60,496 nt of DNA from assembly GCF_004124235.1 (NCBI RefSeq), contig NZ_CP032488.1:1-60496 (forward strand), read 5' to 3'. The notes below the pieces were generated by a model. That model was not told where the DNA came from. It ran no database searches and saw only the letters and a program-made list of their open reading frames with translations. This DNA comes from Yersinia hibernica. Its GTDB lineage: Bacteria; Pseudomonadota; Gammaproteobacteria; Enterobacterales; Enterobacteriaceae. Of this stretch, positions 1-60,496 are shown piece by piece; the first letter of the stretch is position 1, and each line of letters starts with the position of its first letter. The position numbers and the translations under genes were made by a program.

Positions 1-1599
1 TAGTTGCGTTTTAACTGGCTTCTGCAGAAAGGGGATGTTCATTGCAGTCAGCACTGCGGCCTGTTCCCCTTCCGGTACCAGTTCATCTGAAAGATGGCGG
101 TGCCGGAGGCTGTTGTTGAGGTGGAATTCCCCCGACTTAAAACGCTTTCTTATCTGACGATAGAGCCAGAACTCATAGCGCCCGGCATTCAGGCCTGTGG
201 GCTCGCCATCTTCACCAAACTCCAGCAGGTATGGACGCAGGCGTTCCGGTAATGTTTCCGGCGGACATTCCGCCAGTGGTCGCTGCAAAAGCGTCTGCTT
301 TTTGCTGAACACCATTCTTAGCCAGCTCAGCGCCTCAGCCCAGGGGCTGTCCTGAACCACGCTGGTGAGGTCGAGTGACAGATATAATGGCCTCAAGTGA
401 CGCCGGATTAACGCCGTCATACCGTCAACGGCCTGCCACTGCAGCGCCAATTTGCTGACGGGTTTCACACTCATGCGTTGTGCGGTGGTTTTCAGCATCT
501 CCCGGGGCATGATTTTCCAGGCCTGGCGGCGGACTTCGCCAAAGGTGGTGGGATCCGGAACGCTGTCATCAACATAAAGCGACAGCAGACGCCCGATTTT
601 AGATGTTTCGCGCCGGTGTTTTTCCTGCACGTCAGCCATGAGTTTTTTGGCCACGCTGCGGCTCTCATCTTCAAGCTGTTTCATATGGAAAAACATCGCA
701 TCCACCAGGTTGTCGCTGAACTGGCGATAACGGATCCAGGCATAACACAGCAGATAAAGGCGGGTCTGCTCAGGCTTCAGATTGCGGAGATCGTAAACGG
801 TATAGAAATTTGCCAGACTGGCGTAGTACAACAGATTTTGCTGAGAAATATTCAGCGCTGGCAGGATGTCGCAGGCCTTGCGATGCAGCGGTTCCAGGAT
901 GGCCCGTTTCTCCCGCTCATGGACCATCTGACGCCAGCCAAAGTCACGCGCATCCTGCCTGAGGACCGCAAGTCGGGAAAGGGTATCATCCCGTTCAATC
1001 AGTTTTTTTAGGTCAGCAATGGCGGCGTCATCAAGCTGTTCCATCAGAATACGTCCCAGCCGCTGCCTTTCATCAGAAAGAACCCGGCTCACCAGTTCCT
1101 GAAGTGTGGTGTAGCCGGGGCGGATGATTTTATGCGCGTTGAGCCAGATAATCAGCTCAGTGGCGACAAAGCCGGGGGTCACATCGCGGTGAACAATCCG
1201 AGCGGCCTGTTGTTCAAGCTGTGAAGACAGTGCTGATGACCATGGTCGGTAACCATACAGCGCGCAGATATTTTCCCGCTGAGCATAGCGCTCGTGCTTA
1301 GAAGGAGATTTGTCCGGAGGTGGCTCTCCCGGGAAATAACGGCTCAGAACAAACTTGCAGTCGTCCTGAACATCATCCCAGCCGAAGCGAAAAAACAGGT
1401 GTTTGGCTTTAAAGTAAGCGATTTGCAGAATGCAAAAGAGTTGAGCATGAAGCCCTTTACGATTGTTCACCAGTTCCAATTCAGATTCATCCAGAGCCAG
1501 AAACTCCAGCCGCTGTGCATCATCGAAATCAGGGATACCATATAATGCTTCCTGCTCGGCGTCCGAAAGAATACTGAGGAGTTTATTTTTATTGGCCAT
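1..1599 (-). CDS. tnpA: Tn3-family transposase TnpA, N-terminal 533 codons (continues at 60496)
   Basis: The gene starts at the ATG complement 1597-1599 (MANKNKLLSILSDAEQ...) and stays open to base 1, exactly 533 codons. The reading frame continues at base 60496 without a break, so the gene was split when a circle was linearised. The N-terminal part has the usual Tn3 TnpA features: DNA-binding N-terminus, then a long helical region (HERYAQRENICALYGYRPWS, PGYTTLQELVSRVLSDE). It is divergent from tnpR, with the res region between them. It catalyses cointegrate-forming replicative transposition of transposon A. The full protein would be 1009 residues, normal for the family. Confidence 0.93.
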   Translation of the reverse strand, partial: MANKNKLLSILSDAEQEALYGIPDFDDAQRLEFLALDESELELVNNRKGLHAQLFCILQIAYFKAKHLFFRFGWDDVQDDCKFVLSRYFPGEPPPDKSPSKHERYAQRENICALYGYRPWSSALSSQLEQQAARIVHRDVTPGFVATELIIWLNAHKIIRPGYTTLQELVSRVLSDERQRLGRILMEQLDDAAIADLKKLIERDDTLSRLAVLRQDARDFGWRQMVHEREKRAILEPLHRKACDILPALNISQQNLLYYASLANFYTVYDLRNLKPEQTRLYLLCYAWIRYRQFSDNLVDAMFFHMKQLEDESRSVAKKLMADVQEKHRRETSKIGRLLSLYVDDSVPDPTTFGEVRRQAWKIMPREMLKTTAQRMSVKPVSKLALQWQAVDGMTALIRRHLRPLYLSLDLTSVVQDSPWAEALSWLRMVFSKKQTLLQRPLAECPPETLPERLRPYLLEFGEDGEPTGLNAGRYEFWLYRQIRKRFKSGEFHLNNSLRHRHLSDELVPEGEQAAVLTAMNIPFLQKPVKTQL

Positions 1600-1766
1600 C
1601 CTTGATCCTTATGCATACCCCTTAAAAACGTAATTGTCACATTATCATTAAAATTACACCTTTACGTGTCATAATTTAAATGACGGGTAATGTGACATTC
1701 ATTGACAGATTGTGACCTCAAAATCAGAGTGTCACATAATCGAACGTATATGTGATAGGAAATAGT
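1600..1766. promoter_or_regulatory. Divergent tnpA/tnpR intergenic region, probable res site
   Basis: AT-rich, 167 bp, between the divergent transposase and resolvase genes. It contains several TGTCACAT/ATGTGACA half-sites in inverted and direct order (for example near 1635, 1690 and 1730), as expected for resolvase binding subsites and for resolvase autoregulation of both promoters. The exact crossover site was not resolved. Confidence 0.6.
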
Positions 1767-2381
1767 ATGTTAATTGGTTATATGCGGGTATCGAAGGCAG
1801 ACGGGTCACAGACGACGGACTTGCAGCGCGATGCGCTCATCGCTGCTGGCACCAACACCGCACATATCTATGAGGATATGGCTTCGGGTAGGCGCGATGA
1901 TCGCCCTGGATTGACTGCCTGCCTGAAAGCACTCCGCGAAGGAGACACTCTGATGGTATGGAAACTCGACCGTCTCGGTCGAGACCTACGCCATCTCATC
2001 AATACAGTACATGATCTGACTGTGCGTAGAGTTGGATTGAAAGTGTTGGCAGGACACGGCGCAGCGATCGATACGACGACTGCTGCCGGTAAGCTGGTCT
2101 TTGGTATTTTTGCGGCACTGGCTGAATTTGAGCGCGAGCTGATTTCCGAACGTACAGTTGCAGGGTTGGCTTCGGCCCGAGCTCGAGGTCGTAGCGGGGG
2201 GCGGCCATTTAAGATGACAACAGCCAAACTACGTTTGGCAATGGCGGCGGTGGGAAAACCGGAAACTAAGATAAATGAGCTATGTAAAGAACTTGGCATT
2301 ACCCGTCAGACGTTGTACCGGCATATATCTCCGGATGGCCAATTACGAACTGATGGAATAAAACTACTCAGTAAGATATAA
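1767..2381 (+). CDS. tnpR: Serine resolvase TnpR of transposon A
   Basis: A 204-residue serine recombinase. The N-terminal catalytic domain begins LIGYMRVSKADG, with the nucleophile Ser in MRVS and the arginine motif LDRLGRDLRHL. The helix region GIFAALAEFERELISERT follows, then a C-terminal helix-turn-helix (INELCKELGITRQTLYRH). The start at 1767 is chosen for its Shine-Dalgarno sequence (GATAGGAAATAGT) and the usual family N-terminus; an in-frame ATG at 1752 is also open. It resolves cointegrates made by the divergent transposase. Confidence 0.93.
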   Translation: MLIGYMRVSKADGSQTTDLQRDALIAAGTNTAHIYEDMASGRRDDRPGLTACLKALREGDTLMVWKLDRLGRDLRHLINTVHDLTVRRVGLKVLAGHGAAIDTTTAAGKLVFGIFAALAEFERELISERTVAGLASARARGRSGGRPFKMTTAKLRLAMAAVGKPETKINELCKELGITRQTLYRHISPDGQLRTDGIKLLSKI

Positions 2382-2450
2382 ACTATTATTCCGGAATAGT
2401 CAGAAATTTCGGTGGCCCACAGATAAGGTATGGTAGTTAAAGAGATAACT

Positions 2451-2528
2451 ATGTTAAATAAAAACAAATTAGCTGAAATATATAAAAAATTCGGTTTTAC
2501 GCAAGAAAAAACTTATGATGACAATATA
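2451..2528 (+). pseudogene. 5' fragment of an AT-rich gene cut by IS1
   Basis: An ATG with a good ribosome site (AAAGAGATAACT) opens a frame beginning MLNKNKLAEIYKKFGFTQEK that runs into IS1 copy A at 2529. Its low GC content matches the NTPase gene beyond IS1 copy B at 12394 and not the GC-richer adhesin block between. I infer that it may be the stranded start of that NTPase gene. The sequence alone does not prove this. Confidence 0.45.
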
Positions 2529-2544
2529 GGGTCGTGCCGCAGAT

Positions 2545-3048
2545 TTAGTGGTAATGGTTAATTGTCAGATACCATCCGATGATCTTATCGTGCATTTCTT
2601 CTGATTTTGAGAAGCAGATAGTCTTGCGGGCTAACCGTTTGAGATGGGTTCGCAAGTTCAGATTATGTCGCTCTATCCTCTGGGTGTATTTCTTGCTGAT
2701 AACATGACTGGTTGAGGACAATAAAGTGCGGTATACCGGCCAGGCATCGGTCATGTAGAAGGCAATGCTAAACTGGCTCAGCAAAACCAGAAGACGCTTT
2801 AATGTCAAAGCATTTCGCGGGCCAAATACATGGGCGATAACGCGCTTTCGGATGCGGTCATAGGCATAAAACAGCCAGCGTTGATTGCCTTTACAGCGGA
2901 CATATGACCACTGCTCATCGGCTTCACAGCAGATAACCACCTCTGCGCTAGGCTCTACGTTTTGCGCTACCTGGTGCGGCGTAAGTTTTTTAGATGACGC
3001 AGAACGGTATTGAGGCTTATCCGTAGAACCCGTGCTGTATCGCGGCAT
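2545..3048 (-). CDS. insB: IS1 InsB' (DDE transposase part), copy A
   Basis: 167-residue frame overlapping the insA end by 82 bp in the -1 frame. It carries the IS1 DDE catalytic domain ([41 protein letters not shown]). The product is the InsAB' fusion made by frameshifting at the A6C site. The upstream part of the frame before the slip site is probably not translated on its own. Confidence 0.9.
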
Positions 3049-3245
3049 CCGGAGCCGTTCATCGCCATATCAACGATGGCCTGATGGGTTTCGGGTTTAG
3101 CTCCGTTGTAGCGATAGCTGAGCTGGAAGGTCTTCAGGCATTGGTTACAGCGATAGAGCTGCGCCCCTGAGCCGGAGTGGCCGTTTCGGATAACCCCATG
3201 AGTTTCAGAACAGCGAGGACAAACCACATCAATCTTTGCCATCAA
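2967..3245 (-). CDS. insA: IS1 InsA (zinc-finger/HTH regulator part), copy A
   Basis: 92 residues. An N-terminal zinc ribbon (CPRCSETHG...CNQCLKTF) is followed by a helix-turn-helix. Alone it represses the IS. Near its 3' end the minus strand reads CTAAAAAAC, the A6C slippery site at which a -1 ribosomal shift fuses InsA to InsB to make active transposase. Confidence 0.93.
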
Positions 3246-3293
3246 TCATCCAAAGGGTAAAGAGTACACCAACACTAAGTTTGCGTCACGACC

Positions 3294-3528
3294 CATTTTT
3301 GGGCTAATGAATTTATTACTATTAACGGCTCATGCCACGTGAGCCTAGGAACGTGGATTGATTGACTTTTATTTTTATCGATTTCAACCAGCCGCATTAA
3401 TTTAGTCTGGGGGAATAATTGAGTTGGCTCACTTGCGATGTTGCTCGCGCTTTAGGCGTCTCGCTCGATTCGATGAAACTTTACTCAGGTACTTAGGACA
3501 GCGCGTTCGGCGCAAAGGGAATGGATTA
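3294..3528 (+). promoter_or_regulatory. Upstream region of the adhesin operon
   Basis: Non-coding stretch between IS1 copy A and the zirT-like start. An inverted repeat (CACGTGAGCCTAGGAACGTG near 3338) and an AT-rich run (TTTTATTTTTATCG) are visible. The operon promoter must lie here or come out of IS1. I cannot assign -35/-10 boxes with confidence. Confidence 0.35.
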
Positions 3529-5823
3529 ATGAAAACAACAATGCGTCTTTCGGCTATTGCACTGAGCATCATCGGTACGGGTTTTTTGACCGCGGCCTTT
3601 GCCGCACAGAATAGCGCCCCTTCAGGCTCTTCAACAACTCGCCTCTATGTCGTCCCGGCAGACAGTAGCCTTTACCAGTTAGCCCTGCAAAGCGGCATTA
3701 CGGTGGCGGAGTTGCGCACCCTGAATAACGGTGGGCTTAACCGTCGGGAGGCGATGAAGGCCGGTGAAAGTCTGCTGTTGCCTGCGAATTCTCCACTGTT
3801 GCCGATAACAGATGAATCGGGTCTGTATGTGAATAACCTGCCGGAATTAGGTATGGGCAATGACCCATTACCGAAAGCCGATAAGGATGGTCGGATGCCC
3901 GCCTCCGCCATGGAAATGAAGGCCGCCGGGATGGCTCAGTCCGTAGGGGGGCAGGACTGGAACAACATGTCCGGCGACCAGGCACAAAATCACGCTGAAA
4001 GCTGGGCGAAAAACAAAGCCAAAGCTGAAGTGTTGAATCCGGTCCAGCAACAGGCTCAGGACTTACTGGGAAAATTTGGTAAAGCCCGGGTTACCCTGGC
4101 AGTGGATGACAACGGGGACCTGACCAAGAGCTCGGCCTCGTTGTTCACGCCGTGGTATGAAAATGACGATGTGGTGACCTTCTCTCAGGTGGGTGTACAT
4201 GACCAGGATGGGCGAACCATCGGTAATTTCGGTCTGGGTGTGCGCTGGGAGAAAGAGGCGTGGTTACTGGGGACCAACACCTTCCTAGACCAGGACTTTA
4301 GCCGCAATCACAGCCGTCTGGGTCTGGGGCTGGAGTTGTGGGCCGACTACGCTAAGTTGGCGACCAACTACTACCACCCACTGTCTTCATGGAAAGACTC
4401 CAAGGATTTTGATGATTACTTAGAGCGCCCTGCTGAGGGCTTTGATGTCCGCGCTCAGGGTTATCTGCCGGTGTATCCGCATCTGGGTGCCTCGGTGGTC
4501 TACGAGCAGTATTTTGGCGATGAAGTGGCGCTGTTTGGTAAAGATAATCTGCAATCTGACCCGCGTGCGGTGACGCTGGGGGTGGACTATACCCCGTTCC
4601 CGTTGGCGACTATCAAAGTCAGTCATAAAGACGGTCAGGACGGCCAGTCAGAGGCGCAGGTTGACCTGCAACTGAACTACCAGTTAGGCACCGCACTGGG
4701 CAAGCAACTTGACCCGGACAATGTCGGCGCGATGCGCACCCTGCGCGGCAGTCGTTACGATATGGTTGACCGTAATTATGACATCGTTCTGGAGTACAAA
4801 GAAAAGTCCGGCTTACTGGATGTGGACTTAGCTGCCGTCCCCACCACGTTGCTGGAAGGTGACACTCACCTGATGCAACCGCTGGTCAAGAACAAGTACC
4901 GCATTACTCGTGTGACCTGGAATGGCGATACGGTGCCATTGGCCATACTGCCTACCGGGGGCGTCAATAACCCACAAGGCTGGCAAATCACCTTACCGGC
5001 ATGGCGTTCAGGACCGGGGGATATTAACCATTATCAGTTGTCGGTGACGTTAGCGGATGAAAAAGGCCGTCAACAGACGTCTAACCCAGTCGATATTTTA
5101 GTTGGACAGCAACGTCAGGGCTTGCTGGCATTAGAAAGTGCCGCCAGCGTCCCGGCATCGGGCTTGCCAACGGATGTGATTACGCTATCAGCTCACTTGG
5201 AAGACCATCAGAACCAGGCGGTGAATGACCCACTGGTCACGCCGGTCTGGAAAGTGACGGATGCGGTGACAGGGGTCGCAGTCCCCGTCGTGGCGGCTGG
5301 CGGGTCTTGTCCGCTGGATGCAGCCAGTCAGCCATTACCGTGCGTTCAGGCTCTTCGGACACAGGTGGATGTCCGTACGGGGATTAACTACTACGTTAAA
5401 GAATTGGTCAGTACGTTGAGCGGGTCGTTTATTGTGCGGGCAGACCTCGGGATTTACGGGATGAGTAATCCGCAGACCGTGACGTTCACCAGTGCAAGCA
5501 GTACCCATCTGGTGGTCAGGGCGGAGATACAGGACCCGGCGGGACAGGACTTACTGACGACAGGGGCATCCCCTCAGGTGGGCGTGACTTATACCGTGAA
5601 GTTATTTGACGAGGCGAACGTGGATATCACGACCAGTATTCCGGCGGCGAACGTGCAATGGGCGTTAGACGGCACCAATACAGCGGGATGTCCAATAACA
5701 CTGAACAGTTTTGATACCGGGGTGCGGGGATATCAGTTTACCCCGAGAACTAACGCCAACAGCAACAGTGGCGTGGCGTGTGGCGACCAAGGCTTTGGCC
5801 TGAAGGTGACGTACGCCCCGTAA
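3529..5823 (+). CDS. ZirT-like inverse autotransporter (intimin/invasin family)
   Basis: A 764-residue outer-membrane protein. Signal peptide about 1-25 (cleavage after TAAFA); LysM-like periplasmic domain about 38-85 (LYVVPADSSLYQLALQSG); inverse-autotransporter beta-barrel about 150-425 (NFGLGVRWEKEAWLLGTNTF, LGLGLELWADYAKLATNYYH); then Ig-like passenger domains, ending CGDQGFGLKVTYAP. The start at 3529 is chosen because it directly precedes the signal peptide; the open frame extends to 3424. Three secreted proteins follow, as ZirU and ZirS follow ZirT in Salmonella, where the beta-domain protein exports or displays separate Ig-domain partners. Expected role: surface anchor or exporter for the following proteins. 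Its passenger is shorter than in giant intimins, which fits a multi-subunit design. Confidence 0.88.
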   Translation: MKTTMRLSAIALSIIGTGFLTAAFAAQNSAPSGSSTTRLYVVPADSSLYQLALQSGITVAELRTLNNGGLNRREAMKAGESLLLPANSPLLPITDESGLYVNNLPELGMGNDPLPKADKDGRMPASAMEMKAAGMAQSVGGQDWNNMSGDQAQNHAESWAKNKAKAEVLNPVQQQAQDLLGKFGKARVTLAVDDNGDLTKSSASLFTPWYENDDVVTFSQVGVHDQDGRTIGNFGLGVRWEKEAWLLGTNTFLDQDFSRNHSRLGLGLELWADYAKLATNYYHPLSSWKDSKDFDDYLERPAEGFDVRAQGYLPVYPHLGASVVYEQYFGDEVALFGKDNLQSDPRAVTLGVDYTPFPLATIKVSHKDGQDGQSEAQVDLQLNYQLGTALGKQLDPDNVGAMRTLRGSRYDMVDRNYDIVLEYKEKSGLLDVDLAAVPTTLLEGDTHLMQPLVKNKYRITRVTWNGDTVPLAILPTGGVNNPQGWQITLPAWRSGPGDINHYQLSVTLADEKGRQQTSNPVDILVGQQRQGLLALESAASVPASGLPTDVITLSAHLEDHQNQAVNDPLVTPVWKVTDAVTGVAVPVVAAGGSCPLDAASQPLPCVQALRTQVDVRTGINYYVKELVSTLSGSFIVRADLGIYGMSNPQTVTFTSASSTHLVVRAEIQDPAGQDLLTTGASPQVGVTYTVKLFDEANVDITTSIPAANVQWALDGTNTAGCPITLNSFDTGVRGYQFTPRTNANSNSGVACGDQGFGLKVTYAP

Positions 5824-6000
5824 GGCGATAAGGAGATTGACCATGACAGTGCCCCCGGCACGGAGCCTCTGGATGAGGTTGATGGTCAGTCATTTTGATG
5901 CAGGCAGTTTGATTAACAACACGTGCGTTGACGCATACCAAGGCGGGGAAATCCCGGTTTATATGGCTCAGTGCCAGACAGCAATAAAAAGGAATGAACG

Positions 6001-6921
6001 ATGACAATGAATTTTAGAGTCAAAAAAATAGTACTGGCGCTGGCCCTCGCGGGCATGACGACAGGTTCCGTGTGGGCAGCCAGCACGCCCTCAACCAGTT
6101 CGGTACAGGGACGTGTCCCAGTATTGAGTGCCCCGTCTAACAATGCAACGCAGGCGGTTGATTTTAGCGGTACGTATGCTACGCCGGGACAGCTGTCCAC
6201 CGGTGACACGGTGGTCATGACCTATGACTACACCGACCTTGATGGTGACGCGGATAACTCATTGACCACGGTGAGCTGGAGTTATGCCCCGTTGGGTGGG
6301 GGAGCCGATGTGCCGATAACGGCGACTAATGTAGCGGCACCGAATTCAGGCGGTCAGGGGACCTCGACTATCACGCTCCCGATTGGCGCCTTAGGTGCGA
6401 CGGCCATTAAGGTGACGGTACAAGAATTTTCGGCGACGGGTGACCCGATTAGCGGTAGTACGATTACGGTGACAGATACCAGTCTGGCGAGCAGCCCTGG
6501 TGGTGGTGGTGGCGGTGGTACCGGTGTGACGCCTCCGGGTCCGGTGGTGGTTGGGGGCAATATTGCGGGCGGTATCTTCCTGGCTTCTGCCTCACCAGCG
6601 GCGGGCAGTGGTGCGGTGGATTACGCGCGGACGGCCACCAATCCGTTAGTGGGTCAGACCTACGTCTTCCGGGCTTGGAATGATGTGAACAGTAACGGCG
6701 TCTGGGATGCGGGTGAGGCGCAGGTTGTCCCTGCCAGCATTCAGTGGAAGCTAGATGGCACAAACACCACGGCGAACGGCACCAGTACGGTGGCGACGCT
6801 GAGTAACCACAGCATTGTTGGTGCGACCACGGATACCTACGCTATTCCGGCGAACAGTCTATCCAGTTCCGGTGCGACGCCGGGCGACCAGGGCTTTAAC
6901 CTGAAAGTGGATTTTAACTAA
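6001..6921 (+). CDS. Secreted Ig-like adhesin subunit 1 (ZirU/ZirS-like)
   Basis: 306 residues with a signal peptide (MNFRVKKIVLALALAG..., cleavage near SVWA). The mature N-terminus carries the pattern STSSVQGRVPVLSA, also found in the next protein, followed by an Ig-like domain. A linker of six glycines followed by TGVTPPGPV sits near residue 165-180. A second domain ends GDQGFNLKVDFN, matching the C-terminus of the upstream autotransporter. Ribosome site AAAAAGGAATGAACG. Probably exported by Sec and displayed through the ZirT-like barrel. It is a paralogue of the next gene and I infer tandem duplication. Confidence 0.75.
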   Translation: MTMNFRVKKIVLALALAGMTTGSVWAASTPSTSSVQGRVPVLSAPSNNATQAVDFSGTYATPGQLSTGDTVVMTYDYTDLDGDADNSLTTVSWSYAPLGGGADVPITATNVAAPNSGGQGTSTITLPIGALGATAIKVTVQEFSATGDPISGSTITVTDTSLASSPGGGGGGGTGVTPPGPVVVGGNIAGGIFLASASPAAGSGAVDYARTATNPLVGQTYVFRAWNDVNSNGVWDAGEAQVVPASIQWKLDGTNTTANGTSTVATLSNHSIVGATTDTYAIPANSLSSSGATPGDQGFNLKVDFN

Positions 6922-7072
6922 GTGCCCGTCCTGTCTTATTGATTGAAAGGTGGGTTGGGCCGAAGGTCTAACCCACCAAACCGAGACAGGCGATGAATCA
7001 AACGCCAAAACCGTCAGGTCTTGCGCGTCATGCTCGACATCAATGAACACATTAAACCAAGGAAGAAGTGAA

Positions 7073-7975
7073 ATGAAAAAGAACAATACATTTACGTTAA
7101 AGAAGCTGGTTCTGGCGTTAGCGCTGGCCGGTTACACCATGAGCAGTGCGTATGCGGTGTTAACGCAACCGACCGGGACTATTCAGGGTACGGCACCGAT
7201 ACTGAGTGCGGTATCGAATAATGCGCAACATGCGGTTGACTTTAGTGGTACTTATGCAGTGGCAGGTTCGCTGAGTTCGGGCGATACCATCGTGATGGAA
7301 TATGGCTACGCAGATAGCGATGGCGATGGCGATGATTCCTCGGACAACACACGTGTCACATGGGCTTATACCCCTGCTGGCGGAGGCGCTGACGTTGCCA
7401 TTGCCTCGACGGGCGTGAATGCCACCTCGGGTACACCGGGTACCTCGACCATCATATTACCGGCTGGCGCGGTTGGTGCGACAGTGATTAAGGCGACGAT
7501 TCAGGAATACTCAGCGTCGGGTGACCCAATTTTTGGTCAGACGATTACGATTGCTGATACCAGCTTGACTACGGCACCTGGCGGTGGTGGCGGTGGTGGT
7601 ACAGGCGTGACCCCTCCAGGCCCGGTCTTACCAGGCAGCAACGTGACTCCGGGTATTTACCTGAGCACGGACGCGGCGTTTGCTAACAACCTGATTGGTA
7701 CGGCGACGAACCTGAATGTTGGCGACACTTACGTGTTTAAACTGTGGGATAGCGCGGCAGTGGGTACAACCGACCTGACGTCGACGGTACCGAACTACAA
7801 CTGGCGTTTAGTGGGTCAAAGTGCGACGGATAGCGTCACTGCACCGGGTACAGGCTTTATTACCAGCGTCACGGGCGGCAACTTCACTATTCCGGTGAAC
7901 ACGGCAGCAGACGGTACTCCGTTAACGGGTTCTGCGGACGGTGCGCAGGGCTTCAATCTGGCGGTCGACTACTAA
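7073..7975 (+). CDS. Secreted Ig-like adhesin subunit 2 (ZirU/ZirS-like)
   Basis: 300 residues. Start at 7073 after GGAAGAAGTGAA, directly before the signal peptide (LKKLVLALALAGYTMSSAYA). The mature part begins VLTQPTGTIQGTAPILSA, then an Ig-like domain with an acidic SDGDGDDSSDN loop, the same six-glycine TGVTPPGPV linker as subunit 1, and a second domain ending GAQGFNLAVDY. The open frame extends to 6950, but the earlier start would bury the signal peptide. A strong terminator follows at 8012. Confidence 0.75.
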   Translation: MKKNNTFTLKKLVLALALAGYTMSSAYAVLTQPTGTIQGTAPILSAVSNNAQHAVDFSGTYAVAGSLSSGDTIVMEYGYADSDGDGDDSSDNTRVTWAYTPAGGGADVAIASTGVNATSGTPGTSTIILPAGAVGATVIKATIQEYSASGDPIFGQTITIADTSLTTAPGGGGGGGTGVTPPGPVLPGSNVTPGIYLSTDAAFANNLIGTATNLNVGDTYVFKLWDSAAVGTTDLTSTVPNYNWRLVGQSATDSVTAPGTGFITSVTGGNFTIPVNTAADGTPLTGSADGAQGFNLAVDY

Positions 7976-8011
7976 ACCCAGTCTCCATCGGGTTAGTGTC
8001 AATCAGGACCA

Positions 8012-8037
8012 CGGGCAGGGTTTTCCTGCCCGTTTTT
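8012..8037 (+). terminator. Rho-independent terminator after subunit 2
   Basis: Stem CGGGCAGG/CCTGCCCG with loop GTTTT and then TTTTT. It separates the DGR target gene from the upstream operon, so the target probably needs its own promoter in 8041-8265 or depends on read-through. Confidence 0.85.
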
Positions 8038-8265
8038 ACCCCAGAAGGGGGGTGCATTGAATCACACGCATAAAGGCAGCTTCGTTGTGGGCATGAGAAT
8101 ACGAAGAACACGAAGACGAACGAGAAGAACACAGAGTGAAGACAGTGAGTACTGGGTTATCTGCTATGGCGGGTACCGCGGTAGTCATTGTTGATGACAC
8201 GCACGATAAACGATGCACCCCGGGACTGTTTGGGATTGTGACAGAGATTAAAGAGGGAAGGAAGA

Positions 8266-9429
8266 ATGAGAGATAACACACTGGGATGGGTTAGTCACCC
8301 GCTGACGCGTATTGCGCTTATTGCGGCCGTCACCATGGGGGCATCGACTCCGGCTTGGTCTGTGGTGCTGAGCAACCCGACGGGGCAGATAAAGGGGAGA
8401 ACGCCTACGGCGGCAGGCTCGGTATCGATACTGAAGCCAGGCGCCACCCCATTGGTGGATAATGACCAGGTACTGGGGAGCGAGAAACCGAACGAGTTCA
8501 CGCTGGCCCCACTCTCTCCTGGCGTCACGTTCACGGATTTGGATGGGGACACTCAAGCCGTTCCGGGATTGGCGATTGCGCCCGCGGGGGTGACTTGGAC
8601 GTGGAAGAATGGCCTCACGCCATTAACTCCCACCCAACTGACCCAGACGTTTGCGACGAACTTTGCTCACAACACCACCCTCACGGTACAAGCGAATGCT
8701 CCAGTGCTGAGTACATCACTCACCGGCTTGCCGACCACATCGGGCACCCCCATACCACTCGCATCACCGGTATACCGAGTCCGAGTGAATAATCCGCCAC
8801 CACCTGTCATCTATGTGAACGGAACGACGTTTGCATGGAACAGCGGATTTCCGACGATGGGATTTGTGGGTGCCAAGTTTCAGCTGTACATGAACGGGGT
8901 TGATGCGACAGCGAACAGTAATTACACCTATAAGGAAAATGGCAACCAGACTTGGGTTGATATCCCGGCCTCAAACGCGAGCGGGACTGAAGGCACGTTC
9001 ACCTTCACGGGTACCCCTACTAGTGCAAATAAGACATTAAAACTTATCGCAACAAACAAAACAGACAGCAGCGACGAGCACACACTCAATATCACTCTCG
9101 GACGCTGGTTTGTCAATGGTGGCGCGACTACCAGAACCGCAGCGAATGCTGACGCATATTGTACCGGGTTAGGAGGTGGTTATAGTACGCCGCCATACGC
9201 CACTATGACAAATGCGGCGTATGGCGCGGTAGGAACGCGGGCACCATCCGCTGGGCTATGGAGTCAGTGGGGGGCGATGGGCACGTTTGGTTCCGGTTGG
9301 CTCAGCAACTACTATTGGGCCCTTGAGCCTGGGGGGGCTGGTCGGCTCCACGTCGACCTCGACAATGGCGGCCTGTACAGCGTCAATCCGAGCGGCAACT
9401 ACTATGTGGCTTGTTCGAGGGTCCTTTAG
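8266..9429 (+). CDS. DGR target: secreted tip protein with C-type-lectin-like domain
   Basis: 387 residues. Signal peptide ending near TPAWS; mature start VVLSNPTGQIKGRTP shares the PTG-Q(I)-(Q/K)G-x-x-P pattern with the two Ig-like subunits. An Ig-like region spans about 35-270, with a PPPPVIYVNG linker near 180. From about residue 275 (RWFVNGG) to the end is a C-type-lectin-like domain of the kind found at the tips of inverse autotransporters, with a likely Cys pair (DAYC and VACS). Its last 44 codons are the variable repeat. The variable positions fall in the ligand-binding part of this fold in known DGR targets. Expected role: adhesin tip with a diversifiable binding face. Confidence 0.88.
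   Translation: MRDNTLGWVSHPLTRIALIAAVTMGASTPAWSVVLSNPTGQIKGRTPTAAGSVSILKPGATPLVDNDQVLGSEKPNEFTLAPLSPGVTFTDLDGDTQAVPGLAIAPAGVTWTWKNGLTPLTPTQLTQTFATNFAHNTTLTVQANAPVLSTSLTGLPTTSGTPIPLASPVYRVRVNNPPPPVIYVNGTTFAWNSGFPTMGFVGAKFQLYMNGVDATANSNYTYKENGNQTWVDIPASNASGTEGTFTFTGTPTSANKTLKLIATNKTDSSDEHTLNITLGRWFVNGGATTRTAANADAYCTGLGGGYSTPPYATMTNAAYGAVGTRAPSAGLWSQWGAMGTFGSGWLSNYYWALEPGGAGRLHVDLDNGGLYSVNPSGNYYVACSRVL
9290..9421 (+). repeat. DGR variable repeat (VR)
   Basis: 132 bp aligning without gaps to the template at 10242-10373 (constant offset 952). There are 20 differences; 19 are at template adenines (to G 12 times, T 5, C 2) and one is T to G at template position 10285. The last 25 bases before the end (TATGTGGCTTGTTCGAGG...) are identical, and identity then stops two codons before the target stop codon. 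Changed residues include ISN to LSN, NNYW to NYYW, PNGTN to PGGAG, RHNVN to RLHVD, and SNNN to SGNY. Confidence 0.95.
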
Positions 9430-9478
9430 TTTTTAGCATTTAATATTTAATTTTAAGCTTTTTTGCCCTTATTCTGCT

Positions 9479-9537
9479 CGCCCCCTTAAAGGGGGCGGTG
9501 ATGGGGCGCCCGTTAGGGCGCGTTGTAAAATTTTTTT
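9479..9537 (+). promoter_or_regulatory. Paired hairpins just after the variable repeat
   Basis: Two perfect inverted repeats: CGCCCCCTT-A-AAGGGGGCG at 9479-9497 and GCGCCC-GTTA-GGGCGC at 9506-9521. The second is followed by a T run at 9531-9537, so it may be the gene's terminator. A GC-rich hairpin or cruciform downstream of VR is required for efficient homing in the Bordetella phage DGR. The first hairpin, 58 bp past the VR end, could play that part. This is inference from position and structure. Confidence 0.6.
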
Positions 9538-9567
9538 ACTATAACGCCTTATTCGCAAGGAACAGAC

Positions 9568-10035
9568 ATGATTATCGAAGATAAGTTAGCGCTAAGCAGG
9601 CGCCCGGGGGTTATCAGTTTTATTCGCGAGGGGATGTTTTATCGGTGTTATCAGCAGTCTTTATTTTTTTATTTAACGCAGTGTGATGGAAAAATAAAAA
9701 TCCTCGGTAAGCGCATTAAAAAGCTAGGTGGAGAAGCGGTGTTTTATGGTGGATTTCCGATGACACAATTTGAGCAACGTTATCCTCAAGCTGAATTGAC
9801 TGGGTGGGGCGCGGAGATTCAAGGTGACTGGTCTGATAGGGATTATGTTCTCTGGTATGAAGAATGTGTCAACTCATTGCTATCGGAAATAGCTACGGCG
9901 CCTCAGGATGACGTGGATCCTTTTGTATTAACGCAACAAATGCGCCATTTTTTGCAGTCTTGGGAGCCGGGATGCTATCCGCCTGCGGTGGAGTCCGGTT
10001 TCATTCAGGGATTGAAACAGCATTTATCCTTGTAA
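9568..10035 (+). CDS. DGR accessory protein, MutS N-domain-like
   Basis: 155 residues, ribosome site AAGGAACAG. It is not the four-helix Avd protein. The N-terminal half (GMFYRCYQQSLFFYL...GGEAVFYGGFPMTQF) resembles the start of MutS domain I, where an FYE motif is followed by a GIP/GVP motif. MutS-like small proteins are known as an alternative accessory in some DGRs. It lies between VR and TR on the same strand, so a transcript from its promoter would run into the template. The function, perhaps chaperoning template RNA or cDNA or interfering with mismatch repair, is inferred. Confidence 0.6.
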   Translation: MIIEDKLALSRRPGVISFIREGMFYRCYQQSLFFYLTQCDGKIKILGKRIKKLGGEAVFYGGFPMTQFEQRYPQAELTGWGAEIQGDWSDRDYVLWYEECVNSLLSEIATAPQDDVDPFVLTQQMRHFLQSWEPGCYPPAVESGFIQGLKQHLSL

Positions 10036-10241
10036 TTGAGGATTGCGTGACAGCATGGCAGTGCATTAAGGGCTATTTCGTTACGGCGAATAGATAATTT
10101 GCTAAAGGGAAAACCGGCTCGCACCACGGAGCTCCGATGTGTCATAGAGTTTCGTTATAAAGGGGCGAACTCCGAAAGGGGATAAGCTGGTGGTATGAGA
10201 GTGCGAGCAATGTTAATGGCGTGCCCATGTGGGGCGGCTGT

Positions 10242-10373
10242 GTTCCGGTTGGATCAGCAACAACTATTGGGCCCTTGAGCCTAATGGGACTAATCGGCAC
10301 AACGTCAACCTCAACAATGGCAACCTGAACAGCAACAATCCGAGCAACAACAACTATGTGGCTTGTTCGAGGG
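10242..10373 (+). repeat. DGR template repeat (TR)
   Basis: Non-coding 132-bp copy of the 3' end of the target gene. It contains 40 adenines. Read in the VR frame it holds 15 AAC/AAT codons, which cannot give a stop codon when A is randomised, the classical DGR design. Its 3' limit is 6 bp from the stop codon of the reverse transcriptase on the other strand. An open frame across it (10229-10429) is a by-product and not a gene. Confidence 0.95.
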
Positions 10374-10379
10374 GTTTTC

Positions 10380-11600
10380 TCACTGACCGTGCTGTCTCCC
10401 AATCCATGTTGCAAGGGCATGCTTTTTGATGCGAACCGACGTGTAATCGCTGTTTGCTGGAATGAACCAGTGCTTCAAGTGGCAAAAATGGTATTGGTAA
10501 AGTTTTTTTCGTAATCGATAGTGATTGGCCTTTTGCATCAGACCGAAGTAACTATTCATCACGGCTTGCATTTTTTGTAACAAGACGTAGTCGGGTGTGA
10601 TGGGTGCCAGTTGAATGCAGGCAGCCCATTCAGGATTATCGGGTTTTGTTGGGGGTGGGCTACCCTCCGGATGAAGGCAGTAGTTGAACAATGCCAACCA
10701 GCGACGAATTTTATTCAGATTCCGGGTGCGTAAATGAAGGTAGTGCGGATAAATTTTATATCCCAAATAATCAGCGCCTTGGGAACAACGTTGAAGGTGC
10801 TGCTTGGTGGGATGCAAGGTTAATCGGAGTGTGTGGGTTAGGAAGGTCGAGATTTCTTCGCGCCATTCAATCAGTTGTTGTGATGAATTGCCCAGTAGCA
10901 TGAGGTCATCCATGTAGCGGACATAGCCTTTCACATGCAGTTGATGCTTGATGAAGTGGTCTAGTGGGCTGAGGTAAAGATTGGCAAACAGTTGACTGGC
11001 CGATGACCCCAGCGGGAGGCCCGTTTGATAAGGCGATGCGCCTAGCGTTTTGTGGCATGGAATGGTGTCGAGTAATGTTTTATTGCCACTCAGTGAAACG
11101 GCGTGGTGCGCGACGGGATGGAGAATAGTTCGCATCAGTAACGCCATCACGCACGCTTTTCTGGGATGTTCTGGGAGCGATGACATGATGCCATTTGTTG
11201 TCATAGACACCAGCGTGGGTAAGTGAATGCTATTGAAAAAGTTTTGGATATCTAATTGTAAAAAATGACCATGTTGAGGTTGTCGCATAAAACGCTGAAC
11301 GCGATGTATCGCTGCGAGAGTGCCTTTGCCCGAGCGGTTAGCGAATGTGTCGCCAATCAGTTGGCGTTCGACAGTTGGTTCAATTTGACTGACTAGCCAG
11401 CATTGGGCCAGACGGTCACGAAAAAGTGGCGCATAGATTTCGCGAAGTTTTGGGTCATTAACAGCAAATCGAGTATAGGCGCCTGGTTGGTAGGTTTGAT
11501 GAAATAAGTCGTATGCCAGAGATTGGCAGAGTGGCGCAATACTTTCCAGTGCCAGTGATTTTTGGAGGCTAGCCGATGTCGTGACAGCACATTGGAGCAA
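10380..11600 (-). CDS. DGR reverse transcriptase, 5' end cut by IS1
   Basis: 406 residues from a TTG at 11600. Visible motifs: PGAYTRFAVNDPKLREI and FRDRLAQ (about 39-66); LQLDIQNFF with the first catalytic Asp (about 117); LPLGSSASQ (about 196-203), the [I/V/L]GxxxSQ form that marks DGR enzymes; and the catalytic YMDD (229-232). The frame stays open upstream of the TTG into IS1 copy B, and related enzymes have some 20-30 more residues before the PGxY motif. The native start and promoter were probably removed by the IS. It copies TR RNA into adenine-mutated cDNA that replaces VR. It lies on the opposite strand to VR, TR and the accessory gene. Confidence 0.93.
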   Translation of the reverse strand: MLQCAVTTSASLQKSLALESIAPLCQSLAYDLFHQTYQPGAYTRFAVNDPKLREIYAPLFRDRLAQCWLVSQIEPTVERQLIGDTFANRSGKGTLAAIHRVQRFMRQPQHGHFLQLDIQNFFNSIHLPTLVSMTTNGIMSSLPEHPRKACVMALLMRTILHPVAHHAVSLSGNKTLLDTIPCHKTLGASPYQTGLPLGSSASQLFANLYLSPLDHFIKHQLHVKGYVRYMDDLMLLGNSSQQLIEWREEISTFLTHTLRLTLHPTKQHLQRCSQGADYLGYKIYPHYLHLRTRNLNKIRRWLALFNYCLHPEGSPPPTKPDNPEWAACIQLAPITPDYVLLQKMQAVMNSYFGLMQKANHYRLRKKLYQYHFCHLKHWFIPANSDYTSVRIKKHALATWIGRQHGQ

Positions 11601-11644
11601 TTCTTGCGTCAGTATTTGAAGAGAAAAAGGGTCGTGCCGCAGAT

Positions 11645-12148
11645 TTAGTGGTAATGGTTAATTGTCAGATACCATCCGATGATCTTATCGTGCATTTCTT
11701 CTGATTTTGAGAAGCAGATAGTCTTGCGGGCTAACCGTTTGAGATGGGTTCGCAAGTTCAGATTATGTCGCTCTATCCTCTGGGTGTATTTCTTGCTGAT
11801 AACATGACTGGTTGAGGACAATAAAGTGCGGTATACCGGCCAGGCATCGGTCATGTAGAAGGCAATGCTAAACTGGCTCAGCAAAACCAGAAGACGCTTT
11901 AATGTCAAAGCATTTCGCGGGCCAAATACATGGGCGATAACGCGCTTTCGGATGCGGTCATAGGCATAAAACAGCCAGCGTTGATTGCCTTTACAGCGGA
12001 CATATGACCACTGCTCATCGGCTTCACAGCAGATAACCACCTCTGCGCTAGGCTCTACGTTTTGCGCTACCTGGTGCGGCGTAAGTTTTTTAGATGACGC
12101 AGAACGGTATTGAGGCTTATCCGTAGAACCCGTGCTGTATCGCGGCAT
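11645..12148 (-). CDS. insB: IS1 InsB', copy B
   Basis: 167 residues, identical to copy A. Expressed as an InsAB' fusion. Confidence 0.9.
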
Positions 12149-12345
12149 CCGGAGCCGTTCATCGCCATATCAACGATGGCCTGATGGGTTTCGGGTTTAG
12201 CTCCGTTGTAGCGATAGCTGAGCTGGAAGGTCTTCAGGCATTGGTTACAGCGATAGAGCTGCGCCCCTGAGCCGGAGTGGCCGTTTCGGATAACCCCATG
12301 AGTTTCAGAACAGCGAGGACAAACCACATCAATCTTTGCCATCAA
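12067..12345 (-). CDS. insA: IS1 InsA, copy B
   Basis: 92 residues, identical to the copy A protein, with the same A6C shift site. Confidence 0.93.
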
Positions 12346-14039
12346 TCATCCAAAGGGTAAAGAGTACACCAACACTAAGTTTGCGTCACGACCCAGGTTT
12401 TGGTAAAACATGTACAGCATATGAGTTGTTATTAGAGCTAGTGACAAAAAATATTGGCAAAATACCACTTTTTTCAGAGTTATCTCGAAACAGGCAAGCA
12501 AAAATATTTCGGTATGTATTACTCGACGAAATTGATAGGAGTTTCCCTCTTCTCAGTTCATCACTAGTTAGAAATGAAGTTCGTGCTGGAAATGTTCCTG
12601 TTATACTTGATGGCTTTGATGAACTTCTCCATGAAAGTACTAGTAACGATCAAGTAAACTATGAAAAAACAGAGCCAATGCTGGAAACCATTACTGAGTT
12701 ATTGACTGACAGTGCAAAAGTGGTATTAACAACCCGTAGAACTGCTATTTTTGACGGCGATGATTTTCATCAGTGGATTGCTTCACATAAAGATGACTTT
12801 GATGTTATCAGAATAAGAATCCAGGAACCACAAATTGAAGATTGGATTCCAACAAACCGTTTGCAAGAAATTTCATCAGCAGGGTTCCCACTCGATAAGT
12901 TATCAAACCCAGTATTATTATCATTTTTAAGATGTATAGATGATAATGATTTTGAAAAAGTAGTCAAAGATCCAACAAAGATTGTTAGAAAATACTTTGA
13001 CTCAATGCTTGAAAGGGAGAGGAAACGACAAGATTTATTAATGTCTATTGAAGATCAATATAAAATACTGAAGATCATAGCTGATGATATGGTGCAGGGA
13101 AATTATACATCTGAGTCTCGTGAATATATATCTCTCGTGATAGTGGAAAAAAATCTATCTTTGCTAGAAGCGACGAGAAAACTTTACACTGTTGACGAAA
13201 GGCCAACAACTGATGAGATTGTTAATAAGCTTGCTTCCCACGCGCTTCTTGACCGTTCAGGATCTGAAGGACAAGGTATCGGTTTTGTTAATGAATTTGT
13301 CCTCGGGAATTTCGTATCAGAAAATATTATTGATGACAGCAATAATGAATGGATCGGAGATAAACGTTTCATAGAACCCGCAGTGCAGTCTTATATGCCC
13401 AGAATTGATGATGAGAAAGAATTGCTTTGGCATAGCCTTGAATTTTCTTTAAATTTCATGTCAGGACATGACAAAATTTTGTACTGTCACAATCTATTAG
13501 GCAAAGTCCCATTAGATTTGAACCAAGATAGTGTTGAGCAATTAGTGATAACGAAGCTCAGTCTTGGCGATAAAAACACCATTACTGATACGATCTTTGT
13601 AGACTGTTCCTTCTTTAGTAGCGAACTCATATGTACAAATTTTCGTAATGTTACTTTTGTAGGTTGTTCTTTCATTGACTGCAGTTTTTTATATTTAGAT
13701 GGTAAGGAAGATATTTACTTCCTTGGTTGTGACTGTAATAATGATGCTATTCAGCAAAAAATATTAGAATTAGATAATGAGTCTGATAATAACATTACAG
13801 ATTGCGACATATATATACTTGAGAAATTTTGTCCGAAGGGGAGTGTTAGTTATTATAAACACAGGCCAATTAAAGGTTTGTGTGAAAATAACAATCATTT
13901 TTATCTTAATGAGATACTCTATACTATCCAGAAGCTTAAAAAAGAAGGCTATTTACTCACGCCAGACAAACGTTCATTCCTAGAATTAAATATGTCGAAA
14001 ATATCAGAAATAAAAACAATTCTAGGGAGATCGGTATAA
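12336..14039 (+). CDS. NACHT-type STAND NTPase, N-terminus replaced by IS1 sequence
   Basis: Native sequence starts at about 12394. The first 19 residues of this open frame come from the IS1 end, so the gene is 5'-truncated. Visible: the tail of Walker A (DPGFGKT, with His where the first Gly should be because IS1 cut there), Walker B/NACHT signature VPVILDGFDELL (about 87-98), sensor 1 VVLTTRR (about 129-135), and a C-terminal stretch with pentapeptide-like spacing (CSFFSSELICTNF, CSFIDCSF; about 419-455). It overlaps the next gene by TAATG. STAND NTPases of this kind often act as sensors in phage defence. As it stands, ATP binding is probably impaired. An IS1-derived start may or may not be used. 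Confidence 0.75.
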   Translation: MPSIIQRVKSTPTLSLRHDPGFGKTCTAYELLLELVTKNIGKIPLFSELSRNRQAKIFRYVLLDEIDRSFPLLSSSLVRNEVRAGNVPVILDGFDELLHESTSNDQVNYEKTEPMLETITELLTDSAKVVLTTRRTAIFDGDDFHQWIASHKDDFDVIRIRIQEPQIEDWIPTNRLQEISSAGFPLDKLSNPVLLSFLRCIDDNDFEKVVKDPTKIVRKYFDSMLERERKRQDLLMSIEDQYKILKIIADDMVQGNYTSESREYISLVIVEKNLSLLEATRKLYTVDERPTTDEIVNKLASHALLDRSGSEGQGIGFVNEFVLGNFVSENIIDDSNNEWIGDKRFIEPAVQSYMPRIDDEKELLWHSLEFSLNFMSGHDKILYCHNLLGKVPLDLNQDSVEQLVITKLSLGDKNTITDTIFVDCSFFSSELICTNFRNVTFVGCSFIDCSFLYLDGKEDIYFLGCDCNNDAIQQKILELDNESDNNITDCDIYILEKFCPKGSVSYYKHRPIKGLCENNNHFYLNEILYTIQKLKKEGYLLTPDKRSFLELNMSKISEIKTILGRSV

Positions 14040-14941
14040 TGTATAATGCAAATGAACTTCGTATAGTTCAAAACTTACAGAATAATATTGAATGCGAACT
14101 CAATAGAATTGGTCTGTTATATCGTTTCTTTTCCAGAACAAAATCAGAAAGCTCTATTACTAAAAAATTCCTTAAAGAACCAGATAAATATTCAGAATAC
14201 GGGAAAAAGATTCAAGATTTATTTGGCGTCAGAATTATTCTGTATTTTCCTGATGATTTACTAATAGCACAGGAAGCATTGAGTAAATTATTTCAAGTTG
14301 ACTCAAAAACAGTTGATGAAGCTGCAACTGACAATTTCTCTGCCACTCGCTGTAATTATGTGTTTAGACTCCCGGTTGATTTATCATCTGATAGTGTACT
14401 TATAAAGAAATATTCATATATAGATAAGACTTTCGAAGTTCAGTTCAGAACTATTCTTTCAGAGGGTTGGCATGAAGTCGAACATGATTTACGTTATAAA
14501 TGCAAGGACGATTGGAACGAGCACAGCGATCTCAGCCGTGCGTTAAATGGAATATATGCATCCCTTGAAACATCAGACTGGGGTATCATGAAATTATTTG
14601 AGGAGTTGGCATATCGAAATTATAAATCTTCATCATGGTCTGCTATGTTAAGAAACAAATTAAGACTGCGAATGGATGATTCTATTGATAGTAATATCAT
14701 CGAAATAATAGATGAGAAAAACCTAGGGAAAGATTTCTTTAGAATTGACAGGAACAAACTTTTAACCCTTATGTTGAATTACGATATAGATATACCGATA
14801 AACCTCAATAATATTATATTCTTATGCAACCATTTTTTCGTTAAGTCTCTCGATCTAAAAAATATTGCTCCAAGATTAATTTTACAAAAATTTATGGATG
14901 CAGAGGAAAAATATAAGGAGAAAAAATTTTTGTCTTCTTGA
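14039..14941 (+). CDS. RelA/SpoT-type nucleotide pyrophosphokinase-like protein
   Basis: 300 residues, translationally coupled to the NTPase (TAATG overlap). It carries the synthetase fold motifs: basic ATP site RTKSESSITKK (about 33-43), DLFGVRI (Asp60, Gly63, Arg65), FEVQFRT (Glu133, Arg136), and WHEVEHDLRYK (about 144-154). There is no HD hydrolase, TGS or ACT domain, so it is a small-alarmone-synthetase-like or toxin-like enzyme that moves pyrophosphate onto a nucleotide or RNA. I do not know a named system with this exact partner pair. A NACHT sensor next to a nucleotide-targeting enzyme suggests abortive-infection defence (inference). Low GC content marks it as foreign to its neighbours. 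Confidence 0.82.
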   Translation: MYNANELRIVQNLQNNIECELNRIGLLYRFFSRTKSESSITKKFLKEPDKYSEYGKKIQDLFGVRIILYFPDDLLIAQEALSKLFQVDSKTVDEAATDNFSATRCNYVFRLPVDLSSDSVLIKKYSYIDKTFEVQFRTILSEGWHEVEHDLRYKCKDDWNEHSDLSRALNGIYASLETSDWGIMKLFEELAYRNYKSSSWSAMLRNKLRLRMDDSIDSNIIEIIDEKNLGKDFFRIDRNKLLTLMLNYDIDIPINLNNIIFLCNHFFVKSLDLKNIAPRLILQKFMDAEEKYKEKKFLSS

Positions 14942-15055
14942 TGAGGTGATATTCAAAAAATAAAAGGTGCATAGGGATTAGGCTATGCACCTAATGTTGG
15001 ATTTTTCGTATAATTTGGACAGCGTTTTTTCACATGAGTTATGCAAATCTGCCTT

Positions 15056-15093
15056 TAGTGACGGAATTTTCTGGGATTCCGGCGTAGAACCCC
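15056..15093 (-). repeat. Transposon A terminal inverted repeat, right
   Basis: Read on the minus strand from 15093 it begins GGGGTTCTACGCCGGAA. The first 17 bases equal the left end, then there are 7 differences in 21. It is followed by AAATA at 15094-15098, the second half of the target duplication. Confidence 0.88.
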
Positions 15094-15099
15094 AAATAG

Positions 15100-15140
15100 A
15101 AAAAAAACTAAATGCTACCGTGGCGAAGCCACAGCAGCGT
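15100..15140 (-). terminator. Hairpin terminator downstream of the methylase-like gene
   Basis: On the minus strand GTGGC-TTC-GCCAC is followed by an AT-rich stretch ending in eight T. The same hairpin core (CCGTGGCGAAGCCACAGCAG) occurs again at 17789-17808, after the psiA-linked gene. Confidence 0.55.
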
Positions 15141-15221
15141 TTAGTCCCTGCCCTTTTGCGCGGCTGAGTGGCTTCACTGGATCGGAGCACATTTCCGGCA
15201 GGGTTGCCCCTGCCAGTCTCC

Positions 15222-16010
15222 TTAGTGGCGTGATGGAACAAATCGCATGTACCAGAATGGGGTCAACATTGTGCGCTGGATAACTTGCGTTAAGGTGTTA
15301 CCCACCCGCACACAAGCGGAAATGCCCAATAGAGAAAGCTGGATGTAACACATACGCGCCGCCACGGGATCAATGTCAGTACAAGACACTAATAACTGTT
15401 TTTGCGGGTTATAGCCTTTTTCCAGCATATATTTAGCCGCCGCAATCACCATGCCCCCAGCGCCACAGGTACATTCATCCATTGTGATATAAGGCGTATG
15501 ATCTAATTCTGCTATCCGCTCGCCAATTGTCAGGGCCGCCATAAGATCAGACATATTTGACGGGGTAAAAAATTGCCCCATATGGTCACTCCCTAGTTCT
15601 AATTCCATAAAGATACTGCCCAAAAAATCGCACATACTGGCTTCCAATCCCATAACAATCAGCGCGTGAAGCTGTGCAAATCGGGTCACATCTTCAGGCT
15701 TGTAACGGGCGATAACCGCGAAATATTCTTCCTCCAGTTCTGGCGATTTCAAACAGGCATTTTCAAGCGCAATCGCCGACACGGTGACAAAATCGCGGAA
15801 AACCTCGTAACGGTGATGATATCGCGCGGTTTCCTTGAAAAGGTTCACAAACTCGCGCCGGTAATGATCTACCGCTGGATACGATTGCGGGAAAATGCGC
15901 GGCGGGACGTCTTTAGGCACATTCACAGGTGCAATAATGGCACTTTTGACTGTTTCTATACGCGGTGTTTCTGGCGCACTGAATAGATCTTCAAATGACA
16001 ATTGAGACAC
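15222..16010 (-). CDS. Plasmid N6-adenine methyltransferase-like protein
   Basis: 262 residues from a GTG start. The SAM-binding region is visible: GQFFTPSNMSDLMA (about 142-155), then DECTCGAGGMVIAAA (motif I) and SCTDIDPVAARMCYIQLSLLG. No catalytic [DN]PP[YF] motif follows; the chain ends in WYMRFVPSRH. Similar short methylase-like proteins are known from the leading regions of F- and I-type plasmids. It may methylate poorly, need a partner, or have an anti-restriction role (inference). It heads a minus-strand run reading away from the leading-region repeat at 17130-17680. Confidence 0.7.
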   Translation of the reverse strand: MSQLSFEDLFSAPETPRIETVKSAIIAPVNVPKDVPPRIFPQSYPAVDHYRREFVNLFKETARYHHRYEVFRDFVTVSAIALENACLKSPELEEEYFAVIARYKPEDVTRFAQLHALIVMGLEASMCDFLGSIFMELELGSDHMGQFFTPSNMSDLMAALTIGERIAELDHTPYITMDECTCGAGGMVIAAAKYMLEKGYNPQKQLLVSCTDIDPVAARMCYIQLSLLGISACVRVGNTLTQVIQRTMLTPFWYMRFVPSRH

Positions 16011-16111
16011 GGCTATGCGTCCCCTTTATCACGGGTTTTGAGTGGTTCTTGGCGCATGGTCAACTCCGATTGGGTTTGAATGCCGCCCCTTTTTTGGGGC
16101 GGCGCGATTAA

Positions 16112-16354
16112 TCAGGCATAAGCCCGTTTCAGTTCCAGCGTTCGGAGGACTTGCCCTAACTCACTGATACGCATAGCCGGAATTCTGACCGGCTGTTTTT
16201 TTAGCTGACACTTGGCAATGTGTCGGCCCCGCGCTTTACAGGTTTCGGTGATATCGTTTATCGCTATCGCCGGACGGTTAACCCGCTGCTGTTTTTTCGG
16301 TGCCTGCTTTACAAAATCGGCGGTTGGTGTCATGATGCTCACTTCAATTTTCAT
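16112..16354 (-). CDS. Small basic leading-region protein, unknown
   Basis: 80 residues, rich in Lys/Arg (KQAPKKQQRVNRP, CKARGRHIAKCQLKKQ). Ribosome site GGAGTTAGAACC before the ATG. No family recognised. It lies in the minus-strand leading-region run between the 115-residue gene and the methylase-like gene. Basic character suggests nucleic-acid contact, but that is a guess. Confidence 0.6.
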   Translation of the reverse strand: MKIEVSIMTPTADFVKQAPKKQQRVNRPAIAINDITETCKARGRHIAKCQLKKQPVRIPAMRISELGQVLRTLELKRAYA

Positions 16355-16442
16355 GGTTCTAACTCCAATCGATTATTGATAGCCGGTTAAACTTTTCGAG
16401 GGTATAAACCGGCATAAAAGGGCAGACGAAAGTCTGCTTTTT

Positions 16443-16790
16443 TTATTTCTGCGTATGACGTTTTTGGTTTTGCACCTCCTTTTCCAGTCGTTGAACAATC
16501 GCGGTATGACTCAGCGTGACCACATCACGGAACTTGAAATAGCACTCGCCCACTTTCGCGTAAATGTACGTGACGTTACCGCAATACATTTCTGCCAGTT
16601 TGAACGATTCGCTATGCGCGTCCCCTTGCCAGTCGTGAGGGTACATAGTGCCGATGGCGTCCATGAACTCAGTCAATGTGATCGCTTCCGGTTCGGTTTT
16701 GGCCGACACTTCCCGCGACTGCCAATAAGCCGCCTCCGCGCGGGCATCCCAGCTAAAGCGGTCAGTCGTGTCGTTTGTTGTCTGGTACAT
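16443..16790 (-). CDS. Leading-region protein, unknown (115 residues)
   Basis: Ribosome site AAGGAGAAACACG gives a clear start (MYQTTNDTTDRFSWD). Aromatic, acidic middle part (MYPHDWQGDAHSESFKLAEM, CYFKFRDVVTLSH) and a charged C-terminal helix. No family recognised. Its position in the F-like leading region suggests a role soon after entry into a recipient. Confidence 0.65.
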   Translation of the reverse strand: MYQTTNDTTDRFSWDARAEAAYWQSREVSAKTEPEAITLTEFMDAIGTMYPHDWQGDAHSESFKLAEMYCGNVTYIYAKVGECYFKFRDVVTLSHTAIVQRLEKEVQNQKRHTQK

Positions 16791-16852
16791 CGTGTTTCTC
16801 CTTGGTTGGGTTAACGCCAGCCTACGGCTGGCGATGGGATTACTGCGTGTGG

Positions 16853-17176
16853 CTAGATATTGATCCCTGACGCTTTAACTTTTTTGACGAACTGCTTGTA
16901 ATGGTCGGCGCACACGATATCGATATTTTTGTATCGACCGTTCGACATCCCGTATCTGCTTAACTGGTAGCTATATTCCTGTTTCATTTTTTCAGGATAG
17001 GATTTGCGAAATGCCTGTAACGCTTTTAGTGAATCAAATACGTAGCATTCAAAATTATCGTAATCGGTGCCTTTCTCACCTTCGGCCATACTAATACTGT
17101 ACGGATTTTGCCCTTCCCCATATCTTTCGGTAGATTCAAGAGCGGCGGTTTTGACGTTGACGTTGTGTGTGTTCAT
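16853..17176 (-). CDS. Leading-region protein starting MNTHNVNVKT
   Basis: 107 residues. The start at 17176 is chosen because CAGGAGAAAACTAGG precedes it and because the N-terminus (MNTHNVNVKTAALESTERYG) is shared with the 78-residue protein at 21362-21598. The two then diverge. It is the first gene downstream of repeat copy 1. Function unknown; the C-terminal part (FECYVFDSLKALQAFRKSYP) is not recognised. Confidence 0.7.
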   Translation of the reverse strand: MNTHNVNVKTAALESTERYGEGQNPYSISMAEGEKGTDYDNFECYVFDSLKALQAFRKSYPEKMKQEYSYQLSRYGMSNGRYKNIDIVCADHYKQFVKKVKASGINI

Positions 17177-17680
17177 CCTAGTTTTCTCCTGTTGGTGGTT
17201 AACATCTCTCGGTGAGTTCTTTCGCGGCAAAGGGCGAAGGAGCAACGGCAATAGGGGAAATACAAGGGCGCCGCTCGCGGCGTGCCATTTACCCTTGTAT
17301 TTATCCTGTTGTTGGTGCTACAAACAGCCCTCCGCGAGAGAGCTGACCGCGAGATAACACACCGGAAGGTAAACAGGATGAACACACCCGACACGTCGGA
17401 ACGACGGGGCGTCATTAGTGGGAAGCGGCGATGGCCATCGGCCATCTGCAAGCGTGATGTTGACGTTCAGGATCGCTTGTTATCCGACAGGACAGAGACA
17501 CACTTGTGTGGCTCTGCGGAAGCTGGACTGCGCCACCGGCGCGGGACCGCTGAAGTGCAGGCGACGACTCGACCGTTTACGGGCGGGGAGCCTTTTGGGG
17601 GCCACCTGGTATAGGTTTGTCATGTTTTTTGGCTTGATCGTCGTCTAAAACGCACGATTAAAAAGTGAATGAAGAGGCTA
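17130..17680. repeat. Leading-region long repeat, copy 1 (ssi/Frpo-like single-strand promoter region)
   Basis: The block 17378-17680 (303 bp) matches 21802-22104 without gaps and with about six differences. Its last 200 bp (17481-17680) recur at 58719-58918. The left part has a hairpin AAATACAAGGG/CCCTTGTATTT (17258-17268 and 17292-17302) just upstream of the minus-strand start at 17176. Repeats of about this size in the leading regions of ColIb-P9 and F act as promoters while the entering DNA is single-stranded. That role here is inferred from position, repetition and structure. Confidence 0.65.
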
Positions 17681-17816
17681 CCTGACATGACAAGAACGTT
17701 GAGGACAAGCAACCGTATTCGCCAGCGAAGTATTGATACATTCTTTTTAGATTGAGTGATAACAGCATTGAATCAGTGATATGGCCGCCGTGGCGAAGCC
17801 ACAGCAGCCTTGGAAC

Positions 17817-18149
17817 TTATTGGCCGTTGAAGTATTCCGGTCTGGCGGCTAGCTCACGAGCAATCAGCTCATCAGCCAAGAGCGGCGCAACATTCATGAT
17901 CCTACGCCGCATATTACGCTGTCGGACTTGTGCCTTACGCTCTGGCGTCCACCGTTTTATCGGACGAATATCCAGAAAATCAATACACACTGCATATCCG
18001 CTACCGGGGACAAACAAGGCCATAATACTGGCGGGCGTTGGATCACCCGCAGGCACCACCTCAGACATCAATATTTTCCCTCTGGGACTGGGCAGATGGG
18101 GCAAGCACCAACGCAAGGAATAGCGCCATTCACCCAATTTACCGACCAT
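17817..18149 (-). CDS. Conserved-position leading-region protein after psiA
   Basis: 110 residues, overlapping the psiA end by 11 bp and so probably co-translated. It includes VVPAGDPTPASIMALFVPGS and a basic stretch (RWTPERKAQVRQRNMRRR). No family recognised. A hairpin (GTGGC-TTC-GCCAC on the minus strand, 17789-17808) follows and may end the psiB-psiA transcript. Confidence 0.65.
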   Translation of the reverse strand: MVGKLGEWRYSLRWCLPHLPSPRGKILMSEVVPAGDPTPASIMALFVPGSGYAVCIDFLDIRPIKRWTPERKAQVRQRNMRRRIMNVAPLLADELIARELAARPEYFNGQ

Positions 18150-18867
18150 GCGGCCTCCCTAATTTATTGGGGCGCATCAACGAATCCAGCCACAGCTCAA
18201 CCGCGCGCCCTCCCGTCAGTTCGGCGCGAATATCCGCCAAAAGCCAGCCTAAATCCGTCGTACCGTACCAAGATGCCCTGTCCATATTCACAAACCGCAG
18301 CCCCCGTGCCAGCACCATGTCAAACAAGTCATCATCATTGATGCCTCGTTTTGCTTGCCGTTCGTACCACGCCGATAACTCGCTGATCGTGATAAATGCT
18401 AAGTCAATTTCAGCTTGCGCGACTTGTGTTTGGTAACGCCGACGTTTTTTCTGGCGCTCACGAGTGATGTTATTGGCCTTGCGTGCCGCTTTGACGTCCC
18501 ACTGGCGATATTGGCGTTCACGCAGGCGATAACGCACTTCGGGGAAAAACAAATATCCATCGCTGGTTAAAAGGGGCAGTGAACACATCTCTCCTCGACT
18601 CCCAATAAGGATATCCAGTGCCCTGACAAATTGCGCCTTTGGCGGTCCTCCCCGATTTTTGGGGTCATAATTACTGGCGGCCCTGCGCACATCCGAGGCC
18701 AATATTTTCCCTTTAGTCCCACAGAGATAACGAAAGAGTTCGCGTGCGTAGGGATATTGGCCTAATCGCCTGCCCCGCTGTCTCTTTTCTTCTACCGCCA
18801 TGATGGCTTGTATGGCAGCACGTTGGTATGCGTTGACGGGAACAAGTGACATATTGGTTGGGATCAT
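18139..18867 (-). CDS. psiA: PsiA, plasmid SOS-inhibition protein A
   Basis: 242 residues. The N-terminal pattern SLVPVNAYQRAAIQAIMAVE, the following RRLGQYPYARELFRYLCG and the AQAEIDLAFITISELSAWYER segment match the PsiA family of F-like plasmids (about 240 residues). The start overlaps the psiB stop as ATGA. PsiA accompanies PsiB in the leading region; its own biochemical role is not well defined. Confidence 0.85.
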   Translation of the reverse strand: MIPTNMSLVPVNAYQRAAIQAIMAVEEKRQRGRRLGQYPYARELFRYLCGTKGKILASDVRRAASNYDPKNRGGPPKAQFVRALDILIGSRGEMCSLPLLTSDGYLFFPEVRYRLRERQYRQWDVKAARKANNITRERQKKRRRYQTQVAQAEIDLAFITISELSAWYERQAKRGINDDDLFDMVLARGLRFVNMDRASWYGTTDLGWLLADIRAELTGGRAVELWLDSLMRPNKLGRPHGR

Positions 18868-19310
18868 ACGACATGCCCTCCCCGCCGTAACGCCACCGCC
18901 AATTCATTTGGCTGCGTATAACCGGCATGAATGTATTCTGCCAACGTATCCAGCACCGTTCTGATAGCATCAGGCTCAAAACAATCACTGCTGTAGAACC
19001 ATGCCACTGACTCACCGCCGTTAAACCACAGCCGCCCATACCAGTAAGGGGATTCATGGCTTGGACTGACTAACTCAATCGGGGTTGTCGGGGCCATCTT
19101 GCAATTCAGGCGTAGATGAACCGGATATTCGCCGCCCCACTCTTGTCGAAACTCGCAATCAACACCCCAGTATTCCGGCAATGACAAACAGGCGATGACG
19201 GCACTGGACAAGGTTTGACGAAAAACGTCGCCCCGTTCGCGGTACTGCTCAAAGTCGGTCGAGGTAAAGGCTTGCAGCTTCAATAATGTGAATTTTTCTT
19301 CTTGGGTCAT
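18864..19310 (-). CDS. psiB: PsiB, inhibitor of RecA/SOS induction
   Basis: 148 residues from the ATG at 19310 (an open frame extends to 19391). It matches PsiB of F and R100 in length and pattern: EYWGVDCEFRQEWGGEYPVH, WFNGGESVAWF, GYTQPNELAVALRRGG. PsiB binds RecA and dampens the SOS response while single-stranded plasmid DNA enters a recipient. It is coupled to psiA. Confidence 0.88.
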   Translation of the reverse strand: MTQEEKFTLLKLQAFTSTDFEQYRERGDVFRQTLSSAVIACLSLPEYWGVDCEFRQEWGGEYPVHLRLNCKMAPTTPIELVSPSHESPYWYGRLWFNGGESVAWFYSSDCFEPDAIRTVLDTLAEYIHAGYTQPNELAVALRRGGHVV

Positions 19311-19344
19311 GGTGTTATGCCGCCCTTTCGGGCGACATCTCCGA

Positions 19345-21303
19345 TTAGGCAGCGGCTGATTCATCAGTGGAAGAGAGAGGAGCGGTTTCATCCGGCGGGA
19401 GCAAACATTCCGGCACCCAGCGAGTTTGTGCTATTTCAGCCGCCGCTAAATGGGCTGCATCACCCTTTTTCATTTTGAGCACGGAGGCGGCTTGCGGCGC
19501 TTTTCCGATGGCGTTTAATGCCTCGCTCATTTGTTCTTTACTGATTCGCCCAAAGTAGTTTTCCTTGGTCGGTTGCCACCAGTCACGCAGATCAAATTCC
19601 AGCGCGTTCTCAACGGATACCAGCTCATTGCCGATTTTGCCGCCAGAATTCGCATGACACACCACGCCATCGAGTGACTGACCGACACAATAGGCCAGCA
19701 GTGCGATCACTTCGGCTTGCTCCCATGTCAGCAACCACGAAAAATCCAGTTGCCAATTTTCGGGTAAACGGGCCTCCCATTGGTTATGCAGATTTTCCAG
19801 CACACGATTCGCTTCCCCCTCTTCCGAGGCCGGTGCGTTACTCAATAACGTGTGCCGTTTGATGTCCATACTGGTTTTTAGAACGGAACTGGCGTACTGA
19901 CCAAAGAACACCTTGAGGGCCATTGAGTGAGTATGTAGTGCTAATGCCACCGCTGGATTTTGTACCAATGCCGCCATGACCGCTAACGTGCGTTCGGAGG
20001 ATAAACTACTGACTAATGCTGACGACAACCCTTTTGGCTTCGGTGAGATTTGTGCAAGGTTGTTTTGCGGTGTCTCCGTCTGAGCGATATTTCCACGTAA
20101 GATAACACCGCGCTGAAACGTCAAATCACCGCCATCAAATGACACCACGACGCCGCTTTGCGCTTTCTGCTCTGCCGTCCATCCACGTATGGAGGCAGCA
20201 GACTCAACATCTTCAATTTGTTGCTGAATGTCATTTTCATCATCGTAGGTTTCAGTGTCTTCCAGCGCCGCCGTCAAGGTGTCAATATGGGATTGCTCCG
20301 ATTCGGTATAGACTGGCGTGGGTTCTGACATTAACTGATATTGACGCGCATCCTCGCCCCAATTGCCGATAGGATCCATTTGGTGAGCACACCATGACCA
20401 GCCTTCACATTCCTGAATAGTCACCGCGATAGCGTCCAACTTTTCAAGTGTCAGACGATCAAGTAAGGCGCGGTCAATCCAGCCCTCATTTTCATCACTG
20501 AATAAGTCGGTACGAACAACCGCCCCCGCCGCCGCCAGTTCATCACTCCCGACAAAAGCAAACTTCTGGTTATTTTTAATGCTCACTTCCTGCTCGGTGA
20601 TCAAATTTCGCAGTTGGTAATTCTGTGGTGATCTCCCGAATACGTGTTGTGCCTGTTCCCATACATCCACCTGTCGTTCCTGACTGTCTTCCAGTGCCAG
20701 AATCTGACACTTTTCGAGGGTGATTTCGTCTTTTGCCAGTGCCTCTAACAAAGCAGGGGCCAGATGGGCGAGTTTCAGACCACGTTGTACATGACGTGAG
20801 CTATAGCCCAGCAAGTCACCAATTTGTGCCGGTGTCTTCCCCTCGTCTGCCAGTGAACGGAACCCAACAATCTGCTCGGCGGGGTGCATCTCCTTACGTT
20901 CGCCGTTTTCTGTCATGGAGGCGGCAACCGCCAGTGCTTCCGGTACACGTTTAACGGCAACCGGTGTATCAGGCTGATATTCCCCTCGTTCAACCAACAT
21001 ATTGAGCGCAGCCAAACGACGGCCCCCTGCGGCAACGCCAATCAGACCGCTATCAAGATCGTGCGCCACCAAATTTTGCAACAACCCAATAGACACAATC
21101 GTATTGGCAAGGCTGGTGACGCTCTCAACAGAATAGGGAATAAGGCGCACATTCAGTGGCGATTTGACCAGACGGGACAACGGAACATACTCTATGGGTG
21201 TCTGTTCCAGCACCTGAGCCAATGCCTGTGCATCATTTGCGGCCGTTGGCGCTTTACGGGTGGATTTCTTGACTGATTTTACTTTAGACTCTGTTACTGA
21301 CAT
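19345..21303 (-). CDS. Large ParB/sulfiredoxin-domain leading-region protein (YubM-like)
   Basis: 652 residues from the ATG at 21303, after GAGAGGTATTAACC. ParB N-terminal domain about 30-125 (IEYVPLSRLVKSPLNVR, AAGGRRLAALNML), an HTH-like region (PAQIGDLLGYSSRHVQRGLKL), then a long acidic C-terminal part. Proteins of this size and domain order lie upstream of psiB in F-like leading regions. It is not the replicon's centromere-binding ParB: there is no partner ATPase beside it. It could be a nuclease or DNA-binding factor used on entry. Confidence 0.82.
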   Translation of the reverse strand: MSVTESKVKSVKKSTRKAPTAANDAQALAQVLEQTPIEYVPLSRLVKSPLNVRLIPYSVESVTSLANTIVSIGLLQNLVAHDLDSGLIGVAAGGRRLAALNMLVERGEYQPDTPVAVKRVPEALAVAASMTENGERKEMHPAEQIVGFRSLADEGKTPAQIGDLLGYSSRHVQRGLKLAHLAPALLEALAKDEITLEKCQILALEDSQERQVDVWEQAQHVFGRSPQNYQLRNLITEQEVSIKNNQKFAFVGSDELAAAGAVVRTDLFSDENEGWIDRALLDRLTLEKLDAIAVTIQECEGWSWCAHQMDPIGNWGEDARQYQLMSEPTPVYTESEQSHIDTLTAALEDTETYDDENDIQQQIEDVESAASIRGWTAEQKAQSGVVVSFDGGDLTFQRGVILRGNIAQTETPQNNLAQISPKPKGLSSALVSSLSSERTLAVMAALVQNPAVALALHTHSMALKVFFGQYASSVLKTSMDIKRHTLLSNAPASEEGEANRVLENLHNQWEARLPENWQLDFSWLLTWEQAEVIALLAYCVGQSLDGVVCHANSGGKIGNELVSVENALEFDLRDWWQPTKENYFGRISKEQMSEALNAIGKAPQAASVLKMKKGDAAHLAAAEIAQTRWVPECLLPPDETAPLSSTDESAAA

Positions 21304-21361
21304 GGTTAATACCTCTCGGTTTTGATTTGTGTCTGCCGGACGTCCAACCGTCCGGCACCTA

Positions 21362-21598
21362 TTACTGCTTTTTGAAACTGCTGAAAAAACCCGATAGCCA
21401 ATAATGGACAACATCCTTAAAACCAAACGGATCGCCATAATGGGCGTGTACTTCTTCCGCGATCGCGACCTCTTCGCTTGCATCCTCTAACGCCTGACGT
21501 AATACCCCCCTTTTTTTAGCGTGATTGTTTTGTCCTTCCCCATATCTTTCGGAAGATTTTGGCGTGGCGGTTTTGACGTTGACGTTCTGTGTGTTCAT
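21362..21598 (-). CDS. Leading-region protein starting MNTQNVNVKT
   Basis: 78 residues. Its N-terminus parallels the protein at 16853-17176 for about 25 residues (NVNVKTA..S.ERYGEGQN), then an unrelated acidic helix and an aromatic tail (WLSGFFSSFKKQ). It is the first gene after repeat copy 2 and precedes the ParB-domain gene, so the start region and the repeat seem to have been duplicated together. Confidence 0.65.
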   Translation of the reverse strand: MNTQNVNVKTATPKSSERYGEGQNNHAKKRGVLRQALEDASEEVAIAEEVHAHYGDPFGFKDVVHYWLSGFFSSFKKQ

Positions 21599-22104
21599 GC
21601 TGCTTTTCCCCTCTCAGTGGTTAATCCTATCTCTCGGTGAGTTCAGTCGCGGCAAAGGGCGAAGTAGCGACAGCGATGGGCATAAAACAAGGGGCCGCTG
21701 GCGGCGTTTACCCTCCCTTGTTTTATGAACGGCGACGGTGCTACGAACAGCCCTCCGCGAAAGAACTTATCGGGGGATAGCGCACTGAGTGGTAGGCGAG
21801 CATGAACACACCCGACACGGCGGAACGACGGGGCGTCATTAGTGGGAAGCGGCGATGGTCATCGGCCATCTGCAAGCGTGATGTTGACGTTCAGGATCGC
21901 TTGTTATCCGACAGGACAGAGACACACTTGTGGGGCTCTGCGGAAGCTGGACTGCGCCACCGGCGCGGGACCGCTGAAGTGCAGGTGACGACTCGACCGT
22001 TTACGGGCGGGGAGCCTTTTGGGGGCCACCTGGTACAGGTTTGTCATGTCTTTTGGCTTGATCGTCGTCTAAAACGCACGATTAAAAAGTGAATGAAGAG
22101 GCTA
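21599..22104. repeat. Leading-region long repeat, copy 2 (ssi/Frpo-like)
   Basis: 21802-22104 matches copy 1 (303 bp). The hairpin beside it is ATAAAACAAGGG/CCCTTGTTTTAT at 21682-21693 and 21715-21726. It keeps pairing although its bases differ from the copy 1 hairpin, so the structure, not the sequence, is conserved. It lies upstream of the minus-strand genes at 21598, the ParB-domain gene, psiB and psiA. Open frames on the plus strand (from 17378 and 21802) are probably not genes, since all five base differences between copies inside the shared frame change the protein or a stop. Confidence 0.65.
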
Positions 22105-22297
22105 ACCGGCATGAATGTATTCGGTCACCCGACATGACAAGCCCGCCCGGACGGCCAAATATCCTTTTTTCCTCCACAGAGTTACCCACCGATTCTGTGG
22201 ATAAGACCAAAGGAAACTATTTCCAACCGCAAAACAGGACACTAGGAAAAATACGACACTGCCTACTTGCACCCCTAGAATATTCCGATCAATATTA
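22105..22297. other. Intergenic segment with a DnaA-box-like site
   Basis: Contains CCACAGA...TCTGTGG as an inverted repeat (22178-22200) and TGTGGATAA, a perfect DnaA box, at about 22195-22203. No gene is seen. There is no iteron array or initiator nearby, so this is not called an origin. Confidence 0.3.
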
Positions 22298-22313
22298 CTG
22301 TATATAATTACAG
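22298..22313 (+). promoter_or_regulatory. LexA (SOS) box upstream of umuD
   Basis: CTGT-ATATAATT-ACAG, a perfect CTGT-N8-ACAG match, 17 bp before the umuD start. It predicts DNA-damage induction of umuDC. Confidence 0.93.
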
Positions 22314-22329
22314 TTATATTGGGTTAATC

Positions 22330-22749
22330 ATGAAAGCAGAAATCATTGCAGCGCAAACAGGATCTCACCTTCAGATCCCCCTTTTTGGTGAAATGTGCCT
22401 GGCTGGGTATCCCTCCCCCGCCTCCGACTACATAGAAAAAACATTAGATTTAAATGACTTATGTATTCGTCATCCCAGCGCTACCTATTTTGTACGGGCT
22501 GAAGGTGAATCCATGACGGAAGCGGGCATTCTTTCAGGGGATCTGCTGGTTGTTGATAAAGCGGTGAAACCGGCGCATGGCGATATTGTGATCGCCGCCA
22601 TCGAAGGCGAATTCACGGTTAAGAGGCTGAGTCTTCATCCCCGACTCAGCCTTCAACCCATGAATCCCGCTTACAGCCCAATCTATGTTAACCCCGATGA
22701 TCTGGATATTTTTGGCGTTGTCATGCACGCCATTCATACCTTTAAGTGA
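22330..22749 (+). CDS. umuD: UmuD-like SOS mutagenesis protein (S24 peptidase)
   Basis: 139 residues. Self-cleavage site Ala-Gly in MCLAGYPSP (about 28-34), catalytic Ser in [11 protein letters not shown] (about 60) and Lys in GEFTVKRLS (about 97). RecA-stimulated cleavage would give UmuD', which joins UmuC as DNA polymerase V. Controlled by the LexA box. The gene ends 7 bp before umuC. This is a plasmid version like mucA, impA or rumA. Confidence 0.93.
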
Positions 22750-22756
22750 GGTGCGT

Positions 22757-24013
22757 ATGTTCCTGCTCTGTGACATTAATTCTATGTACCCCAGTGTGGA
22801 GCAACTTTTCCGGCCGGATCTTAAGGGGAAACCGGTTATCTGTCTGAGTAATAATGACGGGAACTGCGTATCGGCCAACAAAGAAGCCAAGCAACTGGGG
22901 ATTAAACGGGGAGCACCCTACTTTCAGATAAAAGCACTGATAGAGCGTCATCAAGTCACGTGTTTTAGCTCAAATTATGCGCTGTACGGAGATCTCAGTG
23001 CCAGAACCATGGTTATTTTGGAATCGATGGCCGCATCGATGATGATTTACAGTATCGATGAAGCATTTTTGATGATTGATGGTATCGAACATTGTGAACC
23101 GCTGGCCAGTTACGGAAAGCGTGTACGAGATACCGTATTTCAACAAACCGGCTTATTGTCCGGGATCGGCATCGGCCAGACTCTTACTCTGGCCAAACTC
23201 GCCAATCACGGTGCGAAAAAATGGCCTGCTACCGGCGGTGTTGTTGACTTGTCAGACAGAGAGAGGCAACGCAAGTTGATGGCCCTTTTACCGGTCGAGG
23301 ACGTCTGGGGCATTGGTCGCCAGCTAAGTATCAAACTCAAGACGATGGGCATAGAAACGGCGTTGCAACTGGCTGACGCCAACCTTCAGCTGATAAAGAA
23401 AACATTGGGTGTTGTCGTTGAGCGAACCGTGAGGGAGCTTAATGGCACACCCTGTATCTCTATCGATGCACTCCCCGCTAAACAGCAAATCATATGCAGC
23501 CGGAGTTTTGGGGAACGTATCACAACCTTGCAGGATATGCGTCAGGCGGTGTGCCAGTACGCGGAGCGAGCGGCAGAAAAACTGCGGCAGGAACGGCAAT
23601 ATTGCCGTTATATCAGCGTCTTTATTCGTACCAGTCCGTATTCGAATGAACCGTTTTACAGCAACAATGCCAATCATCGATTAATGCTGGCCACTCAGGA
23701 CACACGAGATATTGTGGCGGCATCGATGAGAGCACTGGATCACATCTGGCGTGATGGCTATCGCTACCAGAAAGCGGGGATCATCCTGAACGACTTTTGT
23801 AGCCGCCCTGGTCAGATAGACATGTTTGACGAACAACCGCCAAGGGTCAACAGTGAGCAGTTGATGAACGTTATCGACCGCATTAATAAAGAAGGGATAG
23901 GAAAGGTGTGGTTTGCGGGGCAAGGAATAGATAAAGGCTGGAAGATGAAACGGGAAATGCTCTCCCCTGCTTATACAACCCGCTGGGGAGATTTACCAAA
24001 AGTACAGCTATGA
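22757..24013 (+). CDS. umuC: UmuC-like Y-family DNA polymerase (Pol V subunit)
   Basis: 418 residues. The start at 22757 follows AGTGAGGTGCGT. Catalytic elements of the Y family: FLLCDINSMYPSVEQLF (first Asp), then YSIDEAFL with the Asp-Glu pair, helix-hairpin-helix about 180-200 (VWGIGRQLSIKLKTMG), and little-finger domain beyond. It performs translesion synthesis with UmuD'. Together with psiB it suggests tight handling of the SOS response during transfer and damage. Confidence 0.94.
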   Translation: MFLLCDINSMYPSVEQLFRPDLKGKPVICLSNNDGNCVSANKEAKQLGIKRGAPYFQIKALIERHQVTCFSSNYALYGDLSARTMVILESMAASMMIYSIDEAFLMIDGIEHCEPLASYGKRVRDTVFQQTGLLSGIGIGQTLTLAKLANHGAKKWPATGGVVDLSDRERQRKLMALLPVEDVWGIGRQLSIKLKTMGIETALQLADANLQLIKKTLGVVVERTVRELNGTPCISIDALPAKQQIICSRSFGERITTLQDMRQAVCQYAERAAEKLRQERQYCRYISVFIRTSPYSNEPFYSNNANHRLMLATQDTRDIVAASMRALDHIWRDGYRYQKAGIILNDFCSRPGQIDMFDEQPPRVNSEQLMNVIDRINKEGIGKVWFAGQGIDKGWKMKREMLSPAYTTRWGDLPKVQL

Positions 24014-24379
24014 AACTAACGACCAAAACTCATCGAGTATGACCAAATTTCGTTTTCGCTTAAGTCCAAACATTCGCCGCATAGGGCCAGTAAGATCCTG
24101 CTCCGACCAACCATACGGATATTTCCAATCACCTTTTGAGCGATTAAATGTACAAATACGCTCTACTTCAGCTTTTAATTTACTACCCCGAAAACCGTAT
24201 TGAGACAGATATCTGCGTACTCGGGTTCGGGTAAACTTAGGGTCACTGGCAGGGCCGCCAACAAAATCGTTCACATCTTGATGAATAGTCATTGTTGTTG
24301 CACTAAATGCCCTTGCTGTACTCAACATTTTTAGGCGTGGTTCGTTCTGCATAAATTTATCCTTTGAATTCTTAGACAA
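24008..24379 (-). CDS. Third gene of the parM-stbB operon, unknown
   Basis: 123 residues. The start overlaps the stbB end and the 3' end overlaps the convergent umuC end by 6 bp. Mostly basic with FTRTRVRRYLSQYGFRGSKL and GWSEQDLTGPMRRMFGLK. No family recognised. The overlap suggests co-translation with stbB, so a link to plasmid stability is possible. Confidence 0.6.
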   Translation of the reverse strand: MSKNSKDKFMQNEPRLKMLSTARAFSATTMTIHQDVNDFVGGPASDPKFTRTRVRRYLSQYGFRGSKLKAEVERICTFNRSKGDWKYPYGWSEQDLTGPMRRMFGLKRKRNLVILDEFWSLVS

Positions 24380-24779
24380 ATCCCGACATTTTCTTTCTCA
24401 CCACTTTAAGCGCTTCTTTCGTAGCTTGCTTGCTGTCAGATTTGAGTACTTCACCAACGGGGACGACCATCCTCTCCCCCAAGGTCAGTGATATAACATC
24501 TTTTATCGACGCATGTGATGGTTTCCAACCGGTTGTCTGAGCTATCAATTCGACAACCTGATCTGCGGTCAATTCTTTCGTCAACATTGTTGCGATCAAT
24601 GCTGGCAAACGTTCATCCAATTGATGCAATGCTAGCCCAGCAACGAATGCCTGGCGAAATAACTCGCCACGTGCACGCCGTGGAACCGAATCAATTACCA
24701 ATATGGCCTGCTCATCACTCTTTATCTCTTCGGGATGCAAATAGAGTGTGAATTTTTTTCGGTCGTCGCTCAACCTCAC
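24372..24779 (-). CDS. stbB: StbB/ParR-like partner of ParM
   Basis: 135 residues from a GTG that overlaps the parM stop (GTGA). An N-terminal basic strand (SDDRKKFTLYLHPEEIK) and a helical middle fit a ribbon-helix-helix centromere-binding adaptor as in StbB of R100. Expected to bind the CTCA-N4-TGAGT repeats upstream of parM and link them to ParM filaments. Confidence 0.72.
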   Translation of the reverse strand: MRLSDDRKKFTLYLHPEEIKSDEQAILVIDSVPRRARGELFRQAFVAGLALHQLDERLPALIATMLTKELTADQVVELIAQTTGWKPSHASIKDVISLTLGERMVVPVGEVLKSDSKQATKEALKVVRKKMSGFV

Positions 24780-25750
24780 TCCCCTTCTTTAAACGCCGCT
24801 ATTGCTTTAACCAGGGCTGTCTGAGGTGACGCCATCATAGAAACTTTGTTTCCAAGATGGCTCCATGCTTCTTGTATTGCTGATGTGATCAGTGTTGCGC
24901 CCCCACCGACAATGTAAACTCGGTTTACATGTCTGAAATCACTCAATTCATCAACTACACGCTTACCCAATTGGATGATCGCAGTATCAATAGTATCCAT
25001 CACTAGACTAATACGGCTCTCATCATTGATGACTTGACGAACAAATTCTGGTTCTGCACGGCGCTTAATTAATTCATCAGCTACCATCGGACTTGTATCG
25101 CTGGATGCCATTTTCAACGCACTGAGCGTAGCCTGAGTGACCATCGATACACCAATTGATGAATTACCATGGATAGCACTGACATCTTCAAACTGCCCTA
25201 CAATGACACCAACATCGAGTGTTGTTCCGCCTAAATCAATAACTAATGACTTTTCAAACGGCCCCACATTATCACTGACTAACTGAGCAAAAACAGCCGG
25301 AAGAGATTCAGGCATCACATCCACATGGGTAATAGTGAAAGAGTCCCCTTTATTCAATGTCACAGGACGCAGCAAATTATCAGTCTTACGCTGAATATTT
25401 AACGTGTTCTTCTGGCATTCAGATGTATAGAACTCACTGATTGGCAGGGTTACAGTTAATGATACTGACTGAGGCTTTAGACCACTATTAAGTAAAGCAT
25501 GATGGACGGCCAGAACATTTGCATCAGAGTATTGATACTCAATATGAGTCGTATTGATGGCTTCGCTACTCACTTCATCGTAAGTATATTTAGTACCGTC
25601 CAGTTCGTAGTTAAAGGTCGCTCTACTTCCAATACCCTCAACTTTCCACCCCTTACGGAACGAATTTACTGAAATTGCCGTGTTCAATGCACTGTTATCG
25701 AACCATGCCAGTTTTACGTTTGTCGAACCATCATCACAAAAAATATTCAT
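24776..25750 (-). CDS. parM: ParM/StbA actin-like plasmid segregation ATPase
   Basis: 324 residues from the ATG at 25750. Actin-fold motifs: phosphate 1 FCDDGSTNVKLAW (about 4-16), phosphate 2 SLVIDLGGTTLDVGV (about 165-180), adenosine motif VNRVYIVGGGATLI. Residues such as QYSDANVLAVHHALL closely follow R1 ParM. It forms ATP-driven filaments that push sister plasmids apart. A centromere-like region lies just upstream. Confidence 0.93.
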   Translation of the reverse strand: MNIFCDDGSTNVKLAWFDNSALNTAISVNSFRKGWKVEGIGSRATFNYELDGTKYTYDEVSSEAINTTHIEYQYSDANVLAVHHALLNSGLKPQSVSLTVTLPISEFYTSECQKNTLNIQRKTDNLLRPVTLNKGDSFTITHVDVMPESLPAVFAQLVSDNVGPFEKSLVIDLGGTTLDVGVIVGQFEDVSAIHGNSSIGVSMVTQATLSALKMASSDTSPMVADELIKRRAEPEFVRQVINDESRISLVMDTIDTAIIQLGKRVVDELSDFRHVNRVYIVGGGATLITSAIQEAWSHLGNKVSMMASPQTALVKAIAAFKEGE

Positions 25751-25864
25751 CACACCCTCTTTTTAATACTCAATATGAGTAACTGAATCAGCCGTTAATC
25801 GTTTAAACCTCATTTTGAGTATCAATCCAGTCATAGATAAAGGATTGAAAGCCTCAAAATGAGT
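25537..25864. promoter_or_regulatory. parC-like centromere repeats of the ParM locus
   Basis: Palindromic units CTCA-N4-TGAGT at 25769-25780, 25809-25820 and 25853-25864, about 40 bp apart, plus another match inside the parM start region (ACTCAATATGAGTC at 25537-25550). Their place just before parM fits a combined centromere and promoter bound by the StbB adaptor. Confidence 0.65.
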
Positions 25865-25899
25865 ATCTAACTTGTTTCACTCACTATAATGATTACTTA

Positions 25900-26008
25900 A
25901 CCGGAATGCTAGCAGCAATATAGCAGCTAGATACATTGTATGTATCTGCAAGATAGCTGCAAGATTTAAATAACAAAAAGATTGCAGCTATCTTGCTGCA
26001 ACCTGTGA
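25900..26008. repeat. GCAGCAA/TTGCTGC repeats downstream of the ParA operon
   Basis: Multiple copies of GCAGC-centred units (AGCAGCAATATAGCAGCT, GCAAGATAGCTGCAAGAT, TTGCAGCTATCTTGCTGC). The same family recurs at 26950-27075, on the other side of the parA operon, so the operon is flanked by the probable partition site on both sides. Confidence 0.55.
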
Positions 26009-26317
26009 TCAATAACCTCGTTTTTCTTTGAGAGCTTCAAGCGCAGCCTCAAGCACTTCAACTATTTTTAGGTCTTCTCGCTCTGCTATATCTCTGATTG
26101 ATTCATCAAACTCAGGTGTAACACGAGTGGCAAAAGCAAGAGTCCTATTAGTCTTTCTAGCAGAACGACCGTCACGACGAATATAAGGCCGGTGCTCGTC
26201 AATAGGGGCCGGTGCAATTTCAGGAGCAGCTAGGCTGGTTGCGGCCTCATCCATAGAAGGAGGTGTACCCAACTTGCTCTTCCCCTTTCTCAGTTTACTG
26301 ACATCTGCCACAATCAT
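26009..26317 (-). CDS. Small partner of ParA (ribbon-helix-helix type)
   Basis: 102 residues. A disordered, Ala/Pro-rich N-terminal half, then a basic hinge (YIRRDGRSARKTNRT) and a C-terminal RHH-like domain (FATRVTPEFDESIRDIAERE). The start overlaps the parA stop by one base. Expected to bind the GCAGC repeats on both sides and stimulate the ParA ATPase, like ParG-type proteins. Confidence 0.68.
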   Translation of the reverse strand: MIVADVSKLRKGKSKLGTPPSMDEAATSLAAPEIAPAPIDEHRPYIRRDGRSARKTNRTLAFATRVTPEFDESIRDIAEREDLKIVEVLEAALEALKEKRGY

Positions 26318-26946
26318 TACCCTCCGATCTTGTTTATCAACGACTGAATCAATTCATCAGCTCTTGCATTCAAGCCTTTATATCGAGTTTCAGTAACAGA
26401 AAGGCCAGCGTTTTGTGCCTGGCGATAAGCTGTCTGTTCAAAAATACATCCATCCAGAATTTCGTATCCCGCTTCTTTAAGGTAATTTCTGGCTTCTGAC
26501 TCTTCTGCATCAGTACCTATGCGACTGAGTGCAAAAACAAGTTTAGTCTTTGGTATTCCCTCTTTGACCAAGCCGTGGAAAACTTTGACCGCAGGGATCA
26601 AATCATCCAATGATGCCCCAGTAGGTTGCACGATAAGGTCAGCGACTTTTGCAATTTCCGTTGTGCCTTTACTCGCGCGCGCAGGCCCATCAATAATGAG
26701 AAGTTCAAAATTTTCCGCTGCGGCTAAAGCCTGAGCTGCTGTTGAAAAAAGCTCAACGGAAGCTGCCGGTTCATAACCAGCCGCTAGACGCCGACGGTGC
26801 CAATCAGATGAGGTTGCCTGTTCAGTATCGAGGTCAGCAAGTTTGGTTTTTATGCCTCCCTTAGTTGCTTCTCGCGCCAATGCTCTGGCTTTTGAACTTT
26901 TGCCAACGCCACCTTTTTGAGAAACAAATGCCACTATCCAAGCCAT
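26317..26946 (-). CDS. parA: ParA-family partition ATPase (type Ib)
   Basis: 209 residues from the ATG at 26946 (a GTG two codons earlier is possible). Deviant Walker A FVSQKGGVGKSS (about 7-18), Walker B-like LLIIDGPA, and PTGASLDDLIPAVKVF. The lack of an N-terminal HTH marks the short Ib class, which depends on a small partner for repression. It is a second partition system beside parM. Confidence 0.9.
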   Translation of the reverse strand: MAWIVAFVSQKGGVGKSSKARALAREATKGGIKTKLADLDTEQATSSDWHRRRLAAGYEPAASVELFSTAAQALAAAENFELLIIDGPARASKGTTEIAKVADLIVQPTGASLDDLIPAVKVFHGLVKEGIPKTKLVFALSRIGTDAEESEARNYLKEAGYEILDGCIFEQTAYRQAQNAGLSVTETRYKGLNARADELIQSLINKIGG

Positions 26947-26949
26947 AGT

Positions 26950-27075
26950 CACACCTTAAAAATTGCAGCAAGATTGCTGCAAGCATTAAAACACACGAAC
27001 ATGATTGCAGCAATCTTGCTGATATATTTATGATGAAATTATAATCTAGATAGCTGCTATATTGCAGCTATCTAT
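26950..27075. promoter_or_regulatory. parA promoter region with GCAGC repeats (candidate parS/operator)
   Basis: Copies of TTGCAGCAA/TTGCTGCAA-type units (GCAGCAAGATTGCTGCAAGC, TTGCAGCAATCTTGCTG, TAGCTGCTATATTGCAGCTA). Expected to bind the small partner protein and to serve as centromere and operator. Confidence 0.6.
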
Positions 27076-27196
27076 CATCAATCATAAAGATAGATAATAT
27101 TATTTATCATATTATTAGGAGTGATAAGGGGAGGGTAAATAAAATTTTTTAAAGGGGAGAGGATGGTTCCTCCCTCCTTAGTTACGTTTCAGCTTG

Positions 27197-27274
27197 TTAG
27201 AATAACAAGCCGAACAGCCGCAGCAGTGCGACAATGAACTCTAAAACAACAATGATTGCTGATAGAAGATTCAT
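27197..27274 (-). CDS. Candidate 25-residue hydrophobic membrane peptide
   Basis: ATG at 27274 follows a strong ribosome site (GAGGAGCAAATGG). The peptide (MNLLSAIIVVLEFIVALL then RLFGLLF) is one membrane-spanning helix. Size and character resemble small toxins of type I toxin-antitoxin loci (TisB, ShoB), and it lies near the partition genes. No antisense RNA could be identified by eye. Function is inferred only. Confidence 0.5.
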   Translation of the reverse strand: MNLLSAIIVVLEFIVALLRLFGLLF

Positions 27275-27381
27275 CCATTTGCTCCTCATTTCTGCGGAGC
27301 ATGATAACTGTCTACCTTACCGGTTTTTTTCGCCTAAAATTCAATGTGATCAGTAGTGACACTACAGTATTCCCAATCACT

Positions 27382-27963
27382 TTATTGTTCTTCGTTTATC
27401 TGAACATGAACGGGTAATCCTGCATCAAAGCATGACAGATAATACCGACCTACACTGAGTGTATCCCCATATAGCCGCACACGTAGACCATCACCTTGCA
27501 ACAACATCAGGTACGGGGTTCCATCGAACGGCACTACATAGCATGCACTACGGGCGTAATAGGTTTGTCCGTTCAACATGACAGGTAGGGCATCTGTAAC
27601 TGGCTTTGTCGGTAAATTATGAGGCAACACTAAGCAGGTCTTACGTTTTTGCCGATCGAGTTCAGCCTGACTTTCATTTGCGTAGAGTAGCGTAGCGCAT
27701 TCCAAACCATCGTGAGTGAGTTCGACAGCCAGTTGCAAATTCGACGCTCGTAAAGTACGAACCATCCCAGCTTTAGCTAACCGATGACATGCACCACGAA
27801 GATTAGGGCCATATACCGGCTTGTCATCACTAACAGTTAGCAATTTCTCAAGATCCTTTGTGGGTACTGGCCCAGGCTTCCGCTCATTCAGCGCGGCCAA
27901 TATTATCAAAATATTTTTTTGCAACGCTGACAAGCGTCGAGCTGGTGAATGTTCTTTGTTCAT
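27382..27963 (-). CDS. Winged-helix-like plasmid protein, unknown
   Basis: 193 residues from the ATG at 27963 (MNKEHSPARRLSALQKN); the open frame extends to 28044. The N-terminal half (LIILAALNERKPGPVPTKDL, YGPNLRGACHRLAKAGMVRT) looks like a winged helix, suggesting a DNA-binding regulator. The C-terminal half is not recognised. AT-rich repeated DNA lies upstream and may be its operator. Confidence 0.6.
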   Translation of the reverse strand: MNKEHSPARRLSALQKNILIILAALNERKPGPVPTKDLEKLLTVSDDKPVYGPNLRGACHRLAKAGMVRTLRASNLQLAVELTHDGLECATLLYANESQAELDRQKRKTCLVLPHNLPTKPVTDALPVMLNGQTYYARSACYVVPFDGTPYLMLLQGDGLRVRLYGDTLSVGRYYLSCFDAGLPVHVQINEEQ

Positions 27964-28265
27964 TATCGTAAATATCACTGTATGATTAATTATAAATGAC
28001 TCTAAACATATCAGATTGATTAAATCAATATATACACAAATCAAACTATGATTGATTAATTGTATAAAAATAACTATTCAATTCAAGATTGATTTATATC
28101 AAAAACTAATTAATCATTCATGCTCTCGCTATTAGTCACTCCAAACAAAATATCGCTTTAGATTATACCCTAGTGATAGCATGGTGTACTCCGGAAAAAT
28201 ACTCTCATATACATTGATTTATCACTTTTGATACCAGAGAATCACTTAATCTAATACCTATTGAG
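27964..28265. promoter_or_regulatory. AT-rich region with repeated ATTGATTAAT motifs
   Basis: About 300 bp without genes between divergent units. TTGATTAA/ATTAATCA motifs recur in both directions (near 27981, 28015, 28048, 28088 and 28110). It could be an operator array for the winged-helix protein or an AT-rich replication element. No iterons of fixed period are seen. Confidence 0.4.
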
Positions 28266-29165
28266 ATGAAAATAGCGATGGCACTTGTCGGCTATGCTCG
28301 AGTATCTACTACAGATCAGGATTTGACTCACCAGGTTGAGGTTTTAACCGCTGCGGGTTGTCTCAAAATTTTCTCGGAAAAAATCAGCGGGACAAAGAAA
28401 GAAGGACGTCAGGCATTTGATGAATGTCTGGACTACTTGCGTGACGGCGATACGTTGGTGGTCACACGCATTGACCGCTTATCAAGAAGCCTTCGTGACC
28501 TCAAAAATCTGGTGTATGACTTTGAACAGCAAAATATCAAACTCAGGGCGACGGAACAGGCCATCGATACCGCGTCAGCATCCGGTAAAGCGTTTCTGGA
28601 TATGCTGGGCGTTTTTGCAGAATTCGAAACCAATCTGCGACAGGAACGACAACGTGAAGGTATTGCCCAGGCAAAACAACAGGGAAAGTATAAAGGAAGA
28701 AAACCGACCGCTCGCGCAAAAACTGTTGAAGTCATCGAACTGGTTCGTGCCGGTTTTACCCGCGATTCGGTGGCCAAGCAACTGAATATCGGCAAAGCGA
28801 GTGTCTACCGGATACTGAAAACCTACCGGCTTCAGAACCCCGATGATATTTTGCCTGGTGAGCGTTCAGCCAGAAAGATAGCGACGTTACTCATCGAGTT
28901 ACGCGTTGAAAACAATACCAAATATGTCAGAGGTAAATCGAAAGTCAGGACTGATATCGAAAATGAATGGAACTGGAGCTTTGATATGGAAAAGCCCGAT
29001 CCAAAAGGCAACTACTATATCCTGCGAGTCCCGTATGAAACCGAACAAGAGCTGGATGAACTGGTTGATGAACTAAACCGTGATGCAGCCTATGCCGCTG
29101 AGATGCGATATTGTTATGTCGAGTTGGATGTGGTGCATCAGGAAACGGGGAAAATATGGAATTAA
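28266..29165 (+). CDS. Serine recombinase with an extra C-terminal domain
   Basis: 299 residues; typical resolvases have about 190. Catalytic domain about 5-135 (VGYARVSTTDQDL with nucleophile Ser; RIDRLSRSLRDL; GVFAEFETNLRQERQREGI), HTH about 155-190 (DSVAKQLNIGKASVYRILK), then about 105 further residues of mixed charge (SARKIATLLIELRVENNTKY) that I do not recognise. A start at 28278 is also possible. It may resolve plasmid dimers or cointegrates. The extra domain could set partner or site choice. Confidence 0.85.
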   Translation: MKIAMALVGYARVSTTDQDLTHQVEVLTAAGCLKIFSEKISGTKKEGRQAFDECLDYLRDGDTLVVTRIDRLSRSLRDLKNLVYDFEQQNIKLRATEQAIDTASASGKAFLDMLGVFAEFETNLRQERQREGIAQAKQQGKYKGRKPTARAKTVEVIELVRAGFTRDSVAKQLNIGKASVYRILKTYRLQNPDDILPGERSARKIATLLIELRVENNTKYVRGKSKVRTDIENEWNWSFDMEKPDPKGNYYILRVPYETEQELDELVDELNRDAAYAAEMRYCYVELDVVHQETGKIWN

Positions 29166-29230
29166 CCACAGTATTCTTCACGCTATGGCGCTAAAATCCG
29201 TGTTATCAATGACTATGCTACTATTGGCCA

Positions 29231-30151
29231 ATGAAAACGACACCCACACCGCACGATGCGCTTTTTAAACAATTTTTGACGCACCCAGAAACCGCTCGCG
29301 ACTTTCTGGAAGTACACCTACCGCCAGCATTACGCCAGGCGTGCGACCTAAGCACCCTGCGACTGGAGTCCGGTTCATTTATCGAAGAAGATCTGCGTGC
29401 CTACTACTCCGACGTACTGTATTCCCTTAAAGCGGGGCAGGGTGACGGTTACATATACGCACTAATAGAACACCAAAGTTCCCCGGACAAGCATATGGGC
29501 TTTCGTATGATGCGATATGCTATCGCCGCCATGCAGCGGCACCTCGATGCCGGCAACGATAAACTACCCTTGGTTATTCCGATTTTATTCTATCATGGCC
29601 AGGTGACACCTTATCCTTACCCAATGAGCTGGCTGCAAGAATTCAGTGAACCGGAACTGGCGGAACAACTCTACAGTAATGATTTCCCGTTGGTTGACGT
29701 GACTGTCATTTCTGATGATGAAATCATGACACACCGGCGTATGGCCATCCTGGAACTGCTGCAAAAGCACGTTCGTCAGCGTGACCTTGCCGAGCTAATG
29801 GAACAACTGGTCACGTTGCTGCTTGCCGGTTACACTAATAATGAGCAGCTGACATCGCTGATGAATTACATGTTGCAGGTTGGCGACACGGCAGCACCGG
29901 AAAACTTTATTCGGGAGCTGGCCCGCCGTTCACCACAGCACGAGGAGGTATTGATGACGATTGCACAAAAACTCGAACAAAAAGGGATCGAAAAAGGTCG
30001 CCAGGAAGGACGTTTGGAAGGGCGTCAAGAGGGGGTGTTTGAAGGTAAACTGGAAGTCGCTCGCTCTATGTTAGCCAGTGGCCTCGATCGCACAATGGTA
30101 ATGAAAATGACCGGCCTGAGCGCTGACGATCTGGCACAAATCCGCCATTAA
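29231..30151 (+). CDS. Rpn-family recombination-promoting nuclease (PD-(D/E)XK)
   Basis: 306 residues. The N-terminal part (PHDALFKQFLTHPETARDFL) and nuclease core (YYSDVLYSLKAG with Asp; IYALIEHQSSPDKHMGFRMM with Glu-x-Gln) match the Rpn/YhgA family. A central helical region follows, then a repeated EKGRQEGRLEGRQEG segment, typical of these proteins, and a short C-terminal domain. Rpn proteins promote RecA-independent recombination and some take part in phage defence. Confidence 0.88.
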   Translation: MKTTPTPHDALFKQFLTHPETARDFLEVHLPPALRQACDLSTLRLESGSFIEEDLRAYYSDVLYSLKAGQGDGYIYALIEHQSSPDKHMGFRMMRYAIAAMQRHLDAGNDKLPLVIPILFYHGQVTPYPYPMSWLQEFSEPELAEQLYSNDFPLVDVTVISDDEIMTHRRMAILELLQKHVRQRDLAELMEQLVTLLLAGYTNNEQLTSLMNYMLQVGDTAAPENFIRELARRSPQHEEVLMTIAQKLEQKGIEKGRQEGRLEGRQEGVFEGKLEVARSMLASGLDRTMVMKMTGLSADDLAQIRH

Positions 30152-30179
30152 TTATCCACAATGACGGGCAGGGAAGACA

Positions 30180-30413
30180 TTGTCAGACAACATTGAACCG
30201 GATTCACCAGAAAACACCACTTCAGCTTTAAGCCACCTGGCATTCTGTGCGTTGTTGGCACTTGGCATAGCCCGTCAGGATGGTATGGCCGTAGCACCCT
30301 ACGCAGAGAATCTGTTTCTTATCCGCTGGCTGGCCACCGCGCAGAAACAGAAGCGCTTCCCCAAAAGTGTGGCTATCGATATTACCTGGCTACTATACTG
30401 GAATTCAATATGA
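30180..30413 (+). CDS. Small hypothetical protein after rpn
   Basis: 77 residues from a TTG with GGGAAG in front. Central hydrophobic stretch (LAFCALLALGIARQDGMAV) and RWLATAQKQKRFPKSVAIDI. No family recognised. It starts 28 bp after rpn and may be co-transcribed. Confidence 0.45.
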   Translation: MSDNIEPDSPENTTSALSHLAFCALLALGIARQDGMAVAPYAENLFLIRWLATAQKQKRFPKSVAIDITWLLYWNSI

Positions 30414-30486
30414 TTTGGCACTCTGCGGGTAAAACCAAGAGCAACGGAAAAGGACAAAATGGGGTTACGAAAGCCAGCCCTAAGTA

Positions 30487-30627
30487 TCAATAACGCTGAC
30501 TGTATTTCTTTTGCTTCTTTTCACGTCTTTTTTGGATAATCCATTGCAATGGTGTACGCCTGCCAAATACGGTACATAAAACAGATATCACCACAATAAA
30601 CATTATAAGATAAAATAGAGTTTTCAT
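30487..30627 (-). CDS. Candidate 46-residue single-span membrane protein
   Basis: Frame beginning MKTLFYLIMFIVVISVLCTV with one N-terminal membrane helix and a strongly basic tail (IQKRREKKQKKYSQR). Modest ribosome site (GGACTGGATAAAT). It resembles small membrane stress proteins or toxins in shape only. Confidence 0.45.
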   Translation of the reverse strand: MKTLFYLIMFIVVISVLCTVFGRRTPLQWIIQKRREKKQKKYSQRY

Positions 30628-30714
30628 TATTTATCCAGTCCACAATTGGTTTCTAATAGGGAGGTGAAATTAAAATAGGATGTACAAACGCCCAGCGGGG
30701 GTCGTGCCGCAGAT

Positions 30715-31218
30715 TTAGTGGTAATGGTTAATTGTCAGATACCATCCGATGATCTTATCGTGCATTTCTTCTGATTTTGAGAAGCAGATAGTCTTGCGGG
30801 CTAACCGTTTGAGATGGGTTCGCAAGTTCAGATTATGTCGCTCTATCCTCTGGGTGTATTTCTTGCTGATAACATGACTGGTTGAGGACAATAAAGTGCG
30901 GTATACCGGCCAGGCATCGGTCATGTAGAAGGCAATGCTAAACTGGCTCAGCAAAACCAGAAGACGCTTTAATGTCAAAGCATTTCGCGGGCCAAATACA
31001 TGGGCGATAACGCGCTTTCGGATGCGGTCATAGGCATAAAACAGCCAGCGTTGATTGCCTTTACAGCGGACATATGACCACTGCTCATCGGCTTCACAGC
31101 AGATAACCACCTCTGCGCTAGGCTCTACGTTTTGCGCTACCTGGTGCGGCGTAAGTTTTTTAGATGACGCAGAACGGTATTGAGGCTTATCCGTAGAACC
31201 CGTGCTGTATCGCGGCAT
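30715..31218 (-). CDS. insB: IS1 InsB', copy C
   Basis: 167 residues, identical to the other copies; made as an InsAB' frameshift product. Confidence 0.9.
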
Positions 31219-31415
31219 CCGGAGCCGTTCATCGCCATATCAACGATGGCCTGATGGGTTTCGGGTTTAGCTCCGTTGTAGCGATAGCTGAGCTGGAAGG
31301 TCTTCAGGCATTGGTTACAGCGATAGAGCTGCGCCCCTGAGCCGGAGTGGCCGTTTCGGATAACCCCATGAGTTTCAGAACAGCGAGGACAAACCACATC
31401 AATCTTTGCCATCAA
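31137..31415 (-). CDS. insA: IS1 InsA, copy C
   Basis: 92 residues, identical to the copies A and B proteins. Confidence 0.93.
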
Positions 31416-31463
31416 TCATCCAAAGGGTAAAGAGTACACCAACACTAAGTTTGCGTCACGACC

Positions 31464-31556
31464 GAATTTTTAAAACCAAGAAAAAGACTCTCGCTCATAC
31501 TCATTTTAATCTTGCCGATATTGTTCATCACCGTTCTGACAAGTTACTTTCTTTAA
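31464..31556 (+). pseudogene. 3' scrap of a membrane-protein gene cut by IS1
   Basis: A frame open from the IS1 border encodes a basic then hydrophobic stretch (PRKRLSLILILILPILFIT) and stops at 31556. Its upstream part is missing. Confidence 0.3.
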
Positions 31557-31644
31557 GTTGGGTGAAGTAAGCCACCATTATACGAAGCACACGAGGTATT
31601 GATAGCAGCACTGAAAAATACATTAAATTTGGAGGAGTGAAGTT

Positions 31645-31809
31645 ATGGCAAAAGTTAAATTTGAAAATTTTCTTAAATGTATGATTTTTGAAGTAAGTAG
31701 CGTTGATTCTTTTGAACGCATTCACGAAGCATTATTTGACTACTGCGATGAAACTGTAAAGGCAAACCCTGATATCGCTGTAAAGGCTGTGAAGTATCCG
31801 GTCTATTAG
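31645..31809 (+). CDS. Small acidic protein, stop supplied by a transposon end
   Basis: 54 residues with a strong ribosome site (GGAGGAG). It reads MAKVKFENFLKCMIFEVSSV then an acidic helix. The stop codon TAG is formed by the first G of the Tn3-type end at 31809, so the native protein was longer. The frame would continue at 54084 on the far side of the 22.3-kb block. Function unknown. Confidence 0.55.
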   Translation: MAKVKFENFLKCMIFEVSSVDSFERIHEALFDYCDETVKANPDIAVKAVKYPVY

Positions 31810-31846
31810 GGGTCCGCTTGGATAACGGAAAATAAACCACGCTAAG
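31809..31846 (+). repeat. Tn3-type 38-bp end, left end of block B
   Basis: Begins GGGGTCCGCTTGGATAACGG and ends CACGCTAAG, the usual GGGG...TAAG form. Confidence 0.85.
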
Positions 31847-32056
31847 ACTACTTTTTAACCAAAGCGCTCTTGGTTGTTGTCCGAACGGCGGGGCTACGGC
31901 GTTTCTGTGTCCGAAACCGAACGATTGCGTACACCATCCCAATAACATGTACGAAAGTAAGCAAAACTATTAACGGACAGTTAGATCGTTCCGTACATCC
32001 CTTACGGTCAGGGGGTTTCGCTCAATGGAACGAAATCCCCCGTTAAACTCAAAACG

Positions 32057-32094
32057 CTTAACGTAGGATAATTTCCGTTTTCCAAGCGGACCCC
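32057..32094 (-). repeat. Tn3-type 38-bp end
   Basis: CTTAACGTAGGATAATTTCC... ending GCGGACCCC. Almost the same sequence recurs at 49231-49268 in the same orientation. Confidence 0.8.
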
Positions 32095-32185
32095 TTAATG
32101 TTTATCGAAATTCAAATAGCAAAACAAAAGGATCAATCAGCGGTCCTTTTTTTTTATTTTTTCATGAATATCAATAAATTATATT

Positions 32186-32223
32186 CTTAACGTACGTTTT
32201 CGTTCCATTGGCCTTCAAACCCC
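32186..32223 (-). repeat. Tn3-type 38-bp end beside the toxin gene
   Basis: On the minus strand GGGGTTTGAAGGCCAATGGA... ending CGTTAAG. It overlaps the last codons of the type III toxin gene. Closest relative in the window is the end at 33609. Confidence 0.75.
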
Positions 32224-32694
32224 TAATTCAGCGTGGTAGTTAATCAGAGTAGTAAAGCAGTAATCGCGGCGCAGGATATTTTGGTCATTCTTTCTGATAG
32301 CCTCAACGTAACGATCAACATACTTGGCAAACTGTTTGGTGACGTGTGCTTCTTTAGAAAGAAGGTCTTTCGCCGCCTTTTTATTTTTCAGGAGAAAAAC
32401 TTGAGCACTGATGTAGGACTTATCGGTTATTAACATTGCTTTGGAATAGTCTAACCCCATACCCCGGACGTCATTCTTTCCGGTATCACGTTCAATGATG
32501 TAACAGTCATCGTGACGTATATGCGATCTTACAGGGATAGCGAACGTCAGGCCATTGAGCTGTATCTGAACGATGCCATGGCCTCTGATTTTATTGTTAA
32601 CGAGCCATGAGTTTGTTTTAGCATCAAAATCAAGTGCTTCTAACACAACGAGGTTCTGTTGATAAAACGAACTATCTAGTTTTTTTAGTTCCAT
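32215..32694 (-). CDS. Type III toxin, ToxN/TenpN-like endoribonuclease
   Basis: 159 residues from the ATG at 32694 (an alternative ATG lies at 32712). The pattern NKIRGHGIVQIQLNGLTFAI, PVRSHIRHDDCYI, GLDYSKAMLITDKSYISAQ and the C-terminal LINYHAEL fits the ToxN/TenpN fold. Directly upstream are a terminator and tandem repeats, the standard layout of type III toxin-antitoxin loci, where the RNA repeats inhibit the toxin and partial read-through sets toxin dose. It cleaves RNA and can abort phage infection or stabilise the plasmid. The 3' end overlaps a Tn3-type end, so the last residues may be altered. Confidence 0.75.
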   Translation of the reverse strand: MELKKLDSSFYQQNLVVLEALDFDAKTNSWLVNNKIRGHGIVQIQLNGLTFAIPVRSHIRHDDCYIIERDTGKNDVRGMGLDYSKAMLITDKSYISAQVFLLKNKKAAKDLLSKEAHVTKQFAKYVDRYVEAIRKNDQNILRRDYCFTTLINYHAELGV

Positions 32695-32713
32695 AGATGA
32701 TTGATTTTCCATA

Positions 32714-32746
32714 CAAAAAAACCCTGACAAAATGACAGGGTTTTTA
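32714..32746 (-). terminator. Terminator between antitoxin RNA and toxin
   Basis: On the minus strand ACCCTGTCATTTTGTCAGGG followed by six T. It limits transcription of the toxin relative to the repeat RNA. Confidence 0.85.
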
Positions 32747-32763
32747 AGGTAGCTATCTTACAA

Positions 32764-32855
32764 GGAATTTGGGTTTTTATCGTGGGGATATTCCTACCGC
32801 CACAAACAAACATGGAATTTGGGTTTTTACCGTGGGGATATTCCTACCGCCACAA
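32764..32855 (-). ncRNA. Type III antitoxin RNA repeats
   Basis: Two 42-nt copies (32764-32805 and 32814-32855), period 50, differing at one base (T/C at 32780/32830). Each holds a GTGG...CCAC pairing and a GGAAT...ATTCC pairing on the plus strand, and equivalent structure on the minus strand. The toxin transcript would be cut at each repeat to release inhibitor RNA. The promoter, on the minus strand in 32860-32960, was not resolved. Confidence 0.75.
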
Positions 32856-32954
32856 CTTAACTACAGTGTGATCATGGCACACATAGACTACAAATGCAAC
32901 ACCAATGCTGACAACGGTGTTCCCAGTATCATTGCTACCGGACATAAACACCTG

Positions 32955-32995
32955 CCCATCCAATTAGAAAACTCGTTGTTTTCCAAGCGGCCCCC
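32955..32995 (-). repeat. Partial Tn3-type end
   Basis: On the minus strand GGGGGCCGCTTGGAAAAC matches the outer half of other ends. The inner half does not. The same outer half occurs at 54125-54148 in finO. Confidence 0.5.
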
Positions 32996-33006
32996 TATCA
33001 GGCGGA

Positions 33007-33594
33007 TTAACTCGATATCGGTTTTAGCCGCTTTGGCCATTCAGTTATCCCGCTCGGCTTCAGTTCTTCCCAATGATCGACACGATAAATAAAGCCGCGC
33101 CAATAGTCTGTTTCTCGCCAATAGTCATCAGCGCCCAAGATAATTAGAAAGTTTCCACGCTCTGCCAGGCTGGCTGCCTTACGTGATTTACTAATGATAC
33201 TATGTAGATAATCTAAATACTGATCGTTTATGCTGTTGTGGTAATAACCTACCGTGGCATACAAATCAGCGTCTAAAAGCAGATGATGCGCCACTTCATC
33301 AGTGATCAAATTGCTATCGTTTTCATGTTCAAAAACGACGCCTGGGTTAATAATATAAAACCTGTTTCCCTCGTAGTGTGCATCTTCTGGCCGGAATAAA
33401 ATGCCGTCTGTGGAATAGTATTCCGTGTTCATCCCCAGCTCATTAGCGGCGGCGATCTCAGCCAATACGTTTACCATTTCGCGGGTATACGCTTTGCGCT
33501 GGCTCCAGACGGGTAGAATCAAATCACACCGCCGGTAGTATGCTGTCGCCCACTGGTCTATAAAATCTTGTGCTGTCATCATTACTTTTTTCAT
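33007..33594 (-). CDS. Hypothetical protein, 195 residues
   Basis: Start MKKVMMTAQDFIDQWATAYY. Rich in Tyr/Trp/Asp (GADDYWRETDYWRGFIYRVD, GYYHNSINDQYLDYLHS), so a soluble protein with possible ligand or immunity function. No family recognised. It is flanked by Tn3-type ends (32955 and 33609) and so is part of a small accessory island with the TA locus. Confidence 0.65.
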   Translation of the reverse strand: MKKVMMTAQDFIDQWATAYYRRCDLILPVWSQRKAYTREMVNVLAEIAAANELGMNTEYYSTDGILFRPEDAHYEGNRFYIINPGVVFEHENDSNLITDEVAHHLLLDADLYATVGYYHNSINDQYLDYLHSIISKSRKAASLAERGNFLIILGADDYWRETDYWRGFIYRVDHWEELKPSGITEWPKRLKPISS

Positions 33595-33608
33595 GCCTAG
33601 TTATTCTC

Positions 33609-33646
33609 GGGGTTTGAGGACCAATGGATCGAAAACCTATACTAAG
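33609..33646 (+). repeat. Tn3-type 38-bp end
   Basis: GGGGTTTGAGGACCAATGGA... ending TACTAAG, outer side left. The flank TTCTC finds no matching partner. Confidence 0.75.
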
Positions 33647-33688
33647 TGATATCAGAAATCGATTTGGTTTATCCGAGGTCAAAAAACG

Positions 33689-34496
33689 GGTTCTGTCGCG
33701 TTAGCGTAGCTCAGTTAGCAAAAGTTGCGTTGTCGGTTATTTAGGCTGCTAGCAAATAGAATTGTTCCGCGGCTGACAGTCCCTCACTTTGCAGGTGTCG
33801 ATATTGCCCTTTGCGTATCATATGAATTAATTCAATGCCTGCCAGTATCGTCTGCGCCCGGCGAAATGATTTAAATCCCGTCATCAGTCGGGTTCGCCGC
33901 TTTATATTTCGATGGTCCTGCTCAATCAGATTATTCAAATATTTGCTCTGCCTGATAGTGATAGTTTCATCTTCGGCTTTATCGGCATTAAGCGTCGCCA
34001 GCGCTGCTGTATTGGCTCCACTTTTATCGATAGTGACCACTTCAGGTTCATTGTGGTACCGGATGGCCTTGCGAAAGAAGCGCAACGCCGCTGCCGCATC
34101 CCGTTTGGCCGTCAACAGGAAATCGATGGTCTGGCCTGCAGTATCCACCGCGCGATAGAGATATTTCCACTGCCCTTTGATTTTGATATAGGTTTCATCC
34201 ATGCGCCATCGACTGCCCACAGAGCGTTTATGCCGGCGGAAGGCCTTGTCTAACAAGGGCACCAGGCGAATAACCCAACGATGAAGCGTGGAATGGTCAA
34301 CAGCAATACCGCGTTCAGCCATCATTTCTTCGATATTTCGCAGGCTCAGGGCATAAGCCAGATACCAGCGAACACATTGTACGATGATATCAACGGGGTA
34401 ATGCAAGCGTTTGAAGGCGTTTCGGATCAGAGGCATGGGTAGGCAACATCAAAAAAAACAGCATGTTACCTGACCAAGCCTTAATGCGACAGAACC
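33689..34496 (-). mobile_element. IS6-family insertion sequence
   Basis: 808 bp with ends GGTTCTGTCGC and GCGACAGAACC and a single transposase gene. The 8-bp flanks (AAAAAACG and GGATGAAT) do not match, as is common for IS6 elements after replicative rearrangement. It sits next to the truncated regulator-like gene at 34591. Confidence 0.92.
33741..34436 (-). CDS. IS6-family DDE transposase
   Basis: 231 residues. N-terminal HTH (LSLRNIEEMMAERGIAVDHS), catalytic Asp in SRWRMDETYIKIKGQWKYLY, second Asp in VTIDKSGAN, Glu in NLIEQDHRNIKRRTR. Length and order are normal for the family. Start MPLIRNAFKRLHYP. Confidence 0.95.
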   Translation of the reverse strand: MPLIRNAFKRLHYPVDIIVQCVRWYLAYALSLRNIEEMMAERGIAVDHSTLHRWVIRLVPLLDKAFRRHKRSVGSRWRMDETYIKIKGQWKYLYRAVDTAGQTIDFLLTAKRDAAAALRFFRKAIRYHNEPEVVTIDKSGANTAALATLNADKAEDETITIRQSKYLNNLIEQDHRNIKRRTRLMTGFKSFRRAQTILAGIELIHMIRKGQYRHLQSEGLSAAEQFYLLAA

Positions 34497-34590
34497 GGAT
34501 GAATAGCTTCAGTTCTCATGACAACGCCATTATTTGCAACAAGCCTGATAAGCTGACGCTTTATCTAATAAAAGAACCTAATAGCCGTTC

Positions 34591-34959
34591 TCAATTCATA
34601 ATTAAGGATGAATTATTTAAATAATTCATAAGCTTTCTTTTGTTTCGCACTGATTCCTTAGGAAATAAGGTATCATACATGAACGGGATAATGCATGTTT
34701 TTAAATTGGCATTGTGCATCAAAATAACATTTAACTTATACCTTATTTTTGCGTTAATAAATATTTTATTCACGTCATAAGAGTCTAAATTATCGATATC
34801 AAGTATAATAAATTCCGTTTTAGAGCTTATTGAACTCTCAATGGAATTAATTTCATCATGCAGTTTAACTGTATTAAAGTTAAATACTTCGTGATGCTGA
34901 AAATGTTTTCTTAATAAATCCAAAGTGAACTTGCATTTACTGTAAATGTGATATTTCAT
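34591..34959 (-). CDS. Receiver-like regulator fragment beside the fimbrial genes
   Basis: 122 residues, AT-rich. The strand-helix pattern with FIILDIDNLDSYDVNKIF and KLNVILMHNANLKTCI resembles the N-terminal half of receiver/LuxR-type fimbrial regulators. No HTH follows; the coding sequence stops 95 bp before the IS6 element. It may be a truncated regulator of the fimbrial cluster. Confidence 0.45.
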   Translation of the reverse strand: MKYHIYSKCKFTLDLLRKHFQHHEVFNFNTVKLHDEINSIESSISSKTEFIILDIDNLDSYDVNKIFINAKIRYKLNVILMHNANLKTCIIPFMYDTLFPKESVRNKRKLMNYLNNSSLIMN

Positions 34960-34983
34960 ATGTCAATTCCATTTGATTTTTTT

Positions 34984-35026
34984 ACAAAAAAAGGGCCAGT
35001 CAACACTTATAATGTGTAAACTGGCC
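34984..35026 (-). terminator. Terminator after fimbrial subunit gene 1
   Basis: Minus-strand stem GGCCAGT/ACTGGCC (arms 34994-35000 and 35020-35026) followed by a T run. Confidence 0.85.
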
Positions 35027-35052
35027 TCAAGACTAATTCATCTTTTGAAAAA

Positions 35053-35691
35053 TCAGATCCCGAAAGCGAAGTTCATGGTCATAGAACCGTCAAGCTCGGC
35101 ATCGTCAGTGATGGGGCCATTCATGGTGGTAGTGCCACCCAAGATTGGGCTAACCGTGATATCAGCCACAAACACTTTACCAGTGCTCTGAGTGTTCGCT
35201 GCAGATGACCAACCGGTGCGCAGACCAGTGGTCAGGCTGGCTGATGTTGCTGCTGCAAACGTGGATGTTGCAGAAGAGAACAAGTTAGACGCTTTGCCGT
35301 CTACAGTACCGTTCTTAATCAGTGCAGTGTAGTAACCGATTTTGCCGGTCGTGTTTACACTACCCAGACCGAAGTTAGTGGTGGCAACAGCACTGGATGT
35401 CACCGCACGGTTATCGACGGGGGTGAAGTTCAGATAAGTATCGGCATCACAGGTCACCGTCCAGGTTTTCGTCATTGGCGTCAGCGCGGTCGTGGCCGTC
35501 CCTGATTTGACTAAAGATGAAGACAATTTACCGAAATCATAAACACCTTCATCTGGAGAAGCGACGGTGCAGCTTGGAACAGTCAGTGTACCAGTGACTT
35601 TCAGTTCAGCTGTCGGAGGAGCGGCATGTGCTGCAGTCATACCCAAAACCAGAGAAGATAAAACAGTCAGACCAATCAGTTGCTTTTTCAT
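35053..35691 (-). CDS. Fimbrial subunit 1 (DUF1120-like)
   Basis: 212 residues from the ATG at 35691, aligned with the start of subunit 2. Signal peptide MKKQLIGLTVLSSLVLGMTA to AHA, mature start APPTAEL. A Cys pair (VPSCTVASP and WTVTCDADTYLNF) fits a pilin-type disulfide, and the C-terminal MTMNFAFGI gives the beta-strand expected for chaperone donor-strand binding. It is very similar to subunit 3 (48092) with about 20 differences, mostly between residues 95 and 165. It has its own copy of the regulatory region (35750-35880). Confidence 0.82.
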   Translation of the reverse strand: MKKQLIGLTVLSSLVLGMTAAHAAPPTAELKVTGTLTVPSCTVASPDEGVYDFGKLSSSLVKSGTATTALTPMTKTWTVTCDADTYLNFTPVDNRAVTSSAVATTNFGLGSVNTTGKIGYYTALIKNGTVDGKASNLFSSATSTFAAATSASLTTGLRTGWSSAANTQSTGKVFVADITVSPILGGTTTMNGPITDDAELDGSMTMNFAFGI

Positions 35692-35744
35692 GTGTAAGAT
35701 ATCCAAATTCATAATGTAGGGTAAATGAAGATTTGTCTGTCAGC

Positions 35745-35880
35745 ATGTGGATGTAAGCTCTATTTTAAGTTTCATCAAAACATGATCTAGATCAATTTAT
35801 TTCGTTGGAGTGATTAAACAATAAACAGGCATGGGCGTATATCGGAATGGAAGTGGACTTGATGTCAGAATATTCTTACG
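35745..35880 (-). promoter_or_regulatory. Fimbrial upstream regulatory repeat, copy 1
   Basis: A stretch of about 125 bp found upstream of all three subunit genes (also 40014-40145 and 48790-48920). It contains the palindrome ATGATCTAGATCAAT, close to an FNR site (TTGAT-N4-ATCAA) and to a CRP core, and the conserved ATTAAACAATAAACAG and GGGCGTATATC elements. Oxygen- or cAMP-dependent control is inferred. Confidence 0.6.
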
Positions 35881-35981
35881 AAATACTTTTTCTAGTAGGG
35901 GGAATATATTGGGGAATAGCGTTTAGTGATTTAAAACTCAAGGGCACCATTCTCTGGCAACCCCTGAGCATTAGACGATTA

Positions 35982-36722
35982 TTAACGTGTGACAGGAAGA
36001 GCGACTTCCGTTTGCACAAAACCATAGCGGCTCAGTGGCGTGACTTTCACAGATGTCGGTGATGACTTGATCGAGAATTGTTTGCTGGTGCCCGGCATAA
36101 TATACGGGTTACCCAACGGAACGACTTCATTACTCGGGACTAAAACTACCTGTGGCCCCAGACGAACAACATGTTTACCTGGATTTTTAATCGTCAAATT
36201 ATTCCCTGATGCGGAGAAAACCAGCTCCTCCCAAGGATTTTTAATTTGTGGCACTGCGCTCGGCTGAATAAGAAAACCGATTTCCTGACGGATAGGCATG
36301 ACGGTGGCATTACCAGAGACCTGCTCAACCCCTTCAAATGCCGCTTTTAGCAATACTTCATTGTCCAGTACGGCGCCTTTTTTCAGCACGAAGTTCACTT
36401 GCTGACTTTGGCCAGCATCAATGCGTGTCACTGGTGGTGAAATCAAAATCTGCTTACTGAAATCTTTGCCATCAATATCAATCAGTTTTGTCACCAGCAA
36501 AATAGGGTTGGCGGAAGTGTTATCAATGGTAAAACTCGCACGCCCCTCGCTTTCTTTCAATATGACGGTCGTACTTTCTAATTTGAACGATGCATTAGAG
36601 GCTAGACTCCAGCAGCTCAATAGCACCAGCACATTGAAAACAAGAAACGATTTAAAGCGATTATATACCGAGGTATAGGTCACGGTATTCTCGCTGCGAT
36701 GACTGACAATGGTCTTTTTCAT
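35982..36722 (-). CDS. Periplasmic fimbrial chaperone
   Basis: 246 residues from the ATG at 36722 (AGGATTTATT in front). Signal segment (FLVFNVLVLLSCWSLASNAS) and two Ig-like domains with the chaperone pattern (VILKESEGRASFTIDNTSAN, SPPVTRIDAGQSQQVNF, with Arg before the G1-type strand). It caps fimbrial subunits and delivers them to the usher encoded just upstream. Confidence 0.82.
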   Translation of the reverse strand: MKKTIVSHRSENTVTYTSVYNRFKSFLVFNVLVLLSCWSLASNASFKLESTTVILKESEGRASFTIDNTSANPILLVTKLIDIDGKDFSKQILISPPVTRIDAGQSQQVNFVLKKGAVLDNEVLLKAAFEGVEQVSGNATVMPIRQEIGFLIQPSAVPQIKNPWEELVFSASGNNLTIKNPGKHVVRLGPQVVLVPSNEVVPLGNPYIMPGTSKQFSIKSSPTSVKVTPLSRYGFVQTEVALPVTR

Positions 36723-36778
36723 AATAAATCCTGTGTCTGGAATATCGATTAGATCTCTTTTGCTGGCCGCCACTCACA

Positions 36779-39157
36779 TTAATGACATACCGCATCAGCA
36801 ACTTCATACAATGTATCTGGATCAAATTTCTCCGGCACCCCATAACTTACAATGCACTCGCCCCGGTTGGCGGCCTTAACTCGCAGCGTGGCACCAATTG
36901 CGTTGTTTTCCAACATAAAATTACCATCTCCAATCAGCGTTCCGAGGAAATTACCCTTGTCATCCAGCACGTTTGCTCCCACTGGCAGAGCCTCGCCATT
37001 GCTGTCACGAATGGTCAGCAGCAACTGGCGTGTTTCTGTTGCCTCAAAATTACGGGTTGCCACCGTGCCGCGGGTCATCATCAAATCGGCACTGGTACTG
37101 TTGAGACGTATATTCAATGGCAATGTTTTGGTACTAATTTGGGCCTTGGATGCACTGTAAGGCATCACTGATGGCAACAGCGCTGTGCCAGCATAGTCGG
37201 TTATGGACATCCCACTGCTCGGTGATGATACCCGTAAATTTGACTGACTAGGCACGTTCACTATTGCGAAGGTGTCACCAATGGCCGATGCCGAAGTTGC
37301 AAAGGTATTGTTCGCGTAAGCCATTGAACCACTAGATGCCACATACGCTGAACGACTATTGTTATTGGCCTGAGAAATCCCACTCGCCAGTTGTGAATAG
37401 GCTGTTTTCACATTCATTGCGCCATTAACTCGTTGCTGATTATTACCGCCCGTCACCCCCACGGAATACCCTTTGTTATCACCCCAAGCCCCTTGATAAG
37501 TGCTGCCCAGCGTCGTATTACCATTATTACGTTGCATCCGGCCAGTGAGAGACCCATTACCCAGTGGCATACTGAGTCCCAAATAGACAGCATTACGCCC
37601 CTGTGAACTTGACTGAACACTCAACGTGGTGGTCACTCGGCCAAATTGTTCACTGGCGGAAAACGTATGGGAGACACTGTTCTCTGCCTGATAATACATA
37701 TTATTAGACAAAACATAGGAAAATGCGCCCCAGCGAGGATGGGCCCAGGTCACGGCTGCTGATGTGGCATTTTTCAGTTTGCCAACGGACAGGTCAGCCA
37801 AATTATTACCGCCACTTAGGGCATTATCAGGTGACCAGTAATTGCTTGATTCGTAAACCGTCGATAAAGACGCACTCAGGTTGCCGTTAATAGACACCTG
37901 ATTTTGTAATCCGAGTTGGTAACCTTGTCCGGCACCTTGGGTATTGGTATAGCTAGCGGTGGCTGAAATCCAAGCACTCTCAAACCCGCTGTATAGATTT
38001 TGCGCACTGATATTTTGATAATCTGCAGAAAGCAGCCCAGCGGTAGTGACCTGAAATGCATTCGCCGGACTAAATGCCATCTCGCCTGTTGCCAGTAAGG
38101 GAGACTTGCTTTCACTGCCACTGAGAGTGTCGCGATAGCGACCCAGTGCGAGCTGGTAGGTTGTCGCTTGTTGTTCAAAATTGGGATCAAGGGCGTTCGC
38201 GACGGTAAAATGTTGCTGGGTGCCGTCTTCTTCAATCACATCAACATCCGTAGGGACACCGCTGGAGAAATTGCTGATATTGGATAATGAGAACGGGCCC
38301 GGTGCCACCACGGTGCGGTAAATAACACGCCCACGCTGGCGAATTTCGATAGTGGCGTTGGTGTTGGCAATCCCTTCAATGGGCACAACCAGTTGGGTGT
38401 TATTGAGTTGGGCATTATCGGAATAAAGCTGGGCACCCATCACTGGCAGACCAGAGTATGTATTGGCGACTAGGCCAAACTCCCCCAACTGTACCACCGA
38501 CTTTAAAGATTCAATGGCGCGTAATGCGTAGGTTTCCTGATTATCATAATGGCCCACCCCTTGGTTGTAATTATAAGAACCTCGGTTGCGCACCACCCAG
38601 TTATAAAAATTAATACCCGGCTCGAATTGCCCCTGAAATAAATTCAGGTTGTCATTGTTGTTTTCGATGCGTTGGCCGAATAAATTATAATTTAGCAATA
38701 AGGCGTGGCCGCCCCGCTGATATTCACTTTCTTCCAGCTCAGGGTCAAAGGCTTCTTGCGGTAATGTCATTTCTACTCGGAATTGCCCAGGAAAGAGCTT
38801 AACGACCACTCCAGGCCACAGAGTTTCAATATTCTCGCAACTGTCGCCACTGTCTTTATAGTGTAACTTTAATGCCATCAGCAGTTTTCGGTCAGCACAT
38901 AGTTGACCTTCGCTACCGAAAGTCGCTTCAGTACGGTAGGTTTTACTGGCATTGATAATAATGGTGACATCATGCTGACCCGGTAAGAATTTATCAGCTC
39001 CACTGAAGAAATTAGCTAATTCTGCTGAATAGCCCAAACCTTCCAGTGTTTTTATATCAAATGCGGCAGCGCCCTCTTTTGTTGCAGAGAGTCCTGCCAC
39101 AGGGAAAAGGGAAAGTAGGCAGGCTATATAAAGAAGTGATAGCTGACGACTGAACAC
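36779..39157 (-). CDS. Outer-membrane fimbrial usher
   Basis: 792 residues with signal peptide (LLYIACLLSLFPVAGLSA). N-terminal domain (AAFDIKTLEGLGYSAELANF), beta-barrel with a plug, and C-terminal domain with a Cys (GECIVSYGVPEKFDPDTLYE) ending ADAVCH. Slightly short for the classical FimD type (about 830-880), as in the alternative usher clades. It assembles subunits at the outer membrane. Gene order is subunit-usher-chaperone-subunit on the minus strand. Confidence 0.88.
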   Translation of the reverse strand: MFSRQLSLLYIACLLSLFPVAGLSATKEGAAAFDIKTLEGLGYSAELANFFSGADKFLPGQHDVTIIINASKTYRTEATFGSEGQLCADRKLLMALKLHYKDSGDSCENIETLWPGVVVKLFPGQFRVEMTLPQEAFDPELEESEYQRGGHALLLNYNLFGQRIENNNDNLNLFQGQFEPGINFYNWVVRNRGSYNYNQGVGHYDNQETYALRAIESLKSVVQLGEFGLVANTYSGLPVMGAQLYSDNAQLNNTQLVVPIEGIANTNATIEIRQRGRVIYRTVVAPGPFSLSNISNFSSGVPTDVDVIEEDGTQQHFTVANALDPNFEQQATTYQLALGRYRDTLSGSESKSPLLATGEMAFSPANAFQVTTAGLLSADYQNISAQNLYSGFESAWISATASYTNTQGAGQGYQLGLQNQVSINGNLSASLSTVYESSNYWSPDNALSGGNNLADLSVGKLKNATSAAVTWAHPRWGAFSYVLSNNMYYQAENSVSHTFSASEQFGRVTTTLSVQSSSQGRNAVYLGLSMPLGNGSLTGRMQRNNGNTTLGSTYQGAWGDNKGYSVGVTGGNNQQRVNGAMNVKTAYSQLASGISQANNNSRSAYVASSGSMAYANNTFATSASAIGDTFAIVNVPSQSNLRVSSPSSGMSITDYAGTALLPSVMPYSASKAQISTKTLPLNIRLNSTSADLMMTRGTVATRNFEATETRQLLLTIRDSNGEALPVGANVLDDKGNFLGTLIGDGNFMLENNAIGATLRVKAANRGECIVSYGVPEKFDPDTLYEVADAVCH

Positions 39158-39317
39158 AGGAATACCTTAGAATGAGCAAATCATTTATCGATAATAGTCT
39201 GTACGGTAATTTAATTTAAAATATAATTAAGCACAGTCAGATATGAGGGTAATGATTAATAATCGATGGCATGAGTAGGATGATTAATCACCCTACTCAA
39301 TATTGATTGAGGACGAA

Positions 39318-39959
39318 TTAGATACCAAAGGCGAAGTTCATCGTCATTGAACCATCAATCTTACTATCTTCAGTGATGGGGCCCGCCATGGTGGTACTGC
39401 CAGCTAATACTGCACTGACTTCAAGGTCTGCGCTAAACGTTTTACCCGCTTTTAATGATTTATCGGCATTAGACCACCCCTGCAATTCCCCTTTGAGTAC
39501 GTTTGACATTGTGGTGCAATCAGCCGCTTGTCCTGGTTGAATACACACAATATTTGAAGCGACATTATCAATTTTAGCATTTGACATTTTAACAGTGTAA
39601 TAGCCTATCTTGCCTGTGCCATTAACCAAACCCAGACCATAATTATGCCCACCGCTAGCACTCTCTGACCCACTGCGATTATCCTGAGGAGTATAGGTGA
39701 GATAAGTGTCAGCATCACAGGTAATGGTCCAAGTCTTTGTGATTGGGGTTAATGCCGTTGTCGCCACACCCGATTTAATATTGGTCGCTGAAATCTTACC
39801 CAGGTCATAAACACCACCATCGGGCGCCATCACATTACAGGTAGGAACACTGAGTTTTCCTTTCACCTTTAATTCTGCCGTTGGGGGAGCCGCATGCGCT
39901 GCAGTCATACCCAAAATCAGAGAAGATAAAACCGTCAGACCAATCAGTTGCTTTTGCAT
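39318..39959 (-). CDS. Fimbrial subunit 2 (DUF1120-like)
   Basis: 213 residues, start MQKQLIGLTVLSSLILGMTA. Same fold as subunits 1 and 3 but more diverged, with an extra Cys pair (IVCIQPGQAADCTTMS). It lies directly before the usher with its own regulatory repeat, so it may be the first subunit of the operon. Confidence 0.82.
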   Translation of the reverse strand: MQKQLIGLTVLSSLILGMTAAHAAPPTAELKVKGKLSVPTCNVMAPDGGVYDLGKISATNIKSGVATTALTPITKTWTITCDADTYLTYTPQDNRSGSESASGGHNYGLGLVNGTGKIGYYTVKMSNAKIDNVASNIVCIQPGQAADCTTMSNVLKGELQGWSNADKSLKAGKTFSADLEVSAVLAGSTTMAGPITEDSKIDGSMTMNFAFGI

Positions 39960-40013
39960 TTGTAGAGTATCCAGATTACAAGTTTAATTTAAGATTAATT
40001 TATCAACACGTTT

Positions 40014-40145
40014 ATGTAATCTCTGCTTTGAGTTTCATTAAAACATGATGTAGATCAATTTATCTCGTTGGGGTGATTAAACAATAAACAGACATGGGCG
40101 TATATCAGAACAGAAGTGGACTTGATGTCAGAATATTCCTACTGA
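40014..40145 (-). promoter_or_regulatory. Fimbrial upstream regulatory repeat, copy 2
   Basis: Carries ATGATGTAGATCAAT in place of the perfect palindrome of copies 1 and 3, so one half-site is weakened. Otherwise the same element. Confidence 0.55.
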
Positions 40146-40332
40146 ATTTCTATCTTATTAAATTCATTATTATCAATACGTTAGTCTTTAAATTAATGCT
40201 CAAAAACAATCATTTTTGAAGGATCCAAGTGATGAAAATAAGCGGGAGATGGGTACCTGTTTGTCCTTCTGTCATCGCGAGTCAGCTATCCTTGATATTA
40301 GCGAGGAATTCACGCCGATGAGCATTGGTGTA
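40146..40332. other. AT-rich spacer up to transposon C
   Basis: No gene or clear signal. It ends in GTGTA, the target duplicated by transposon C. Confidence 0.4.
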
Positions 40333-40370
40333 GGGGTCTGAAGCCCAGCCGTACGAAAACGTACGCCAAG
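40333..40370 (+). repeat. Transposon C left end
   Basis: Outer GGGG at 40333, inner end GTACGCCAAG. Contains CGTACGAAAACGTACG. Confidence 0.93.
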
Positions 40371-40544
40371 TACATTTATTGAACAACTCATAGCGACCGC
40401 CTGGAAAACGGAATCGGTAATCCCTCCCCCCGAAAAAGCAATATTTTCCATGATAGTTATCCAGTTTAAGCCTTCTATCAGCATACTGCTGTGAAGGAGG
40501 GAGTGACTATCTCATTAAATAAAGCACGCTAAGCCATGGTTTGC
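40371..40544. other. Non-coding segment between the transposon C left end and the regulator
   Basis: 174 bp downstream of the regulator gene. No gene seen; short frames only. Confidence 0.4.
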
Positions 40545-40979
40545 TCATATGTTTGACTGTTCGGGATTTACTACGTGGCAATTGCAATCTGACAACCCCT
40601 GTAGGATGCCGCACGTCTCTACTAGTCGAGAACCAGAACATTTCTCGCGTAAATCGACTAGGTGTTGCCTCAACTGCAACAGCACAGCCACGTGTATTTC
40701 TAATTGCTGGATATGGGTATCCAGTAGCACATTGATCTCGCCACAACTCCGCGTCGGGTTGTCTCTCAGACCTAACAATGCCCTAATTTCGCTCAACGTC
40801 ATATAGAAAGAACGGCAATGTCGGATGAACTGCAAATGCTCAATGTGTACATCACCGTACAACCGGAAGTTGCCACCGCTTCGCGCTGGTTTCGGTAGTA
40901 GCCCTTGCTTTTCGTAGTAACGGATAGTCACGACCTTGCATCCAGTGCGCCTGGCGAGGTCGCCAATTCTGATTTCCAT
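40545..40979 (-). CDS. MerR-family metal regulator (PbrR/CadR-like)
   Basis: 144 residues. N-terminal winged helix (IGDLARRTGCKVVTIRYYEK), dimer helix, and metal-site cysteines in the PbrR/CadR pattern (TRSCGEINVLL about 79, EKCSGSRLVETCG about 113 and 122) plus a C-terminal CNCH. It senses Cd(II)/Pb(II)/Zn(II) and twists the divergent promoter at 41001-41031. Start at 40979. Confidence 0.92.
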   Translation of the reverse strand: MEIRIGDLARRTGCKVVTIRYYEKQGLLPKPARSGGNFRLYGDVHIEHLQFIRHCRSFYMTLSEIRALLGLRDNPTRSCGEINVLLDTHIQQLEIHVAVLLQLRQHLVDLREKCSGSRLVETCGILQGLSDCNCHVVNPEQSNI

Positions 40980-41000
40980 ACGTTAATCCCCATTTATCAC

Positions 41001-41031
41001 TTGACTCTATAGTAACTATAGAGATTTTAAT
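41001..41031 (+). promoter_or_regulatory. MerR-type metal-inducible promoter of cadA
   Basis: -35 TTGACT (41001-41006) and -10 TTTAAT (41026-41031) are 19 bp apart, longer than the usual 17, with a perfect dyad CTCTATAGT-A-ACTATAGAG (41005-41023) between them. This is the hallmark of MerR-family activation. Confidence 0.93.
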
Positions 41032-41064
41032 GGAGGCTGAATAGAAAATTTTCAGGAGTTACTC

Positions 41065-43464
41065 ATGAGCGAATGCGCTTCAAAAAGGTGTGGCTGCACG
41101 ACTGAGCCGACCATTCAACCTGCGGCACTGGTTCCTCTGGCAACTAGATCGGCTCAAGCGGTGTATCGCATCGAAAACATGGATTGCCCCACAGAAGAAG
41201 CGCTAATCCGAAGCAAACTGGCCGGTCTGGCGGGGGTGGTGGGTCTTGAGTTCAACCTGATGCAGCGTACCTTGGCCGTTCAGCACAAATTGCCTTCGTT
41301 GTCTCCCGTTGAGCAGGCGCTGAAGGCGATCGGCATGCAAGCTGTGCGTACGGATGAGGCGTCGGCCGAGCAGACAACCAAGATAACCATTGCCAAGATG
41401 GATTGTCCGACCGAAGAGGCGTTGATCCGCAACAAGCTCGGCACCTTGGCTGGGGTTGCCGAGCTCGATTTCAACCTGATGCAGCGCACACTGTCGGTAC
41501 GCCATACTGAGCACGCTTTGCCAGATGTGCTTGCGGTACTGCAAACGCTTGGATTTGAGGCGCAGGTGAGGTATACAGCGGAGACTGTATCCGCATCTTT
41601 TGCGACTACACCGACTAACTGGTGGCCGCTCGGTATTTCTTTGGTAGCCGCATTGTCGGCAGAAGCTGTTTATTGGTTCCACTACGGTAGTCACTGGTTC
41701 GTCATCGTTCTGGCGCTCGTCGCCATCTTCACTGGCGGTCTCTCTACCTACAAGAAGGGGTGGATTGCGCTCAAGAACCGTAATCTCAACATGAACGCCC
41801 TCATGTCGATTGCGGTCACGGGTGCCATGTTGATAGGTCACTGGCCCGAAGCGGCGATGGTGATGGTGCTCTTCGCGCTGGCCGAGGTGATCGAAACCAA
41901 GTCGCTGGATCGCGCCCGCAACGCCATCCGTGGCCTGCTCGACATGACCCCGGAACAGGCCACAGTACAACAGGCTGACGGCACATGGCGCGAGATAAGT
42001 GCAAAGCAAATAGCTATTGGCAGCCGCGCCCGGGTCAAACCGGGTGAGCGCATCGCCCTTGACGGTGAGGTGCTTGAAGGCCGTTCTACGGTCAACCAAG
42101 CCCCGATCACGGGCGAAAGCCTCCCGGTCGAAAAATCCCCCGGTGACCCGGTGTTCGCAGGCACCATCAACGAATCCGGTTCATTCGAGTATCGCGTCAC
42201 CGCCGTGGCCAGCAACTCCACACTGGCCCGTATCATTCACGCCGTAGAGGCTGCGCAGGGGAGCCGTGCGCCGACTCAGCGTTTTGTCGATCAGTTCGCC
42301 CGCTGGTACACACCCATCGTGTTCGCCCTAGCCATCGCCGTCGCGTTGCTACCGCCGCTGTTCATGGGGGCGCTATGGCTCGACTGGATCTACCGTGCAT
42401 TGGTTCTACTGGTTGTCGCTTGCCCGTGCGCACTGGTGATTTCTACACCGGTCAGCATTGTCAGCGGCCTTGCCGCCGCCGCACGCCACGGCATTCTCAT
42501 CAAGGGCGGCGTCTATCTGGAAGAAGGCAGCAAGCTGCGCTGGCTGGCACTGGACAAGACCGGCACGATCACGCACGGCAAGCCTGCGCAGACCGATTTT
42601 GTCCCATGGGGCAGTTCACTCGCATCGGACGGTCGTAGCATCGCAGCCAGTCTGGCGGCCCGCTCAGACCATCCTGTATCCAAAGCGGTGGCACAGGCCG
42701 CGCAGACTGATGCGATTGCCCTAATCGACGTAGACGAGTTCAGCGCGCTGCCTGGTCGGGGTGTGCAAGGAAAAATCAACGGTGAGGTCTACCATCTTGG
42801 CAACCACCGTATGCTCGAAGAGCTTGGGCAGTGCACACCAGAGCTGGAACAGCGCATCGCGGCGCTGGAAACCGCTGGCAAGACAGTCGTTATGTTGGTA
42901 GGCGCAAAGGCGGTACATGCCTTATTCGCCGTAGCGGACACCATCAAGGAAAGCAGCAGGAGCGCCATTGCCGAGCTTCATGCACTGGGCATCAACACCA
43001 TGATGCTGACCGGCGACAACTCCCACACGGCACAGGCCATTGCCGCACAAGCCGGGATCGACCGTGCGCAAGGCAATCTGCTCCCAGACGACAAACTGCG
43101 CGAAGTTGAGCTACTGGCCATAAAGGGTAAGGTCGGCATGGTCGGTGATGGCATCAACGATGCCCCGGCCTTGGCGCGTGCGGACATCGGCTTTGCCATG
43201 GGAGCGGCTGGCACCGATACCGCCATCGAGATCGCTGACGTGGCCCTGATGGACGACAACCTGCGCAAGATTCCGACCTTCGTGCGCCTGTCGCGTGCGA
43301 CGGCGCAGGTGCTGATGCAAAACATTGTGCTGGCGCTTGGCATCAAGGCAGTATTTCTGGTGCTGACCTTCACGGGTCAAGCCACCATGTGGATGGCCGT
43401 GTTTGCTGATATGGGTGCCAGTCTGCTGGTAGTATTCAATGGATTGAGGTTGTTGAGGAAATAA
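41065..43464 (+). CDS. cadA: P1B-type ATPase exporting Cd/Pb/Zn
   Basis: 799 residues. A Cys-rich start (MSECASKRCGC), two heavy-metal domains each with MDCPTEEALIR (about 38 and 112), then the membrane region with the metal site CPC (VVACPCALVIS), phosphorylation site DKTGT, actuator ITGESLPVEK, ATP-binding SDHPVSKAV and hinge MVGDGINDAPALA. Exports Cd(II), Pb(II) or Zn(II) from the cytoplasm. Induced through the divergent MerR-type regulator. Confidence 0.95.
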   Translation: MSECASKRCGCTTEPTIQPAALVPLATRSAQAVYRIENMDCPTEEALIRSKLAGLAGVVGLEFNLMQRTLAVQHKLPSLSPVEQALKAIGMQAVRTDEASAEQTTKITIAKMDCPTEEALIRNKLGTLAGVAELDFNLMQRTLSVRHTEHALPDVLAVLQTLGFEAQVRYTAETVSASFATTPTNWWPLGISLVAALSAEAVYWFHYGSHWFVIVLALVAIFTGGLSTYKKGWIALKNRNLNMNALMSIAVTGAMLIGHWPEAAMVMVLFALAEVIETKSLDRARNAIRGLLDMTPEQATVQQADGTWREISAKQIAIGSRARVKPGERIALDGEVLEGRSTVNQAPITGESLPVEKSPGDPVFAGTINESGSFEYRVTAVASNSTLARIIHAVEAAQGSRAPTQRFVDQFARWYTPIVFALAIAVALLPPLFMGALWLDWIYRALVLLVVACPCALVISTPVSIVSGLAAAARHGILIKGGVYLEEGSKLRWLALDKTGTITHGKPAQTDFVPWGSSLASDGRSIAASLAARSDHPVSKAVAQAAQTDAIALIDVDEFSALPGRGVQGKINGEVYHLGNHRMLEELGQCTPELEQRIAALETAGKTVVMLVGAKAVHALFAVADTIKESSRSAIAELHALGINTMMLTGDNSHTAQAIAAQAGIDRAQGNLLPDDKLREVELLAIKGKVGMVGDGINDAPALARADIGFAMGAAGTDTAIEIADVALMDDNLRKIPTFVRLSRATAQVLMQNIVLALGIKAVFLVLTFTGQATMWMAVFADMGASLLVVFNGLRLLRK

Positions 43465-43503
43465 ACGAAATTCTTTGTAGTTAACTTAAAAGGAGTAATT
43501 TTT

Positions 43504-43938
43504 ATGAGAATCAATCTTGCAACCAAAGCGCTGATGGTGGCACTCACACTAGGAACGGTTTCCACATTGGGAATATGGGGCAGCGCTAATGCTCAGGGAC
43601 CAATAAACAGATATCAGGGCATGACCTCGGAACAACAGATTGCGGTGGATAAAGTTTACATCGAGTATGAAAAAACAATGTCCTCATTGCAACAACAACT
43701 CATTATAAAGCAAGCTGAATTTGACGCCCTGTCCTACGGTGATACATCACAGAATACAGAGAAAGCACAATCACTCATTAGAGAAATAGGGGAACTCAAC
43801 GCCAAGCTCTATGCCACCCGCTCGGGAATGCGTAGCAAACTTGAAGCCTCTGGCGGTTATTATCCTGATCGTGGGATGATGAGGGGACATCATGGTCGCG
43901 GCATGATGAATTCAGACTACTACGACAGTTGTTGGTAA
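43504..43938 (+). CDS. Periplasmic ZraP-like metal-binding protein
   Basis: 144 residues with a signal peptide ending near ANAQ. Helical ZraP/Spy-like body (MTSEQQIAVDKVYIEYEKTM) and a His/Met/Gly-rich tail (MMRGHHGRGMMNSDYYDSCW). Probably a periplasmic metal-binding chaperone working with the ATPase 39 bp upstream. Confidence 0.75.
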   Translation: MRINLATKALMVALTLGTVSTLGIWGSANAQGPINRYQGMTSEQQIAVDKVYIEYEKTMSSLQQQLIIKQAEFDALSYGDTSQNTEKAQSLIREIGELNAKLYATRSGMRSKLEASGGYYPDRGMMRGHHGRGMMNSDYYDSCW

Positions 43939-44270
43939 TAATCTGGTCATTGTCGCTATTGACCCCAACAGACCTTCAATACCTACGGTAGCAATGGGTC
44001 TTGCATGTTGGTCGCTTTCTGACCTGGCAGTAACGCCAGGTCAGAAAGCGCCTCCAGTCGGGAGACTTTTACCCTGACAATAATTTGCAACATCAATGAG
44101 CTGGTTGCCGTACATCCGCCTAGATCTGATATGTCTTCTTGAATTCTACCCTAACCTGACGTCAGGCCTGATGATGAAAAACTGTCAGAATAAAGTCACT
44201 CTGACTATTTATTGACACAAGTAATTAAAGGTCATAGATTCTTTTCTGACACATTCAGTATTGGTGGGGT
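43939..44270. promoter_or_regulatory. Region before tnpR of transposon C, probable res site
   Basis: 332 bp without a gene. A hairpin CTGACCTGGC...GCCAGGTCAG (about 44020-44046) ends the metal-resistance transcript. Further on, AGGGTAGAATTC-type and CTGTCAGAATAAAGTCA elements precede tnpR and fit resolvase sites. The subsites were not resolved. Confidence 0.5.
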
Positions 44271-44831
44271 ATGAAAGGTCAACGTATTGGCTATATCCGG
44301 GTAAGCAGCTTTGACCAGAACCCAGAACGGCAACTGGATCAGACTCAGGTGGATAAAGTCTTCGTCGATAAAGCATCGGGTAAAGATACTCAGCGGCCAG
44401 AGCTGGATTCACTGTTGTCATTCGTGCGTGATGGAGACATCGTGGTGGTTCATAGTATGGATAGGCTGGCTCGTAACCTGGATGATTTGCGCCGTCTGGT
44501 ACAAAAGCTTACCCATAAGGGAGTGCGTATCGAATTTGTTAAAGAATGCCTGACATTCACTGGCGAAGATTCACCCATGGCAAACCTGATGCTCTCAGTG
44601 ATGGGGGCTTTTGCCGAGTTTGAACGTTCTTTAATCCATGAACGTCAGCGTGAAGGGATCGCTTTAGCCAAGCTGCGTGGAGCTTACCGTGGACGAAAAA
44701 AATCACTGTCCTCAGAACAACAAATTGAAGTTCGACGGCGAGCAACTGATGGTGAGAAAAAAGCCCAGCTTGCTCGCGAGTTTGGCATTAGCCGTGAAAC
44801 GCTGTATCAATATCTGAAACAGTCTGATTAA
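44271..44831 (+). CDS. tnpR: Serine resolvase TnpR of transposon C
   Basis: 186 residues: IGYIRVSSFDQNPERQL (nucleophile Ser), SMDRLARNLDDL, MGAFAEFERSLIHERQREGI and a C-terminal HTH (LAREFGISRETLYQYLK). Reads in the same direction as tnpA, 49 bp apart (Tn21-like order). Distinct in sequence from TnpR of transposon A. Confidence 0.95.
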   Translation: MKGQRIGYIRVSSFDQNPERQLDQTQVDKVFVDKASGKDTQRPELDSLLSFVRDGDIVVVHSMDRLARNLDDLRRLVQKLTHKGVRIEFVKECLTFTGEDSPMANLMLSVMGAFAEFERSLIHERQREGIALAKLRGAYRGRKKSLSSEQQIEVRRRATDGEKKAQLAREFGISRETLYQYLKQSD

Positions 44832-44880
44832 CATCTCATTTTTATATATTCGTATGTGATCCGTAGCCAGGGAGGGACTT

Positions 44881-47800
44881 TTGCCAGCAGATTTTTTAAA
44901 CGCGGAACAACGTGCCAGTTATGGTCAGTTCTCTGGTGAGCCTAATGACATTCAGCTTGCTCGTTTCTTTCTGCTGGACGAAGTGGATATGGATTTCATT
45001 AACAACCGGCGCGGAAGGTCCAACCGCCTGGCAGTGGCATTGCTGATTGGCAGCGTTCGATTTCTTGGCGCATGGCCTTATGACTTGTCAGCGATCCCGA
45101 CCAACGTACTGTGGTTTGTTGCCCGACAGCTGGGAATATCCGATACGGGCGTTCTGTCCGACTACTCCAGAAGAGAAACTACTCTGCGTGAACATCAGGC
45201 TCTGATCCGTCGTCAGTATGGCTATCGTGATTTTTCGTGGCCATGGACTTTCAGATTGAGCCGATTACTGTTCACCCGAAGCTGGCTCAGCAACGAACGG
45301 CCAGGTTTGCTTTTCGATCTGGCTACCAGCTGGCTTCTGCAAAATAAAATACTGTTGCCGGGCGTCACCACGCTGACCCGTCTGATATCCGAAATACGTG
45401 AAAAATCAGCAGAAAGGCTCTGGTCACGTCTGTCCGGGCTGGCATCAGGTGAACAGAGATCATTACTTGAAGAACTGTTACAGGTGCCTGATGGAGTACG
45501 CACCTCACGCTTTGACCAGTTAAGAAAAGGCCCTGTTGCCATCAGCGGCCCGGCATTTAATCAGGCTATTGCGCGCTACCTGAAACTGAAAGCATTTGGC
45601 ATGCAAGATCTTGACTTCACCGGTATTCCGCCGGTGCGTTTCAATGCACTCGCCCGGTATACTGATATGATTTCAGTGTACAAAATAGCCCGGATGCAGC
45701 CCATAAGACGAACAGCGATGCTGGTTGCCTTTGTTCGTTCCTGTGAAATATCGGCACTGGATGACGCGCTTGACGTTCTGGATGGGGTTATCGCTGATAT
45801 AGGACGGGAGGCAAAAAAACTTGGTCAGAAAAAACGACTGCGGACACTGAAAGATCTTGATAAGTCGGCATTAGAGTTGGCTCATATCTGCTCGGTGCTC
45901 CTGGATGAAAATGTTGACAGTGAGTTGCTCCGCTCAACGATATTCGGGAAAGTCCCTCCGGCCAGGCTGGCCGATACCATCGCATTTATAAACGCCATCG
46001 CCCGACCTTCTGACACCAGTTTTCATGATGAAATGGTGGAACAGTATGGGAGAGTCCGCCGCTTTCTTCCCTGTTTGCTGGAAAATATTGAATTCAGCGC
46101 TGCTCCGGCAGGTGAAACAACGCTGGAGGCGATACGCTACCTTGCGGCGATAAGGTCAACCCGGAGGCAGCATATTGATGATGCGCCAATGGCGATAATT
46201 ACCGGCCCCTGGAAACGACTCTGCTATGGTAAAGACGGTCATTTATCCCGACAGGGCTATACCCTTTGTGTTATGAATAAGTTACAGGACAGTCTGCGAC
46301 GTCGGGATATTTACGTCGCACAGAGCGATCGCTGGGGAGATCCGCGGGCTAAACTTCTCCGGGGTCAGGACTGGCACACCAACAGAGTGCAGGTATATCG
46401 CTCCCTTGGGCATCCCCTCAACGCTAGAGAGGCAGTCAATGCGCTGACCCGGCAGCTTGACACGGTGTACCGACAGGTCGCTAAAAATTTTGTCGATAAT
46501 CAGGCTGTCTCTCTGGATTTCACCGGCAAACGCACGAAGCTGACCATTGCTCATCTTAACGGACTGGATGAGCCACCGACGCTGAAGTTACTCTCGAAAC
46601 GTATATCTGACCTGCTGCCAGTTGTCGATCTGACAGAACTCCTTCTTGAAATCAACGCGCATACTGGATTTGCAGAGGAATTTACCCATGCAAGCGAGGC
46701 GGGCGCACGTATGGATGATCTGACCGTCAGTATCTGTGCAGTATTGCTGGCTGAAGCCTGCAATATTGGTCTGGAGCCCTTTATTCGACCCAATATTCCG
46801 GCGCTGACTCGTTATCGTCTGAGCTGGACCAAACAAAATTATCTCAGGGCAGAAACGCTGGTAAAAGCAAACGCCAGACTGGTTGATTATCAGTCTACCC
46901 TGCCTCTGGCTCAGAAATGGGGCGGTGGTGAGGTAGCCTCTGCCGACGGCATGCGATTTATTGCCCCGGTACGAACGGTACATGCAGGCCCCAACCGAAA
47001 ATATTTTGGCTCCAGTCGCGGGATCACCTGGTACAACTTCATTTCAGATCAGTACTCCGGATTTCATGGCGTTGTCGTTCCAGGCACGCTAAGGGATTCC
47101 ATTTTCGTGCTGGAAGGACTACTGGAGCAGCAAACCGGACTAAACCCGACTGAGATAATGACAGATACAGCCGGTTCCAGTGATCTGATCTTTGGCCTTT
47201 TTTGGCTGCTGGGCTATCAGTTTTCTCCCCGTCTGGCTGATGCAGGAGCCTCTGTATTTTGGCGTGTGGATAAAGATGCAGATTATGGCGTGCTGAATGA
47301 TATCGCCCGCAATGCTGCGAATGCCCGGAAGATAGAGCAACACTGGGATGACATGATGCGCATGGCCGGCTCCCTGACGTTGGGGACAATTCGGGCGTCA
47401 GTTTTGATTCGTTCGTTGCTGAGCAGCGATCGCCCTTCAGGATTAACACAGGCCATTATCGAAGCTGGGAAAATAAATAAGACACTGTACCTGCTGAATT
47501 ATATTGATGATGAGGATTACCGACGTCGCATCCTGACCCAGCTTAACCGGGGAGAAAGCAGACATGCTGTCGCCAGAGCAATTTGTCACGGGCAGAAAGG
47601 CGAGATCAGAAAGCGCTATCAGGATGGGCAGGAGGAGCAACTGGGCGCTCTGGGGCTGGTGACCAATGCCGTCGTGCTCTGGAATACCATTTATATGCAG
47701 GCCGCACTGGCACATTTGCGTGATGAGGGCGAAGTCATTAATGAAGAAGATGAAGTCCGGCTTTCGCCACTGCGGCATGCGCATATCAATATGCTGGGGC

Positions 47801-47889
47801 ACTATACATTTACGCTTGCAGAACAAGTAACAAAGGGCCAGCTCAGACCTCTTAAGCAGGCGGACGAGGCGGATGATTGGCCTTTATGA
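44881..47889 (+). CDS. tnpA: Tn3-family transposase TnpA of transposon C
   Basis: 1002 residues from a TTG with AGGGAGGGACTT in front, a usual start for this subfamily (MPADFLNAEQRASYGQFSG). Catalytic DDE: Asp in VASADGMRF, Asp in EIMTDTAGSSDLIFGLFW, Glu in LNRGESRHAVARAI. Full length and intact. It shares only the family fold with the transposase of transposon A. Confidence 0.95.
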   Translation: MPADFLNAEQRASYGQFSGEPNDIQLARFFLLDEVDMDFINNRRGRSNRLAVALLIGSVRFLGAWPYDLSAIPTNVLWFVARQLGISDTGVLSDYSRRETTLREHQALIRRQYGYRDFSWPWTFRLSRLLFTRSWLSNERPGLLFDLATSWLLQNKILLPGVTTLTRLISEIREKSAERLWSRLSGLASGEQRSLLEELLQVPDGVRTSRFDQLRKGPVAISGPAFNQAIARYLKLKAFGMQDLDFTGIPPVRFNALARYTDMISVYKIARMQPIRRTAMLVAFVRSCEISALDDALDVLDGVIADIGREAKKLGQKKRLRTLKDLDKSALELAHICSVLLDENVDSELLRSTIFGKVPPARLADTIAFINAIARPSDTSFHDEMVEQYGRVRRFLPCLLENIEFSAAPAGETTLEAIRYLAAIRSTRRQHIDDAPMAIITGPWKRLCYGKDGHLSRQGYTLCVMNKLQDSLRRRDIYVAQSDRWGDPRAKLLRGQDWHTNRVQVYRSLGHPLNAREAVNALTRQLDTVYRQVAKNFVDNQAVSLDFTGKRTKLTIAHLNGLDEPPTLKLLSKRISDLLPVVDLTELLLEINAHTGFAEEFTHASEAGARMDDLTVSICAVLLAEACNIGLEPFIRPNIPALTRYRLSWTKQNYLRAETLVKANARLVDYQSTLPLAQKWGGGEVASADGMRFIAPVRTVHAGPNRKYFGSSRGITWYNFISDQYSGFHGVVVPGTLRDSIFVLEGLLEQQTGLNPTEIMTDTAGSSDLIFGLFWLLGYQFSPRLADAGASVFWRVDKDADYGVLNDIARNAANARKIEQHWDDMMRMAGSLTLGTIRASVLIRSLLSSDRPSGLTQAIIEAGKINKTLYLLNYIDDEDYRRRILTQLNRGESRHAVARAICHGQKGEIRKRYQDGQEEQLGALGLVTNAVVLWNTIYMQAALAHLRDEGEVINEEDEVRLSPLRHAHINMLGHYTFTLAEQVTKGQLRPLKQADEADDWPL

Positions 47890-47937
47890 CGGCCTAGTTA
47901 TAAAGGCAATAAAACGCCGATCTGGTTAAAAAATATA

Positions 47938-47975
47938 CTTAGCGTACGTTTTCGTACGGTTGGGCTTCAGACCCC
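47938..47975 (-). repeat. Transposon C right end
   Basis: Inverted partner of 40333-40370 with two or three differences, followed by GTGTA. Confidence 0.93.
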
Positions 47976-48036
47976 GTGTATTCTCCTTTATTTGTGAAAA
48001 CAAACTGGCGTTATCAATAAAACTCAAACAAAAAAT

Positions 48037-48066
48037 AAGGGCCGAAATAATATTCCGGCCCTTTTT
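48037..48066. terminator. Bidirectional terminator downstream of fimbrial subunit 3
   Basis: Stem AAGGGCCG/CGGCCCTT with T runs on either side (TTTTT on plus, TTATTTTTTG on minus). Confidence 0.8.
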
Positions 48067-48091
48067 CACTATTAATTTGTCTTCGCGGTAA

Positions 48092-48730
48092 TTAAATCCC
48101 GAAAGCGAAGTTCATGGTCATAGAACCGTCAAGCTCGGCATCGTCAGTGATGGGGCCACCCATGGTGGTGGTGCCACCCAAGATTGGGTTAACGGTGATA
48201 TCAGCCACAAACACTTTACCGGTGCTCTGGGTGTTAGCCGCAGATGACCAACCGGTGCGCAGACCTGTGGTCAGGTTAGCTGTAGTTGTCGCCGTGAACG
48301 TTGATGTTGCAGAAGAGAACAAGTTAGACGCTTTGCCGTCTACAGTACCGTTCTTAATCTGTGCGGTGTAGTAACCGATTTTGCCGGTCGTGTTCACGTT
48401 ACCCAGGCCGAAGTTAGTGGTGGCAGCAACACTGGCAGATGCCGCACGGTTATCAACAGGCATGAAGTTCAGATAAGTATCAGCATCACAGGTCACCGTC
48501 CAGGTTTTCGTCATTGGCGTCAGCGCGGTCGTGGCCGTCCCTGATTTGACTAAAGATGAAGACAATTTACCGAAATCATAAACACCTTCATCGGGAGAAG
48601 CGACGGTGCAGCTTGGAACAGTCAGTGTACCGATAACTTTCAATTCCGCTGTCGGAGGAGCGGCATGTGCTGCAGTCATACCCAAAACCAGAGAAGATAA
48701 AACAGTCAGACCAATCAGTTGCTTTTTCAT
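48092..48730 (-). CDS. Fimbrial subunit 3 (DUF1120-like)
   Basis: 212 residues from the ATG at 48730; a near-duplicate of subunit 1. Differences cluster in the middle (DNRAASASVAATTNF against DNRAVTSSAVATTNF, TFTATTTANLTTG against TFAAATSASLTTG), while signal peptide, Cys pair and C-terminal strand are identical. It is separated from the usher genes by transposon C but keeps its own promoter element, so it can still be expressed. Confidence 0.82.
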   Translation of the reverse strand: MKKQLIGLTVLSSLVLGMTAAHAAPPTAELKVIGTLTVPSCTVASPDEGVYDFGKLSSSLVKSGTATTALTPMTKTWTVTCDADTYLNFMPVDNRAASASVAATTNFGLGNVNTTGKIGYYTAQIKNGTVDGKASNLFSSATSTFTATTTANLTTGLRTGWSSAANTQSTGKVFVADITVNPILGGTTTMGGPITDDAELDGSMTMNFAFGI

Positions 48731-48784
48731 GTGTAAGATATCCAAATTCATAATGTAGGGTTAATTGATGATTGGTCTGTCAGC

Positions 48785-48920
48785 ATGTGATGTCGTCTCT
48801 ATTTTGAGTTTCATCAAAGCATGATCTAGATCAATGTATTTCGTTGGAGTGATTAAACAATAAACAGATGTGGGCGTATATCGGAATGGAAGTGAACTTG
48901 ATGTCAGAATATTCCTACTC
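48785..48920 (-). promoter_or_regulatory. Fimbrial upstream regulatory repeat, copy 3
   Basis: Carries the intact palindrome ATGATCTAGATCAAT and the other conserved elements of copy 1. Confidence 0.6.
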
Positions 48921-49230
48921 ATTTTTAATTAACTTGAGCAGCGTTGGGGCGGAAATAGGGGGTCTGTTGCATTAAGATGTCGTTACGGACACGATTAATC
49001 GAGGTCAGGATGACAACTCGTGATAAAGCAACAGGCAAAAGTGAACGACTGGCGGTTTAAACAGTGCTGAGGCGTCGGAATTTTGCTCTGGCTAAATAGA
49101 CCGCGCAGAGCAAACTAAAATGGGAATATGTGTAGCATCGTCAATAAAGAGTGGGGAGCAGGTCTCTCCCCACTAACACAATGACTATACCTCGCTCAGA
49201 GCTGCCTGTCATGTCTGCTTAAGAAACGGC
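48921..49230. other. Remnant DNA between fimbriae and ars
   Basis: No intact gene. A hairpin AGTGGGGAG/CTCCCCACT lies near 49151-49175. Scraps of unknown mobile elements are likely. Confidence 0.35.
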
Positions 49231-49268
49231 CTTAACGTAGGATATTTTCCGTTTTCCAAGCGGACCCC
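49231..49268 (-). repeat. Tn3-type 38-bp end next to ars
   Basis: Almost identical to the end at 32057-32094. The outer side faces ars. The flank TTGTT finds no partner. Confidence 0.78.
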
Positions 49269-49440
49269 TTGTTGATCGTTATAGTGAACGAAAAGAATCA
49301 GCAGAAGCACTTTCCAGGCGAGTAAATCAGAGCAAGATTTGAAGTTGGTATGGCGAACAATGACAGCATTAGCATCAGCCAGGTCATTCTCAACATTCCT
49401 GATGGCGAGCGGGTCCATCTGCAGGAAGAAATGGCAACTT
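49269..49440. other. Remnant segment downstream of arsC
   Basis: About 170 bp without an intact gene. Confidence 0.3.
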
Positions 49441-49444
49441 AATG

Positions 49445-49470
49445 ATTAAGGGGGCAAATGCCCCCTTAAT
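49445..49470 (-). terminator. Terminator of the ars operon
   Basis: Near-perfect palindrome ATTAAGGGGGCA/TGCCCCCTTAAT directly after the arsC stop. Confidence 0.75.
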
Positions 49471-49472
49471 GT

Positions 49473-49898
49473 TTATTTCAGTCGTTTACCTGTTTCATCA
49501 ACAACTTTTTCACCATCTTCCTTGGCGAATGCCCCTTTTTGCGCATCTGTCAGGATATCCAGCACCACTTCAGACGGGCGGCACAGGCGGGTACCCAGCG
49601 GCGTCACCACAATCGGGCGGTTAATCAGAATGGGATGTTGCAGCATAAAGTCGATGAGCTGATCGTCAGTAAATTTATCTTCCGAGAGCCCCAGTTCTTC
49701 ATAAGGTTCAACGTTTTTGCGCAGCAATGATCGTACCGTGATCCCCATATCAGCGATGAGTTTGACCAGTTCATCGCGTGAAGGTGGGGTCTCAAGGTAG
49801 AGAATCACGGTCGGTTCAGTACCGCTGTTACGGATCATCTCCAGCGTGTTACGCGAGGTGCCGCAGGCCGGGTTGTGATAAATGGTGATGTTGCTCAT
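49473..49898 (-). CDS. arsC: Arsenate reductase ArsC (glutaredoxin-coupled)
   Basis: 141 residues, as in R773. Catalytic Cys12 in NPACGTSRNTLE, Arg in TVRSLLRKN, and anion-site Arg in LINRPIVVTPLGTRLCRP. Reduces arsenate to arsenite with glutathione/glutaredoxin for export by ArsAB. Last gene of arsRDABC, 12 bp after arsB. Confidence 0.96.
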   Translation of the reverse strand: MSNITIYHNPACGTSRNTLEMIRNSGTEPTVILYLETPPSRDELVKLIADMGITVRSLLRKNVEPYEELGLSEDKFTDDQLIDFMLQHPILINRPIVVTPLGTRLCRPSEVVLDILTDAQKGAFAKEDGEKVVDETGKRLK

Positions 49899-49910
49899 AT
49901 CAGTTTCTCA

Positions 49911-51200
49911 TTACAAAGTGACAGAGAGACGTAGCGCCAGCGCAGCCAGCGTTACAAACAGCACAGGCAGGGTCATGATAATCCCGGTGCGGAAGTAATA
50001 TCCCCACGTGATTGTCATATTCTTCTGTGAAAGTACGTGCAGCCAGAGCAGCGTTGCCAGGCTACCAATAGGGGTAATTTTCGGTCCCAGATCGCAGCCA
50101 ATGACGTTGGCATAAATCATCGCCTCTTTGATAACACCGGTCGCGGCGCTGCCATCAATCGACAATGCGCCAACCAGTACGGTAGGCATATTGTTCATAA
50201 TGGAAGACAGGAATGCGGTCAGGAATCCGGTGCCAAATGTCGCAGCCCACAGTCCCTTATCCGCCAGTACGTTCAGCACGTCGGAGAGATAATCCGTCAG
50301 ACCGGCGTTGCGCAACCCATAGACCACCAGATACATCCCCAGCGAGAAGATCACAATCTGCCAGGGCGCGCCGTGCAGCACTTTACCGGTATTAATCGCA
50401 TGACCTTTTTTAGCCACCGCAAACAAAATGACTGCACCCACTGCTGCAATCGCGCTCACAGGAATACCGAGTGGCTCGAGGACAAAAAAACCGACTAACA
50501 GAAGGATTAAGACTATCCAGCCGGTTCTGAACGTCGCCGGGTCTTTAATGGCTTTTGCCGGTTCTTTCAGTCGCGCCAGATCATAAGTAGGCGGGATATC
50601 CTTGCGGAAAAACAGATGCAGCATCACCAGTGTGGCAATAATCGCAGCAATATCTACTGGCACCATTACCGAGGCATATTCAGTGAATCCCAGATGGAAG
50701 AAATCCGCCGAAACGATGTTGACCAGGTTCGAGACGATAAGCGGCAAACTGGCGGTATCAGCAATGAAGCCAGCCGCCATCACGAACGCCAGTGTGGTGC
50801 TTTTACTGAAACCCAGCGCCAGCAGCATGGCGATAACGATAGGTGTCAGAATAAGCGCCGCGCCATCGTTGGCGAACAACGCCGCCACCGCCGCCCCAAG
50901 CAATACGATATACGTAAACAGCAGGCGACCACGACCATTCCCCCAGCGGGAAACGTGCAGTGCCGCCCATTCGAAAAAGCCGGACTCATCCAGCAACAGA
51001 CTGATGATAATGACGGCGATAAACGTTGCCGTCGCGTTCCAGACGATATTCCACACCACCGGAATATCAGCAATGTGTATCACACCCGACGCCAGAGCCA
51101 GTACGGCACCCAGCGTTGCGCTCCAGCCAATCCCTAATCCTTTCGGCTGCCAGATAACCAACACGATGGTCAGGATAAAAATGGCTCCTGCCAGTAACAT
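49911..51200 (-). CDS. arsB: Arsenite/antimonite efflux permease ArsB
   Basis: 429 residues, about 12 membrane helices ([34 protein letters not shown]). It includes the family segment [20 protein letters not shown]. Works as an H+ antiporter or as an ATP-driven pump with ArsA. Confidence 0.96.
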
Positions 51201-51248
51201 AAAACCTCCTGACAGGGCAGCAATGCTGCCCTGCGTGATGACAATAAA

Positions 51249-53000
51249 TTAACCAGCGAGTTGTTTGAGTTTGTCGATGCCGGTCGGCTCTGACGCCAGT
51301 ACAGGAACAAGTGCGACACGGCTGGCGTGCCGGAGTTTAACGCTCTCGATCTGCGGACGTTCTTGTTGTGCTCGCAGACGAAGCAGCGGCGAACGGGTAT
51401 TCGCGATGGAAAGGCTGTTATTGATAATCCAGCCCCAAGGGTGAATGCCTGCACGCTCAAGATCGGCCTGTAAATTTGCCGCCTCAAGCACGGGCGTGGT
51501 TTCCGGCAGCGTCACCAGTAACACTTTGGTTCGCTCCGGGTCCTGAAGTTGCATCATCGGTGTGGTGAAATCCCCCTTATCGCCCATTTTCTTCGCAATC
51601 TCGCGGTGATACGCGCCTGTAGCATCCAGCAGCAATAGAGTGTGCCCGGTCGGTGCCGTATCCATCACCACGAAGCGCTTACCCGCTTCACGAATCACCC
51701 GTGAAAAGGCCTGGAAAACGGCAATTTCCTCGGTGCAGGGTGAGCGTAAGTCTTCTTCCAGCAGGAGTTTCCCCGCTTCGTCCAGTTCTTTTCCCTTTGT
51801 TTCAAGAACATGCTGACGATAGCGTTCCGTTTCCTCTTGAGGATCGATCCTGCTGACCTGCAGGTTGTTAAGGCTACCGTTCAGGGTTGTGCTGAGATGC
51901 GCCGCAGGGTCAGATGTTGTCAGATGGACATCAAATCCCATTTCGGCCAGCCTGACGGCAATGGCTGCAGCCATCGTGGTTTTCCCCACGCCACCTTTAC
52001 CCATCAGCATGATCAGGCCATGCTCATTACGGGCAATATCATCGACCAACGCAGAAAGTGACGGAATGTCAGGGCGCTGTTGAACGTATTCTTCAGGTGA
52101 TGACGCCGCTACAGGCTGAGTAGAGAGAAGCCCGCTGAGTGCAGACACGCCGACCATATTGACCGGCTGGAGGAATAACGTGTCAGTGGGCAGACCGGAA
52201 AGTTCAGAGGGAAGATTGGCCAGCGCCTCCTGTTCACGGTCCCATATTGCAGCAGCCAGTGTATCGTTTGCCGCTTCAGTTTTAGGCAGAACGCCATTAA
52301 TAACCAGGTACTGATTTTTAAGGCCGATTGCGGCAAGTTCCAGATGAGTCCGGGCGACTTCCTGCAACGTGGATTTTTGCAGACGAGCAACTAATACCAG
52401 TCGGGTACGCTTTGGATCAGACAACGCTTCAACGGCATGGGCATACTGTTCACGCTGCTTTTCCAGCCCCGCCATTGGGCCGAGACAGGACGCGCCCTCG
52501 GGATTGCTGTCAATAAAGCTACTCCAGGCGCCCGGCAACTGAAGAAGGCGAATGGTGTGACCCGTCGGCGCGGTATCAAAAATGATATGGTCAAACCGCG
52601 TCAGCAGAGAGGCATCTGTCAGTAATCCGGTAAATTCATCAAAAGCCGCAATCTCTGTTGTGCATGCACCTGACAGTTGTTCGTTGATGCTGGAAACAAC
52701 GTCATCAGGCAGGACGCCTTTAATAGGGTCAACGATTCTGGCCCGGTACTGTTGTGCAGCGGCCTGAGGATCAATCTCAAGAGCCGACAATCCAGGAACA
52801 GAGGCTATTGGCTGAATGGTATTGCCAATCGTCTGGCTAAACACCTGGCCTACGTTTGAGGCCGGATCGGTACTGACCAGCAGCACCCGTTTCCCCTGTT
52901 CTGCCAGACGGATCGCCGTGGCGCAGGAAATAGAGGTTTTACCAACGCCTCCTTTACCAGTAAAAAACAGATAAGGGGGGATATTCTGTAAGAATTTCAT
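51249..53000 (-). CDS. arsA: Arsenite-stimulated ATPase ArsA
   Basis: 583 residues from the ATG at 53000 (TCCTCC complement in front). Two homologous halves, each with a P-loop (FTGKGGVGKTS about 14-24 and MGKGGVGKTT about 330-339) and a DTAPTGHT signature. Regulatory Cys in GACTTEIAAF and SPCTEEIAVF. Energises ArsB. Confidence 0.96.
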   Translation of the reverse strand: MKFLQNIPPYLFFTGKGGVGKTSISCATAIRLAEQGKRVLLVSTDPASNVGQVFSQTIGNTIQPIASVPGLSALEIDPQAAAQQYRARIVDPIKGVLPDDVVSSINEQLSGACTTEIAAFDEFTGLLTDASLLTRFDHIIFDTAPTGHTIRLLQLPGAWSSFIDSNPEGASCLGPMAGLEKQREQYAHAVEALSDPKRTRLVLVARLQKSTLQEVARTHLELAAIGLKNQYLVINGVLPKTEAANDTLAAAIWDREQEALANLPSELSGLPTDTLFLQPVNMVGVSALSGLLSTQPVAASSPEEYVQQRPDIPSLSALVDDIARNEHGLIMLMGKGGVGKTTMAAAIAVRLAEMGFDVHLTTSDPAAHLSTTLNGSLNNLQVSRIDPQEETERYRQHVLETKGKELDEAGKLLLEEDLRSPCTEEIAVFQAFSRVIREAGKRFVVMDTAPTGHTLLLLDATGAYHREIAKKMGDKGDFTTPMMQLQDPERTKVLLVTLPETTPVLEAANLQADLERAGIHPWGWIINNSLSIANTRSPLLRLRAQQERPQIESVKLRHASRVALVPVLASEPTGIDKLKQLAG

Positions 53001-53017
53001 ATGTCCTCCTGACATAC

Positions 53018-53380
53018 TTAACAACAAGAAGTATTACCACCACAGCAGCTTGTTGGCGCTAATCCCACTTTCTCCAGTGGAATGCTAAACCAGCGAGCCA
53101 GCTCAGCGCGTTTCGGGTAACGCCCGGCCATCACTGTTTCGCCATCCAGTAACAACAATGGCAAACCTTCTGCCCCGGAAGCCTCAATAAACGCTTTGAC
53201 CTTCTCGTTCTGTACAAAGCTCATCGGCTGTTGTGCGAGATTGAAACGCTCAATTTGTACACCACGTTGTTTGAGCCATTGCACATCCGCAGAAAAATCG
53301 ACCAGAGCCTGATCAACATCTGTACCGCAGACGCCGGTGCTGCAGCACATCGCTGGGTCAAATACCGTTAACGTTTTCAT
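53018..53380 (-). CDS. arsD: ArsD metallochaperone
   Basis: 120 residues. CCSTGVCG at about 12-18 supplies the three Cys that carry As(III) to ArsA; further pairs at the C-terminus (SCCGGNTSCC). Typical of arsRDABC operons. Confidence 0.95.
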   Translation of the reverse strand: MKTLTVFDPAMCCSTGVCGTDVDQALVDFSADVQWLKQRGVQIERFNLAQQPMSFVQNEKVKAFIEASGAEGLPLLLLDGETVMAGRYPKRAELARWFSIPLEKVGLAPTSCCGGNTSCC

Positions 53381-53426
53381 TTCAATACCTCATATTTGAT
53401 AAAGCATATATGTTAAGGCAAATTTT

Positions 53427-53780
53427 TTAGATGCAGACAGCCTTACTGCTACCGGAGCAGTTAACTGAAGCCAGCTTGCGGGCGATGGCCTGAACGTCGT
53501 CCTGTTGGCTTAACCAGGCCTGCTCAATAATCTGAGCAGCCCATGAAGGAATATGTGGTGATAAGCGGTAGTGAACCCATTTTCCTTGTTTACGATCCAG
53601 AAGAATTCCACTTTCCCGCAGCATTGCAAGATGACGGGAGATTTTGGGCTGCGATTGATCCAGTGTCATGCAAAGATCACACACGCACAACTCTCCCATC
53701 TCCCTGAGCAGCAACACGATACCCAAACGGGTTTCATCGGACAGGTTTTTAAATAACTGAAGTGGTGTTAGTTGCAACAT
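53427..53780 (-). CDS. arsR: Arsenite-responsive repressor ArsR
   Basis: 117 residues from the ATG at 53780 (CAAAGGAGAGGGAA in front). Winged-helix DNA-binding domain with metal site ELCVCDLCMTLDQSQPKIS (Cys32/Cys34-type pair). Represses the operon until As(III) or Sb(III) binds. Confidence 0.95.
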   Translation of the reverse strand: MLQLTPLQLFKNLSDETRLGIVLLLREMGELCVCDLCMTLDQSQPKISRHLAMLRESGILLDRKQGKWVHYRLSPHIPSWAAQIIEQAWLSQQDDVQAIARKLASVNCSGSSKAVCI

Positions 53781-54045
53781 TTCCCTCTCCTTTGTAGAAA
53801 ACAAGTATCCCTCTACTCTGATATTAAGTCAAACAACACATAACCAAAAACATATGTGATAAATCTCACTATTACCTTAAGGTTGGTGCGCTAACTCGGA
53901 GGTCAGATGCAAGATTGAACACCAGAGACTGGTATTGACTTCTTATCTGTTTCCGCTGGGGTGGGAACACATCATATCTGAGGGGGGAGGAGATAACGTC
54001 TGGAGTTCCAATATTTAATCGAGGGTTTTGATATTAATTTTTAGC
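53781..54045 (-). promoter_or_regulatory. ars promoter/operator region and accessory spacer
   Basis: Just before arsR, the AT-rich CAAACAACACATAACC and ACATATGTGATAAATC segments fit the ArsR operator and promoter. The rest, up to 54045, has no gene. Confidence 0.5.
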
Positions 54046-54083
54046 CTTAACGTACAATAATTTTCGATATCCAAACTGACCCC
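54046..54083 (-). repeat. Tn3-type 38-bp end, right end of block B
   Basis: On the minus strand it begins GGGGTCAGTTTGGATATCGA and ends TACGTTAAG. Followed by TATTA. Confidence 0.8.
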
Positions 54084-54106
54084 TATTACACATTTACGTA
54101 TGAATC

Positions 54107-54148
54107 CTTACGCCCCCCCATCTGGGTCCGTTTTCCAAGCGGCCCCCC
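54107..54148 (-). repeat. Degenerate Tn3-type end inside finO
   Basis: On the minus strand GGGGGGCCGCTTGGAAAACG..., ending GCGTAAG. Outer side faces finO. An older insertion that removed the finO 3' end; its partner end is not found. Confidence 0.55.
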
Positions 54149-54710
54149 TAGATGTAGTCGCTATATTCAGCTTCTCTATTGCAAACTGATATTCCTGCTC
54201 ATTCACATGGCCATCAACGATACCTTTAAGGTTATATCGGGGCGCATCCTTCTGGATTTGTGACAAATAATCCGCTGATCGGGTGATGGATTTCAGACAG
54301 CGCCGCAACACTTTACGTGACAACGGTAATTCTCGTTGTTCAATATCGTGATACAAATCCTCACGAATATGAATTTTGAATAATCGTGGCTGCTGGCCAT
54401 CAAAAATATCCGGCCAATACCCCTGCATGAGACTGACTGCTTCATGGTACGGCAGTGTACGCGGCGGTTTCGGTGGCCTGACGCGTTTAGGCTCGCGGAC
54501 GCGAAGCTCGGGCAGGGGTTTTGGAGGAACCGGGAGTTGAACAGCAGTTTCAGTCTCAGGAGCCGTCGTTTTTTTCTTCTTACGCCGGTGAGGGGTGGCT
54601 TCCACCATCATTTTCTTACGCGTTGAACGAACCGGTATCTCGCGGGTTTTATCCTGATGTTCAGGGGGGGATTGACGCTTTAGCGTTAATATTTTGCGTT
54701 CACCGCTCAT
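54108..54710 (-). CDS. finO: FinO fertility-inhibition RNA chaperone, C-terminus replaced
   Basis: 200 residues from the ATG at 54710 (AGGAGACAGTG in front). Basic, disordered N-terminus (STRKKMMVEATPHRRKKKK), then the ProQ/FinO core (HEAVSLMQGYWPDIFDGQQP, IEQRELPLSRKVLRRCLKSI, RYNLKGIVDGHV). The last 11 or so residues (RGAAWKTDPDGGA) come from a Tn3-type end, so some 10-30 native residues are lost. FinO normally stabilises FinP against traJ. With tra genes missing here it has no obvious target except other F-like plasmids. Confidence 0.88.
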   Translation of the reverse strand: MSGERKILTLKRQSPPEHQDKTREIPVRSTRKKMMVEATPHRRKKKKTTAPETETAVQLPVPPKPLPELRVREPKRVRPPKPPRTLPYHEAVSLMQGYWPDIFDGQQPRLFKIHIREDLYHDIEQRELPLSRKVLRRCLKSITRSADYLSQIQKDAPRYNLKGIVDGHVNEQEYQFAIEKLNIATTSRGAAWKTDPDGGA

Positions 54711-55458
54711 CACTGTCTCCTGATATTGCCCTAGTAACACCTTGTTTTGGTTCACAGTATACCGCAATCAGCACCAATCCTCATGCACGCAGTGCATAGA
54801 AAGCGGCACACGGAAGTGACATGTTTCCCGAAATTGAACCGCTGAAGCCCGGCAACGCCGGTGTGGATCATCAGAGATCTTGATAACCCTCCCGCCCTGT
54901 TGAGCCAGACAGGCTGACAAACAATGTTGTGGTGACACTGCAAATAATCCCGGTGAGCGGTCAGTGCGGCGCATAGCGACGCGCTGAGCGTGATTTCCGG
55001 GACCTTAGCGGTTGGCACGCAAAGCGTGACGAACGCTTAGGTTTGCAATAGCACGGTTCCTTTGCCCGACGTGAGTCGGGAGCTACCTATTAATCATGTC
55101 GTATTTCCTAGATGCTGGGGAGTTCATTTGCCCTGAGCAACGCGAGGGGAGCTACTTTAGAGAGCAGGCTTTAGCCGCTCGAAAAGTACTCCTCTTTTTA
55201 GAGGCTTATTTTGTTCAGGAATAACGTTCGAAATTAAGGATATTTATCAAACAGGTTACGAAGTTAATAACATTGATTCGAAGTTAAGCGTACAGATATT
55301 CAGCACTCTCGGCATTGCGCCAATATCGCTCATGAATTCGGGGGAATAATGCAGAATGGGACGTGACCTGGCAGCTAAATACCCCCCGTTTTATACCGGC
55401 AAACCAACACAAAAACCGCGCCAGGCACGGTAAGGTTCAGAATGTGGGAATCGTGGGG
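54711..55458. other. Origin region (oriR-like) downstream of repA
   Basis: 748 bp without a gene directly after repA in its reading direction, where CIS and oriR lie in RepFIIA replicons. It shows hairpins (CACGCAAAGCGTG near 55015, CCCGACGTGAGTCGGG near 55056), repeated TTCGAAGTTAA/TTCGAAATTAA motifs (55225-55275) and an AT-rich part at 55195-55280. No perfect DnaA box was seen. Confidence 0.6.
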
Positions 55459-56550
55459 CTAGATTATGCCAGCACGCTCAAGCAGCTGTCGGTAATAGGT
55501 TTCAGGAGCACTGTGTTTAAGGCCAGGCTGCTCTTTCTGTAACGCCTGTTCTTGCATCATAACGTCATGTGTCATGACCGCCCCACTGGTTGACCATTTA
55601 ACATACGCCTGATAATACGGGTTTTGCCGTTGATGCTTCGCCTTGGCCAAGCTGCGGATCTTTTGCTGTGTCTCATCCAGTATCAAATCGAGTCGTTGAG
55701 ACTCGTCACGTTCGAGTGTTTCCAGTCCGCGCTCCAGTACATCGACTTTGGCCTGTTTCTCTTTCGCCAGATCAGGACTCACCACCCACCGCTTGATCTG
55801 CTTTAAGCGATTTCGCAGTGAATGTTTGTCTGTCAAATCAATACCGATACGCTCAACACGCAACAGATGCCGTTCATATTTCTGACGCAAACTTTCCGTT
55901 AACCCGTTTTTTATCGCCCATGTCTTAAACTGGCCCAGCCAATGGCGGATCTCTTCAACGGCAATGCCTCTGGAAATGAAGAACTTCTCCGTCAGCCACA
56001 ACCGCAGCGGCTTGTTCTGGCCACTGTCCGTGTCTTTACCGTGAAGCGCTATCACGTAGCCCAGCTGTTCTTGCACAGATAACGCATGCAAAGGACTGTC
56101 GTACGCTTTGCGGCCGTTATCATAAACATGCAACATCCCCATCGAGGCCGCTATTTGCTCAAACGGGGCCATGATCTCGAACGGATAGTCACTGTCCGGG
56201 TTGTAGTCACAATTTGCCGCCAGTGCCATCGAGAGCGCCGTCAGCGCTTCACAGCTTTCCGACCGTGCGGAAATACGCATGGGCTTTGGCAAAAAGTGCG
56301 GATCATGACGTTTGGTGTAGGGCACATAACCCTGACGGCGCAGTTCGATCAGTTCGTGATTACGGTGCCAATTATGGCTACTGAGACGCGCAACCACTTT
56401 AGCGGCCATGCCGCGAGGCACGGTACAAGTCAGTGTAGGCGTGTAGCGCCGATGAATTTTTGATGTCCCTTTGCGCAGAGAGTTTGACTCACCACGACGG
56501 GATATATTTGATATCTCAGCAAAGTTCTGAGAAGAGGCAGTGTTAGCCAA
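55459..56550 (-). CDS. repA: RepA replication initiator (RepFIIA-related)
   Basis: 363 residues from a TTG at 56550 that overlaps the stop of a short leader frame. Core segments CEALTALSMALAANCDYNPD and FEQIAASMGMLHVYDNGRKA fit the IncFII/IncL-type initiator, though longer than RepA1 of R1 (about 285). It acts in cis on the origin just downstream. Synthesis is limited by the antisense RNA at 56616-56706. Confidence 0.85.
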   Translation of the reverse strand: MANTASSQNFAEISNISRRGESNSLRKGTSKIHRRYTPTLTCTVPRGMAAKVVARLSSHNWHRNHELIELRRQGYVPYTKRHDPHFLPKPMRISARSESCEALTALSMALAANCDYNPDSDYPFEIMAPFEQIAASMGMLHVYDNGRKAYDSPLHALSVQEQLGYVIALHGKDTDSGQNKPLRLWLTEKFFISRGIAVEEIRHWLGQFKTWAIKNGLTESLRQKYERHLLRVERIGIDLTDKHSLRNRLKQIKRWVVSPDLAKEKQAKVDVLERGLETLERDESQRLDLILDETQQKIRSLAKAKHQRQNPYYQAYVKWSTSGAVMTHDVMMQEQALQKEQPGLKHSAPETYYRQLLERAGII

Positions 56551-56599
56551 ACCTACCCGTGCTTATGTTGCACGGAAGGAGTTGAATTATTTTTGGCAC
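56543..56599 (-). CDS. Candidate repA leader peptide (tap-like)
   Basis: 18 codons from a GTG with GGGAG nine bases in front, reading VPKIIQLLPCNISTGRFG. Its stop lies 5 bases inside the repA start, the arrangement by which Tap couples translation to repA in RepFIIA replicons. Confidence 0.45.
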   Translation of the reverse strand: MPKIIQLLPCNISTGRFG

Positions 56600-56610
56600 A
56601 ATTCTATACT
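56582..56610 (+). promoter_or_regulatory. Promoter of the antisense copy-control RNA
   Basis: TTGAAT (56582-56587), 17-bp spacer, TATACT (56605-56610). Directed against repA. Confidence 0.75.
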
Positions 56611-56615
56611 CCCTG

Positions 56616-56706
56616 CATAGAGCAACAGCTTCTATACAGTTTTAAGTGGGCCCCGGTAATCTTCTACGTCGCCAAACAGAAGAGATTATCGGGGTTTTTG
56701 CTTTTC
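56616..56706 (+). ncRNA. copA: CopA-type antisense RNA controlling repA
   Basis: About 90 nt. Long terminal hairpin: CCCCGGTAATCTTCT pairs with AGAAGAGATTATCGGGG, with loop GTCGCCAAAC. The CGCCAAA loop is the recognition motif of CopA/RNAI in the IncFII and related groups, so the opposite loop in repA mRNA reads GTTTGGCGAC. It ends in TTTTTG. Confidence 0.85.
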
Positions 56707-56829
56707 AGGTTCTGGAGAATATCCTCAACAGGTCCCGTTCCCTGCCACCTTACGGCGTGGCCCACCAAGATATCTTACACGATCAGCAATCTAGCATTAG
56801 ATAAGAAAACTCGCAAGATAGTAAAGACT

Positions 56830-57090
56830 TTACTCCAACAATCCACGTTGAATAAGTTCCTGCTCAATCAACCGTTCGATAAACTGTGCTTGTGTTAAAC
56901 CATCTTCTTCGCAAACACTTATCATTCGATCTTTCAATGGATTTCGAATATAAACTTTCACTTCTTTATGCGTTACACGTTTTCTTGCGATGGCAGCCAA
57001 CTGTTTTTCAGTTGCTGTCATTGGATTACCCTTACGATAAGTCCGTTTTGCTTTCGATGAGGAAGTAACTGCATCTGCTATTTGTGACAT
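56830..57090 (-). CDS. copB: CopB (RepA2) copy-number repressor
   Basis: 86 residues, the length and pattern of R1 CopB ([52 protein letters not shown]). Represses the repA promoter just downstream. Together with the antisense RNA it confirms a RepFIIA-type replicon. Confidence 0.92.
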
Positions 57091-57235
57091 CTTTACCTCC
57101 TCAAGGATCTAAAAAGGATCGATTAGGCAAAGATTACTACAATTTCTGGACGTTGGCAGTAAATGATCGTGATCCGCTGCTCATGTTGGCGCATAAGCAT
57201 TCACGGTATGCAAATCAATAAGGTTGAAAAAAGAG
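57091..57235. other. Spacer with the copB promoter
   Basis: 145 bp without a gene; ribosome site CTTGAGGAGGTAAAG for copB is clear at its left edge. Confidence 0.4.
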
Positions 57236-57748
57236 TCAGTAGTGAGCGTTAAGTGGCACTCCCTCAGCCCATAAGCGCTCAAACTCCTGCTGATAGGCCT
57301 GGCTAATGGCACGCTCACCGCGTATCACGACGACATTCTCGGCATTGCGCGTAAAGGCTGAATGCGTGTAGTTCAGGGAGCCGGTTTGCACAGTCTCACC
57401 GTCAATCAGCGCGAATTTGGAATGCTGAATGGCATAGCGATCGTTCAAACGAACCGGCACACCTTGATTAGCCAAAAACGTCACAGCACTGTAGCGTTTA
57501 CTGGCTGATTGTTTATCAGCCAGAACTCGGACACTAACCCCGCGCCGCTTTGCCGCCAGTAGCACTTTGGCCACCTGTTGACTGGTAAAGGCATACGCGG
57601 CGAGGTCAATTGATACTGTTGCCTGGCTTAACGTCTTCAATACCAAGGGTTCAGCGCCACCATCCGGTGAAAAGCCCACCTGTACCTCGGCATACGCCAG
57701 TGAGGGGCAAACAAGCAATGGCACGATGAGGGCAAAAAGTGTTTTCAT
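57236..57748 (-). CDS. nuc: Secreted PLD-family endonuclease Nuc
   Basis: 170 residues with a signal peptide (LFALIVPLLVCPSLAYA). One HKD motif (IQHSKFALIDGETVQTGSLN) and the family segment VLADKQSASKRYSAVTFL. It matches the Nuc endonuclease of IncN and related plasmids, a periplasmic dimeric nuclease. The start overlaps the traI remnant stop as TAATG. Confidence 0.93.
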   Translation of the reverse strand: MKTLFALIVPLLVCPSLAYAEVQVGFSPDGGAEPLVLKTLSQATVSIDLAAYAFTSQQVAKVLLAAKRRGVSVRVLADKQSASKRYSAVTFLANQGVPVRLNDRYAIQHSKFALIDGETVQTGSLNYTHSAFTRNAENVVVIRGERAISQAYQQEFERLWAEGVPLNAHY

Positions 57749-58718
57749 TACGATTCTCCCAGGATTTTCTCTTTGACGATCTCCCGCTCCAGCTGTTGCA
57801 ACGCCTGCTGTTGCTGATGTTGTCGCTCGAGATGCGTTTCCTGTTCCGTATGCTGTTGTTGCTGTTGTGTCCCCACCTGTTTTTCCTGTTGTATCTCACG
57901 AGCCAGCTGTTTTTCAGCCTTCATTGTCTGCGGGGTGAGCGTCGATTTATCGGCGTCAGAGGGCATGCCGCGTTGGCGGTCGATTTCAGCTTTTTCAGCC
58001 TGTTCGCGCGCCTGCTCTTGTGGGCTTTTCAAGCTCAGAGGGGCATCGGCGGGCGCCGCGACAGGCGGATTTTCGGGTGATGTCACCGGAAGACTGCCCT
58101 GTGTCGCCGCTTCAACACGGTAGGCCGGTGGCGCTTCTCCTATCTGTACCACCACACCACTCTCAGGTAAGGCGCGAGCGAGGGCTATCGCGGTATCCAC
58201 ATCCGTGGCCAGCTGCGTCTCGCCGTTCTGGCTCTTTTGCAGGACCACAAAACTGCTGTTTTCACTGCCCAGTAAGCGGCCTTTTCCCGCCAATCCTTGC
58301 AGGTAGCCCTCATCATTAAGCCCCACGGCATCGAGCCAGACGCCGCTTTGACGGCCATTCGTATCGTAGGCGGGCCAGGCCACATGCGGGGACGGGTATT
58401 TTTTGCTGCCACTGATAAACCGGGCCTCGCCCTGCTCACTCAGTCCACTGTCTCGCAGCAACGCCCGTCCCAGGCCGTTATCTGCCAACGGCCTTGCCTG
58501 CGACCATAACCGGTTGCCCGTCTGCGTCTGGCGGTCATCATCGGCGTGTAGCACATCATGGGCCGTCTTCCGGCTGCCGGTGCGACTCACGGCCTGTGAC
58601 CATTTCGTCAGGTCGTCGGTATACACTTGGACATGGGATTTCATCCGCGACAAGGCCACATACGCATCGCTGTGACTGGCCAGATATTTTCGCGTGCCGG
58701 TCACACCGGCCAGCACGA
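57748..58718 (-). pseudogene. traI: 3' part of traI (F-type relaxase/helicase)
   Basis: Open from the repeat at 58719 to the stop at 57748. It encodes about 320 residues of the TraI C-terminal region (SHSDAYVALSRMKSHVQVYT with the end of the helicase domain, then DAIALARALPESG-like and a Q/E-rich tail). The relaxase and most of the helicase, some 1,400 residues in full-length TraI, are missing. Not a functional relaxase. Confidence 0.85.
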
Positions 58719-58918
58719 TATCCGACAGGACAGAGACACACTTGTGGGGCTCTGCGGAAGCTGGACTGCGCCACCGGCGCGGGACCGCTGAAGTGCAGGC
58801 GACGACTCGACCGTTTACGGGCGGGGAGCCTTTTGGGGGCCATCAGGTACAGGTTTGTCATGTTTTTTGGCTTGGTCGTCGTCTAAAACGCACGATTAAA
58901 AAGTGAATGAAGAGGCTA
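58719..58918. repeat. Leading-region long repeat, copy 3 (200 bp)
   Basis: Matches 17481-17680 and 21905-22104 without gaps and with about six differences. It fuses directly to the traI remnant at its left edge, so recombination between repeat copies, or between a copy and traI, probably deleted the tra region and oriT. Confidence 0.8.
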
Positions 58919-59033
58919 AATCGCACTCAAATGGGGAGTATTGATAAACAAATAAAATGTATGCGGAATAGAAAGCGATAATGTCAAAGAAGGAGAAAGC
59001 AGAAAATTCAAAGGTAAATTTTGTGGTGAAATA
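58919..59033. other. Spacer between repeat copy 3 and transposon A
   Basis: 115 bp, AT-rich, no gene; ends in the AAATA target duplication. Confidence 0.5.
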
Positions 59034-59071
59034 GGGGTTCTACGCCGGAACCCCAGATTTTTCCGTCATCT
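59034..59071 (+). repeat. Transposon A terminal inverted repeat, left
   Basis: Begins GGGGTTCTACGCCGGAA at 59034. It overlaps the last codons of tnpA. The flanking AAATA at 59029-59033 is one half of the target duplication. Confidence 0.88.
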
Positions 59072-60496
59072 CAGTTTCAGCCCGGCAACCAGCGCATCCA
59101 GGTCAATAATCTCATTGTTGCTCTGGAAGATGTAATGCCCGTTCAGCAAAATATGCTGCCAGGCCACCGGTGATATCCGGGGCAGAGCCTCAATGCCTTT
59201 GGTGTTATCTTCCGTTTCCAGTCGTTCCAGCAATCGAGACAGGATCGCGGAGTTGTAGTAAACGATCGCGTTGCAGATCAACCGCCCACACTGATTACTG
59301 ATTTCCGTTTCAATGTCATTTTTCCCGGTTAACTCTTTCTTTCCGCCGACTTTGGCTACCGCGGCGCGTAGCTGGTGATAAGATTCAACCCGGTTCTGAG
59401 AACGACGGATATTGCGTTCCAGCTGCGGATCCCGCAGATACTTTAGCGTGTAAATACTGCGAACCAGCCGGTCATATGCAAATACCGCCTGTCTTGTCGG
59501 GTTGGTTGTTGTGTACGTACACAGTTTGCGGATCAGCGTTCCCTGCGTCATTTCTTTCAGCCCCAGCGTGGCGACAATGCGGTCGAGGTTGCTTTTTTCA
59601 CGGATGATAAGGTTCAGGTCAATCTGTCCAGCGGGTTGAATCAGGCATTTTTTATAGGCCGATGGGTCTCGGGTGCAGTACAACTCCTGTAGCTGCCTGT
59701 TCAAATCCGTAAAATGAGGTTCAAAGCGCAGGCCAAACCAGTGCAGGATTGCAAAGTTGGCTTTGTTGATGCTGTGCATGTCCCCGGTGATGGCCGTGGG
59801 TTTAACCTCTGAAGTGTTGCGGTAACAGATATCAAAGACATGGTGGCCTTCGTAGTCGTTTGTGCCAATCAGGTATCCGTTGATCGGGATGTGGTTACAT
59901 AACAGCGTGTAGGCCACCATGCCTTTACCGCGGCCGAAGTATTTACGCGAATGCCGGGCTTTTACTGTCGGTCGTTCAACGCCAAATTTTTGTCCGTCAA
60001 CGGCCCCATAAAGCGTTCCCGGATCAAACGAATAGAGCGGGAAAATCGGCAGTGCCTCTATGGCATCGGTGATGCAGTCATTGGCAGTGAGCAGCGATGC
60101 CAGCCGAAGATACTGCTCATACGTGGTTTCCAGCACATGAAACGGAATATCGCTGGTTCGCGCCATCACATGGTTACCATGATTCATCGCCTGAGCAACG
60201 ATGACAGCCATCAGGCTGTCTGCATCAACTTCGTTTTTGGCATATCGAGGCTGCAGCGGTTTCATGGCGGGCAGAAACCGGCAGTGCTCGTTAACAAAGC
60301 GGAAAACGTCGGTTACATCGCAGAATGGCAGTTGTTCATAAAAACTCTTCTCCTGCGCTTTATGACGACTGACCACGGATTTATGCCAGGTCAATTTCTG
60401 CGTTTGTTGATCGTATTCCAGATGTTTCAGTTTCCCCTGTTTTAGTTCGCGGTTAAACGCTTTCCATTGCCGATGCAGTTCGGACTCCAGCGCCTT
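59066..60496 (-). CDS. tnpA: Tn3-family transposase TnpA, C-terminal 476 residues plus stop
   Basis: This is the catalytic half of the gene that begins at 1599. The DDE residues are visible in their usual contexts: Asp in AVDGQKFG, Asp in ITGDMHSINKANF, and Glu in NRVESYHQLRAAVA. The stop codon lies inside the 38-bp terminal repeat at 59034-59071, as in many Tn3 elements. An ATG begins an internal open frame at 60394, but that is not a real start: the frame is open upstream to 60496 and joins the N-terminal half. Confidence 0.93.
   Translation of the reverse strand, partial: KALESELHRQWKAFNRELKQGKLKHLEYDQQTQKLTWHKSVVSRHKAQEKSFYEQLPFCDVTDVFRFVNEHCRFLPAMKPLQPRYAKNEVDADSLMAVIVAQAMNHGNHVMARTSDIPFHVLETTYEQYLRLASLLTANDCITDAIEALPIFPLYSFDPGTLYGAVDGQKFGVERPTVKARHSRKYFGRGKGMVAYTLLCNHIPINGYLIGTNDYEGHHVFDICYRNTSEVKPTAITGDMHSINKANFAILHWFGLRFEPHFTDLNRQLQELYCTRDPSAYKKCLIQPAGQIDLNLIIREKSNLDRIVATLGLKEMTQGTLIRKLCTYTTTNPTRQAVFAYDRLVRSIYTLKYLRDPQLERNIRRSQNRVESYHQLRAAVAKVGGKKELTGKNDIETEISNQCGRLICNAIVYYNSAILSRLLERLETEDNTKGIEALPRISPVAWQHILLNGHYIFQSNNEIIDLDALVAGLKLR

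What the first reader, a model, noticed from the sequence alone, without database searches (positions are those of the whole stretch)
8266..11600. A diversity-generating retroelement aimed at a secreted adhesin tip, on a transposon on a plasmid
VR (9290-9421) and TR (10242-10373) align over 132 bp without gaps. 19 of 20 differences lie at template adenines, though adenines make up only 40 of the 132 positions. A reverse transcriptase with LPLGSSASQ and YMDD lies beside the TR, and an accessory gene sits between. TR carries 15 AAC/AAT codons in the VR frame, the stop-free design of DGRs. DGRs are best known in phages and chromosomes of other phyla; one inside a Tn3-family transposon of an enterobacterial plasmid would spread a self-diversifying adhesin horizontally.
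Basis: partly seen in the sequence, partly recalled or inferred. Interest (0 to 1): 0.95.

Follow-up and report, generated by a model that had tools for sequence, protein, structure and literature searches.

The report
Disabled self-diversifying adhesin on mobile DNA
A plasmid transposon carries a genetic device that rewrites the tip of a secreted invasin-like adhesin; here an insertion sequence has cut the device and probably frozen the tip, but intact relatives show the rewriting and a Vibrio version jumps between plasmids.

Summary
VR 9290-9421 and TR 10242-10373 differ at 20 of 132 positions, 19 of them template adenines. This is a diversity-generating retroelement (DGR) of the 'inverted' layout, with the reverse transcriptase (RT) on the opposite strand. 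Its target is a secreted-looking protein whose end matches Yersinia invasin D4-D5, encoded behind a SinH-like inverse autotransporter and two SinI-family genes. It lies inside a 16.6-kb Tn3-family transposon with 5-bp target duplications. A Yersinia massiliensis plasmid carries the same transposon without the DGR.

One removes the 5' end of the RT gene and all of avd, and no avd was found elsewhere in the genome. This copy is probably frozen. Past activity is visible: against an intact copy, 31 of 43 differences in 8,117 bp lie in the VR, 28 at TR adenines.

Related Vibrio DGRs are cargo of another Tn3-family transposon, at nine distinct sites. In one V. vulnificus strain two plasmid copies differ only in the VR over 3,220 bp.

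DGRs on plasmids and near transposons were known; the invasin-type target, exact transposon ends and freezing are the new parts.

The parts
59034..59071 (.). Outer inverted repeat (tnpA side) of the Tn3-family transposon; preceded by target duplication AAATA
59066..60394 (-). tnpA, C-terminal part (DDE_Tnp_Tn3), at one contig end
   Evidence: 59034-60496 is 100% identical in the Y. massiliensis plasmid
1..1599 (-). tnpA, N-terminal part (DUF4158), at the other contig end
1752..2381 (+). tnpR-type serine resolvase
2450..2528 (+). 5' remnant of the NACHT-like gene, cut by IS1 copy 1
   Evidence: same reading frame start as the open frame in Y. massiliensis
2529..3294 (-). IS1 copy 1, left flank of the cassette
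   Evidence: 99.7% identical to copy 2, whose ORFs hit IS1 transposase and InsA domains
3529..5823 (+). SinH-like inverse autotransporter (weak LysM match, IAT beta-barrel); start taken from the G395 copy
6001..6921 (+). SinI-family partner protein 1
   Evidence: 221.6 bits against cut-off 165
7079..7975 (+). SinI-family partner protein 2 (start chosen by eye; ORF listed from 6950)
   Evidence: 276.4 bits against cut-off 165
8266..9429 (+). DGR target: invasin D4-D5-like protein with signal-peptide-like N terminus, 387 aa
   Evidence: Invasin_D4; 1CWV, E 4.5e-27
9290..9421 (+). Variable repeat (VR), in the C-type-lectin-like tip at the C terminus
9568..10035 (+). Uncharacterised DGR-linked accessory gene, 155 aa
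   Evidence: homologues lie between VR and TR in the Vibrio, Shewanella and Budvicia loci read, and beside the TR in Gilliamella
10242..10373 (+). Template repeat (TR), identical in L003 and L007
10380..11629 (-). DGR reverse transcriptase; 5' end including its start codon removed by IS1
   Evidence: homologue
11629..12394 (-). IS1 copy 2; stands where relatives have the RT gene's 5' end and avd
12395..14039 (+). 3' remainder of the NACHT-like NTPase gene; the gene is open in the Y. massiliensis transposon
14039..14941 (+). RelA/SpoT-domain protein, also in the empty transposon
15056..15093 (.). Other outer inverted repeat of the transposon; followed by AAATA

Best explanation
This is a DGR whose job was to rewrite the receptor-binding face of a secreted, invasin/intimin-type adhesin. 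A SinH-like outer-membrane barrel (3529-5823) most likely carries its partner proteins across the outer membrane, as ZirT does for ZirS: the two SinI-family proteins and the DGR target. RT and Avd (avd present in intact relatives) copy the TR RNA with errors at adenines, and the cDNA replaces the VR, which encodes the C-terminal 44 or so residues of the C-type-lectin-like tip. In this plasmid the cassette sits between two IS1 copies inside a NACHT-like gene of a Tn3-family transposon. That arrangement cost the RT gene its 5' end and cost the element avd. The present VR is therefore most likely a frozen product of earlier diversification, carried by a transposon that is itself mobile. Shown: sequence relations, adenine bias, VR-concentrated divergence, transposon ends and empty site, absence of avd. 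Inferred: secretion through the SinH-like barrel, ligand binding, and loss of activity.
Against: The RT frame remains open for 406 codons from a TTG, so weak expression from another start is possible, and some DGRs work without a recognisable Avd (recalled). The avd-like proteins scanned all score below Pfam's bAvd cut-off of 40 bits (15.2 for Budvicia, about 24 for Vibrio and Aeromonas, no hit for Gilliamella); the name rests on position, 45-48% identity to the Vibrio, Shewanella and Aeromonas proteins and those weak hits. No secretion or binding was tested. The target has no NCBIfam match and BLASTP against SinI 2 is insignificant, so its use of the SinH-like barrel is inference from operon position.
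Confidence: 0.83

Rival explanations
1. The plasmid DGR is still active: RT is made from an alternative start, perhaps from an IS1-borne promoter, and needs no Avd or borrows one.
For: The RT frame is open to the IS1 edge and keeps its catalytic motifs. The TR is unchanged and only one of 20 VR differences is not at A, so the damage is recent.
Against: No avd found in the genome. Native start lost. Inactivating Avd or bRT reduced repair frequency to about 10^-9 in the reconstituted BPP-1 system (PMC12875486, passages).
Confidence: 0.1
2. VR variation comes from ordinary recombination among the many paralogous target genes, not from reverse transcription.
For: B. aquatica DSM 5075 holds 28 target-like places besides the TR frame. 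The target gene outside the VR differs at 54 of 1,024 bp between window and DSM 5075 while the DGR core is nearly identical, which fits recombination of targets.
Against: Differences sit at template adenines: 19 of 20, 28 of 31, and 21 of 22 in V. vulnificus. In V. vulnificus plasmids -2 and -3 nothing outside the VR differs in 3,220 aligned bp. Recombination gives no adenine rule.
Confidence: 0.03
3. IS1 inserted after the DGR was already in the transposon, rather than IS1 copies bringing the DGR in.
For: The 12 bases outside the IS1-DGR-IS1 unit show no 8- or 9-bp duplication (by eye), and 381 bp of the NACHT-like gene are missing, so this is no clean composite transposition.
Against: The Y. 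massiliensis transposon matches outside the IS1 copies and lacks everything between their outer edges. G395 has an IS1 beside the same cassette at another distance.
Confidence: 0.3

Closest known systems
'Inverted' DGRs (Group 4) of Schillinger et al. 2012: Shewanella baltica OS155 pSbal02, Vibrio sp. RC586, Photobacterium angustum (PMC3521204, section 15 read, other passages seen)
   Same: RT on one strand, TR/VR/target on the other; TR/VR length; RT 44% identical to the S. baltica one; homologous accessory gene in the same place
   Different: Target is an invasin D4-D5-like protein with SinH/SinI partners instead of a protein annotated as Ig-like with an OmpA-family neighbour; IS1-flanked and damaged
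Bordetella phage BPP-1 DGR (mtd/avd/brt)
   Same: Adenine-specific TR/VR differences, RT relationship (8ub7; the BPP-1 label of that entry is recalled), avd-like gene in intact relatives, lectin-fold target
   Different: Inverted layout; bacterial adhesin, not phage tail tip; plasmid transposon, not phage
Salmonella ZirTS(U) / SinH-SinI (E. coli IatB)
   Same: Inverse-autotransporter barrel followed by genes for separate secreted partners; two SinI-family proteins
   Different: Third downstream protein has an invasin-type tip hypermutated by a DGR; SinH equivalog cut-off not reached (388 of 999 bits)
Yersinia invasin / E. coli intimin
   Same: Ig-like D4 plus C-type-lectin-like D5 at the C terminus
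   Different: Separate protein without its own barrel; VR rewrites the D5 part

Membership tests
Diversity-generating retroelement | TR/VR pair with differences confined to template adenines | tested here: met
   19 of 20 at A; relatives 12 of 12 (L003), 18 of 20 (L007)
Diversity-generating retroelement | RT of the DGR clade (SQ dipeptide motif, YxDD) | tested here: met
   LPLGSSASQ and YMDD; RVT_1; best solved relative of the full-length RT 8ub7. No tree was built.
Diversity-generating retroelement | VR at the 3' end of a gene for a C-type-lectin-fold protein | tested here: met
   rule as in PMC8144416 (passages)
Diversity-generating retroelement | Avd or other accessory protein | tested here: not met
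   avd-like gene not found in window or genome, present in L003 and L007; so 'disrupted DGR', not a working one. The other, uncharacterised accessory gene is present.
Diversity-generating retroelement | Mutagenic homing observed in culture | not testable with these tools
   only inferred from VR-concentrated divergence
Diversity-generating retroelement | IMH-type end and downstream inverted repeat at VR | tested here: inconclusive
   two GC-rich inverted repeats lie about 57-100 bp after the VR (by eye in the sequence); function not tested
Tn3-family transposon | Tn3 TnpA, resolvase, about 38-bp inverted repeats, 5-bp target duplication | tested here: met
   second copy with TSD TGGTG in Y. 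massiliensis
SinI family (NF040711) | score over the curated cut-off | tested here: met
   the two genes upstream of the target only: 221.6 and 276.4 against 165 bits; the DGR target has no NCBIfam match and is not filed as a member
SinH (NF033423) | score over the curated cut-off | tested here: not met
   388 of 999 bits; IAT_beta domain E 2e-103, so SinH-like only

The most novel reading that the evidence does not exclude
A mobile 'diversify, copy, freeze' cycle for adhesin tips: DGR-bearing Tn3-family transposons seed new copies on other replicons, each copy then diversifies its own VR (V. vulnificus GCU-01), and IS1 capture or loss of avd freezes chosen tips, which can then be passed on. 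The 28 target-like places in B. aquatica, a few with adenine-biased and partly decayed VRs, would be the archive of such frozen tips.
Probability: 0.33. Interest if true: 0.88.

Novelty: new variant of a known kind. Interest (0 to 1): 0.78.

Why it matters
Invasin and intimin tips are among the best-studied bacterial adhesion domains and have the same lectin-like fold that DGRs favour. Here the two meet in an enterobacterial plasmid: a device that can in principle make about 10^23 tip variants has aimed at an invasin-type tip, beside a likely export partner. Exact transposon ends, target duplications, an empty site and two plasmid copies in one strain that differ only in the VR make DGR mobility and re-diversification after transfer directly testable. 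The frozen copy asks whether loss of the RT machinery is a way of fixing a useful variant.

Tried and rejected
Composite IS1 transposition with its own target duplication: none seen by eye around the IS1-DGR-IS1 unit, and 381 bp of the NACHT-like gene are missing, so I do not claim a clean composite transposon.

One TR serving all target paralogs in B. aquatica: of the 28 target-like places, 21 loci were given to (18 distinct best places, and low-scoring ones may not be the VR). Four show adenine bias at p < 0.001 (12 of 12; 21 of 25; 19 of 32; 20 of 36 mismatches at A); one more low-scoring alignment has p = 0.002; the others show none. So most paralogs tested are not current targets of this TR. 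One search, the same test on one strand only, was superseded.

MutS-domain-I identity of the 155-aa accessory protein (recalled idea of a 'MutS-like' DGR accessory gene): no MutS hit among 22 members in Pfam, no relative in the PDB. Left as function unknown; the recalled 2018 survey was not read.

Target as a SinI-family protein: rejected. Avd-like proteins against solved structures: nothing credible. DNA copies by megablast: none in plasmids, phages or E. coli genomes (the tool says that records of the window's own genome may be left out). No DGR target structure is among the 50 rows shown; this shows nothing either way.

Literature (open-licence PMC papers only): searches found no paper with DGR plus inverse autotransporter, Budvicia, or MutS-like/Avd/plasmid. 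One search listed four papers holding DGR, Tn3 and transposon; none was opened. One search listed two with invasin; one was searched by passages. One search listed one with MutS, not opened. Searches were wide listings; by title and abstract start none describes a Tn3-borne DGR.

Results that say little or speak against: V. harveyi pvh4/5/6, three V. parahaemolyticus plasmids and two S. baltica plasmids have identical VRs within each group, so divergence between copies within a strain is seen in one strain only. In V. parahaemolyticus pTJ20-1 the RT is annotated in two pieces, so that copy may be broken too. The avd-like matches in G114 and G229 contain a stop codon. The two other genomes of the window's genus among the 394 searched have no RT match.
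Full report
What is there. In the VR frame the TR has 15 AAY codons of 43; 25 codons contain an adenine, none can become a stop, and about 10^23 proteins are reachable. The RT ORF runs on the minus strand with LPLGSSASQ and YMDD, matches RVT_1, and its full-length homologue's best solved relative is 8ub7 (E 2.5e-29; that this is the BPP-1 DGR enzyme is recalled). RT lies on the opposite strand from TR, VR and target, the 'inverted' Group 4 layout described for S. baltica OS155, Vibrio sp. RC586 and P. angustum (PMC3521204, section 15 read).

The host. The window is all or part of contig C2 of a two-contig, 4.80-Mb genome without a name; C1 has 4,742,939 bases, which leaves 60,496 for C2, so the window is the whole second contig. 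Around rpoB it is 96% identical to two genomes of its own genus and 84-86% to B. aquatica DSM 5075. It is therefore a relative of Budvicia rather than B. aquatica itself.

Three IS1 copies are in the window; two direct copies (2529-3294, 11629-12394) flank the cassette (IS1 transposase domains for the second). In B. aquatica DSM 5075 (L003) and in an IMG/VR contig (L007, record G395) the RT gene is longer at its 5' end and overlaps a divergent 133-aa gene. That gene is 45-48% identical to the corresponding Vibrio, Shewanella and Aeromonas proteins; of four homologues scanned, the Vibrio and Aeromonas ones hit bAvd at E about 5e-5, the Budvicia one at E 0.03 and the Gilliamella one not at all, none over the curated cut-off. 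In the window IS1 stands where the RT gene's 5' end and avd would be. No avd was found in the window's genome by DNA or protein; the same search found it in 5 of 5 other genomes or records. [quoted passage not shown] I conclude that this copy is most likely inactive and its VR frozen.

Evidence of past activity. Window and L007 align without gaps over 8,117 bp with 43 mismatches: 31 in the VR (28 at TR-A) and 12 in the other 7,985 bp; TR and RT are identical (p about 1e-47 for the clustering). Against DSM 5075, accessory gene, spacer, TR and RT differ at 2 of 2,062 bp, the target outside the VR at 54 of 1,024, the VR at 19 of 132, 18 at TR-A. With the rpoB region 14-16% apart this means recent transfer of the DGR core between distant hosts.

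The transposon. tnpA (parts 59066-60394 and 1-1599, minus strand) and tnpR (1752-2381) belong to a Tn3-family transposon with 38-bp ends (31 of 38 identical; in 200 shuffles no 38-mer came closer than 12 mismatches, against 7 here) and AAATA on both sides. It spans 59034-60496 plus 1-15093, 16,556 bp if the contig is circular, which the split tnpA and the intact Y. massiliensis copy indicate. That plasmid, NZ_CP054046, has the same transposon at another site (TSD TGGTG): 59034-60496, 1-2532 and 12394-15093 match it at 99.96-100%. It has 381 bp of its own where the window has IS1-DGR-IS1, and there a NACHT-like gene is open on both sides of the record start. So the DGR entered an existing transposon, in an IS1-bounded unit; the exact order of events is open.

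The Vibrio relatives. tblastn of the RT finds 56 plasmid records, 23 with at least 80% coverage; I fetched 14. In 13 of 13 Vibrio and Shewanella records a TR/VR pair is present with 16-22 differences, of which at most 2 are not at TR-A; the one Aeromonas record has 12 of 12 at TR-A. The one Vibrio target examined (L008) has Big_2 repeats ending in an Lcl_C/InvE_AD-like domain, next to an OmpA-like barrel. In Vibrio the unit avd-RT-TR-accessory-target-OmpA-tnpR-tnpA is bounded by its own Tn3-type ends; both ends lay in the fetched stretch in 3 records, all 3 with perfect 5-bp duplications (ATTTT, AATTT, ATCAT). Of 16 loci checked, 9 (all Vibrio) have the avd-side end, each with a different 20-base flank; in two more Vibrio loci the stretch starts at or near the record start; the two Shewanella and three Enterobacterales loci lack it. 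V. vulnificus GCU-01 has copies on three plasmids, one typed IncC; copies -2 and -3 align over 3,220 bp with 22 mismatches, all in the VR and 21 at TR-A. The third copy has a shifted, more different target and could not be compared without gaps; its VR differs from the others at 20 and 22 places. V. harveyi NH-LM1 has copies on three plasmids with identical VRs.

Spread. Of 394 Enterobacterales genomes searched, 67 have an RT match at E <= 0.001, 9 of them (the window's own included) at E < 1e-20. Three of these (G114, G229, G051) carry avd-, RT- and accessory-like genes side by side. Gilliamella bombicola has a DGR too, with adenine-biased VRs elsewhere in its genome (17 of 20, 14 of 22 and 10 of 13 mismatches at TR-A; p 4e-7, 0.002 and 7e-4; 3 of 7 target loci tested).

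Known and new. DGRs on plasmids, near transposons, in inverted layout and with RTs broken by transposon insertion are in print (PMC3521204), and VR regions are systematically lectin-like (PMC8144416, passages). In the searches named under Tried and rejected I found no account of an invasin-type, SinH/SinI-linked target, of exact Tn3 ends around a DGR, or of VR-only divergence between plasmid copies in one strain.

Noticed in passing
L113, L126, L129 (Vibrio vulnificus GCU-01 plasmids): One strain carries the Vibrio DGR locus on three plasmids, one typed IncC; two copies differ only in the VR over 3,220 bp.
   Followed up: yes
L112, L127, L128 (Vibrio harveyi NH-LM1 pvh4, pvh5, pvh6): Three plasmids of one strain carry the DGR locus with no difference over 2.8-3.2 kb, VR included, as after very recent transposition.
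   Followed up: partly
L043-L071 (B. aquatica DSM 5075, G394): 28 target-like places in one genome, several close together on one contig; a few carry adenine-biased VRs with extra decay, and one related database protein (P0005) looks frame-shifted in its VR.
   Followed up: partly
L004:9563-12088 and L047, L053, L057: Gilliamella bombicola, a bee-gut symbiont by recall, has a DGR whose adenine-biased VRs lie on other contigs, in proteins with a related tip.
   Followed up: partly
L106:10400-20000: The intact DGR copy of the IMG/VR record lies, behind IS1-type elements, next to phage-tail-like genes (by eye).
   Followed up: no
P0014 (Yersinia intermedia) and H41/H42 (Y. enterocolitica plasmids): Proteins with a related tip; the last 45 residues of P0014 resemble the TR translation. 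Whether a DGR is nearby was not checked.
   Followed up: no
L003:9192-9515 and L007:610-915: A small ORF next to avd is conserved in both intact copies; its function was not looked up.
   Followed up: no
window 36779-39157, 41065-43464, 49911-53027: Usher of a chaperone-usher system, a metal P-type ATPase near a second Tn3-family transposase (44881-47889), and arsB/arsA-type genes.
   Followed up: no
window 56617-56703: CopA-like antisense RNA, typical of IncFII-like replication control (the IncFII label is recalled).
   Followed up: no
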